A stretch of DNA of 40,907 bases from Ignavibacteria bacterium (GCA_030835085.1 JAUQWQ010000073.1:1-40907), one strand, 5' to 3'. Numbered from the stretch's first letter, positions 1 through 40,907 are shown. Numbers and translations are program-made. The notes: a model not told the origin generated them from the letters alone.

Positions 1-1
1 A

Positions 2-2092
2 AAAGAGGAACTCTCAGCTATATTAAGCGGCAAAACTTCACAGCAGCAGCAGAAATCACCGACCTCGGAAAAGAAACCCGAGCGCACCAAGACTCCCGTG
101 CTGGATAACTTTGGCAGGGACTTAACCAAGCTTGCAATAGACGAGAAACTCGATCCTATTGTTGGCAGGGAAAAAGAAATTGAACGCGTTGCGCAGGTCT
201 TAAGCCGCAGGAAAAAGAATAATCCTGTGTTGATAGGAGAACCCGGCGTTGGTAAAACAGCTATTGCTGAAGGGCTTGCAATAAGAATAGTAGAGAAAAA
301 AGTATCACGCGTACTGCACGATAAACGCGTTGTAACGCTAGACCTGGCTTCGCTGGTTGCGGGTACAAAGTACCGCGGTCAGTTTGAAGAGCGTATGAAA
401 GCTGTTATGAATGAGCTTGAAAAAGCCAAGGATGTAATACTTTTCATAGATGAGCTGCATACTATAGTAGGTGCAGGCGGCGCATCAGGCTCGCTTGACG
501 CATCGAACATATTCAAGCCCGCGCTTGCAAGGGGAGACCTGCAGTGCATAGGCGCAACAACACTTGATGAATACAGGCAGTATATAGAAAAAGACGGCGC
601 GCTTGACAGGCGTTTCCAGAAGATCATTGTGGATCCTACAACAGAAGAGGAAACCATGCAGATCTTAATGAACATCAAGCATAAATACGAAGAGCATCAC
701 AATGTTAAATATGCCGATAAAGCTATTGAAGCGGCTGTAAAGCTGAGCTCAAGGTATATCACAGACCGGTACCTGCCGGATAAGGCAATTGATGTTATGG
801 ATGAAGCAGGTTCAAGGGTACATCTTGCTAATATTGTTGTTCCCGAAAATATTGTAGCGCTTGAAAATGACATTGCAAATATTAAAACCAAAAAGAACCA
901 GGTTGTAAAGAACCAGAACTTTGAGGAAGCAGCAAAGCTGCGTGATGAAGAGAAACATTTGCTCAACGACCTTGAACAGGCTAAGCTTGACTGGGAAGTT
1001 AAATCACAAAGCATAGTACATGAAGTAACAGAAGAGAATGTTGCCGATGTTGTTTCAATGATGACAGGCATCCCGGTTAACCGTGTAGCACAGTCAGAAA
1101 GCGATAAGCTGGTTAAGATGGAAGATGAGCTGAAGAAATATATCATTGGCCAGGATGAGGCAATAGTAAAGCTTTCAAAAGCTATCCGCAGAACAAGAGC
1201 GGGCTTAAAGGATCCCAACAGGCCGATAGGCTCATTTATATTCACGGGACCAACGGGTGTTGGTAAAACTGAAATGGCTAAGGTACTTTCAAGGTTCCTT
1301 TTTGATAGTGAAGAGAATTTGATAAGAATTGATATGAGTGAGTACATGGAAAAATTCAACGTATCACGTCTGGTGGGTGCACCTCCGGGATATGTTGGGT
1401 ATGAAGAAGGCGGACAGCTTACAGAAAAAGTAAGGCGCAAACCGTACTCAGTGGTACTGCTTGATGAAATAGAAAAAGCGCACCCGGATATTTTCAATAT
1501 CCTGCTGCAGGTACTTGATGAAGGTATGTTAACCGATAGTCTTGGCAGAAAGGTCGATTTCAAAAATACTATAATGATAATGACATCCAATATCGGTACA
1601 CGCGATATTAAGTCAATTGGCGGTATGGGCTTTGGCGACCCCAACCAGACAGATAAGCATGATAAGATGAAGATGCAGATAGAAGAATCTGTAAGGCGCG
1701 TATTCAGTCCGGAGTTTATTAATAGAATAGATGACCTGATAACATTTAAACAGCTTGCAAAGGAAGATATATTCAGAATTATCGATATATCAACAAGACA
1801 GCTGCTCAAGAGAATTCAGGCACTTGGTATAACATTTGAATTTGACGATGCAGCCAAAACGTTCCTTTCTGAAAAAGGGTATGACCCCAAATACGGCGCA
1901 AGGCCGCTGAGAAGGGCTATACAGAAATATGTTGAAGACCCGGTAAGTGAAGAAGTGCTTAAGGGTTCGTTCAAAGAAGGCTCCCATGTAATGGTATCAT
2001 ACAAAGATGGAGCTGATGAACTTGTGTTTGTGGATATATCGCAAAGCAAGCTGCCGGAGAAGATCGAGCCGGAATCGATCCAGGAAAATTAA
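2..2092 (+). CDS. clpC: ClpC-type AAA+ unfoldase, 5' end cut by window
   Basis: ATP-dependent unfoldase that feeds substrates to the ClpP protease in the cytoplasm. The reading frame is open from base 2, so the gene continues off the left edge; the GTG at 98 is an internal Val codon, not a start. The first 32 codons read as the Gln/Ser/Lys-rich linker after the N-domain. Two AAA+ modules follow: Walker A GEPGVGKT (near base 240) with Walker B-like ILFIDELHT, and a second Walker A GPTGVGKT (near base 1250) with VVLLDEIEKAHPD. Between them lies a UVR-like coiled segment (NFEEAAKLRDEEKHLLNDLE), which favours ClpC over ClpB, whose long middle domain is absent. The C-terminus has the usual Clp D2 small domain (YGARPLRRAIQ). 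Stop TAA at 2090-2092. Family call is firm; the missing N-domain cannot be checked. Confidence 0.93.
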   Translation, partial: KEELSAILSGKTSQQQQKSPTSEKKPERTKTPVLDNFGRDLTKLAIDEKLDPIVGREKEIERVAQVLSRRKKNNPVLIGEPGVGKTAIAEGLAIRIVEKKVSRVLHDKRVVTLDLASLVAGTKYRGQFEERMKAVMNELEKAKDVILFIDELHTIVGAGGASGSLDASNIFKPALARGDLQCIGATTLDEYRQYIEKDGALDRRFQKIIVDPTTEEETMQILMNIKHKYEEHHNVKYADKAIEAAVKLSSRYITDRYLPDKAIDVMDEAGSRVHLANIVVPENIVALENDIANIKTKKNQVVKNQNFEEAAKLRDEEKHLLNDLEQAKLDWEVKSQSIVHEVTEENVADVVSMMTGIPVNRVAQSESDKLVKMEDELKKYIIGQDEAIVKLSKAIRRTRAGLKDPNRPIGSFIFTGPTGVGKTEMAKVLSRFLFDSEENLIRIDMSEYMEKFNVSRLVGAPPGYVGYEEGGQLTEKVRRKPYSVVLLDEIEKAHPDIFNILLQVLDEGMLTDSLGRKVDFKNTIMIMTSNIGTRDIKSIGGMGFGDPNQTDKHDKMKMQIEESVRRVFSPEFINRIDDLITFKQLAKEDIFRIIDISTRQLLKRIQALGITFEFDDAAKTFLSEKGYDPKYGARPLRRAIQKYVEDPVSEEVLKGSFKEGSHVMVSYKDGADELVFVDISQSKLPEKIEPESIQEN

Positions 2093-2098
2093 GGATTA

Positions 2099-2124
2099 GC
2101 TCTCAGGCTTGAAAGCCTGAGAGC
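2099..2124. repeat. Palindrome, 12-bp arms
   Basis: Perfect inverted repeat with arm GCTCTCAGGCTT and a 2-nt loop (GA), seven bases after the clpC stop. No T-run follows, so it is not a classical terminator, although it could protect the clpC mRNA end. First of six palindromes in the gene-free stretch 2093-2429. Confidence 0.85.
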
Positions 2125-2138
2125 ACAGTTTTGAATCA

Positions 2139-2164
2139 GAACAAGGGGCCAGAACCCCTTGTTC
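2139..2164. repeat. Palindrome, 10-bp arms
   Basis: Arms GAACAAGGGG and CCCCTTGTTC around the 6-nt loop CCAGAA. Second member of the cluster between the convergent genes clpC and hemW. Confidence 0.8.
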
Positions 2165-2241
2165 CTGTAATACAAGTTACCTTTCACTTAATAGTCCTGC
2201 ATTCATAAAATAGCTTTGAGGAATGTTCCACAAATGAATTG

Positions 2242-2261
2242 CCACGACCTTTAGGTCGTGG
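2242..2261. repeat. Palindrome, 8-bp arms, TTTA loop
   Basis: Arms CCACGACC and GGTCGTGG around TTTA. A close relative with the same CCACGAC core and TTTA centre is at 28910-28929, about 26 kb away, which points to a dispersed repeat family. Confidence 0.85.
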
Positions 2262-2281
2262 ATAAAGATATAAAGAGAAGA

Positions 2282-2325
2282 GGGCTTCAGCCCCAATTCT
2301 CAACAGGAATTCAGGGCTAAAGTCC
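2282..2325. repeat. Imperfect double palindrome
   Basis: Left half GGGCT-TC-AGCCC (2282-2293) is itself a hairpin. The right half GGGCTAAAGTCC (2314-2325) is a degenerate hairpin, and the two halves are roughly complementary to each other through an AATTC-type middle. Its CTAAAG centre matches the palindrome at 2346-2365. Confidence 0.6.
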
Positions 2326-2345
2326 GGATGTTTTCAATTGTTTCC

Positions 2346-2365
2346 CCCCGGTCTAAAGACCGGGG
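2346..2365. repeat. Palindrome, 8-bp arms, TAAA loop
   Basis: Arms CCCCGGTC and GACCGGGG around TAAA. The same core, minus one base, reappears at 31448-31470, where it is followed on the minus strand by a T-run and acts as a terminator. Confidence 0.85.
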
Positions 2366-2390
2366 TTATTAAATATATACTTCGTTTCCT

Positions 2391-2416
2391 GTCACCCAAA
2401 CTCCAGTTTGGGTGAC
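2391..2416. repeat. Palindrome, 12-bp arms, CCCAAACT core
   Basis: Arms GTCACCCAAACT and AGTTTGGGTGAC around CC. It lies just downstream of the hemW stop (hemW is on the minus strand, ending at 2430). The core CCCAAACT/AGTTTGGG is shared with the elements at 3566-3591 and 3625-3650 at the other end of hemW. Confidence 0.88.
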
Positions 2417-2429
2417 GCTTTATTTTCAC

Positions 2430-3551
2430 TCAGAATAATGTGGCTACTATCTCATCACACACCGCGTAACCTTTGCGGGTGAGTGAAATAGATTGTGCAT
2501 CCTTAACGGCGTAGCCGTTGGTGATTAATGTTTCAATAGGGGTGGTATAGGTAGATTCAAAATCTATGTTATGCCTTTTCTTGAAGTCAGCAAAGTTTAC
2601 GCCTACGCTCCGCAAACCTAACATAATATGTTCGGTTACAGATGTATCCTTATCAATAGTTTCGATGAAGTCATGTGCCGGTTTACCGGAATCAACAAGC
2701 TCAATATACCTGCCGATATTTTTAATGTTAGTCCACCGCTTATTGCCAATGTATGATGATGCCGAGGGACCGAATGATATATACTCTTCAAGTGTCCAGT
2801 ACTTTAGATTATGGCGGCACTCATAGCCGGGTTTGGCGTAGTTGGATATCTCATACTGTCTGTAGCCCGCATCGGTTAAGCGCTGCATTGTGTATTCGTA
2901 CATTTCCTGTTCAAGCTCAATATCGGCATTCTGCACTTGACCTTTATCGCGCAAGCTGTAAAGCATGGTGCCTTTTTCAAAAATCAGCGAGTATGCTGAA
3001 ATATGTTTTGTATCTAGCTTAATGGCTTCATCAAGATTGTGTTTCCATACATCCATGGTCTGCCCAGGCAGGGCGAAGATCATATCAAGATTAACATCAT
3101 CAAAGCCCGCGGCTTTAGCCGCAAGGATTGATTCCTTTGCCTGTTTAGCGGAGTGTATCCTTGTCAAAAATTGCAGCTCTGAATCAATGAACGATTGCAC
3201 TCCAAAGCTTATTCTGTTAATGGGTAATTTCTTAAATACTTCAAGCTTTTCTAAATCAAGTGTACCGGGATTTGCTTCTATGGTAATTTCAGTATCATTT
3301 GAAATATTATAATTGCTGTACAGCTCATCAAATATTGGCGTGAATTCATCGTAACTCAACAGCGATGGCGTACCGCCGCCAAAGAATATTGAATCGAATT
3401 TTCTATCAGCTAATTGTTTAGAATAAAATTGTATCTCTTTTTTAATCGAGCTGAGGAACTCAGCTTTTTTGGAATGATTAGTAATGGAATAAAAATCGCA
3501 GTATATGCATTTGGTATCACAAAAGGGGATATGTAGGTAGATTCCTGCCAT
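2430..3551 (-). CDS. hemW: Radical SAM heme chaperone HemW
   Basis: HemN-like radical SAM protein, family HemW, thought to deliver heme in the cytoplasm rather than oxidise coproporphyrinogen. The N-terminus MAGIYLHIPFCDTKCIYCDF carries the CX3CX2C cluster-binding cysteines. It is followed by the SAM-binding glycine stretch FFGGGTPSLL and by TIEANPGTLD and RISFGVQSF, all typical of the family. The C-terminal HemN domain includes QYEISNYAKPGYECRHN. At 373 aa it is near the usual HemW length. True HemN has an extra Cys (CX3CX2CXC) that is absent here. It is the last gene of a minus-strand row (lepA, lepB, lepB, hemW), separated from the signal peptidase gene by 130 bases that contain two palindromes. 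Confidence 0.93.
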   Translation of the reverse strand: MAGIYLHIPFCDTKCIYCDFYSITNHSKKAEFLSSIKKEIQFYSKQLADRKFDSIFFGGGTPSLLSYDEFTPIFDELYSNYNISNDTEITIEANPGTLDLEKLEVFKKLPINRISFGVQSFIDSELQFLTRIHSAKQAKESILAAKAAGFDDVNLDMIFALPGQTMDVWKHNLDEAIKLDTKHISAYSLIFEKGTMLYSLRDKGQVQNADIELEQEMYEYTMQRLTDAGYRQYEISNYAKPGYECRHNLKYWTLEEYISFGPSASSYIGNKRWTNIKNIGRYIELVDSGKPAHDFIETIDKDTSVTEHIMLGLRSVGVNFADFKKRHNIDFESTYTTPIETLITNGYAVKDAQSISLTRKGYAVCDEIVATLF

Positions 3552-3565
3552 AGATTAAATTATCT

Positions 3566-3591
3566 CCGTCCAAAACTCCAGTTTGGGACGG
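3566..3591. repeat. Palindrome with CCAAAACT core variant
   Basis: Left arm CCGTCCAAAACT and right arm AGTTTGGGACGG around CC, with one mismatch. It lies 15 bases upstream of the hemW start codon. The core is that of the 2391-2416 element; the outer bases differ but still pair. Confidence 0.8.
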
Positions 3592-3624
3592 CTAGATTAC
3601 ATTCATGGTGTTTTGATGATGTAA

Positions 3625-3650
3625 GCTTCCCAAACTGGAGTTTGGGAAGC
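3625..3650. repeat. Palindrome, 12-bp arms, CCCAAACT core
   Basis: Arms GCTTCCCAAACT and AGTTTGGGAAGC around GG, between lepB and hemW. Third copy of the CCCAAACT/AGTTTGGG core within 1.3 kb. Confidence 0.85.
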
Positions 3651-3681
3651 AGATGTTTAGCCAGAACAAGTGGTTATTCAA

Positions 3682-4794
3682 CTACTTTATCGGCATACCA
3701 ATTCTATCCCAGCGGATAGAACCAATCAGTTTACCAAACTCTCCGAAGAGGTCATACTTGGAATCCCATGAGAAATAAGTGAACCATGCTTTGCCTACTA
3801 TTTCTTTGCGCTTTACGAATCCCCAAAACCTGCTATCAAGCGAATTATGACGGTTATCTCCCATCATAAAATAGTAATTATGCTCAACTGTATATTTGGT
3901 TGTCTCATTGCCATCAATATAAAACTTATCACCGCGCATTTCAAATTTATGTCCTTCGCGTTTTATAAAGGTATCCCACTCCATGTAATTCTTCGCGGTA
4001 AGAGTTATAACATCACCCAGCTTTGGTACAACCAATGGACCGTAATTATCAGCATTCCATAATTTATTCATGGGGAAAATTTTTGGGTCAGGACGTGAAG
4101 AAGGCTGAACGTGAATTTCGGCAGACTTTACAAATGCATTCTTGCGGAATTCTTCTATCTTATTATTTGGAAATGTAGCAACTATGAATGTCCTGCCGGA
4201 ATCATCCTTTTCTTCTCTATTGTTCATAATATCAGTAATATCATATTTTTGCTGGAACTCTGCATTCTGCAATAATCCCATGAACTTCAGATTTGTCATT
4301 TTGGAAGGATCCAGATAAACCCTGTACGAATACTGCATTGCTGGCGCTTCGGGAAACTTAATGCCGTTCACATACAACATTGCGTCTTTTATCAATATCG
4401 TATCACCGGGCTCGCCAACGCATCTTTTTAAGTACTGCACTTTCATTGATGCTTCAACTTCTTCGCGGTTACCGGGGAATTCAAAATTAATGATATCACC
4501 CTTGCGCGGGTCGCGAATTGCAGGAAGCTGGATGTATGGCAGGCGAATTTCTGTAAACGGAATATTCCTCGGAGTTGAGCCGCCATACAAAAATTGATTG
4601 AAGAACATCTTATCACCGATCAATATAGTGTTAAGCATTGAGCCTGTTGGTGTGCTGTAACCCTGAATGAAAAAAGACTGAATGAACAATACTACTATCA
4701 GTGTAAGCACCAGCGAGCCAAAGCTCTTGGCTTTTTCTTCAATTGAGCTGGTTTGTTTCTTCTTTTGTGTTTTTTTACCTAATGTACTTGCCAT
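3682..4794 (-). CDS. lepB: Signal peptidase I (first of two paralogues)
   Basis: Membrane-bound serine/lysine protease that removes signal peptides from Sec-exported proteins. A Lys-rich N-terminus is followed by one membrane segment (about residues 26-45). Then comes the catalytic-Ser box TPTGSMLNT (Ser about 52), the catalytic Lys in YLKRCVGEPGD (Lys about 123) and the box E motif MGDNRHNSLDSRFWG. The 370-aa length is above average because of an extra acidic/charged stretch (about residues 180-240) in the periplasmic domain. It lies 98 bases downstream of a second signal peptidase gene on the same strand, and the two share the TPRNIPFT segment and the C-terminal SIRWDRI motif. That fits an old tandem duplication. 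Both keep the Ser and Lys, so both should be active. Confidence 0.93.
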   Translation of the reverse strand: MASTLGKKTQKKKQTSSIEEKAKSFGSLVLTLIVVLFIQSFFIQGYSTPTGSMLNTILIGDKMFFNQFLYGGSTPRNIPFTEIRLPYIQLPAIRDPRKGDIINFEFPGNREEVEASMKVQYLKRCVGEPGDTILIKDAMLYVNGIKFPEAPAMQYSYRVYLDPSKMTNLKFMGLLQNAEFQQKYDITDIMNNREEKDDSGRTFIVATFPNNKIEEFRKNAFVKSAEIHVQPSSRPDPKIFPMNKLWNADNYGPLVVPKLGDVITLTAKNYMEWDTFIKREGHKFEMRGDKFYIDGNETTKYTVEHNYYFMMGDNRHNSLDSRFWGFVKRKEIVGKAWFTYFSWDSKYDLFGEFGKLIGSIRWDRIGMPIK

Positions 4795-4892
4795 AAAATT
4801 TTATTCTGCGTTTTTAAGCTGCTTTAGTTAATGCTTTGCAGTGCTTTATATTTGTTTAGATAATGCAATAAAACATTTATTACAGATATACT

Positions 4893-5915
4893 TTAATGTA
4901 TTATCTTTGCTATTCTATCCCACCGTATTGAATCAAACAGCCTGCCGAACTCGGCAAACGGAATATCGGGATTCCATGACCAGTAAATAATTATAGCTTC
5001 GCCGATCACATTTTCAGCAGGCATAAATCCCCACACACGGCTATCAGAGCTGTTATTCCTGTTATCACCCATCATAAAATAGTAATTCTTTTCAACTTTA
5101 TAAGTTGAATTTTCCGTCTCATCAATGAATATCTTGTTATCCGCAGCGAGCCTAATGCTGTGACCCTCTCGTTTGATAAAGGTCTTCCAGTCATCAATAT
5201 TTTCGGGAGTTATAGTTATCACGTCACCCTGTTTTGGCACAACAATCGGACCATAATTATCGTCATTCCATTGCCTGCCGCGGGGGAAAATATCTGTATA
5301 TGAACCCCGTGACACGCTTTCGCTGAACTTTGCATGCGGCGGATTCGGGAAAACTGCTGAATTCACAAACAATGTTTTATTTACAATTTGTATAGTATCA
5401 CCCGGTTTGCCAATAAGCCTTTTAATGTAATTGGTAACTTCCGGGGCAACAAGCTCATTTGCGTTTCCGGGGTAATCGAATACCACAACATCACCGCGAT
5501 CAGGTTCCTTAAGCGCGGGGAAACGGAAATAGGGGATACGTGTATGTGTGAAGGGAATGTTTCTAGGCGTAGTAGCGCCGTAAATGAACTTATTCACAAG
5601 CAGGAAATCGCCGACAAGCAAAGTGTTTTCCATTGAGCTTGATGGTATCCTGTACGCTTCAACAAAAATTATCTTGAGTATCAAAGCAACAACGCCTGCG
5701 AAAAGAAGCGCGTCGAAATATTCTTTCAGCTTTGATGGCGGCTTAGGTGAATGAATGATATGCTCAACGGTATCTTTTGGAGATTCTGTAGCTGACTTAT
5801 CTGTTAACGGCGAAGCAGGAATTATTTCCTTTGAAGTCCCAATTGGCTCCTTAGGTATATCCGACGTTTCATCAGGCTTATTATCCTGCAAAATAGGTTT
5901 ATCTTTTTCCGGCAT
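4893..5915 (-). CDS. lepB: Signal peptidase I (second paralogue)
   Basis: Second S26 signal peptidase. I start it at the ATG at 5915; a TTG directly before it would add one residue. The first 60 or so residues are a Pro/Lys/Ser/Asp-rich cytoplasmic tail not found in its neighbour. One membrane segment follows (about 68-85), then the catalytic-Ser box IPSSSMENT (Ser about 94), the catalytic Lys in YIKRLIGKPGD (Lys about 165) and MGDNRNNSSDSRVWG. It begins 9 bases after the lepA stop, the classic lepA-lepB order, so the two are very likely cotranscribed. It lacks the charged insert of the other copy. Confidence 0.93.
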   Translation of the reverse strand: MPEKDKPILQDNKPDETSDIPKEPIGTSKEIIPASPLTDKSATESPKDTVEHIIHSPKPPSKLKEYFDALLFAGVVALILKIIFVEAYRIPSSSMENTLLVGDFLLVNKFIYGATTPRNIPFTHTRIPYFRFPALKEPDRGDVVVFDYPGNANELVAPEVTNYIKRLIGKPGDTIQIVNKTLFVNSAVFPNPPHAKFSESVSRGSYTDIFPRGRQWNDDNYGPIVVPKQGDVITITPENIDDWKTFIKREGHSIRLAADNKIFIDETENSTYKVEKNYYFMMGDNRNNSSDSRVWGFMPAENVIGEAIIIYWSWNPDIPFAEFGRLFDSIRWDRIAKIIH

Positions 5916-5924
5916 CAACTCTCA

Positions 5925-7721
5925 TTATTCGTCAATTGAAAGTACTGCAAGGAAGGCTTCCTGCGGAAGCTGAACCGAGCCAACCTGCTTCATTCGCTTC
6001 TTGCCTTCTTTCTGCTTTTCCAAAAGCTTGCGTTTACGCGATATATCACCGCCGTAGCACTTTGCTATAACGTTCTTCCGCAGCGCTTTTACGGTTTCAC
6101 GTGAAATAATCTTCGCGCCTATTGCGCCCTGTATTACAATTTCAAACATCTGCCTTGGAATCAGCTGTTTTAGCTTTGTGCAAAGCTTTCTGCCGTACTC
6201 AAATGAATTTGAGCGGTGAACAATTGATGAAAGCGCGTCAACCGGCTCATTGTTAAGCAATATATCAAGCTTTACCAGGTCAGATTTCCGGTAATCAATA
6301 AACTCGTAATCAAGCGAAGCATATCCTTTTGAAAGCGATTTCATCTTATCGTGGAAATCGAAAATAATTTCACTCAAAGGAAATTCAAAAATAAGATCAA
6401 CTTTTGAAGTAGAAAGATAATTTGTTGATATAAATATTCCGCGCCTGTCATTGGCAAGCTTCATAATGTTACCCATGTAATCAGTCGGTGTAATTATCTG
6501 CGCTTTAATATACGGCTCAGTAATGTAATCAATATTCCCAAGGGGCGGCATTTGAGAAGGGTTATCAACAAGCACCATTGTGCCATCGGTTTTATGTACC
6601 TGGTACTCTACGTTAGGTACGGTCGTAATAATTGTCTGGTTGTATTCCCTGTCAAGCCGTTCCTGAGTAATTTCCATGTGAAGCAAACCAAGGAAACCGC
6701 AGCGGAATCCAAATCCAAGTGCTGAGGATGTTTCAGGCTCAAATATCAGTGATGCGTCGTTTGTTTTAAGCTTAATCAGTGATTCACGCAGGTCTTCAAA
6801 ATCATCGCTAGATGCGGGATATATACCCGAAAATACCATTGGCTTAATTTTCTTGTACCCGCCAAGAGGCTCTGTTGCGGGATTTGCGACATTGATAATA
6901 GTATCTCCAACAAGCAGCTCTGCTGCTGTCTTAATCCCGGTTACCATATAACCAACATCACCTGAGCGCAGCACATCCTTTACAACCCGGTTCATTCTTA
7001 ATATGCCAACTTCTTCGGCGTCACTTGGAATTTCAGTTTCAAAGAATCTGACTTTATCGCCTTTTTTCAACTGACCGTCAACGACTCTTAAATAAACAAT
7101 GATACCGCGGTAAGCGTCAAAGGTTGAATCAAACACCAATGCTCTAAGCGGCGCATCTTCTTTAATTTCAGGTGCGGGAATTCTGTTCACAATTGCCTCT
7201 AGAATATCTTCAGTGCCTATATTTGCTTTTGCGCTTGCGAGAATAATTTCGCTTTCATCGCAGCCAAGCATCTCTATTATCTGTTTTTTCACTCCTTCAA
7301 CATTTGCGCTGGGAAGATCGACCTTATTGATAACCGGAATTATTGTCAGGTTAGCATCAATTGCAAGATACAGGTTGCTTACTGTCTGCGCTTCAATACC
7401 CTGGGAAGCATCCACAACAAGCAGAGCGCCTTCGCAGGCAGCAAGAGAGCGTGATACTTCGTAAGAAAAATCAACATGGCCCGGGGTATCTATAAGATTG
7501 AGCGTATAGATCTCATTATCTTTGGCTTTATATTGCAGCTGGATAGCGTGCAGTTTAATAGTAATCCCCCGCTCCTGCTCAAGATCCATATCATCAAGCA
7601 CCTGCTTGATCATATCGCGGTGTGCAATTGTGTGTGTTTCTTCAAGTAAACGGTCTGCAAGGGTGGATTTACCGTGATCAATATGTGCAATTATACAAAA
7701 ATTTCTTAATTTAGACTTCAT
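5925..7721 (-). CDS. lepA: Elongation factor 4 (LepA)
   Basis: Ribosome-binding translational GTPase. The N-terminal G domain shows G1 AHIDHGKST (about residues 12-20), the switch RGITIK, G3 DTPGHVDF and G4 NKVD. EF-G-like domains II, III and V follow, including the LepA-type segment [21 protein letters not shown], and then the LepA-specific C-terminal domain ending in a Lys/Arg-rich region ([20 protein letters not shown]). At 598 aa it has the normal family length and looks intact. It is first in the row lepA-lepB-lepB-hemW. Confidence 0.97.
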
Positions 7722-7832
7722 CTGCTCCGGTCCTGTAAAAATACTTTTAAATCAATGGTGTTCATATATATGTAAATGATAAAGCTGTGGTTTTAATTCC
7801 CTTAAAAATGATACTGTAATATAAATAAAAAT

Positions 7833-7883
7833 AAGTAGCAATTTAATCCGAAAGTAAACATACCTCCGTTTAAACCGCTACTT
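7833..7883 (-). terminator. Long hairpin between the Hc1-like gene and lepA, possible terminator
   Basis: Read on the minus strand, a 14-bp stem (AAGUAGCGGUUUAA with UUAAAUUGCUACUU) closes a 23-nt loop. Two of its pairs are G-U wobbles that would be A-C mismatches on the other strand, so the structure belongs to the minus-strand transcript. It starts 75 bases after the Hc1-like stop and is followed by the U-rich AUUUUUAUUUA. It could end the sdhCD/Hc1 transcript or form part of the lepA leader; the U-run is weak. Confidence 0.5.
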
Positions 7884-7958
7884 AAAGAATTTTTGAAAAA
7901 TCGTTCCTTCGCTATATACCCAGTCGCAACAATCCCGGTTTGAATATACCCCGTAAAA

Positions 7959-8156
7959 CTATGATGCAGGAGCTGAAGTTTTCCTATCCTGCCTGATAGT
8001 CTGGATCTCGTTTCTCATTTCCTGGCATTTCTTTCTTACTTCATTCAATGATTTTCTCAGCCTTGTGCCTGCGGAGTTCTGACCTTTTGAGTAAAACTTC
8101 TCGAGGTCCTTACCCATATCATCAAGCATTGCTTTGATTTCGTTGATTTTTTCCAT
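7959..8156 (-). CDS. Histone H1-like protein, Hc1 family
   Basis: Small, highly charged 65-aa protein. It matches my memory of the bacterial Hc1-like family common in Bacteroidota: an acidic/basic helical N-terminus (EKINEIKAMLDDMGKDLEKF), then the diagnostic KGxxxAGTRxRK core (KGQNSAGTRLRKSLNEVRKK), then a second charged helix. Such proteins are thought to bind DNA and help compact the nucleoid. The start is supported by a ribosome binding site AAGGAGA 6 bases before ATG. It lies 44 bases downstream of sdhD on the same strand, so cotranscription with sdhCD is possible although no functional link is evident. It could also simply be a coiled-coil protein. Confidence 0.75.
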   Translation of the reverse strand: MEKINEIKAMLDDMGKDLEKFYSKGQNSAGTRLRKSLNEVRKKCQEMRNEIQTIRQDRKTSAPAS

Positions 8157-8200
8157 TTGTTTTCTCCTTTTTGATTGAAAAAAGTTATTTAATGGTACTG

Positions 8201-8590
8201 CTAATTTACAAGAAGCTCGCTAGTGGAAGTTTGAACATACGGAATATCAAGAATTGTCTTAACACCCCATAATGTAAATGCCAAACCTAAAACTATCAAT
8301 AAGCTCATAATTGTTATAGTCTGCCAGGGTTTCAGTTTGTAATCTCTGAAAATACCCCAAACACCATTTAAACCGTGATACATACCAAGAACAAGGAAAG
8401 TGAGATCTAAAACCCTGTACCAGTTGCTCTGCATCCTTGCAAGTACAGCATCGTAAGTATGACCTGATTCAGGTGTGTAATGCATTAAAATATAATGACC
8501 AACCATTACAACAACAAGTATTAAACCTGTTACGCGCTGGAAAACCCAGCTGAATGAACCTGAACCCTGTGAATTTTGGTGTTTATACAA
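8201..8590 (-). CDS. sdhD: Succinate dehydrogenase membrane anchor, second subunit
   Basis: Small integral membrane subunit that, with SdhC, anchors the succinate dehydrogenase (complex II) catalytic subunits and passes electrons to quinone. 129 aa with three hydrophobic helices. Like SdhC it opens with a W-(V/I)-(F/L)-(Q/H)-R-(V/I)-TG motif (SWVFQRVTGLILV). His residues in helix I/II (VGHYILMHY) and in GMYHGLNGVWGI are suitable heme b or quinone-site ligands. It lies 21 bases after sdhC. The expected sdhA and sdhB do not follow; the next gene is the Hc1-like protein. Fumarate reductase anchor is an alternative, but the sequence does not decide. Confidence 0.8.
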   Translation of the reverse strand: MYKHQNSQGSGSFSWVFQRVTGLILVVVMVGHYILMHYTPESGHTYDAVLARMQSNWYRVLDLTFLVLGMYHGLNGVWGIFRDYKLKPWQTITIMSLLIVLGLAFTLWGVKTILDIPYVQTSTSELLVN

Positions 8591-8611
8591 CTTTTATCTG
8601 TTTGAAATTGC

Positions 8612-9022
8612 TTATTTGAATAATTGGTGAATTTCGTGTGAAAACATAACATAGCCCATTGCAAAAAACATAACCAATCCAATAACTATCGAATACCTGT
8701 AGAGGGCTTTGTGGTATTTTGCACCATCTGCCCAGTCAACCAAAACAATTCTCACGCCGTTAAGCGAGTGAAATAAAACAAATGCGAATAAGATCCACTC
8801 CAGTGCCATGAAAAACGGAGTAGTATAATGCGACATAAACTCATTAAATGCAGCTCTTCCCTGTGAAAGTGGAGAAAGGGAAAATATGTGCATAAAAAGG
8901 TAGCCTATTAAAGCAATTCCGGTTATTCTGTGCAGTATCCACGCCCAGCTTCCGGGATCCTTCTTATAATTTAAATTGGTTTTTACCCAATTTCTCTGGT
9001 CAAATTTTTTGAATTCTGACAT
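8612..9022 (-). CDS. sdhC: Succinate dehydrogenase cytochrome b subunit
   Basis: Membrane anchor and heme b-binding subunit of complex II. 136 aa, with a hydrophilic N-terminus followed by three membrane helices. It shows the family signature SWAWILHRITGIALIGYLFMH and the second conserved FHSLNGVRIVLVDW, which holds a probable heme-ligand His. It precedes sdhD by 21 bases. A promoter with good spacing lies directly before the ATG at 9022, leaving almost no leader. Confidence 0.85.
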   Translation of the reverse strand: MSEFKKFDQRNWVKTNLNYKKDPGSWAWILHRITGIALIGYLFMHIFSLSPLSQGRAAFNEFMSHYTTPFFMALEWILFAFVLFHSLNGVRIVLVDWADGAKYHKALYRYSIVIGLVMFFAMGYVMFSHEIHQLFK

Positions 9023-9029
9023 TTCTATA

Positions 9030-9060
9030 CAAAAGTAGTTAAAAATGTAAGAAAATGCAA
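9030..9060 (-). promoter_or_regulatory. sdhC promoter, TTG-N20-TACTTTTG
   Basis: On the minus strand TTG (9060-9058) is followed by exactly 20 bases and TACTTTTG (9037-9030), a full match to the Bacteroidota -7 consensus TAnnTTTG. Only 7 bases separate the box from the sdhC ATG, so transcription probably starts at or very near the start codon, giving a leaderless or nearly leaderless mRNA. Confidence 0.65.
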
Positions 9061-9122
9061 TATCTGAAAAAAAATATTTGTTTTTTGAGTGTTTTCAATA
9101 ACAGGGCAAAAAAGCAGTGATT

Positions 9123-9992
9123 TCAGGCAATTTTTAAAAATCTTCGAATTGAAATTGCGCTGCCAAGTGTACCAAGTAATGTACCGAATATTACAAGTAA
9201 TATCAGGAACTTAGTATCCATGATGGAAAAATTGAAATCGTTATTTGTATATGTTGCGTAAAAATATCCAAGGAATATCTGCAACAGAATTACAGCAAGT
9301 AAACTACCTACTAATCCCTGGAAAAAACCTTCCATAATAAATGGAGTGCGGATTGTTTCTTTTGTAGCGCCAATAAGTTTCATTATCTCAATAGTATCTT
9401 TTTTCGCCACAATCATAAGTCTGATTGTATTACCTATCAAAAATACAGATGAAAACGTAATTATAATCAACAGACTTAAATTAAGGAAAACGAGCGATTG
9501 TGAGTTTCGTTCGATAATTTCAAGGTTTTTTTGAGCATATACAATATCGGCAATTTCAGGATTTTTTTGAAGCTCCTGTTTAATTTTCTCTATCCGTTCA
9601 ATTGTTTTGTATTCATCATAGAGATTTATCTTAAGTGATGAGGGCAGGGGATTATAATCAAATACTTCGAGGATATCCTGCCCGAATTCCTGTGCGAAAA
9701 TTTTAGCCGCTTCTTCTTTTGAAACAAATGTCACATTTTTAACTCCGCCGATTGTTTTTATTGAACTTGTGAGTTTGCTTACATCACCGGGTTGGATACC
9801 ATCATGCAAATAAGCGTCAATTTCAACTTTATCGCGGATGAGCTTAAGCAATTTTACTGAATTGATGGAAATGGTCAAATATATGCCCAGTAAAAGCACT
9901 GCAAGTGCAATTACAATTGTAGAACTGATAACAGCCGATTTGGCTGTCTTCAGATATCGAATAAATTCAGTAAAATAATATGATGGATTCAA
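9123..9992 (-). CDS. ftsX: FtsX-like cell division permease
   Basis: Inner-membrane partner of the ATPase FtsE; together they activate cell-wall hydrolases at the septum. 289 aa with the FtsX layout: a short cytoplasmic N-terminus, a first membrane helix (about residues 18-42), an extracytoplasmic domain (about 45-170, with KVEIDAYLHDGI and SKEEAAKIFAQEFGQDIL), then three more helices (about 172-192, 217-242, 262-282). The cytoplasmic loop IMKLIGATKETIRTPFIMEG is the conserved FtsX motif. No ftsE is adjacent in this window. The gene lies 100 bases upstream of sdhC, which has its own promoter. Confidence 0.88.
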   Translation of the reverse strand: MNPSYYFTEFIRYLKTAKSAVISSTIVIALAVLLLGIYLTISINSVKLLKLIRDKVEIDAYLHDGIQPGDVSKLTSSIKTIGGVKNVTFVSKEEAAKIFAQEFGQDILEVFDYNPLPSSLKINLYDEYKTIERIEKIKQELQKNPEIADIVYAQKNLEIIERNSQSLVFLNLSLLIIITFSSVFLIGNTIRLMIVAKKDTIEIMKLIGATKETIRTPFIMEGFFQGLVGSLLAVILLQIFLGYFYATYTNNDFNFSIMDTKFLILLVIFGTLLGTLGSAISIRRFLKIA

Positions 9993-10154
9993 ATCAATTT
10001 CTAATTAACAATAAGTAATCTGCAATTATAATGGTTATAGTGATAAAATATTAGTCAAATTGATAGTTTGGTAAATATAAGAATCAGAAGCTATAAATGT
10101 GTGACATCATTGGCGTTAATGAAGTTGAAAAGACAAAGAAAAAATGATATAGAA

Positions 10155-10676
10155 TTAATTCTTGGGCAAAATTCTGAAATTCAAAGGTGTTCCGATAATT
10201 TTTCTGCTATATATATCCTGTAAGAAGTGATCAACGTAATTAATCGTATAATACCCAACAGGCAAATCTACCAGACAGTTTACATCGTAATTGAAATATG
10301 CTTCATAAGTAGTATATTGACAATTTAAATTTGTCTTTATTAGTTTGATCTCGTTAGACTTTATCGAATCTTTATTAAGAAAGACCATATCAATAAAACC
10401 AGAGCGCGAGACAAAATACCACAAATTTCTGTATTCAAGATCATTCGAATCGGTTAGCGAAATCCCAAAAAGCATTTTACGTTCATTGTAAAATAATGTT
10501 TTTTGAATATCATTAAATTGCTTAAATTTGATATTTAAAATTATTTCTTCACCTTGAGTAAATTCGTTTCTATCCAAAGAGAACTCTAAACTGTATGTAT
10601 CTACAGTATCGGATAAAATATTTGAAGTTATTAGTGTTGCGATTAAATAATATGGTAAAAATTTGATTAGAGACAT
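10155..10676 (-). CDS. Exported protein of unknown function, possible Ig-like fold
   Basis: 173 aa, not recognised. The N-terminus (MSLIKFLPYYLIATLITSNI) looks like a signal peptide without a lipobox Cys. The mature part is rich in beta-forming residues. The segment SLEFSLDRNEFTQGEEIILNIKF has the pattern of the first strands of an Ig-like domain (a GE turn followed by a strand). Two Cys (in NLNCQY and DVNCLVD) could form a disulfide. The base composition is noticeably more AT-rich than its neighbours, so recent acquisition is possible. It lies 59 bases downstream of the symporter gene on the same strand. No T9SS sorting domain. Confidence 0.6.
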   Translation of the reverse strand: MSLIKFLPYYLIATLITSNILSDTVDTYSLEFSLDRNEFTQGEEIILNIKFKQFNDIQKTLFYNERKMLFGISLTDSNDLEYRNLWYFVSRSGFIDMVFLNKDSIKSNEIKLIKTNLNCQYTTYEAYFNYDVNCLVDLPVGYYTINYVDHFLQDIYSRKIIGTPLNFRILPKN

Positions 10677-10735
10677 TACCTTACATATTAAGAAATATTA
10701 AAAATGAAAAACCGAAAAATTCATGAAATCTCACT

Positions 10736-12514
10736 TTACTTCTTCTGTACAACTTCATCCCAGCCAAGGTAATTTACGTGCTTTAAGATTATCCATCCTG
10801 CAACTGTGCCTAATGCTATGTATATCAGTCCGGCAGGCAGGTTGCCTAAAATAATTTTACCAATTCCGAATAAATACATGTAAACCAGAATTATCCCTAG
10901 CATCCAGTCAATAAACAGCACTGCATACCCGCGGTCAGCTTTTATATGCGGATGTTTTGCAGCATACTTTTTCCACCCAATGCCGCCCGGATGTACGCGC
11001 ATATAAAAAATTGAGAGTTTATCTTCAGTTACAGGTTTTGTTATAAACACTGTAACCAGCCAGGCCAGAGTTGTTATTGGTACAATTATAAATAACGTTT
11101 CGGGGAACTTAATGCCGAAATCCCCGAAGTGCAGAATTGCATACACAACAAACGGAGTAACTGTAGCTACTATTTCTGAAATAGCATTAATGCGCCACCA
11201 GTACCATCTTAAAATAAGAATTAAACCAAGTCCCGCGCCGCACTCGATAACAAATGCCCATACACCTGAAATAGTTGTCATGAACATTGTTACTATTACA
11301 GAAATTACCATAAAGAGTATAGTAGCAACTCTTGAAACAGCAACGTAGCTTTTTTCTGATTTGCCGGGAGATATAAAACGTTTGTAGAAATCGTTGACGA
11401 AATATGAAGTGCCCCAGTTAAGATGGGTTGCGATAGTTGACATATACGCAGCAAGGAATGCTGCGAGGAGCAATCCTTTTAGACCCATCGGTAGGAAATC
11501 GTTCATGGCTTTAACGTAGCCAAGACCCTTATCAGCCATCGATAGCTCAGGGTAGAGCACAATTGCTGAGAGTCCGACAAGTATCCATGGCCAGGGTCTA
11601 ATACAATAGTGGGCTACTTGAAAGAATAACGTTGCAAGTAGTGAGTTTTTCTCGTCTTTGGCGGACATTATTCTTTGCGCTATATAACCACCGCCACCCG
11701 GTTCCGCGCCTGGATACCAGCTAGCCCACCATTGAATTCCGATAAATGCCAAAAATGTAGATACTGTCATCATTAAAATCCCGCCGGTGCCTGTAGAAGT
11801 TCCCGTTTCGCCGCCAATTTGCGGTGTAAATCTCAAAGCCCAATCGGGCAGTTTTTCCTGCAATCCGCTTATTCCGCCAATCTGTGGGGAATTTACCACT
11901 ATAATAGCAAGTATTATACATCCTGCCATTGCAAGTATGAATTGGAAAGCGTCTGTGACAGCAACACCCCATAAACCCGATATAGCTGAGTAAACTGCCG
12001 TAATAAACATACAGCCTGCAAGGAAATAAATTACGTTCCCGTTATTTACATATTCAGGGAACATTCCAAGCAGTATCTTGCCCATTGCAAGATTGACCCA
12101 TCCCATAATTATGCAATTCATGAATATGCCCAGGTAAAGAGCTTTGAACCCGCGCAGGAATGAAGCTGATTTACCTGAGTATCTCAGCTCAATGAATTCA
12201 ACATCTGTCAGTATGCCTGCTCTGCGCCAAAGTTTGGCGAAAAAGAAAACTGTGAGCATTCCTCCAATAAGCATGTTCCACCACAGCCAGTTGCCGGCAA
12301 TACCGTTCTGTCCGACAAGCTCCGCAACCGCAAGAGGTGTATCAGCCGCGAAAGTTGTAGCCACCATACTCAAACCCGCAAGCCACCACGGCAGCTTTCT
12401 GCCGGAAAGGAAAAAATCTTCTGTGTTGCCGCTTGCTTTTTTGTAGTAGTAAAGACCTATTGCAAGGCTGATGATAAAATATAACGCAATTATGATCCAG
12501 TCAATTAAATGCAT
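10736..12514 (-). CDS. Sodium:solute symporter (SSS family)
   Basis: Inner-membrane transporter of the Na+/solute symporter family, which couples Na+ influx to uptake of sugars, amino acids or other small molecules. 592 aa with about 13-15 hydrophobic helices. N-terminal SSS features are visible: IIIALYFIISLAIGLYYYKK, then the conserved DFFLSGRKLPWWLAGLSMVA and TTFAADTPLAVAEL. A central loop, SWYPGAEPGGGGYIAQRIMS, resembles the family's WYPG(A/S)xxGG region. Substrate cannot be read from sequence. The next gene upstream is divergent (the T9SS cargo block), with 150 bases between them. Confidence 0.88.
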   Translation of the reverse strand: MHLIDWIIIALYFIISLAIGLYYYKKASGNTEDFFLSGRKLPWWLAGLSMVATTFAADTPLAVAELVGQNGIAGNWLWWNMLIGGMLTVFFFAKLWRRAGILTDVEFIELRYSGKSASFLRGFKALYLGIFMNCIIMGWVNLAMGKILLGMFPEYVNNGNVIYFLAGCMFITAVYSAISGLWGVAVTDAFQFILAMAGCIILAIIVVNSPQIGGISGLQEKLPDWALRFTPQIGGETGTSTGTGGILMMTVSTFLAFIGIQWWASWYPGAEPGGGGYIAQRIMSAKDEKNSLLATLFFQVAHYCIRPWPWILVGLSAIVLYPELSMADKGLGYVKAMNDFLPMGLKGLLLAAFLAAYMSTIATHLNWGTSYFVNDFYKRFISPGKSEKSYVAVSRVATILFMVISVIVTMFMTTISGVWAFVIECGAGLGLILILRWYWWRINAISEIVATVTPFVVYAILHFGDFGIKFPETLFIIVPITTLAWLVTVFITKPVTEDKLSIFYMRVHPGGIGWKKYAAKHPHIKADRGYAVLFIDWMLGIILVYMYLFGIGKIILGNLPAGLIYIALGTVAGWIILKHVNYLGWDEVVQKK

Positions 12515-12593
12515 AATGTTTTAGGCATAACAAAGTTATTAAATATGAAACAAAAATAACGTAAATGCTTTATAATTGCAATTTTTAAAGCAG

Positions 12594-12638
12594 TGTAAAT
12601 TAGTAAATAATAATTCCTAAGATTATTGATTATATTTG
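12594..12638 (+). promoter_or_regulatory. Promoter cassette, copy 1 of 3
   Basis: TGTAAATTAG begins 37 bases before TATATTTG (12631-12638), a TAnnTTTG -7 box. TTATTGAT precedes the -7 box and GAGTAAACC with ACAGGAG follows it. The same module stands before the genes at 14934 and 17210 with identical spacing. No clear -33 TTG is visible at the usual distance, so the conserved TGTAAATTA may be an upstream activator site. Confidence 0.65.
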
Positions 12639-12664
12639 AGTAAACCAATTACAGGAGTAAACAA

Positions 12665-14830
12665 ATGAAAGCATTATTGCTTTTCGTATTTTTACTGCCA
12701 TCCATCCTTTTTACCCAAACAAATTGGGAACCTAAAATAGCCACTCCGTTAGATAATTTCCACGCAATAAAATTTTTTGATATGAACACAGGTATTACCG
12801 CAGGTGAAAACGGTATACTGATGAAGACAATTGATGGCGGTATGAACTGGATGCAGATTAAACTTCCCTCAAAAAATAAAATTAATTTTTTTTACTTTCT
12901 TGATGAAACCAATGGATTTGCAATGGGCGATGGCGGAACAATTATATTCACCACAAACAGGGGAAGCTCATGGATATCCAGGAACAGCGGGACACTTAAT
13001 AATATTACTTCGCTCGACAGGTTATCATTTACCGGTCTTATCGGGACCTGTTCAGGAGGTGATCTTATCCGAACCACAAACGGCGGGTTAAACTGGTATT
13101 CAGCTAATATTGCAGGGTTTAATCTGAATTCCGTACAAATTGTTGATGCCGCTAACTGGTATGTATGCGGTGATAGTGTTGTAATGCTAAGAACCACAAA
13201 CAGCGGTAACACCTGGCTTCGGAATAAAATTGATACTAGCGGCTACAATTATATAATGAAGAGTGTACATTTTACAGATATCAATACAGGAAATGTAACA
13301 GCATTTTCCGCGATGTACCATACAACCAATTCAGGGGTAAATTGGGTACGGACAGGCAATACTTCCGGTGAATGCAAGTCTCTTAGATTTGTAAATGCAA
13401 ATACAGGTTATGTTCTGACTTACCAGGGTCCCATATTCAGAACAACGAACACAGGCGCGAACTGGAATTACATTGGTCCGGGCAATGTATATTACACACC
13501 GTGGAATAATTTTGATAATATCGATACCAACACGTTTTTTATTTGCGGAAACGGCGGACAGATTATTCGATCAACTAACAAATGCACAACAATTACCCAT
13601 ATAGGGGGCTTAGGTGCATCATATAACAATTTTTCATTTTACAGTATTGTTGGCGGAGTTTCGACATACAATAATTACATATTAAGCACATTTACAGGCG
13701 GGGATAGATGGAAAATCGATTCCCGAGGTTCAAACAACTGGTTTGAACCGACCTTTACAACATTCAATAAAGTGAAATTTAGTTCTATAACGAATGGCGC
13801 GGTAATTGTTCATAACAGCGGACCATTTACATTTTCTGATTATATCATGCGGTCAAGCGACGGAGGAAATACTTTTTACGGCATTTTGGGCGGGGGCACA
13901 TACCAAACAGCGATTGATATTGAAACAATTGGTGACATAACCTACGCAATGGGCAGATTCAATTCTGTTGATCCGCAGTTTTACAGCGCACAAAACGGCG
14001 GTGACTGGTCAACATTATATACATTTAACTCAGGGTTAATGTTTAATTCAATGTCCTTTGCTAATGCAAATACCGGAATTGTTACGGGATACACCGGAAG
14101 CACATACCAGAATTTTGTTACCCGTACAACAAATGCCGGGCTGAACTGGAGCGATGTAGATTTACCCCAGTGCAAGCGCGTAAGGAAAGCAAATATGCTG
14201 AATGACGGTAATGGTTATATTTTATGTGATTCAGGAATGATACTCAAATCCACTAACTTCGGTCTGGACTGGTCTGTTCACGTTGGAACTAATGGTAACT
14301 ATTATAAAACAATTAATTTCCTTGATAACTATCACGGGTATGCAATTACTGCTTCAAATAAACTTGCATTCAGTTCTGATGGCGGAAGTACCTGGTCATT
14401 GCATGATGTGACTATAACCGATAGAAATATAAATTCAGTACAGTTCGTCGATCCGTTAAACGGATTTATCGGCGGTGATAGTGTGTTCCTGAAAACCACA
14501 AATGGCGGATTAACATTTATTACAATACAGCAAAATGAATTACCTGTCAGATATTCGGTTTCACAAAACTATCCCAACCCGTTCAATCCGGTTACTAATA
14601 TCAAGTTCGAAATTCCGAAATCAGGCATGGTAAGGATTTCGATCTTCGACTTGCTCGGCAGGGAAGTAACTAAACTTGTAAATGAACATATGCAGCCGGG
14701 AAGCTATATTGTTGATTGGGACGCTTCAAACTATCCAAGCGGTGTGTATTTTTATCAGATAGAGGTCCATCAAGCCGGTTCTTTGAAAGGTGATTTTGTT
14801 GACGCAAAGAAAATGGTTTTAGTGAAATAA
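12665..14830 (+). CDS. T9SS-sorted Asp-box (Ycf48/BNR-like) repeat protein 1
   Basis: Secreted or surface-attached repeat protein, 721 aa. Signal peptide MKALLLFVFLLPSILFTQ, then about 14 Asp-box-like motifs spaced 40-50 residues apart (for example KTIDGGMNW, RTTNGGLNW, RTTNAGLNW, KTTNGGLTF). Two are degenerate, including RSTNKCTTI. Fourteen Asp-boxes fit two seven-bladed beta-propellers, as in Ycf48/sialidase-type folds. The last 85 or so residues are a type A T9SS sorting domain (QNYPNPFNPVTNIKFEIP, DLLGREV, YPSGVYFYQ, final KKMVLVK). The start is supported by AGGAG 8 bases before ATG. First of four tandem paralogues; sialidase catalytic residues were not seen, so a binding or adhesin role is more likely. 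Confidence 0.85.
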   Translation: MKALLLFVFLLPSILFTQTNWEPKIATPLDNFHAIKFFDMNTGITAGENGILMKTIDGGMNWMQIKLPSKNKINFFYFLDETNGFAMGDGGTIIFTTNRGSSWISRNSGTLNNITSLDRLSFTGLIGTCSGGDLIRTTNGGLNWYSANIAGFNLNSVQIVDAANWYVCGDSVVMLRTTNSGNTWLRNKIDTSGYNYIMKSVHFTDINTGNVTAFSAMYHTTNSGVNWVRTGNTSGECKSLRFVNANTGYVLTYQGPIFRTTNTGANWNYIGPGNVYYTPWNNFDNIDTNTFFICGNGGQIIRSTNKCTTITHIGGLGASYNNFSFYSIVGGVSTYNNYILSTFTGGDRWKIDSRGSNNWFEPTFTTFNKVKFSSITNGAVIVHNSGPFTFSDYIMRSSDGGNTFYGILGGGTYQTAIDIETIGDITYAMGRFNSVDPQFYSAQNGGDWSTLYTFNSGLMFNSMSFANANTGIVTGYTGSTYQNFVTRTTNAGLNWSDVDLPQCKRVRKANMLNDGNGYILCDSGMILKSTNFGLDWSVHVGTNGNYYKTINFLDNYHGYAITASNKLAFSSDGGSTWSLHDVTITDRNINSVQFVDPLNGFIGGDSVFLKTTNGGLTFITIQQNELPVRYSVSQNYPNPFNPVTNIKFEIPKSGMVRISIFDLLGREVTKLVNEHMQPGSYIVDWDASNYPSGVYFYQIEVHQAGSLKGDFVDAKKMVLVK

Positions 14831-14861
14831 TATCATTAAAAAAACACGATTTTTAATACTA

Positions 14862-14906
14862 TGTAAATTAATTATCAAAAAATTTCATATTTATTGATTA
14901 TATTTG
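14862..14906 (+). promoter_or_regulatory. Promoter cassette, copy 2 of 3
   Basis: TGTAAATTA at 14862, then TTATTGAT and the -7 box TATATTTG at 14899-14906. The 37-base spacing is the same as in copies 1 and 3. A strong AGGAGG ribosome binding site follows before the ATG at 14934. Confidence 0.65.
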
Positions 14907-14933
14907 GAATAACCTAAATATAGGAGGCGGCTT

Positions 14934-17108
14934 ATGAAAGCCATTTTAACTTTATTATTCCTTCTACCATCCGCCATATTTTCTCAGAATTCCGACTGGG
15001 TTTACCGAAATCCATATCCGCAAAATGATTTTTACGCAATAAAATTTTTCAACCAAAATACAGGTTATATAGTTGGCTCAGACGGTTTGCTGATTAAAAG
15101 TATTACTGGTGGAAACAGTTGGTTAAGCGTTACTGCCTTTACAGGCAGTGATCTTTATTCAATGTATTTCTTCAATGTTAATACAGGCTATATTGTTGGA
15201 GATGGCGGTCTGATATTATTTACATCGAATGGCGGCACAAACTGGACTTCTGTTGTTACAAATAATGCTGTTCCGCTAAGATCAGTTACGTTTACTGCTC
15301 AAAATAGCGGATTCATTTCCGGTGATAACGGTGAACTCTACAAAACAACAACAGGTATTACCGGTTGGCAGCGGATCAATCTGAATTCAAATCTAAATCT
15401 TAATGAAGTATATTTCCTTAATGAAACTAAAGGCTTCGTCTGCGCTGATAGCGGAAAAGTATTTCAAACCTCAAATGGCGGTTTGAACTGGTCAGTACAA
15501 AATGCGGCTACAAACTACCAGAATATCATGTGCATTGAATTCACCAACACGCTTACAGGGTATATTGGTATATACGCAGAAGCTACCGGCAGTAATTCTA
15601 ATCTGTATAAAACTACGGATGGCGGCACTTCCTGGCTGAATGTTCCTTTAAACATTGCTGCCCGGAATTTACTGGATATAAAGTTTATAAATGATTCAAC
15701 AGGATTCATAAGCTGTGATAACGGGCCGGTTTTGACAACTACAAATTCCGGTACATTTTGGTTTCCCTATGGATTACCCCCTTCAACAAAAATGAACTCC
15801 ATTTCAAAACTTGATACATCTGTAATAATTTGCGGAACTAACGGATGGATCTCTAAAAACGGTCCATCCGGTTACCAGGAAATCATTGGGGGCTCAAAAA
15901 AGGATTTTGTCGCAATCAGCTTTATAAATGAAAATACCGGTATTTGTATTGGTGATTTTCAGTTAAACAGAACAACGAACGGCGGAATGAACTGGAAGAT
16001 TCAGATGACCGGAAATATTTCATGGTTTGAAGGAGCCGCTACGTATTTGATAAACAGCAGATCGTTTCCTTCCGGAAGTATCTACGCTATTAGCCATGCA
16101 TATACACCTGCATGGCTTCCGCATGAAAGTATTTCAAGATCAACCGATGGCGGCATTACTTGGAGCTACTGTTACGGTTCTTACGGATATTATGGCGGAC
16201 TTGATGAGAAAGAAGGTGTTACATATATATCACACTCTAACAGTATTCTAAAGAGTACAGGTGGTAACTATATCGCAGTATATAATTTACCAAACTCCTC
16301 GCTTGGAGATGTTGCTTTTGCAAATGCTCTAACTGGATTTGTTGTATGTACCAATAGTTCCGGAGGTAACGGATTGCTTAAAACAATTAACGGCGGAGTA
16401 AATTGGAGCTTTGCTGTGAATCCCTCAAATAGATCCATCGAAAATATTGAATTCCTTGCATCCGGATTTGGTTATGCTTCAGGGGTCGATTCAGGATATT
16501 TTATGAAAACTACAGATTTTGGTACGACCTGGCAAAGCTTTAATACAGGCTTAAACCAGTATAATCAAGATATGAAATTCCTTGATGAAAATAACGGTTG
16601 GCTACTGAATCATTTTGGCGGTTGGCCGGGTAGTTACAGGCTTTATTTTACAAAGAACGGCGCCCTGAATTTTTATCCGGTAACATCTTTGGAACAGTTT
16701 AATGTAAAATCTTTTTCATTTATAAATGCAAATACAGGTTATGTCTGCGGTGATTCAGGCAAAGTTTTAAAAACTACTAACGGCGGATTGACATTCATAA
16801 CACAAAACGGAGAGTTGTATCCTGATAGATATATACTCTCTCAAAACTATCCAAATCCATTCAATCCGGTAACGAATATTAAATTTGATATTCCAATAGC
16901 AGGCTTTGTTAAAATTACGATTTTCGATCTGCTGGGGAGAGAAGTAATAACTCTTGTAAATGAGCAAATGCAGCCGGGTAGTTATAATGTGGATTGGGAT
17001 GCGTCGAATTATCCAAGTGGGGTGTATTTCTATAAGATAGAGGTCCGTCAAGCCCGATCTTCGACAGGTGATTTTTTTGAATCAAAGAAAATGGTATTAA
17101 TGAAGTAA
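14934..17108 (+). CDS. T9SS-sorted Asp-box repeat protein 2
   Basis: 724 aa paralogue of the preceding protein. Signal peptide MKAILTLLFLLPSAIFSQ. I count 14 Asp-box positions, three of them degenerate (KTTTGITGW, the ISKNGPSGY region, KSTGGNYIA). Clear ones include QTSNGGLNW, KTTDGGTSW, RTTNGGMNW and KTINGGVNW. Linking strands carry the recurrent (F/L)xNxNTGY(I/V) motif typical of these propellers. The T9SS sorting domain begins at about residue 640 (QNYPNPFNPVTNIKFDIP) and ends KKMVLMK. Near its end it has a loop rich in Arg/Gln/Ser (VRQARSSTGDFFESKK) also found in copies 1 and 4 but not copy 3. It has its own promoter cassette 28 bases upstream of the ATG. Confidence 0.85.
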   Translation: MKAILTLLFLLPSAIFSQNSDWVYRNPYPQNDFYAIKFFNQNTGYIVGSDGLLIKSITGGNSWLSVTAFTGSDLYSMYFFNVNTGYIVGDGGLILFTSNGGTNWTSVVTNNAVPLRSVTFTAQNSGFISGDNGELYKTTTGITGWQRINLNSNLNLNEVYFLNETKGFVCADSGKVFQTSNGGLNWSVQNAATNYQNIMCIEFTNTLTGYIGIYAEATGSNSNLYKTTDGGTSWLNVPLNIAARNLLDIKFINDSTGFISCDNGPVLTTTNSGTFWFPYGLPPSTKMNSISKLDTSVIICGTNGWISKNGPSGYQEIIGGSKKDFVAISFINENTGICIGDFQLNRTTNGGMNWKIQMTGNISWFEGAATYLINSRSFPSGSIYAISHAYTPAWLPHESISRSTDGGITWSYCYGSYGYYGGLDEKEGVTYISHSNSILKSTGGNYIAVYNLPNSSLGDVAFANALTGFVVCTNSSGGNGLLKTINGGVNWSFAVNPSNRSIENIEFLASGFGYASGVDSGYFMKTTDFGTTWQSFNTGLNQYNQDMKFLDENNGWLLNHFGGWPGSYRLYFTKNGALNFYPVTSLEQFNVKSFSFINANTGYVCGDSGKVLKTTNGGLTFITQNGELYPDRYILSQNYPNPFNPVTNIKFDIPIAGFVKITIFDLLGREVITLVNEQMQPGSYNVDWDASNYPSGVYFYKIEVRQARSSTGDFFESKKMVLMK

Positions 17109-17138
17109 CAACAATACAAAATACGATTATTAAATCTA

Positions 17139-17183
17139 TGTAAATTAGTTATTAATAATTTCATAAATTATTAATTATATTTG
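17139..17183 (+). promoter_or_regulatory. Promoter cassette, copy 3 of 3
   Basis: TGTAAATTAG at 17139 and -7 box TATATTTG at 17176-17183, again exactly 37 bases apart, followed by GAGTAAACC and ACAGGAG before ATG 17210. It probably drives the 17210 and 19400 genes together, since the latter has no cassette of its own. Confidence 0.65.
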
Positions 17184-17209
17184 AGTAAACCTAAAACAGG
17201 AGTTAACCT

Positions 17210-19387
17210 ATGAAGACCTGTATACTATCTCTTCTTCTATTTGCAGCAACAAATATTTACTCACAGCAGTCCGGCTGGGTATACCAGTATCCAAAGATCA
17301 CTAACTTAGGTATTTCTGATATTGTTATTATAAATCCCACAACTGCATATTCACTTGGTGGCTTCAGTGCTTTCACTAAAACGACAGATGCGGGTTTGAC
17401 CTGGAGCAATAGTATTTCTTCTTCGGAATATACAGGAATGACACCCGAAAGGCTTTTCGCTCTGCATTTTGTCAATTCGTTAACAGGATGGGCTGTAGGC
17501 TATAATAATGCGCAACCTCCTTTACGGATCTTTAAAACAACAAATGCCGGAGCAACCTGGGTCAGGCAGGGAGAGAATCTTGTCAGTTCATATCTTCAGG
17601 ATGTTTTTTTTCTTAACGAAAATACCGGTTGGGCTGCAGGTCATTTAAGAGTTTTCAAAACTACAAACAGCGGTTTAAACTGGACTGATATTCAAATGCC
17701 CAATAACAACCAAATGTTTTCAATTTATTTTCTGAATGAAAATACAGGTTTCGCAACGGGTGAATATTGGACATACAAATCTACCAACGGAGGTTTGAAC
17801 TGGAATGTTTGTTACACGGCGGCCAATTCAAGATACTATTCTATTAAATTTATTAATGATAATACCGGCTTTATGTGCGGGGATTATTCCAACAAAGCAA
17901 GAATTGTTAAAACAACCAATGGCGGCACAAACTGGGTCATAAAATATGATGCTGTATCAGATCAACTCAATTCAATGCACATCTTTTCCCCGGCAGAAAT
18001 AATTGCTGTTGGCGGTAAATACGATGGAGCTGAAAAAATAGTCAAATCAACTGATGGAGGGGAAACATGGAATGATATTTATACGGACATTCCTAATAAA
18101 GAAATATTAATAACTTTAGCTTTCTTTGATCAGAACACAGGCATTGCGGCGGGATATGACGGTAAAATGATAAGAACTACGAATAAGGGTATGAACTGGA
18201 GCGAAGTAAATCCTCAAAATTACAGGATGAGAAGTAACTCTGTATATTTTAACAACAGCCTGAATGGGATTCTTTCTTGTGAATATGGTAAAATATTCAA
18301 AACATCCAACGGTGGTTTGAACTGGGATAGTTTAAGTATACCTACAACAGAAAGCATATTAAATGGCTACAATTTTGGCAACAGAATATATCTTATCGGT
18401 TTTAGTTCTTTTTACAGGAGCATTGATAATGGAAGTACCTGGCAAAATTACCCTTTAGGCAGAAATGTGTATTGCTCTGAATTTATAGATCAGGATAATG
18501 GTTTTATTTTTGGAAATATAACAGGACAATACTGGAGCTTTAATACTTTTTTCCGGACTTCAAATGGAGGATTAAGCTGGGATTCAGTTTCAATACAGGA
18601 TTTTCCTTATGCCATGAAATTTATAAACCCCCAAACGGGCTTTATATCCGGAGGTAATACAGGTTATAATACATTTTTATCTAAAACTACAAACAGCGGA
18701 ATAAACTGGACCAAACATAATGTGAGTGGTATTTACAAAAAAGCTAAAAGCATTTCATTTATTAACGAAAATATTGGCTGGATTGGATGTGACGAAAATG
18801 TTCTTATAAAAACGACAAACGGGGGAGTAAATTTCCAGATACTGGATTTCGGAAGACCGCAATCCTGGACAACCCCGAAAGTATTCTTCAGAGATGAGTA
18901 TAACGGTTGGGCAGCAGTAAATAATCCTTCTGGTCAATTGTTAAATACTACAAACGGGGGTTTGAACTGGCATATACAGTTTGATTGTGGTACAGCAGGG
19001 ATCAGTTCATTTCATTTTATTGACAACAATACAGGATGGTGCGGTGGATACGGTTTTGTGCTTAAGACAACAAATGGCGGAAATTATATTACATCAGTAT
19101 CCGTAACAGGTGAAATGATACCTGGAAAATACTCAATTTCCCAAAACTATCCAAATCCGTTCAATCCGGTAACGAATATTAAATTTGGCATTCCTAAATC
19201 AGGATTTGTTAAAATTACGGTTTATGATCTGCTGGGGAGAGAAGTAATATCTCTTGTCAATGAGCAAATGCAGCCGGGAAGTTATAATGTGGATTGGGAT
19301 GCATCGAATTATCCCAGTGGAGTATATTTTTACATGCTTGAGTCAGGTAATTACTATGAATCAAAAAAAATGGTTTTGATAAAGTAA
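17210..19387 (+). CDS. T9SS-sorted Asp-box repeat protein 3
   Basis: 725 aa, third paralogue. Signal peptide MKTCILSLLLFAATNIYSQ. Fourteen Asp-box motifs, the most regular set of the four: KTTDAGLTW, KTTNAGATW, KTTNSGLNW, KSTNGGLNW, KTTNGGTNW, KSTDGGETW, RTTNKGMNW, KTSNGGLNW, RSIDNGSTW, RTSNGGLSW, KTTNSGINW, KTTNGGVNF, NTTNGGLNW and KTTNGGNYI. This again suggests two seven-bladed propellers. The C-terminal T9SS sorting domain (QNYPNPFNPVTNIKFGIP ... KKMVLIK) has the short final hairpin (LESGNYYESKK). Its DNA is very close to that of copy 2's sorting domain although the propellers have diverged. Confidence 0.87.
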   Translation: MKTCILSLLLFAATNIYSQQSGWVYQYPKITNLGISDIVIINPTTAYSLGGFSAFTKTTDAGLTWSNSISSSEYTGMTPERLFALHFVNSLTGWAVGYNNAQPPLRIFKTTNAGATWVRQGENLVSSYLQDVFFLNENTGWAAGHLRVFKTTNSGLNWTDIQMPNNNQMFSIYFLNENTGFATGEYWTYKSTNGGLNWNVCYTAANSRYYSIKFINDNTGFMCGDYSNKARIVKTTNGGTNWVIKYDAVSDQLNSMHIFSPAEIIAVGGKYDGAEKIVKSTDGGETWNDIYTDIPNKEILITLAFFDQNTGIAAGYDGKMIRTTNKGMNWSEVNPQNYRMRSNSVYFNNSLNGILSCEYGKIFKTSNGGLNWDSLSIPTTESILNGYNFGNRIYLIGFSSFYRSIDNGSTWQNYPLGRNVYCSEFIDQDNGFIFGNITGQYWSFNTFFRTSNGGLSWDSVSIQDFPYAMKFINPQTGFISGGNTGYNTFLSKTTNSGINWTKHNVSGIYKKAKSISFINENIGWIGCDENVLIKTTNGGVNFQILDFGRPQSWTTPKVFFRDEYNGWAAVNNPSGQLLNTTNGGLNWHIQFDCGTAGISSFHFIDNNTGWCGGYGFVLKTTNGGNYITSVSVTGEMIPGKYSISQNYPNPFNPVTNIKFGIPKSGFVKITVYDLLGREVISLVNEQMQPGSYNVDWDASNYPSGVYFYMLESGNYYESKKMVLIK

Positions 19388-19399
19388 ATTCGTACTAAC

Positions 19400-21613
19400 A
19401 TGAAAAAAATAATTATATTAATGATTTTGTTTTGCTGCTATACAGCAATAAAAGCTCAGTCATCCGGTTGGTTCTTTGTAAATCCTCAGCCAACCAATAT
19501 GACATTGAATAGTATTAAATTTTTAAATCAGAATACTGCAATTGCAATTGGGTACTACGGGACTGTATTCAAAACTACTGATGGCGGAATGAACTGGAGC
19601 AACCCAATGACAATATCGGCAAACACAGGTCTGGATAAACTGCATTTTTTTGATATGGATTTCTTTAACCAGAATACAGGGTTCATTATTGGAGACAATT
19701 CCGGTGGAGTTTCCAAACTGTTTCAAACGACAAACGCAGGCATTACATGGACAGGTATTTCGAAATTTAATGGATTAGCACGTGCTATGCATTTTATTAA
19801 CCCATTTACCGGCTGGGTAGGTAATGGAATTCAAATGTTAAGAACAATAAACGGAGGTGCAGCCTGGCAAAATGCTTCAACTACATTCCCTTCCGGGATC
19901 AGAAGTATTTTCTTTATTGATCCGATAACAGGGTTTGCAACTGCTTCAAATAAAATTTTCAAGTCATCCGATTCAGGGTTAAACTGGCTGCTAGTGGATT
20001 CTCCTTCGGGAGGAGATTTTAATGATCTCTTATTCCTGAATTCTCAAACGGGTTTTGCTGTTGGAGCAGGTTCAAACAGTATTATTAGGAAAACAACCAA
20101 TGCCGGAGAAACATGGTCAACAAAGCTAACAGGTAATCTTACAGGTACTCTCAGCTCTATTTATTTTATTAATACTGTCACAGGATTTGCTGCCGGTGGT
20201 GGTTATGATAATCCGCCGCCTGCTATTTTTAAAACTACTGATGAAGGTGAAACCTGGAGTCAGATACCGATTACTGCAGCTTATCATATCAACTCAATAA
20301 GTTTTTCTGCAAATACCGGAATAGTTGTTGGATATGGAGGAAAAATAGGACTCTCAACTGACCAGGGTTCGAGCTGGACATTCACTGAATCGATATTACA
20401 GCAGAACCTTACCTTTGAGCCATTAAGCTTTATAAATGAAAATACAGGCTGGTTATCATGCGCTGGTTATACAGGGCAATCACCCATGTACAGGTCAACA
20501 AACGGCGGGTTGAACTGGGTGAATATATATATGACATCACCTTCTCCTGACTGGATGCAGTTTCTAAACGCTAATACAGGTTATTATAGAAGCGGCAATA
20601 CACTGCTTAAATCAACCAACAGCGGGTATAATTGGTTACAGATTACTCCTCTTAATATTACCGTAAACACGATCAACTTTTCTGATGTAAATACAGGCTA
20701 TGTCTGCGGGTATACAACTCCGCCGATCCGTCCAAGACTTATTAAAACAACTAATGGAGGCGCTACATGGGATTCAATTCATGTTACCCCTGATTATTCA
20801 GCTATTACTACATTCAATTTTATTAATGCAAATACGGGTTGGGTGAGTATATCTTATTTAGTTTACCCTATGGGTACTAACAGCAAAATTTATAAAACTA
20901 CAAATGGAGGATTGAACTGGAATTTCCAGAGGCTGGATACTAATGCTTCACATAACAAGATCAGTTTTATCGACAATTTAACCGGGTGGGCAGCCATCAG
21001 TGATTTTAATACTACGTCAGGCAATATTATCAAAACTACTGACGGAGGCAATAGCTGGATCACTCTTCCTCTGCGTGTATTAAGAGGCAGGTTCCAGTTC
21101 GTTAATCCAAATACCGGATGGGCAGAAGATGAATCCGGATCGTTGTATAAATCAACAAACGGAGGTTTGAGCTGGTATGTACAGGTTGATCTTGGTTTAG
21201 CGGGTATAGAGAATATGCAGTTTATTAATTCCAATACAGGGTGGATTGTCGGGGATGGTGGCCTTATTGTGAAGACTACAAATGGTGGAGAATTGGTAGG
21301 TATATATAATATATCTACTGAAAAGCCTGAACAATTTTCTATCTCCCAAAACTATCCGAACCCGTTTAATCCTGTTACAAACATAAAGTTCGATATTCCA
21401 AAGTCAGGCTTTGTGAAAATTACAGTCTTCGACCTGCTTGGCAGAGAAATAACTGCTCTTGTCAATGAACAAATGCAGCCGGGAAGTTATAATGTTGATT
21501 GGGACGCGTCAAATTATCCCAGTGGAGTATATTTTTATAAACTCGAAGTCCGTCAAGCCGGATCTCCGACAGGTGATTTTGTTGAATCAAAGAAAATGAT
21601 TTTGGTGAAATAG
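19400..21613 (+). CDS. T9SS-sorted Asp-box repeat protein 4
   Basis: 737 aa, fourth paralogue. It starts only 12 bases after the stop of copy 3, with no promoter cassette, so it is almost certainly the second cistron of that mRNA. Signal peptide MKKIIILMILFCCYTAIKAQ. Fourteen Asp-box motifs (KTTDGGMNW, QTTNAGITW, RTINGGAAW, KSSDSGLNW through KSTNGGLSW and KTTNGGELV). The T9SS sorting domain (QNYPNPFNPVTNIKFDIP, DLLGREI, SGVYFYKLE, final KKMILVK) carries the longer last loop VRQAGSPTGDFVESKK. A binding or adhesin function is inferred; no catalytic site was seen. Confidence 0.86.
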   Translation: MKKIIILMILFCCYTAIKAQSSGWFFVNPQPTNMTLNSIKFLNQNTAIAIGYYGTVFKTTDGGMNWSNPMTISANTGLDKLHFFDMDFFNQNTGFIIGDNSGGVSKLFQTTNAGITWTGISKFNGLARAMHFINPFTGWVGNGIQMLRTINGGAAWQNASTTFPSGIRSIFFIDPITGFATASNKIFKSSDSGLNWLLVDSPSGGDFNDLLFLNSQTGFAVGAGSNSIIRKTTNAGETWSTKLTGNLTGTLSSIYFINTVTGFAAGGGYDNPPPAIFKTTDEGETWSQIPITAAYHINSISFSANTGIVVGYGGKIGLSTDQGSSWTFTESILQQNLTFEPLSFINENTGWLSCAGYTGQSPMYRSTNGGLNWVNIYMTSPSPDWMQFLNANTGYYRSGNTLLKSTNSGYNWLQITPLNITVNTINFSDVNTGYVCGYTTPPIRPRLIKTTNGGATWDSIHVTPDYSAITTFNFINANTGWVSISYLVYPMGTNSKIYKTTNGGLNWNFQRLDTNASHNKISFIDNLTGWAAISDFNTTSGNIIKTTDGGNSWITLPLRVLRGRFQFVNPNTGWAEDESGSLYKSTNGGLSWYVQVDLGLAGIENMQFINSNTGWIVGDGGLIVKTTNGGELVGIYNISTEKPEQFSISQNYPNPFNPVTNIKFDIPKSGFVKITVFDLLGREITALVNEQMQPGSYNVDWDASNYPSGVYFYKLEVRQAGSPTGDFVESKKMILVK

Positions 21614-21766
21614 ATTTATGTTTTGAGAATACATGCTTGACCATGCAGTTTTTTAAAGCTATGGTATTTTATTTTCATTTTAGTTTTACTACCTGCATGA
21701 ATATGTATTTACAGAATATTTTTTACGAAACATAATATTATCTGAAGTGCAAATACAGGAGGTTAT

Positions 21767-23854
21767 ATGGACTTCATAAAACATCACTCCTCATTGCCTG
21801 AAAACATCCATCCGCGCCTTTGTATATTTCTGAATAGAATGTTCAAATTGTTCAAGGAAAAAGCACTGGTTCCTGTAATTTTGATTTTATTTTTTACAGG
21901 TACAGAATTGTTCGCCCAAAGCTGTTATCACCCCTACATTGACTCAGTGATTTCACTGGTTTCCCTGTCTTCCTTATCGGTTTTTGAGAATGAACTTACC
22001 GGGGAAATACCTGTTAATATTGAAGGAGAACCATATACGATCTTTTCAAGATACTGGAAAAGCGATGGTAATAAAATGGCAGCTCAATATATTTTCAGTA
22101 AATTGAGGAGTTATGGTCTTGAAACCCGCTACTGGAATTATAGTCAGACGGGGACCAATATTATCGCGGTAAAGCGGGGTATTAAATATCCGAATCAGAA
22201 AATTGTATTTTGTGCGCATTATGATAATATTGTCCGCGATATAGTCCCGGATACTACTTATGGTGCAGATGACAACGCTTCGGGTACCAGTGCAGTACTT
22301 GAAGCAGCAAGGATACTCAAAGACTTAGTGTTTGATTATACTATAGTTTTTGCGGCCTGGGATGAAGAAGAGACCGGATTGTACGGAAGCAGATCATATG
22401 CAGATACCTGTTTCAACAACAGGGATTCCATTGTTGCTGTAATTAACCTGGATATGATAGGTTGGGACGGGAATAACGACGGGAAAGCGGTTATTGGAGA
22501 TGATACTAATTCAGTTTACCTTTCAAAATTAATGCAAAGCGGTATTCATATCTATGTACCGGATCTTAACCCAATTATACTGAATTTTGCAGGAGGAAGT
22601 GATCAATATTCTTTTCAATCCAGAGGTTACAAGGCAATATTGTTAATAGAGGATAATGGTCTTGATTTCAATCCATATTATCATACTATTGATGAAAGGT
22701 ACAGCCATTTTAATGAGTCATATTTTGTAAACATGACAAGATCTGCAATTGCGGCATTACTTGTTATTCAAAAAGATTTTATCATAAATATTGATCATAC
22801 TCCGCTTCAATCTACAACAGATACCTCGGCCAGAATAGTTAAATCAGTCATTACTTCTAATCACAGGATAATGAGCACAAACCTCATGAAATTACCGAGG
22901 TTGTATTATAAAATTGGAGAGGGTCCTTTTTCATATGTCAATGCATTTAATGTCAGTCAGGATACATTCAGATTTCTGATACCTGCCCAGCCTCGTGGCA
23001 GCCAAATATCGTATTACATAGCGGCCCAGGATTCCCTCAGCAGCATGGTTGGTTCATTACCCGCAAGTGCCAGGGGAGTAGATCCTCCGGGTACTATATC
23101 TCCTTTAAGTTTATTTACTTACTATATTCTGGATTCACGAAGTCAGTGTTCAAATACATTACCAAAGGAGCTGCCTTCGAGGATAATTACTTATGATTCA
23201 ATTAATATTCAGCAAACGGGAAAGGTAACTGATGTTGATGTAAATCTCACTATCATGTATCAAAATGATACAAATATTGCCATCTGGCTGATAAACAGCA
23301 CGACCTCAATGAATAAATTGAGCATCTTCAACGGGGGAACAGGTGACAATTATATTAATACTACTTTTGATGATGAAGCTGATTTATCTATAACTGAAGG
23401 CACAGCGCCTTTTACAGGGAGGTACAAACCCCAGGCTCCGTTGAGTTCTTTTGTTAATTCTCAGCTGCAAGGGATCTGGAGACTGAGAGTTCTGAACCTA
23501 TCCGCTGCCGAAACAGGACAGTTGATAAATTGGTGTTTAAATATTCAGTATTTTGAACCGTTAGGAATCATCAATAACCAGGTTCCACTGAAGAGCAGTA
23601 TTTCCCAAAACTATCCGAACCCGTTTAATGCCAGCACAAGCATACAATATTCAATTGTCAGAACATCTGATGTTAAAATTATTATGTATGATGTACTTGG
23701 CAGGGAAATAAGAACTCTGATAAATACAAGGCTTTCAGCAGGGAATTATGTATTAAGCTTCAATGCTAACGATCTTGCATCGGGTTTGTATTTTTACACT
23801 TTGTTTTTAGATGGGAACCAGTTTGATTCAAAGAAAATGGTTTTAATAAAATAA
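21767..23854 (+). CDS. T9SS-sorted M28 family metallopeptidase with P-domain
   Basis: Secreted zinc aminopeptidase-like enzyme, 695 aa. The M28 core shows the two-zinc ligands in order: His in CAHYDN (about 151), Asp in GADDNASG (about 168), the general base and ligand pair in WDEEETGLYGS, Asp in NLDMIGWD and His in YYHTIDERY. It ends at about residue 335. Residues of about 460-595 match a proprotein-convertase P-domain (GKVTDVDVNLTI, NTTFDDEAD, APFTGRYKP, GIWRLRVLN, INWCLNI). The T9SS sorting domain (QNYPNPFNASTSIQYSI ... KKMVLIK) is last. The start is fixed by AGGAGG at 21757-21762, four bases before ATG. This gives an unusual 33-residue N-terminal extension before the signal-peptide core; a Met at about 25 would give an ordinary signal peptide. 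Confidence 0.9.
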   Translation: MDFIKHHSSLPENIHPRLCIFLNRMFKLFKEKALVPVILILFFTGTELFAQSCYHPYIDSVISLVSLSSLSVFENELTGEIPVNIEGEPYTIFSRYWKSDGNKMAAQYIFSKLRSYGLETRYWNYSQTGTNIIAVKRGIKYPNQKIVFCAHYDNIVRDIVPDTTYGADDNASGTSAVLEAARILKDLVFDYTIVFAAWDEEETGLYGSRSYADTCFNNRDSIVAVINLDMIGWDGNNDGKAVIGDDTNSVYLSKLMQSGIHIYVPDLNPIILNFAGGSDQYSFQSRGYKAILLIEDNGLDFNPYYHTIDERYSHFNESYFVNMTRSAIAALLVIQKDFIINIDHTPLQSTTDTSARIVKSVITSNHRIMSTNLMKLPRLYYKIGEGPFSYVNAFNVSQDTFRFLIPAQPRGSQISYYIAAQDSLSSMVGSLPASARGVDPPGTISPLSLFTYYILDSRSQCSNTLPKELPSRIITYDSINIQQTGKVTDVDVNLTIMYQNDTNIAIWLINSTTSMNKLSIFNGGTGDNYINTTFDDEADLSITEGTAPFTGRYKPQAPLSSFVNSQLQGIWRLRVLNLSAAETGQLINWCLNIQYFEPLGIINNQVPLKSSISQNYPNPFNASTSIQYSIVRTSDVKIIMYDVLGREIRTLINTRLSAGNYVLSFNANDLASGLYFYTLFLDGNQFDSKKMVLIK

Positions 23855-23860
23855 TGGAAC

Positions 23861-24481
23861 ATGAAAATAGCTGAATCCTTAATTTTCCAAGTGATTATAA
23901 TTTTTGTCATGCTGTTATCACATGAATTATATGCACAGAAAGAATCATTTCCAATTGGACCTGTACTCAACCTGAAAGCAGGATATCATTTTGCCGATAA
24001 TAAAACGGAGGGGTATGCCAATACAGGTGACTATACCATACCAGGAGGAATAATATTCGAACTATCAGGGGAGCTCCCTTCAGGAAAAGGATGGTATCCC
24101 GGCTTTAGTTTTGAATATTCCACAAGCAATGACGCAGTTAATGATATTTACATAGAAGGTCTGATAACCAGGAATATTTATATCACTAATTATCAGCTTA
24201 CGCTTAAAAAAAGATTTTATATGGAGCGGTCCGCATTTTATCTGCAAACGGGACTTGGAAAAGGAACTGTCAGAAGTGAATATGACAGGTCACTGGGCGA
24301 AAGAGAAGATGGTGTGATATCTTTCAGTTTCAGAACAGGAATAGAATATATAATAGGTTACCGGACATATGTTTCTCTGGAGTGCTCTTATCTTGGTATG
24401 GGGCAGGTGAAGTTTGAAGGTACAGGCAGGGGAAATTCATTATTCATGTTAAAAGCCGGTTTAGGGTATGTGTTCAAATAA
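23861..24481 (+). CDS. Small outer-membrane beta-barrel protein
   Basis: 206 aa, starting 6 bases after the preceding peptidase gene, so cotranscribed. The signal peptide core IIIFVMLLSHELYAQ is followed by alternating hydrophobic/polar strands typical of an 8-stranded porin-like or OmpA-like barrel (GPVLNLKAGYHFA, YPGFSFEYST, FYLQTGLGKG, SFSFRTGIEYI, YVSLECSYLG, LFMLKAGLGYVFK). It ends in an aromatic residue followed by Lys. No T9SS sorting domain, so it is likely to sit in the outer membrane itself. Function unknown; position between two M28 peptidases suggests a role in their display or use. Confidence 0.7.
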   Translation: MKIAESLIFQVIIIFVMLLSHELYAQKESFPIGPVLNLKAGYHFADNKTEGYANTGDYTIPGGIIFELSGELPSGKGWYPGFSFEYSTSNDAVNDIYIEGLITRNIYITNYQLTLKKRFYMERSAFYLQTGLGKGTVRSEYDRSLGEREDGVISFSFRTGIEYIIGYRTYVSLECSYLGMGQVKFEGTGRGNSLFMLKAGLGYVFK

Positions 24482-24609
24482 ATGATCTTTTTCTGAATTC
24501 TATTGAAATAAACAGCGATTTAAAAGTTAAAATAATCAGTTTATTAAACTTCGCACATTTATCATCAGAAATAATGATGAATATCATAATATTTCCTTAG
24601 TTTCAGAGA

Positions 24610-24617
24610 TATATTTG
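24610..24617 (+). promoter_or_regulatory. Candidate -7 box for second M28 gene
   Basis: TATATTTG, a full TAnnTTTG match, 66 bases before the ATG at 24684. No obvious -33 TTG at the usual distance. The 202-base gap between 24481 and 24684 otherwise holds no recognisable element. Confidence 0.4.
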
Positions 24618-24683
24618 TAGTACCAATATCCTTATTTGCAGGTAACAATCCTCGTTCATCCATCCCCAAACATTTAACAATCT

Positions 24684-26252
24684 ATGTCAATTAATCCAAT
24701 GAAAACAATATACACAGCAATTGTTGCTCTGTTTCTGATTTGCTCAAATTTATTTTCTCAGGTAGGTTACAGCCCCCGTATCGACTCAATTGCAAATCTT
24801 GTAACACAGCAAACTCTTTCAAAATTAGACAGGGAGCTTTGCGGAGATACATCAACCATCATAGGGGGTCAGCCTTATACAATTCTATCTCGACATTCAA
24901 ATACTGCACATAACCCGAAAGCCGCACAGTTTATCTATGAGAGATTTCAGAGCTTCGGGCTGACTGCCAGGTATATGAATTACAGAACAAACGGTCAGAA
25001 CGTGATAGCAACAAAACCTGGCTCAAAGTATCCAAACCAATATTACATTATATGCGGACATTATGATGATATGCCGTCCGGCTCACTTGCACCCGGAGCA
25101 GATGATAACGCCTCAGGTACATGTGCTGTAATGGAAGCTGCAAGACTGCTTGCACCGTTCACTTTTGATTATACATTGATATTTGTTGCATTTGATGAAG
25201 AAGAGCAGGGACTTATCGGCAGCCATGCATATGCTGATTCATCATACAACAGGGGTGATTCAATCCGCGGCGTTTTGAATTTTGATATGATAGCCTGGGA
25301 TGGAAATAATGATTATAAACTGAATCTCTTTACAAACTCCGCATCGGTTAATTTTACTAACATTACTAAAGTTACCTATAACATTTATCAGCCAATACTG
25401 GATCCGGTTGTTTCAGTAGGCAATATGTCTTCCAGCGACCATTATTATTTCTGGCAGAGGGGATACAACGCTTATTGCGGTATAGAGCTGATGAGTGATT
25501 TTCATCCGTATTACCATACTGTAAATGACAATTTCGCGAATGTAAAAATGCCGTACTTCCTGAAATTTACACAGGCATCTCTTGCTGCATTAATGACTTA
25601 CGGATGGAACTATACTATCAATTTTGTCCATACTCCCATAACTGCATCAAGTGATACAGGACCAAGAACGGCAGTTGTTACAATTAATTCACCATATGCA
25701 TTAAAAAAAGTTACAAACGGTCCGAAACTGTATTACAGGGTGAACAGCGGATCATTTAACGCACTCAATTATACTTATAATAATCTCGATACATTCAGGT
25801 TCAGTATTCCCGGCCAAAGTCAGGGTTCGAATGTAGAATATTACTTTGCTGCGCAGGATTCAATGGCTAACTTTGTAGGCACACTGCCGGTTGGCGGTAG
25901 AGGATTGAACCCTCCGGGTTCAGTTGCACCGGCAACATACCTGCAATACACCGTACTTACAGGTATAGCCCAGAATAATGAACCCGCTGAATTCAGCCTC
26001 GGACAAAATTATCCTAACCCGTTTAACCCGGCAACCAGTATAGAATTTTCTGTAGGAAAATTCAGCAGGGTGAAAATTACTGTCTCCGATCTGCTTGGAA
26101 GGGAAGTAGCGGAGCTTGTTGACGTTCAGTACACACCTGGCACCTATAATGCGGTATTTGAAGGGAAGAAATATCCTTCCGGTATTTACTTCTATACAAT
26201 GTATGTTGATGGTTTGGTCACTGAAACAAAAAAAATGATGCTAGTTAAATAA
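24684..26252 (+). CDS. T9SS-sorted M28 family metallopeptidase
   Basis: Secreted zinc peptidase, 522 aa, paralogue of the enzyme at 21767 but without the P-domain. Signal peptide core MKTIYTAIVALFLICSNLFSQ; the ATG at 24699 would give exactly this, while the ATG at 24684 adds five residues, and neither has a clear ribosome binding site. Metal and catalytic motifs are all present: CGHYDD (about 127), GADDNASG (about 139), FDEEEQGLIGS (about 172), NFDMIAWD (about 199) and YYHTVNDNF (about 276). The linker has the shared VEYYFAAQDSMANFVGTLP segment. T9SS sorting domain QNYPNPFNPATSIEF ... KKMMLVK. The stop codon lies inside a conserved 3' hairpin element. Confidence 0.9.
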   Translation: MSINPMKTIYTAIVALFLICSNLFSQVGYSPRIDSIANLVTQQTLSKLDRELCGDTSTIIGGQPYTILSRHSNTAHNPKAAQFIYERFQSFGLTARYMNYRTNGQNVIATKPGSKYPNQYYIICGHYDDMPSGSLAPGADDNASGTCAVMEAARLLAPFTFDYTLIFVAFDEEEQGLIGSHAYADSSYNRGDSIRGVLNFDMIAWDGNNDYKLNLFTNSASVNFTNITKVTYNIYQPILDPVVSVGNMSSSDHYYFWQRGYNAYCGIELMSDFHPYYHTVNDNFANVKMPYFLKFTQASLAALMTYGWNYTINFVHTPITASSDTGPRTAVVTINSPYALKKVTNGPKLYYRVNSGSFNALNYTYNNLDTFRFSIPGQSQGSNVEYYFAAQDSMANFVGTLPVGGRGLNPPGSVAPATYLQYTVLTGIAQNNEPAEFSLGQNYPNPFNPATSIEFSVGKFSRVKITVSDLLGREVAELVDVQYTPGTYNAVFEGKKYPSGIYFYTMYVDGLVTETKKMMLVK

Positions 26253-26296
26253 CGAAGTTATTTAATTGCCTTGTCTCTAAGGTTAATTAAATAATC
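26245..26296 (+). promoter_or_regulatory. Conserved two-hairpin 3' element, copy A
   Basis: Hairpin 1 (TTAAATAAC, loop GAA, GTTATTTAA; 26245-26265) includes the last codons and stop of the M28 gene. Hairpin 2 is CCTT-GTCTCT-AAGG (26269-26282), followed by an ATTAAATAATC tail to 26296. A second copy follows the metzincin gene on the minus strand at 31494-31545, with identical hairpin 2 sequence and a compensated base pair in hairpin 1. Confidence 0.7.
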
Positions 26297-26342
26297 TGCA
26301 TAAATAGAAAGCTGTTCATTTAATCAATTTAAGTTAAAGGAC

Positions 26343-27818
26343 ATGAAGTATATTAATTATACTATTGCTTTGATATTTATTATACATTGTACTATTATAA
26401 ATGAATGTTGTTTCGCGCAGTGGGAGCCAGACATCCGGCTGACAAATTCATTGGGAAGATCTTATACATCATACAATAATGCAAAGTCTGTTGCGGCGAA
26501 CGGGAATACTGTGCATGTAGCATGGATAGACAAGCGTAATACCATTTTGCCCAGCGTTATCTATTACAAACGCTCTACAGACGCGGGGCTGACATGGAGT
26601 ACTGATACCGCGATGTACAACCTTAACTATGGGTTTTGTGATTTTCCAAACATTGCAGTCTCCGGCTCGTTTGTTCACATTATTTGGTTAGCAAAATATT
26701 CATTAGGCAATTATCATATAGGATATAGAAGATCTACCGATGAAGGTATAACCTGGGGACCGAGTATTCATTTAGGAAGTAACATTAATTCCCGCGAGAA
26801 TCTTAGCCTGGCCGTATCCGGCACGTATTTGCATGTTGTATGGCAGGACTATGAAAACGGCAGTGATCCTGAAATTTACTACAAACGCTCAATTGATGGT
26901 GGAACAACGTGGCAAGGGGATACACGTATTACTTTTAACACTAATAGTTCTAATTTTCCATGTATTGCAGTCTCAGGCTCGGATGTGCATGTAGTTTGGC
27001 AGGACCAAAGAGACGGAAACTGGGAAATCTACTATAAACGTTCCACAAACGGTGGTATTAACTGGGAAGCAGATACGCGTCTGACAAATAACGCTGGAGC
27101 TTCAGAGTTTCCTGCAATAGCAGTCTCCGGCTCAATTGCTCATACTATATGGAGTGACAATCGTGACGGAAATTGGAAATTATTTTATAAAAGCTCATTA
27201 GATGCCGGAACAACATGGAGTACTGAAGTACGACTAACGAATTTGTCTGCTGATTCCTGGCGTTCCTCAATAGCAATTTCCGGTTCTAATTTGCATCTTG
27301 TATGGCCTGACTCTCGTGGCGGTAATTTCAATTGGGATATCTACTACAAAAACTCTACAAACAGCGGAATAAATTGGGGAGGCGACATACGGCTGACGAA
27401 TGAGCCTGATTCTTCTGTTTATCCTTCAATTGCGATCTCAGGCTCTAATTTGCATGTAGTATGGTCTGACAATCGTGACGACGACTGGGAGATTTACTAT
27501 AAACGCAACCTAACAGGAAACATTGGCATATATGTAATATCTGCCGAAATTCCTTCGAAATTCTCTTTATACCAAAATTACCCAAACCCCTTCAATCCAT
27601 CAACAAAGATACATTTTGATGTTCCAAGAACAGATTTTGTAAAACTTGTTGTTTATGATTTTTTGGGAAGGGAAATATCATCTCCGGTAAATCATCAGTT
27701 AAAACCCGGCACTTATGAGGTTGACTTTATCGGTAGTTACCTGACAAGCGGAGTATATTTTTATAAAATATTTGTTGGTAATTACACTGAAACCAAAAAA
27801 ATGATCCTGATCAAATAG
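26343..27818 (+). CDS. T9SS-sorted seven-repeat beta-propeller (BNR-like) protein
   Basis: 491 aa secreted protein. Signal peptide INYTIALIFIIHCTIINECCFAQ. Seven repeats of about 50 residues follow, each with IAVSGSxxHVVWxDxRDGNWEIYYKRS, and six carry an Asp-box (RSTDAGLTW, RSTDEGITW, RSIDGGTTW, RSTNGGINW, SSLDAGTTW, NSTNSGINW). The seventh lacks the Asp-box and its closing (D)xRLT strand. That strand is supplied at the very start (WEPDIRLTN), the usual ring closure of a seven-bladed propeller. The sorting domain QNYPNPFNPSTKIHFDVP ... KKMILIK is at the C-terminus. It resembles sialidase-like repeat proteins, but catalytic Arg-triad and Tyr/Glu residues were not recognised, so it is more likely a binding protein. 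Confidence 0.85.
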   Translation: MKYINYTIALIFIIHCTIINECCFAQWEPDIRLTNSLGRSYTSYNNAKSVAANGNTVHVAWIDKRNTILPSVIYYKRSTDAGLTWSTDTAMYNLNYGFCDFPNIAVSGSFVHIIWLAKYSLGNYHIGYRRSTDEGITWGPSIHLGSNINSRENLSLAVSGTYLHVVWQDYENGSDPEIYYKRSIDGGTTWQGDTRITFNTNSSNFPCIAVSGSDVHVVWQDQRDGNWEIYYKRSTNGGINWEADTRLTNNAGASEFPAIAVSGSIAHTIWSDNRDGNWKLFYKSSLDAGTTWSTEVRLTNLSADSWRSSIAISGSNLHLVWPDSRGGNFNWDIYYKNSTNSGINWGGDIRLTNEPDSSVYPSIAISGSNLHVVWSDNRDDDWEIYYKRNLTGNIGIYVISAEIPSKFSLYQNYPNPFNPSTKIHFDVPRTDFVKLVVYDFLGREISSPVNHQLKPGTYEVDFIGSYLTSGVYFYKIFVGNYTETKKMILIK

Positions 27819-27843
27819 CAGTTTCTGTGTTTATTTAATATTT

Positions 27844-28353
27844 ATGCAGCACATGAAAATTAGAACTCTGGTTTTATCTGTACTCATAGCAGCAGCGGCT
27901 GCTGCCGCCGGATTTGTACCGGGTGGTCAGTTAAAACCGGAAAGATATATTCCCGGACTGGAAGGCAGCTGGGAAAAAATTAAACCCGAGACTGAGCTTG
28001 GCGGATATTATATAAAGATACGATTCGAAGGTGATAAGTTCTATTATCGTTTATATACTTATGTTGATTATATCGACGGCAAGAACCCATGTGTAAAAAA
28101 ACATGGGTGGACTGAGTATGCATACGGGGAATATTTGACTGATACAGCAAAAGTGTATTTCAATGGTAACTGGTACGATAGTACGTATTCAGTAAAGCAT
28201 GACTCCGGTTGTTTCCACACAGGAGTATTTGAAGAGAGCTATTACTTTAGGCTGGTTAGTGATACGCTTATATTAAACAGGAATGAAGCGAACTTTGATG
28301 ATAAGAAGCAGTACAATCACATATATGATAAAATGACTTTTGTAAGAAGGTAA
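27844..28353 (+). CDS. Exported protein of unknown function
   Basis: 169 aa, not recognised. The N-terminus is Ala-rich and hydrophobic (LVLSVLIAAAAAAAGFVPGG), a likely signal peptide or single anchor. The ATG at 27853 (MKIRTLV...) is a more usual start than the first ATG. The mature part is rich in Tyr and alternating strands (GSWEKIKPE, YYIKIRFEGDKFYYRLYTYVD, SYYFRLVSDTLILNR), like a small lipocalin-type or beta-barrel domain that opens with a GxW motif. Two Cys (NPCVKK and SGCFHT) may pair. No T9SS sorting domain. It lies 25 bases after the seven-repeat propeller gene, so probably transcribed with it, and is followed by a strong bidirectional terminator. Confidence 0.6.
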   Translation: MQHMKIRTLVLSVLIAAAAAAAGFVPGGQLKPERYIPGLEGSWEKIKPETELGGYYIKIRFEGDKFYYRLYTYVDYIDGKNPCVKKHGWTEYAYGEYLTDTAKVYFNGNWYDSTYSVKHDSGCFHTGVFEESYYFRLVSDTLILNRNEANFDDKKQYNHIYDKMTFVRR

Positions 28354-28380
28354 CTCCCGCTGTTTTAAAAATATAAACAA

Positions 28381-28410
28381 AAAAGCCCGGCAGTTTAACG
28401 CCGGGCTTTT
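28381..28410. terminator. Bidirectional intrinsic terminator
   Basis: Arms AAAAGCCCGGC (28381-28391) and GCCGGGCTTTT (28400-28410) around AGTTTAAC. The A-run on one side and T-run on the other let it work for both the plus-strand gene ending at 28353 and the minus-strand gene ending at 28430. Confidence 0.88.
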
Positions 28411-28429
28411 GATTTAGCTCAATAATCCT

Positions 28430-28786
28430 TTACTTTGAAAACGCTACAAAAACCGAATCGCTTCCGCCGCACTCAACCTTTTGTTTGGTTACATATATAA
28501 TAGCTTTAGGGTCAATGTAGTCAGGGTCCTGGTATTCTACTTTCACCTTAATGCGTTTACCCTGGTCATTGGCAAGATTTATTGTGTATGTCTTGCTTTT
28601 ACCAACAAGCAAATTACCTGAGGGGAAACCATCGATGGTTAAATTTATTTCAAACAACGAGTTATTTGAAACATAAATATAAGCATCGCAGTTTGCTTTG
28701 CCTGCATCAGCGTTAACTGCCGAAAAGCCAATATAAAGAACTGAGATAATTGCGATAATTGAAAATAATTTTAATGTGTTTTTCAT
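28430..28786 (-). CDS. Small exported protein of unknown function
   Basis: 118 aa from the ATG at 28786, which has AAAGGA about 9 bases upstream. An in-frame GTG at 28804 would add six residues but overlaps that ribosome binding site. Signal peptide MKNTLKLFSIIAIISVLYIGFSAVNADA. The mature protein is about 90 aa of predicted beta strands (AYIYVSNNSLFEINLTIDG, KTYTINLANDQGKRIKVKVEYQD, AIIYVTKQKVECGGSDSVFVAF) with two Cys that may form a disulfide. The layout resembles a small Ig-like or transthyretin-like sandwich. Family not recognised. Downstream of a palindrome cluster and opposite to the 27844 gene. Confidence 0.6.
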   Translation of the reverse strand: MKNTLKLFSIIAIISVLYIGFSAVNADAGKANCDAYIYVSNNSLFEINLTIDGFPSGNLLVGKSKTYTINLANDQGKRIKVKVEYQDPDYIDPKAIIYVTKQKVECGGSDSVFVAFSK

Positions 28787-28873
28787 TTTGGATAATCCTT
28801 TCACTACACAAATTTACGCAACAATTCTTGAATTAAAAATCTCATTGCATTTGCCTTGGGGTGGATAATCAAA

Positions 28874-28998
28874 CCGATAAATCGGATTGTGAGATATATT
28901 GAATAATGTCCCACGACTTTAGTCGTGGGGCGCCAATAAAGTAATGCTTTACAACCACTTCAGTGGTTTGCTATAAAATGTAATGCGATTAGAGCATT
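28874..28998. repeat. Second cluster of short palindromes
   Basis: Four different hairpins in 125 bases between feoB and the small exported protein. They are CCGAT-AA-ATCGG (28874-28885); CCCACGAC-TTTA-GTCGTGGG (28910-28929); AACCAC-TTCA-GTGGTT (28953-28968); and AATGC with GCATT around GATTAGA (28982-28998). The second shares its CCACGAC core and TTTA centre with 2242-2261. No T-runs follow them. Confidence 0.75.
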
Positions 28999-29008
28999 GT
29001 GAAGGAAA

Positions 29009-31078
29009 TTATTGTACACCCAGCAGATTCAGCCCGCGGTATGTTACAAAAGCCAGAACATAAGCCATAACCGTATATAAACCTATCTGCATTAAGGGGA
29101 TTTTCCACGAACCGGTTTCCTTGCGTGCTACGGCGACTGTCGAAAGACACTGCATTGCGAACATAAAATATATTATCAGTGCAATTGTTGATGCTGTAGT
29201 AAACAGCGGTTTTGTGCCGTCAGGTGAGCGGGCTTCTTTCATTGATGAAAGTATTGACTGCTGGAAATTATCTTCATCATCTTCACTTTCGGTTATATTG
29301 AAAGTTATTGCCATCGCACTGACAAATATCTCACGGGCAGCGAATGCTGAAATTAGTGATACACCGATGCGCCAATCCCACCCCAATGGCTTTAATACAG
29401 GTTCAAAAACATTTTTTCCAACTATTGCAGCGTATGATGTGTTAAGCCTCTCTGATTCAATTACGCGTGATATCTGTTCATCGGTCATACCAGCTGTTTT
29501 TTCTGCGGGAATAACCGGATCAACATTCGGGAAGTAAGTCAATGCCCATAACAAAAGCGAAAATAAAATAATGATGGGTCCAGCCTGCTTTACGTATACC
29601 AGAGCTTTGTAGTAAGTATTCTTAAAAATATGCCTGAATACCGGTGTACGGTAGGGGGGAAGCTCAAGCATAAATGTAGATTTCTCTTCAGTCTTTTTGA
29701 ATTTACTTATTATTCCTGCTGTTACTGCACCGGATATCAAACTGAATAAATACAATGCGCCCAAACCTATACCTGCTATCCAGGGCTTATCAGGGGGAAC
29801 AACGAAAGCCAGCAGCATTGCGTAAACAGGCAGCCTTGCGCTGCAGCTCATAAGCGGGATTATCATAATAGTAAGGAATCTCTCCCGCCTGTTTGAAATT
29901 GTTCGTGCCGCCATCATTGCGGGAATTGCGCATGCGTACCCCGATAGCATCGGTATAAATGACCTGCCGTTGAGCCCGAATTTGCTGAGCGGTTTATCTA
30001 TCAGCATTGCCGCTCTTGCAAGGTAACCGGTATCTTCAAGGAGTCCTAGTAAAATAAACAATATTACAATTTGCGGTACAAATATCATTACAGAACCGAA
30101 TCCGTTAATGATACCGTTAGTTATAAGGCTGTTGTACCAGGTATCAGCAGGCAGTGAATCAGAAACCAGAGCTGATAGATTGCTGAAACCGGCATCAATA
30201 AGATCCATAACCGGCTGCGCTATCCAGAAGATAGATGTAAAAATGACTCCCATTGAAATAATGAATATTATGATTCCCCAAAAAGGATGAAGGAATACTT
30301 TATCCAGCTTCATTGAATTTTTATCGGGAGTTCTGGAGAGGGAATGAAAGCTCTTTTTATTTATTTCATCTAGATCGAGCTTGTTATTTTTATGCTCAAT
30401 AACTTCACGTTCAGTTGTTTCGGTGTAATCATACATCTTTGCAACATCTTCAATAGAAGGGATGGCCGGTTTGTGAATTGAAGATTTAAAATCAGGTAAC
30501 TTATCCGAACAATGCAGTTCCTGCGAATACTTTATAAGCACATCAATTCCCTGTTTTGTTGTACTGTTAATTTTAACTACCGGAGTGTTTAAAATATCTG
30601 AAAGCTTTTTTACGTTTACTTCAAGCTCTTTTTTATCCAGCAGGTCATTCATAGTTAATGCTACAATTGCCCTGAATCCTGCATTTATTACCTGTTTGAC
30701 AAGGAAAAGCTGCCTCGATAGCTGGGTGGCATCACAGCTGACTATGACAATATCCGGCATACCGAATTTAGGGTGATTGAAAATTCCATCGACCGTAACA
30801 TCTTCATCAGGTGAGCCCGGGTTAAGGCTGATAATGCCGGGAGAATCCATAATATAAGCTGCAAAATTGTACTTGTTAACAAGCTTGCCAATTGAGTACT
30901 CGACAGTAGCGCCCGGGTAATTTGATGTTTTAAAATTTGAGCCGGTTAGTGTATTGAAAAGTGTCGTTTTGCCTGAATTGGGCATACCAACAAGCGCTAT
31001 TACCGGTAAATTGTTTTCTTTTGATATATTCTTAAGGGTATCTGTGTGACAGTCTTTTTCTTTAACGTTTAAAACCAT
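29009..31078 (-). CDS. feoB: Ferrous iron transporter FeoB
   Basis: Inner-membrane Fe2+ uptake protein with a cytoplasmic G-protein domain. 689 aa. G1 GMPNSGKT (residues 31-38), switch GATVE, G3 DSPG (78-81). The G4 position reads TMND (142-145), so the first Asn of the usual NxxD is Thr. The membrane part starts at about residue 260 and contains the two Gate-type segments typical of FeoB (SGYACAIPAMMAARTISNRR and the later FAAREIFVSAM). It begins 3 bases after the feoA stop, so translation is probably coupled. The operon is likely iron-regulated through the palindrome upstream of feoA. Confidence 0.95.
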   Translation of the reverse strand: MVLNVKEKDCHTDTLKNISKENNLPVIALVGMPNSGKTTLFNTLTGSNFKTSNYPGATVEYSIGKLVNKYNFAAYIMDSPGIISLNPGSPDEDVTVDGIFNHPKFGMPDIVIVSCDATQLSRQLFLVKQVINAGFRAIVALTMNDLLDKKELEVNVKKLSDILNTPVVKINSTTKQGIDVLIKYSQELHCSDKLPDFKSSIHKPAIPSIEDVAKMYDYTETTEREVIEHKNNKLDLDEINKKSFHSLSRTPDKNSMKLDKVFLHPFWGIIIFIISMGVIFTSIFWIAQPVMDLIDAGFSNLSALVSDSLPADTWYNSLITNGIINGFGSVMIFVPQIVILFILLGLLEDTGYLARAAMLIDKPLSKFGLNGRSFIPMLSGYACAIPAMMAARTISNRRERFLTIMIIPLMSCSARLPVYAMLLAFVVPPDKPWIAGIGLGALYLFSLISGAVTAGIISKFKKTEEKSTFMLELPPYRTPVFRHIFKNTYYKALVYVKQAGPIIILFSLLLWALTYFPNVDPVIPAEKTAGMTDEQISRVIESERLNTSYAAIVGKNVFEPVLKPLGWDWRIGVSLISAFAAREIFVSAMAITFNITESEDDEDNFQQSILSSMKEARSPDGTKPLFTTASTIALIIYFMFAMQCLSTVAVARKETGSWKIPLMQIGLYTVMAYVLAFVTYRGLNLLGVQ

Positions 31079-31081
31079 TTA

Positions 31082-31342
31082 TCAATTTATCTTAATACAT
31101 TCCGCTTCGCTTTTTCTTAAAGCAATAATTGTTCCGCGCACCGATACTGCAAGCGGATCCTTAAAAGGTGATTTGGCAACTACAGTTACTTCCTGACCTG
31201 GTGTGAAACCAAGCTCCATAAGTCTTAAGCAATGGCAATGCACGTCAATACAGTCATCACCAACAGAAGTGATAAAGGCTGTATCGCCTGTTTTCATATC
31301 GGCAACTGACTTAATGTTTTCTGAAATTTCCGTTTGTATCAA
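31082..31342 (-). CDS. feoA: FeoA, ferrous iron transport accessory protein
   Basis: Small SH3-like cytoplasmic protein that works with FeoB. The core is typical: MKTGDTAFITSVGDD, then HCHCLRLMELGFTPGQEVTVVAKSPFKDPLAVSVRGTIIALRKSEAECIKI. The only start upstream of the domain in this frame is a TTG at 31342; a stop (TAG) lies four codons before it. The internal ATG (residue 17) would cut into the first strand, so TTG is preferred. The Cys-rich DDCIDVHCHC stretch is a feature some FeoA proteins share and could bind metal. First gene of the feoAB operon. Confidence 0.9.
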   Translation of the reverse strand: MIQTEISENIKSVADMKTGDTAFITSVGDDCIDVHCHCLRLMELGFTPGQEVTVVAKSPFKDPLAVSVRGTIIALRKSEAECIKIN

Positions 31343-31368
31343 TATGTATTTCTAAAATTAAATAAGAC

Positions 31369-31399
31369 CAAATATGTCCAATATTTGTCAAATATTCAA
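31369..31399 (-). promoter_or_regulatory. feoAB promoter with operator-like palindrome
   Basis: A perfect palindrome, AATATTTG-n-CAAATATT, fills 31380-31396. On the minus strand it sits in the 20-base spacer between a TTG (31399-31397) and CATATTTG (31376-31369), a one-mismatch TAnnTTTG box. A third half-site, CAAATAT at 31369-31375, also pairs with the middle one. The position over the promoter spacer suggests a repressor site, by analogy with DtxR/Fur-type control of feo genes; the regulator is not in the window. Confidence 0.6.
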
Positions 31400-31447
31400 T
31401 GCAAATAACATGCAATATATGTAAAAAATTTGAAAAAATTAACAAAA

Positions 31448-31470
31448 AACCCCGGCTTTAGACCGGGGTT
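31448..31470 (-). terminator. Intrinsic terminator of the metzincin gene
   Basis: On the minus strand, arms AACCCCGG and CCGGGGTT around a TCTAAAG loop are followed by TTTTTTG. It would end the transcript of the protease gene before feoA. The core is that of the palindrome at 2346-2365. Confidence 0.8.
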
Positions 31471-31493
31471 AGTAAAACATGAATTAATTTAAT

Positions 31494-31545
31494 GATTACT
31501 TAATCAACCTTAGAGACAAGGTTTCAAAAGTAACTCCGTTACTTT
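31494..31545 (-). promoter_or_regulatory. Conserved two-hairpin 3' element, copy B
   Basis: Minus strand: hairpin 1 AAAGTAAC-GGA-GTTACTTT (31545-31527) overlaps the stop codon of the metzincin gene. Hairpin 2 is AACCTT-GTCTCT-AAGGTT (31523-31506). The tail GATTA-AG-TAATC can itself fold. It matches copy A at 26245-26296; the A-T pair in hairpin 1 of copy A is a G-C pair here. Confidence 0.7.
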
Positions 31546-33758
31546 ATCAAAATCATTTTCTTTGAATCAACGAAATCGCCTGCCTCTATTCTGTAGTAGT
31601 AAATACCGCTCGGTAATCTTGAAGCGTCGAATTCATAGTTATAATAACCCTCTGTCCTTATTTCGTTATTAATAAGTACAGCGGCTTCTCTGCCAAGAGC
31701 ATCGTACACTTTAAGTGTTACTGTTGATTTTTTCGGCAGGGCGAAGCTTAATATTGTTACCGGGTTGAAAGGATTCGGGAAATTCTGTGATAACCCGAAT
31801 TCTACAGGAGTACCGTTCTGGTTTGGCTGAATACCAATAGAAGCTGTAATTGTGAAGTTTGCATTTGACATATCAAAGAAAATATTATCAATCGCTTCAA
31901 TTTTTATTCTTGCTGTAGTGTTCTCAATTGCAGGAAGTGTAACTGCTTCAGAACCGTCATTTGGAGTGTTTGCTGCAAGTACTGTGGGGAAAGTATTACC
32001 GCCATCTGTTGAAAGCGTTATTTTTACATTCGCGCAGTTTACAGGTGCAGCTGTTGTGTTTGCAACATCCCAAGTAACAGTCTGCCCGCCGCCAATTGTT
32101 ACATTGGTGTTGGGGAAAGTAACAAGGAACGGACCCGCTGTGCCTGTTGCGAAAAATACTATTTCTTCCGAAGCAACGCCGCCGCCGCCTGCGCGGTTAT
32201 CTCTTACGGTCAGTCTGAATTTCAGCATTCTGTCGTATGTAGGAAGTAATTCACCGAGTGTTTGTGTGTTGTTCAGTATGTCTGAAAGTTTCGGGAATAA
32301 TCTTGTTCCGTCATTTACCGGTGAAAACGGCCTGAATATAGGTGCGTTTCCTGAAGGTGAATTAGGGTGACCCTGCGGACCTGTATTTACCTGCTCCCAT
32401 GAATATGTAAGAGGGTCGCTGTTGGGATCTGTTGCAGTGCCTGTTAAACTGAAAGGAGTTGATTTTGGAATTGTCCAGCCCGCTGCCGGCATTGTAACTA
32501 CCGGAGCGTTGTTGCCGGTATTTGTTGTAACTGGGCAGTTGTTGCCATTTCCGAACTGGGTGAACGGAAGCATCTCAACAAAAAGATTACCGCCGTGCAA
32601 ATACGGAATACTGTTGTTAGCAAGATTCGGAGCACATACTCCAGCATAACCCATAATTGTTATTCCGCTGCCGGGCTCCCATGCAGTTGGGGGATTCGCA
32701 TTACAGCTTGTATTGTTCTGTGTATGGTTACCCGAGAACTGGTGTCCCATTTCATGAGCAACATAATCAATTGACCACGGGTCACCAACTGGTGAAGTAG
32801 AACCTGTAGCGCCTCTGCCTTTTTGGCCGGCAACACATACTACTGAAAGTCCAGCAATACCGCCAAAACTTCCGGTACTGAACACATGTCCGATATCATA
32901 ATTTGCTGTTCCGATCACGTTATCAAGATTGTTCTGGTTTTCAGTAAGCATTGCGCTTCCGTTGTTGTTTGTATAAGGATCTGTGCCGCCATTTGTGTAG
33001 ATAATTGAAGTTTCATTGGCTATCAGTATAAGTCTTACAGCCATGTCAGTTTCATATACACCTGTTACCCTGTTAACTGTGGTAGTAACTCTGTCTAAAG
33101 CATTTGCCTGGCCGCCAAGCAATGTTGTGAACTCACCTGTGCATGCCACTGCAAGCCTGTAAGTTCTAAGCTGTTCACCTGTTCTGCTTACAATATTGCT
33201 GTAAACAGGCGGGTTTGAATCAGTTTCTGTTAAACATACAAAATTCTTTTCAATTGCCGGACGGAAGTCATCCCTGTAATATGACATATAATACTCAGTT
33301 TCATTCATACTGAAGGGGTCAATAAAAACTGATCCGTTGTTTGAAAGTATCATTGCGTGGAATCCCATAGGAGTGAAATCAAACCTGATAACAGCATTGG
33401 GGTCATCAATTCCCTGGCCGAGATATGTTTTTATATCGGGGTATTGAGCCGCAAGCTCAGGTGCCATAACGGGCGATTCAACAAATCTGAATCTTGCCAT
33501 TGTACCGTTTGGCATTGGGAGTGATATAATTGTGTTCGAGTTCTTTACTCTGACTGCCGACTCCATTGGCGCAGTCCTTAGCAGGTTCAAAAGTTCTGCC
33601 CTGTTCAGCTGAACAGTACGGTAAGAAACCGGCGCAAGGTACACGGTACCCTTTATGGTAAAACTGCCGGGCTGTACATCCTGCCACATGCTGTTATTTG
33701 AAAGTACTGAGGTGCTGAGTGCTGTTATCAAAAGAATTACGGAAAATAAAAATTTCAT
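31539..33758 (-). CDS. T9SS-sorted reprolysin-like (M12B-type) zinc metalloprotease
   Basis: Secreted metzincin protease, 739 aa. A signal peptide (MKFLFSVILLITALSTSVLS) and a prodomain of about 150 residues are followed by the protease domain. It contains the zinc motif HEMGHQFSGNH (His 335, 339, 345; Glu 336) and a Met-turn MGYAG (Met 369). After it come an Ig/PKD-like segment (TGTATDPNSDPLTYSWEQV, about residue 430 on) and a second beta-rich domain. The T9SS sorting domain (QNFPNPFNPVTILSFALP ... KKMILIK) is last. The gene stands alone on the minus strand, with its own terminator and the conserved 3' element. With the two M28 enzymes it makes three secreted metallopeptidases in 12 kb. Confidence 0.9.
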   Translation of the reverse strand: MKFLFSVILLITALSTSVLSNNSMWQDVQPGSFTIKGTVYLAPVSYRTVQLNRAELLNLLRTAPMESAVRVKNSNTIISLPMPNGTMARFRFVESPVMAPELAAQYPDIKTYLGQGIDDPNAVIRFDFTPMGFHAMILSNNGSVFIDPFSMNETEYYMSYYRDDFRPAIEKNFVCLTETDSNPPVYSNIVSRTGEQLRTYRLAVACTGEFTTLLGGQANALDRVTTTVNRVTGVYETDMAVRLILIANETSIIYTNGGTDPYTNNNGSAMLTENQNNLDNVIGTANYDIGHVFSTGSFGGIAGLSVVCVAGQKGRGATGSTSPVGDPWSIDYVAHEMGHQFSGNHTQNNTSCNANPPTAWEPGSGITIMGYAGVCAPNLANNSIPYLHGGNLFVEMLPFTQFGNGNNCPVTTNTGNNAPVVTMPAAGWTIPKSTPFSLTGTATDPNSDPLTYSWEQVNTGPQGHPNSPSGNAPIFRPFSPVNDGTRLFPKLSDILNNTQTLGELLPTYDRMLKFRLTVRDNRAGGGGVASEEIVFFATGTAGPFLVTFPNTNVTIGGGQTVTWDVANTTAAPVNCANVKITLSTDGGNTFPTVLAANTPNDGSEAVTLPAIENTTARIKIEAIDNIFFDMSNANFTITASIGIQPNQNGTPVEFGLSQNFPNPFNPVTILSFALPKKSTVTLKVYDALGREAAVLINNEIRTEGYYNYEFDASRLPSGIYYYRIEAGDFVDSKKMILIK

Positions 33759-34005
33759 AGAAAAGTAATTAAGTTTATAAAAATTGTAATAAATTGGATT
33801 TGATCAAAAAAATTAACGGAATAATCCTCCTTTAAACCGGGCTTTTGATCAGAATAGATATGCAATATGATGTAAGATAACATTTATTAGCCTGTATTTC
33901 AATAGAAAGTTTCCAGTAAAAGGCTAACTATATTCTGTTATTAAAGTGGATAGGAAGAAGTTAAACAATACTCATTTTTTGGCAATATATAACAACTCAA
34001 AATCA

Positions 34006-34013
34006 TATATTTG
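34006..34013 (+). promoter_or_regulatory. Candidate -7 box of pdp, probably leaderless
   Basis: TATATTTG, a full TAnnTTTG match, ends four bases before the ATG at 34018. Transcription would begin at about the start codon. A TTTG lies at 33978-33981 but is about 24 bases away, longer than usual. Confidence 0.45.
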
Positions 34014-34017
34014 TAAT

Positions 34018-35337
34018 ATGAATCCTGTAGAAATTATAAAAAAGAAGCGAAACGGAGAAATTTTAACAGAAGAAGAAATTAACTACTTCATTTCTCATTA
34101 TGTTAAGGGTAAAATACCTGATTACCAGAAATCAGCCCTGCTTATGACAATATATTTCAGGGGATTGAATGATGCTGAAACCCTTGGTTTTGTAAAAGCA
34201 TTCATAAATTCAGGTGAAAGGGTCAACCTTTCGCATATCAAAAAACCTAAGATTGATAAACACTCAACCGGGGGAGTGGGAGATAAAACTTCTATTATAC
34301 TTGCACCGCTGGTTGCATGTTTTGATGTTGTAGTGCCTATGATGTCGGGCAGGGGACTTGGACATACTGGCGGAACGCTTGATAAGCTGGAATCAATACC
34401 GGGATTTAATGTTCATTTAACTATCCCCGAGTTTATTGCCAATCTCGAAAAACTGAATGTTTCCATGATAGGACAAACCGATACACTTACTCCCGCAGAT
34501 AAAAAGATATATGCTTTGAGAGATGTTACTGCTACAGTAGAAAATGTCGGGTTAATAACGGCAAGTATCACCAGCAAGAAGATTGCCGAAGGCTCTGAAG
34601 GTATTGTATATGATGTGAAAGTAGGAAACGGCTCAACATTGCCAACTTACGATAAATCAAAAGAGCTGGCATCAAAATTACTTAAGACTTCCCGTGATTT
34701 CGGGCAGAAGGCAATTGCAATATTAACCGATATGAGCTCACCTCTTGGTTATGCAATAGGCAACTGGGTTGAAATAAAAGAATGCATTGAAATAATGAAT
34801 CCAAAGTTGGATAAGTCTCCTCTATCAAATGATCTGCTTGAAGTTACGCTGTACCTTGCCGGTGCAATGCTTATGCTTGCGGGGAAGTGTAAATCAATTG
34901 AAGAAGGCATGAAGTTATCTGAAGAAAAACTGGCAAATGGCGAGTGTTTTGAGAAATTCATTGCCCTTATTGAAATGCAGGGAGGTAATTCTGAACTTAT
35001 CAAATCACCTGAAAATTATCCGAAAGCGAAATTGAGCGATGCAATTACTGCTGATTCAGGCGGATATGTTGCAGAACTTGACGCATTGACATTCGGGCTG
35101 GCTGCTGTAAATCTGGGCTGCGGCAGAAAAACCGTTGAAGATAAAATTGATTATTCATCAGCAATTATACTGAATAAAAAGCTTGGTGATGAAGTTCAAC
35201 AAGGAGAAGTTATTTGCAGTGTACAGGGTGAAACGCAGTCACAGGTTGAATCAACCAAAGCAATGCTGTTAAAAGGCATCAAAATTTCTAAAGAAAAACC
35301 CGGAATAAAAGGACGCATTATTGAAGTCATTAATTAA
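34018..35337 (+). CDS. pdp: Pyrimidine-nucleoside phosphorylase
   Basis: Cytoplasmic salvage enzyme that splits thymidine/uridine with phosphate into base and (deoxy)ribose-1-phosphate. I start at ATG 34018 (MNPVEIIKKKRNGEILTEEE), matching the family's N-terminus; an in-frame GTG 72 bases upstream would add an untypical tail and place the promoter inside the gene. 439 aa. Signature segments: KHSTGGVGDKTSIILAPLVA (phosphate site), MSGRGLGHTGGTLDKLESIPGF, ITSKKIAEGSEGIVYDVKVG and the C-terminal lipoyl-like domain. Thymidine phosphorylase DeoA is the close alternative. The stop overlaps the following nuclease gene by 17 bases. Confidence 0.93.
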   Translation: MNPVEIIKKKRNGEILTEEEINYFISHYVKGKIPDYQKSALLMTIYFRGLNDAETLGFVKAFINSGERVNLSHIKKPKIDKHSTGGVGDKTSIILAPLVACFDVVVPMMSGRGLGHTGGTLDKLESIPGFNVHLTIPEFIANLEKLNVSMIGQTDTLTPADKKIYALRDVTATVENVGLITASITSKKIAEGSEGIVYDVKVGNGSTLPTYDKSKELASKLLKTSRDFGQKAIAILTDMSSPLGYAIGNWVEIKECIEIMNPKLDKSPLSNDLLEVTLYLAGAMLMLAGKCKSIEEGMKLSEEKLANGECFEKFIALIEMQGGNSELIKSPENYPKAKLSDAITADSGGYVAELDALTFGLAAVNLGCGRKTVEDKIDYSSAIILNKKLGDEVQQGEVICSVQGETQSQVESTKAMLLKGIKISKEKPGIKGRIIEVIN

Positions 35338-35917
35338 GCTAACCTTTAAAACTGTCTCCACAGTTGCAGTATTGGCATTACTGGCTTACTTTGGGTGGAA
35401 GTATATCATTCCAAAGCTCGACCAGAAGAACACAAAGGATAGCAAGTCATACCTTGTTAAAAAAGTTTTTGATGGTGATACCTTCGAGATTGAAATTGGC
35501 GGTAAAAGTGAAAAGGTAAGGATGCTGGGTATCGATACTCCCGAAAAATGGTCATCAGATAAATTTGACCGTGATTCCGAGAGAACCGGGAAAGATAAGG
35601 AAACAATTAAAAAACTCGGAACATTATCATCTGAATTTACTACAAGATTAATAGGCGGAAAAAAAGTTATACTGGAGCCTGATGCAAAAGGTGACGATAA
35701 GGATAAATACGGCAGGCTGCTGAGGTACGTATATCTGGAAGATGGAACATTTGTGAATCTTAAAATAGTTGAAGAAGGTTACGCCAACGCTTACAGGAAG
35801 TTCAATGTATCAAAACAAAATGAATTCATTGAAGCTGAAACCGAAGCCCGGGAAAAGAAGCGGGGGCTTTGGGGTGATGTTGATGGCCTGAAATACATGG
35901 ATTTACGTGATAAATAA
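35321..35917 (+). CDS. Membrane-anchored thermonuclease (SNase family)
   Basis: 198 aa. An N-terminal hydrophobic segment (about residues 8-30, VAVLALLAYFGWKYIIP) acts as signal or anchor, followed by a staphylococcal-nuclease-like domain. Its Ca2+ and catalytic residues are visible: DGDTFEI, VRMLGIDTPE (Arg and Asp), the Glu-containing SERTGKDKETIKK region, DKYGRLLRYVYLEDG (second Arg) and the C-terminal YANAYRKF and REKKRGLWGD. It starts at TTG inside the 3' end of pdp (17-base overlap), so translation is probably coupled. Together, an exported nuclease and a nucleoside phosphorylase suggest use of external nucleic acid as a nutrient. Confidence 0.87.
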   Translation: MKSLIKLTFKTVSTVAVLALLAYFGWKYIIPKLDQKNTKDSKSYLVKKVFDGDTFEIEIGGKSEKVRMLGIDTPEKWSSDKFDRDSERTGKDKETIKKLGTLSSEFTTRLIGGKKVILEPDAKGDDKDKYGRLLRYVYLEDGTFVNLKIVEEGYANAYRKFNVSKQNEFIEAETEAREKKRGLWGDVDGLKYMDLRDK

Positions 35918-35994
35918 ATCTTTTATAATTTAAGATATTTCATTATTTTTACATTATAAATTCCTAAAGGGGAAAACACAATCAAGGAGATAAT

Positions 35995-36390
35995 ATGAAC
36001 AAGGTTAAACTTTTCGCCGCTTTTGCTGTCTTATTTTTAGTGGTAGTATCCTGCTCCAAACTTCAGGATCTGACGGGCGGAGACAGGCTCTATTTCTGTG
36101 AGAAATACACAACAAAGGAAATAGGCGAAGGTACAAAATTTACTACCGGTACACTGACGGTTATGTTAAAGCTTTCCAAGCCAATAGGCGTTACATCAGT
36201 TGACGTAAATGTAACCGATGTTGCAACAGGAAAGGCGGTTGAAACATTCCCGTTCACAGTACAGTCAAGCTGGGATTATATCCACTTTGATGATGTTGAG
36301 TTCAAAGAGCCCGGCAAGTACAAAGTAAGCTGTTTAAAGAAAGACGGTACGGTAATTGCAACAAACGAAGTGGAAATTACAGCTAAATAA
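35995..36390 (+). CDS. Lipoprotein of unknown function
   Basis: 131 aa. Lipoprotein signal peptide with lipobox VVSC (Cys about 20): MNKVKLFAAFAVLFLVVVSC. The mature part is a small beta sandwich-like domain (GTLTVMLKLSKPIGVTSVDVNVTDV, ETFPFTVQSSWDYIHFDDVEF, GKYKVSCLKKDGTVIATNEVEI), with two further Cys that could pair. It has a good ribosome binding site (AAGGAG, 8 bases before ATG) and its own terminator, so it is a single-gene unit. Family not recognised. Confidence 0.7.
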   Translation: MNKVKLFAAFAVLFLVVVSCSKLQDLTGGDRLYFCEKYTTKEIGEGTKFTTGTLTVMLKLSKPIGVTSVDVNVTDVATGKAVETFPFTVQSSWDYIHFDDVEFKEPGKYKVSCLKKDGTVIATNEVEITAK

Positions 36391-36412
36391 TTATTTTTCC
36401 ATATCAACATAT

Positions 36413-36441
36413 ACGGGCATAATTTTTATGCCCGTTTTTTA
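36413..36441 (+). terminator. Intrinsic terminator
   Basis: Arms ACGGGCATAA and TTATGCCCGT around TTT, followed by TTTTTATTT. It ends the lipoprotein gene (stop at 36390) before the outer-membrane protein gene at 36456. Confidence 0.88.
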
Positions 36442-36455
36442 TTTATTATAATACA

Positions 36456-37319
36456 ATGAAAACATTCAACAGGTTTATGCTGGTAACATTGTTAATTACA
36501 CTCTTAAGCTCAAATGTTTTCAGCCAGCGAAGGGGAGGGAACAAACTGCTGGATATTCTGGGGCAGACTGCTTATTCGTACCTGCTCAGCGCAAACAGGC
36601 CTGGCTATGGTGTAGACGCGTTCACTATGGAAAAAGGGAAGACTTCATTATCTCTTGGTATATCCTATGGTGATGAAGTAATTGATGTTCCCGTTTCCTT
36701 AAGTTATGGTTTAACCGATAATTTTGAGTTATCAGCGGGCCTCTCATCATATACTGAATCGTATAATTTTTCAGGCAGTAAAATAAGCGGAATAGGTGAT
36801 TCATACCTTGGTGTTAAATACTCATTTCTGGAATCAGATTATTTTATATACGGAGTGCAGGGGATAATCAAAATACCGACGGCCAGTTCAAGCAAGGAGC
36901 TGGGCACGGGCAAGGTTGATCTGTATTTTGGCCTGGCACAGGGATTTGTAAAGGGTAACTTCGGGTATGACCTTAGCCTTGAAGTGAACTTACTTCAGCG
37001 AAGGGACTTCCCAAATACAAAAAAATATCCTGCGATAATTCAGAATCAGATAGACAGCGCTAAGAGCGGTTATGATTACAAGTTTGAGCCTGAAATTGTA
37101 ATTTCAGGCGGTCCCTCTGTTGATATCTCTAAAAAGATCTCAATGTATGCCGGTTATTCATTTTCAAGAAATACCAGGCTTAATTATAACTCACACAGCA
37201 TATATAGCGGCATAGGCTTTGTACTTTCCAAAAAGATCGGCATGTCACTCGGGGGTTCTTACGGACTCGAAGAAGCGGGAACATTGGGAATATCGGGCGG
37301 GCTGAATTTTTCATTCTGA
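36456..37319 (+). CDS. Outer-membrane beta-barrel protein
   Basis: 287 aa. Signal peptide MKTFNRFMLVTLLITLLSSNVFSQ. The rest is a run of amphipathic strands (KTSLSLGISYGDEV, VPVSLSYGLTDNFELSAGLSSY, SYLGVKYSFLESDYFIYGVQGIIKIP, KVDLYFGLAQGF, GYDLSLEVNLLQ, ISMYAGYSFSRN, SGIGFVLSKKIGMSLGGSYG, LGISGGLNFSF). It ends in Phe, the usual C-terminal signal for outer-membrane insertion. Layout resembles the MetA-pathway/transporter-like barrels of about 12 strands. Substrate unknown. No T9SS domain. Confidence 0.75.
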   Translation: MKTFNRFMLVTLLITLLSSNVFSQRRGGNKLLDILGQTAYSYLLSANRPGYGVDAFTMEKGKTSLSLGISYGDEVIDVPVSLSYGLTDNFELSAGLSSYTESYNFSGSKISGIGDSYLGVKYSFLESDYFIYGVQGIIKIPTASSSKELGTGKVDLYFGLAQGFVKGNFGYDLSLEVNLLQRRDFPNTKKYPAIIQNQIDSAKSGYDYKFEPEIVISGGPSVDISKKISMYAGYSFSRNTRLNYNSHSIYSGIGFVLSKKIGMSLGGSYGLEEAGTLGISGGLNFSF

Positions 37320-37408
37320 AAATACTTATTTTGTGCAAAACTTTTATACCTTAATTGGAATTTATTGTTTTAATGAACTTCATTCATCCTCAATCATAGT
37401 AAATTAAA

Positions 37409-37750
37409 ATGCAGCCATATTTGACAATTGCACTTCTGCTTGTATCCAATATTTTTATGAATTTTGCATGGTACGGTCACCTGAAAAACCGGGCAATGCC
37501 TTTGTATCTGGCCATACTGTTAAGCTGGGGTATCGCATTTTTCGAGTATTCATTAACCGTTCCGGCAAACCGAATCGGGGCTGAAGTTTTCAGCCTTTTC
37601 CAGCTTAAAATAATGCAGGAAATAATTACAATTATTGTATTTGTGGTAATTGCGGTATTCTATTTTCACGAGAAGCTGAAATGGAATTACCTGGCAGGCT
37701 TTGCCTGCATATTGCTTGCAGTATTCTTTGTTTTCTATGAATGGAAGTAG
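37409..37750 (+). CDS. DUF486 / DMT-like small membrane protein
   Basis: 113 aa with four hydrophobic helices and very short loops. The pattern (N-terminal LLLVSNIFMNFAWYGHLK, the central SWGIAFFEYSLTVPANRIG, then FQLKIMQEIITIIVFVVIAVFYFHEKLKWNY) is that of the DUF486 family, distantly related to small multidrug-resistance-type transporters of the DMT superfamily. Function of the family is not established. Stands alone between the barrel gene and the ParB-like gene. Confidence 0.85.
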   Translation: MQPYLTIALLLVSNIFMNFAWYGHLKNRAMPLYLAILLSWGIAFFEYSLTVPANRIGAEVFSLFQLKIMQEIITIIVFVVIAVFYFHEKLKWNYLAGFACILLAVFFVFYEWK

Positions 37751-37852
37751 ATAATCCGGCTTATACCTCTGATTTTCTGGTATAATTCTTTATACAGAAA
37801 ACAATGATTATGTTAGTTATATTGCATTTTTATATTTAACCGATCAAAAAAT

Positions 37853-38674
37853 ATGTCCATCCTCGCCGGGGAGAAGTTTGAGCTCAAACTTTTGCCTTCA
37901 AATACTGTTGCACTGCATGAAGAATGCGAAGATAACCGCTCAGGAAGGCTGATAGAGCGGTTTAACGATGAAAATGTACTTTATAACCCGTTAATTGTTG
38001 CTTACGTTAATGATAAATATATATTAATAGATGGCGCTAACAGGTTTGAAGCTTTAAGGCAAATTGGTTGTAAAGCAATACTTGCGCAACTGGTTGACTA
38101 TACCAGCAGCAATGTGGTCTTAAAATCATGGTACCATTTTGTAAGCTTTATGACCATCAAAGAGCTTGAGCTTTTCTGCATTGAAAGCGGTATGACATTT
38201 AAGATGCTGCTGAAAAAGCGAAAGCCCGAAAGCAATAATGAGCTTATCGTTCTTTCAACAGACGGATGTGCAGCATCTATAATGTTAAGCGAAGTTCTGG
38301 AGGCAAGGCTTGCTGCACTATCACTTCTCAACAGGTATTATGAACGCAATTATACTTATACCAGGATTGACAGCGATACTGATATTGCCGATATAAGTGC
38401 TCTCTCGCCTGATGACGGACTGCTCTTTGTATTTCCGGATCTTGCAAAGGAAGATATAATTGCAATTGCAGATCTGAAGCAGAAGCTGCCTGCGGGTATA
38501 TCAAGACACATGATACCGAACAGGGTTCTGCATATCAAAATACTTGTTGATGCGCTGAAAACCGATGAAAATATTGATAAACGTAATATTGAGCTTGATA
38601 AATACATACAGCATAAAATTGATTCCAAAAAAGTGAGACTTTACAGAGAGCCGATACTTGTATTTGATGAATAG
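37853..38674 (+). CDS. ParB/Srx-fold protein, possible small-molecule kinase-like
   Basis: 273 aa. Residues of about 10-85 match the ParB/sulfiredoxin fold: LLPSNTVALHEECEDNR, then the run NPLIVAYVNDKYILIDGANRFEALRQIGCKAILAQLV, whose DGxNR(F/Y) box binds nucleotide in this fold. The rest (to about 270) has no helix-turn-helix or ParB DNA-binding segment that I recognise, and no parA is nearby. A single-domain ParB fold followed by an alpha/beta region, at about 250-270 aa, is the layout of the free-serine kinases SbnI and archaeal SerK, so a kinase role is a reasonable alternative to DNA partitioning. Identity is uncertain. Confidence 0.65.
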   Translation: MSILAGEKFELKLLPSNTVALHEECEDNRSGRLIERFNDENVLYNPLIVAYVNDKYILIDGANRFEALRQIGCKAILAQLVDYTSSNVVLKSWYHFVSFMTIKELELFCIESGMTFKMLLKKRKPESNNELIVLSTDGCAASIMLSEVLEARLAALSLLNRYYERNYTYTRIDSDTDIADISALSPDDGLLFVFPDLAKEDIIAIADLKQKLPAGISRHMIPNRVLHIKILVDALKTDENIDKRNIELDKYIQHKIDSKKVRLYREPILVFDE

Positions 38675-38686
38675 TTTTTATCTTTG
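38658..38686 (+). promoter_or_regulatory. Promoter of LolC/E-family gene, TTG-N18-TATCTTTG
   Basis: TTG (38658-38660) and TATCTTTG (38679-38686, full TAnnTTTG match) are 18 bases apart. The element overlaps the last codons and stop of the ParB-like gene. It leaves a leader of about 25 bases before the ATG at 38714. Confidence 0.5.
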
Positions 38687-38713
38687 AACTTATAATAGTA
38701 ATATAATAATTTG

Positions 38714-39940
38714 ATGTTCGAAAGATTCATTGCGGGAAGATACCTCCTTTCAAAAAGGAAAGTACAGTTTATAACTGTTATAACTTTCATTTCCGTATTA
38801 GGCTTGACAGTCGGCGTTACCGCGCTTTTGGTAATGCTTTCAGTGTTTAACGGTTTCAATAAATTCCAGCTTGATACACTCACTGGGTTTGATCCGCATT
38901 TAAGAGTTGAAGCTGACTCCGGTAAAACAGTTGAAGATTATAATACCCTTATCAACAGAATTTCATCGGAAACAAATGTTACTGAAATTGCTCCATTCAC
39001 AATTAATAAAGGTGTAATATCCACAAAAAAGAATAACATAGTTGCTTTTGTTAAGGGAGTTGATGATAAAAAAATATCGGGCCTCTCAGATGTAAAAGAA
39101 AAAACTCACCTTGGTGATTTTGAATTCAGAGATAACGATGAGTTTGGGGGAATTGTGCTTGGCAACAGCCTGGCAGCCAAGCTGGAAGCAAGAGTGCTTG
39201 ATACAATTACTGTAATGAGTCCAGTAGGGATGGAAAAAGCACTGACCCAAATAGTAACCCCAAAAACACAAAAGTTTATTGTTCGGGGAATATTTGACGC
39301 TAATAACCGTGATTATGATAAGCTGTATTCATTTATATCTGTTCCAAAATCACAGAGTCTGTATGACCTTAAGAATTCCGTTAACGGTGTTGAGTTCAGA
39401 ATTGAAGATCTGGATAACTCGGAGAATGTAAAAGAAAAGCTGCTTGGCACACTTGGCGCGGGCTATAAGATAAATACATGGTATAATATGCATGAGGACC
39501 TTTATTCCGTTATGAAAGTCGAACGCTGGACTGCATTTATAGTGCTTTCGCTAATCATTGCTGTTGCATCATTCAGTATAGTAGGCTCGCTTACTATGAC
39601 GGTCATTGAAAAAAAGCGTGATATCGGGATACTCAAAGCAATGGGCACAAAGAATTCCGGCATAATGAAGATATTTATGTTTGAAGGTATTTTAATAGGA
39701 ATTTATGGTACAATACTGGGCTCAATATTCGGACTGGCCATTTGTTTGGCACAAATAAATTTCAAATTCTACCCGCTGGATGGAATGGTGTATTCAATTG
39801 ACGCATTGCCGATAGATATACGATACACAGATTTTATTTATGTGGCAATTTGTGCATTATTGATTTCAGTTGCTGCATCGCTTTACCCGGCACTGCGTGC
39901 CGCAAGACAAGAACCGATCAAGGCGATCCGGTGGGAATAA
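38714..39940 (+). CDS. Lipoprotein-releasing permease, LolC/LolE family
   Basis: Inner-membrane permease that, with the ATPase LolD, releases lipoproteins from the inner membrane for sorting to the outer membrane. I start at ATG 38714 rather than the TTG directly before it (408 aa). The first helix (about residues 20-45, VITFISVLGLTVGVTALLVMLSVFNGF) and its conserved cytoplasmic start (FIAGRYLLSKRK) are LolC/E-like. A large periplasmic MacB-like domain follows (about 50-265), then three helices with the typical MTVIEKKRDIGILKAMG coupling loop. The C-terminus is PALRAARQEPIKAIRWE. A single permease plus LolD would form a homodimeric LolC/E complex, common outside Proteobacteria. LolD follows after 104 bases. 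Confidence 0.9.
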   Translation: MFERFIAGRYLLSKRKVQFITVITFISVLGLTVGVTALLVMLSVFNGFNKFQLDTLTGFDPHLRVEADSGKTVEDYNTLINRISSETNVTEIAPFTINKGVISTKKNNIVAFVKGVDDKKISGLSDVKEKTHLGDFEFRDNDEFGGIVLGNSLAAKLEARVLDTITVMSPVGMEKALTQIVTPKTQKFIVRGIFDANNRDYDKLYSFISVPKSQSLYDLKNSVNGVEFRIEDLDNSENVKEKLLGTLGAGYKINTWYNMHEDLYSVMKVERWTAFIVLSLIIAVASFSIVGSLTMTVIEKKRDIGILKAMGTKNSGIMKIFMFEGILIGIYGTILGSIFGLAICLAQINFKFYPLDGMVYSIDALPIDIRYTDFIYVAICALLISVAASLYPALRAARQEPIKAIRWE

Positions 39941-39967
39941 ATTTTTTTAGTATTGATTTTCCGTCAA

Positions 39968-39992
39968 AGGTGTCAGGCAAGCCATGACACCT
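39968..39992. repeat. Palindrome between the permease gene and lolD
   Basis: Arms AGGTGTCA (39968-39975) and TGACACCT (39985-39992), with an inner GGC-AA-GCC that nearly continues the stem (one bulged A). No T-run. It lies within the presumed operon, so it may adjust relative expression or belong to the dispersed palindrome family. Confidence 0.65.
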
Positions 39993-40044
39993 ACAGTTTC
40001 GAAATTTAACAGTTCAAAACAAGCAGATTTAAAATGAAATAATA

Positions 40045-40734
40045 TTGGATACAGCAAGAAAAGTAATAATTAAGACTACAGGATTAACCAAGGAGTACCA
40101 GGTATCAAAGACCGAAAAGCTGAAAGTGCTGAAGGGGATCTATACTGAAATATTTGAAGGGGAAATTGTAACTATAGTCGGACCCTCAGGGGCGGGCAAA
40201 AGTACGCTTTTGCATATTATGGGTACGCTTGATAAACCCTCTGAAGGCAGCGTAATTTTTGACGGCGAAGACGTCTTCCGTTTAAGCAGCAATGATCTGG
40301 CAAGGTTCAGGAATACACGTATTGGTTTCGTGTTCCAGTTCCACCACCTGCTTCCCGAATTCAGCGCCATTGAAAATGTCTGCCTTGCCGCAATGATCGC
40401 CGGCAAATCAATGAAGCAGGCTGAGCCAAAGGCTAAGGAACTGCTCACCGAAGTAGGACTTGGCAGCAGGCTTGAGCACAAGCCGTCGGAGCTCTCAGGC
40501 GGTGAGGCGCAAAGAGTGGCTATCGCCAGAGCGCTCATTAATTCACCCAAGGTAATATTGGCAGATGAGCCTACAGGTAACCTGGATACTAAAAACAGTG
40601 ATGAAGTGATGCACCTTATATTTGACCTGCGCAAGAAGTATAACCAGACATTTGTAATAGTAACGCATAATGAAAAATTCGCTGAAATGACTGACCGCAC
40701 GCTGAAAATGATAGATGGTGTTATTCAGGTTTAA
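40045..40734 (+). CDS. lolD: Lipoprotein-releasing ABC transporter ATPase LolD
   Basis: Cytoplasmic ATPase partner of the LolC/E permease just upstream. 229 aa. Walker A GPSGAGKST, Q-loop FVFQFHHLLPEF (the FQFHHLLPEFSA(I/L)ENV run is a LolD hallmark), signature LSGGEAQRVAIARAL, Walker B VILADEPTGNLD and switch His VTHNE. Translation begins at TTG 40045; the only nearby ATG (40034) runs into a stop at once. Macrolide exporter MacB-type ATPases are similar, but the PEF motif and the neighbour favour LolD. Confidence 0.92.
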   Translation: MDTARKVIIKTTGLTKEYQVSKTEKLKVLKGIYTEIFEGEIVTIVGPSGAGKSTLLHIMGTLDKPSEGSVIFDGEDVFRLSSNDLARFRNTRIGFVFQFHHLLPEFSAIENVCLAAMIAGKSMKQAEPKAKELLTEVGLGSRLEHKPSELSGGEAQRVAIARALINSPKVILADEPTGNLDTKNSDEVMHLIFDLRKKYNQTFVIVTHNEKFAEMTDRTLKMIDGVIQV

Positions 40735-40782
40735 TCCAGTAACGCATTATAGCATTAAATTAAATTTACTAAAACACATTAA

Positions 40783-40907
40783 TTGAAAAGAAATAATCTA
40801 CATATTATAGCTTTCTTAATATTTCTCTTTTCAATTAATATCATTTCCTTTGCACAGGATACTAATAAGCCCGTTATTAAACCTGTTGACCCCAAAGATA
40901 CCGTCTA
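40783..40907 (+). CDS. Start of an exported protein, cut by window
   Basis: The last 125 bases are open from a TTG at 40783, which directly follows an in-frame TAA, so TTG is the first possible start. The first 41 codons give a typical signal peptide (LKRNNLHIIAFLIFLFSINIISFAQ, with a cut likely after SFA), then a Lys/Pro/Asp-rich segment DTNKPVIKPVDPKD. This kind of Pro-rich beginning is common in outer-membrane proteins of this group. The product cannot be named from this fragment. It is the third TTG start in this part of the window. Confidence 0.6.
   Translation, partial: MKRNNLHIIAFLIFLFSINIISFAQDTNKPVIKPVDPKDTV

Follow-up and report, generated by a model that had tools for sequence, protein, structure and literature searches.

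Comparison with known palindromic elements

REP elements and their RAYT genes (REPtron) are close in kind to the repeat reported here, both being short stem-loop palindromic DNA repeats which occur in tandem or in clusters (BIME-like) and lie mostly downstream of coding regions. REPs of the GTAG type sometimes supply the stop codon of a gene, and G.T pairing in REP stems has been noted as a sign of function at the level of transcription (PMC3733652), while E. coli REP hairpins situated less than 15 nt from a stop codon are reported, in work cited in PMC12306157, to reduce the translation of the gene they follow. Rickettsia palindromic elements (RPE) and the NEMIS and Correia MITEs are also small palindromes, found within or fused to ORFs and forming RNA stem-loops (PMC2229807).

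The present repeat was found in a stretch of 40,907 nucleotides from an Ignavibacteria bacterium (GCA_030835085.1 JAUQWQ010000073.1:1-40907; hereafter the window), over the ends of two peptidase genes with the C-terminal sorting domain (CTD) of the type IX secretion system (T9SS). With a two-hairpin unit of about 43 nt it falls within the size given for REPs (multi-copy palindromes of 20-50 nt), and this genus has RAYT-like genes flanked by palindromes of their own. However, the GTAG/CGTC tag is absent (GTAG near 5 of 83 units, CGTC near 1 of 83), the second of the two hairpins is interchangeable, hairpin 1 was present at no RAYT examined and, in place of scatter through intergenic DNA, the repeat is confined to one kind of gene end. 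In contrast to the E. coli REP hairpins, the stop codon lies within the 5′ arm of the hairpin and appears to be brought by the repeat.

IS200/IS605-derived MITEs resemble the repeat in having two hairpins and in discrete gain or loss without target duplication, seen here at a leader site, but the repeat lacks a long internal region, IS ends matching it were not found, and no constant target motif of 4-5 nt stands immediately 5′ of the unit, the flanking tetranucleotides being variable (CCTG, GATG, GATA, AAGG). Like classical MITEs it has discrete filled and empty sites, although its unit ends (TTGAT...TAAGG) are not inverted repeats and its leader insertion shows no target duplication. Unlike RPE, NEMIS and Correia elements, it adds no peptide, the last codons being replaced by an equivalent LIK-stop. 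Parallels with REPs and MITEs apart, no description of this repeat was found in the literature searched, which lay mostly outside subscription papers.

Two gene ends within the window

The features of the two loci are as follows, with A and A′ denoting the arms of hairpin 1, H the second hairpin and A2 the tail behind it. The M28 and metzincin identities come from an earlier reading of the sequence.

24684..26252, plus strand: M28-type peptidase gene with T9SS C-terminal sorting domain
26241..26253, plus strand: arm A of hairpin 1, CTAGTTAAATAAC, with the stop codon (26250-26252) within the arm
26254..26256, plus strand: GNA triloop GAA
26257..26268, plus strand: arm A′ of hairpin 1, GTTATTTAATTG
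26269..26282, plus strand: hairpin 2 (H), CCTTGTCTCTAAGG
26283..26294, plus strand: A2, a LIK-stop-like tail (TTA ATT AAA TAA), read as the displaced original gene end
26241..26282, plus strand: putative inserted unit A-A′-H of 42 nt, as judged from filled and empty sites, distances and Ile:Val ratios
31539..33758, minus strand: metzincin-type peptidase gene with T9SS C-terminal sorting domain
31538..31550, minus strand: arm A of hairpin 1, TTGATAAAGTAAC, with the stop codon (31539-31541) within the arm
31535..31537, minus strand: GNA triloop GGA
31522..31534, minus strand: arm A′ of hairpin 1, GTTACTTTTGAAA
31508..31521, minus strand: hairpin 2 (H), CCTTGTCTCTAAGG
31496..31507, minus strand: A2, a LIK-stop-like tail (TTGATTAAGTAA), read as the displaced original gene end
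31508..31550, minus strand: putative inserted unit A-A′-H of 43 nt, as judged from ortholog comparison
31450..31470, minus strand: separate intrinsic terminator beyond the repeat, AACCCCGGTCTAAAGCCGGGG with T6 behind it, conserved in orthologs

The M28 gene end reads CTAGTTAAATAAC-GAA-GTTATTTAATTG-CCTTGTCTCTAAGG-TTAATTAAATAATC and that of the metzincin gene TTGATAAAGTAAC-GGA-GTTACTTTTGAAA-CCTTGTCTCTAAGG-TTGATTAAGTAATC, so that the last codons of both genes, CTA GTT AAA TAA and TTG ATA AAG TAA respectively, fall within the repeat. In both copies arm A consists of the last three codons of the gene, the stop codon and one further base, with A′ its inverted copy behind the GAA or GGA loop. The first-pass annotation had noticed these two copies, and their positions and strands, the identity of hairpin 2 and the swap of an A-T for a G-C pair in hairpin 1 with pairing kept were all borne out. 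The shared tail it reported behind both copies is also present, and this tail, TTnATTAAnTAA, itself copies a LIK-stop gene end. Hairpin 1 exists as well, but had been drawn too short, since its stem extends back over the last three codons (Leu-Ile/Val-Lys). The recurrence is not a matter of chance: by exact match CCTTGTCTCTAAGG occurs at these two sites only in the 4.05-Mb genome, and the family model described below recovers both. A related third copy appears when mismatches are allowed.

A structured repeat family

A two-hairpin covariance model was built from six copies, among them the metzincin copy but not that of the M28 gene, and recovered the window copies in their own genome at E = 5e-19 and 1e-8. 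This genome holds at least 36 matches at E≤1, the two window copies included, and at least 22 at E≤1e-4, the best having an E-value of 4e-19. Matches were obtained in every searched genome of the genus, with just weak ones in G004; at E≤1e-4, 12 of the 13 genus genomes were matched together with three others of the same order (G013, G025, G029). These counts are lower bounds, as just 132-150 candidates were scored per genome.

Both helices covary strongly. Across 117 matches helix 1 is paired in 92% of cells, helix 2 in 98.9% and all cells in 93.8%, and 204 double-change cells were counted against 58 ± 6 in shuffles and 4-34 with the partner slid, figures which lean towards the model because the alignment was fitted to it. 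The unit of about 43 bp may be written A-A′-H, in which the 5′ arm of hairpin 1 reads TTGATAAAATAAC, in frame Leu-Ile-Lys-stop, and is followed by a GNA loop (a GNA triloop in 57 of 91 hairpins), A′ repeats that arm in inverted form, and H takes several unrelated self-paired versions (CCTTGTTTCTAAGG, TCCGGCTTTGACGGA, TCCCGCAAGGCGGGA, TCTGGATTTGACAGA), being swapped even between orthologs. Many stems contain tandem G.A/A.G mismatches at positions which are Watson-Crick paired in other units, and some loci have tandem arrays with a period of approximately 43-45 nt.

At informative sites A′ pairs with A rather than with A2 by 250:23, in units chosen for a good A/A′ hairpin. The long hairpin A′-H-A2, which is the minimum-energy fold, was rejected for want of covariation between A′ and A2, 565 cells being paired as against 553 ± 9 after shuffling. 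A riboswitch or other known RNA was likewise discarded, no Rfam match having been found over the leader copies described below or, above gathering score, in the window. The repeat does not have the form of a canonical intrinsic terminator, having an AU stem and lying upstream of separate canonical terminators where these were recognised.

Distribution of the copies

Nearly all copies begin at one position over the stop codon of genes with the T9SS CTD ending KKMxLIK-stop or LVK-stop. In a 0.82-Mb sample from two genomes, made up of the window, 400 kb from the start of one G002 contig and several G000 contigs, some of the latter already known to hold a copy, a strict pairing count places hairpin 1 at 11 of 79 CTD gene ends. 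By ending, the carriers are 8 of 29 IK, 3 of 31 VK and none of 12 LK genes, and about 86% of the CTD genes have no repeat. It was present at none of the ends of some 580 other genes in this sample, in which the matches at E<0.01 are situated at the ends of CTD genes or in arrays following such ends. A few non-CTD ends passing the pairing count were unrelated inverted repeats. The repeat is specific to CTD gene ends, yet it is absent from most CTD genes. The covariance-model scan proposed in the first-pass annotation has matches overwhelmingly at gene ends after T9SS cargo, but the link to secreted proteases was not supported, with the repeat sitting on many kinds of CTD gene.

There are two further settings. 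One is ligA, a gene outside the T9SS set that also ends in LIK-stop; it carries the element in G000 and G005 and a decayed copy in G002, while ligA of G010 has the LIK-stop end without it. A copy is also found in the conserved leader upstream of the start codon of five T9SS propeller genes in four genomes, each of a different species, where it is nearly invariant.

Filled and empty sites

Orthologs of the metzincin gene without the repeat (G001, G002, G003, G004, G008) have 21-28 nt between the stop codon and the conserved terminator, against 68 nt in G000 and 63 nt in G005, where the repeat is present. When measured from A2 these last distances become 25 nt, that of the window copy, and 21 nt, matching the empty orthologs. 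The same holds among the CTD genes fetched, where the median from stop to terminator is 74.5 nt with the repeat and 28 nt without it (p = 2e-10), but 29 nt in filled genes when counted from A2 (p = 0.68 against empty genes; median offset 44), all medians coming from genes whose terminator was recognised by a simple finder (38 of 96 filled, 41 of 269 empty). Comparison of orthologous sites across these genomes shows the unit as a block, present or absent, which lengthens the distance from stop codon to terminator by about 43 nt, with its LIK-stop-like tail standing where empty orthologs have their stop.

In the leaders, filled CCTG[43 nt]CGG is set against empty CCTGCCGG: the filled site of G009 reads ...AATCCTG[TTGATAAAATGATGTTATCATTTTAGAAACCTTGTTTCTAAGG]CGGAAAA and the empty site of G002 ...AATCCTGCCGGAAAA, with no target duplication on comparing the two. 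This difference could be a loss in G002 and not a gain elsewhere, and one G012 leader has a deletion remnant. Elsewhere a copy is often present in every ortholog (L048, L080 and L096), which means that some of the copies are old or have been replaced repeatedly.

Which gene end is the older

Ile and Val account for most penultimate codons, in an Ile:Val ratio of 50:16 in A, 27:25 in A2 and 48:44 in empty genes. A2 thus resembles an ordinary CTD end, unlike A, and it appears that the present last codons came with the repeat; together with the distances this suggests that the stop codon was also brought by it and that the old end now lies about 44 nt downstream. A single locus does not show directly whether A or A2 is the older end. 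The M28 locus fits such a displacement: the gene of G000 now has an LVK end with LIK-stop in its A2, and LIK is also the end of the G002 ortholog.

If the repeat brought both A and A′, then A′ would pair with A and not A2 without stepwise RNA selection, and the hairpin would seem to track the codons of each gene simply because its two arms arrived together. A different account of the same pairing is template-switch (quasi-palindrome) mutagenesis, in which snap-back synthesis copies A′ from A without selection or transposition. The far better fit of A′ to A than to A2 would agree with this, as would the LVK genes, in which A′ is LVK-type and A2 mostly V-type (12 of 14). Nevertheless, such copying explains neither the shared H, nor the presence of 43 further nt and a second LIK-stop tail, nor the Ile:Val difference between A and A2, nor the non-coding leader copies, which already suggest an A/A′ block in unrelated contexts, and we regard it as very improbable.

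Between filled and empty CTDs the only strong differences are those at codons -2 and -4 and in Leu codon usage at -3; from codon -5 upstream the two are close to identical, save for two weak differences at -8 and -10. Long CTD duplication is ruled out as a vehicle by this near-identity. The earlier argument that simple gene duplication does not account for the two copies holds good, as the coding composition of filled and empty genes is essentially the same but for the last four codons, and duplication of a CTD segment was rejected on the same ground. An origin of A and A2 by target-site duplication of the gene end was also rejected, their identity being no higher than in shuffles and their Ile:Val ratios different.

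Gene conversion or shuffling of CTD-coding 3′ ends which carry the repeat along would be in keeping with its restriction to T9SS genes and with V-type units occurring mainly at V-type gene ends. However, the difference between filled and empty CTDs is essentially limited to the last four codons, and there is no CTD in ligA or in the leaders. As a whole this explanation is very unlikely; over long tracts conversion is largely refuted, while short-homology recombination at LIK-stop is possible and overlaps with the explanation favoured below.

A mobile palindrome as the probable explanation

These features make it probable that the repeat is a small REP/MITE-like mobile palindrome which occupies an unusual niche by replacing a gene ending with an equivalent one. 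The unit would enter T9SS CTD genes at their conserved ...KKMxLIK-stop end, or immediately ahead of it, and provide new last codons and a stop codon, pushing the old end downstream. With LIK-stop regenerated, the secreted protein would hardly change, and the numerous near-identical CTD ends may therefore offer a safe docking site, comparable by analogy with tRNA 3′ ends for genomic islands. Spread could proceed via the hairpin, via short homology to TTGATAAA, or both, and the preference of V-type units for V-type old ends suggests that homology at the gene end plays some part. DNA hairpins with a GNA triloop are particularly stable and would suit a single-stranded DNA substrate, which is mentioned as a lead.

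Y1/RAYT genes occur in nearly all genomes of the genus, several of the RAYT-like ones being flanked by palindromes of their own, and one such locus in G002 (L249) is flanked by copies of an H motif holding CCTTGTTTCTAAGG. The search for an autonomous partner or transposase identified none, with no convincing hairpin-1 match at any of 28 Y1-transposase loci, and the loci examined do not appear to be the source. Also counted against the mobile reading were the lack of a constant target tetranucleotide or GTAG/CGTC tag, the absence of copies scattered through intergenic DNA like ordinary REPs, an excess of G.U over A.C mismatches, and the loci at which every ortholog has a copy.

Possible role in RNA

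With symmetric picking of hairpins, hairpin 1 has 23 G.U mismatches against 9 A.C (p = 0.02); an earlier count of 30:4 was set aside as biased by the manner of picking, and among 33 elements chosen by hairpin 2 the ratio is 11:6, which is not significant. This modest bias hints at some constraint on the transcribed strand. An inserted unit adds hairpins to a 3′ UTR which is presumably transcribed, and may affect mRNA stability or translation termination secondarily; an RNA role would then possibly be a secondary effect.

A primary role is rather unlikely. It would make the repeat a cis-acting 3′-UTR RNA element, such as an mRNA stabiliser or a protein-bound modulator of translation termination, selected on T9SS cargo mRNAs, and the fixed position over the stop codon, the covariation of both helices, the G.U preference, the frequent GNA triloop and the nearly invariant leader copy all speak for it. 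Conserved secondary structure, as expected of a dedicated T9SS 3′-UTR RNA, is present, but retention in orthologs and generality across a regulon are not, given the 11 of 79 CTD genes that carry it and the mostly empty orthologs of the metzincin gene. In addition, ligA carries the repeat, the second hairpin is swapped between orthologs, tandem arrays occur, and the covariation over codons is explained by the joint arrival of both arms. The stability or localisation element for T9SS cargo suggested in the first-pass annotation fares poorly on the same evidence, as most CTD genes have no copy, orthologs of the same cargo are without it in most species of the genus, and ligA bears it in three species. 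Its alternative suggestion of a regulatory RNA family was right as to a real structured family, although regulation is not the best reading of it. The earlier observation is confirmed and its interpretation supported in part.

As T9SS genes have the same unit in 5′ leaders and at 3′ ends, a combined form may also be considered, in which a mobile element specialised for the 3′ ends of T9SS cargo genes, bringing a replacement C-terminus and stop codon, is at the same time a transcribed RNA module recognised in trans. We consider this combination unlikely.

Significance

Bacteria with a type IX secretion system can have hundreds of genes sharing the same few last codons. The repeat suggests that an over-represented gene ending of this kind can serve a mobile palindrome as a niche, in which it remains harmless by restoring the ending it displaces. 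The repeat also carries a warning, in that base pairs may covary strongly over a coding region without selection on RNA, since both arms can arrive together. With filled and empty sites at hand, the gain, the loss and the effect of the repeat are directly testable and, were the module indeed recognised in trans, each insertion would wire cargo genes into a common post-transcriptional control.

T9SS gene cluster and position of the repeat

In this part of the window, four tandem T9SS genes precede two tandem peptidase genes.

12665-21613: four related T9SS genes with C-terminal domain (CTD) and propeller-like repeats
21767-23854: first M28-type T9SS peptidase gene, following the four propeller-like genes
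24684-26252: second M28-type T9SS peptidase gene

Of the two peptidase genes, only the second carries the repeat.

Variant copies and metzincin orthologs

At loci L041 (genome G009) and L216 (G005), hairpin 1 has an enlarged loop (~17-nt insert) or an extended stem, with its arms intact. The metzincin ortholog of G006 (L323) has a GAAA tetraloop in hairpin 1 over the stop codon and a truncated second part, and this hairpin is possibly an independent or decaying copy. In the G003 ortholog (L330), a frameshift ends the CTD early at KK-stop and the LIK-stop is thus out of frame, a possible sign of a pseudogene or an assembly error.

Other palindromes and RNA matches

Window 3562-3654: intergenic inverted repeat with 36-nt arms (CCAAACTGGAGTTTGG type)
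L249 (G002, contig C13) 680-1710: RAYT-like Y1 transposase gene
L074 (G005) 1349-1393 and 3641-3685: two Acido-Lenti-1 RNA matches above the Rfam gathering score

The inverted repeat is a palindromic repeat of another kind than the two-hairpin unit. Palindrome arrays containing CCTTGTTTCTAAGG flank the transposase gene, and different palindromes occur at other RAYT-like genes of the genus, those in L241 being GTAG-tagged. The Acido-Lenti-1 matches bracket a T9SS gene, one on each side.

Leader of the propeller-like genes

Many T9SS propeller-like genes are preceded by a conserved leader of ~140 nt (CCCGAGCCTTGATGCTGATTTTCCGC...; L046, L067-L069, L074, L150, L309-L317), for which no match was found in Rfam. 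Directly 5′ of the start codon, it holds the repeat, another hairpin (AAACTTTC...GAAAGTTT), or neither. Irrespective of the repeat, this leader appears to be a candidate for a regulatory 5′ element.
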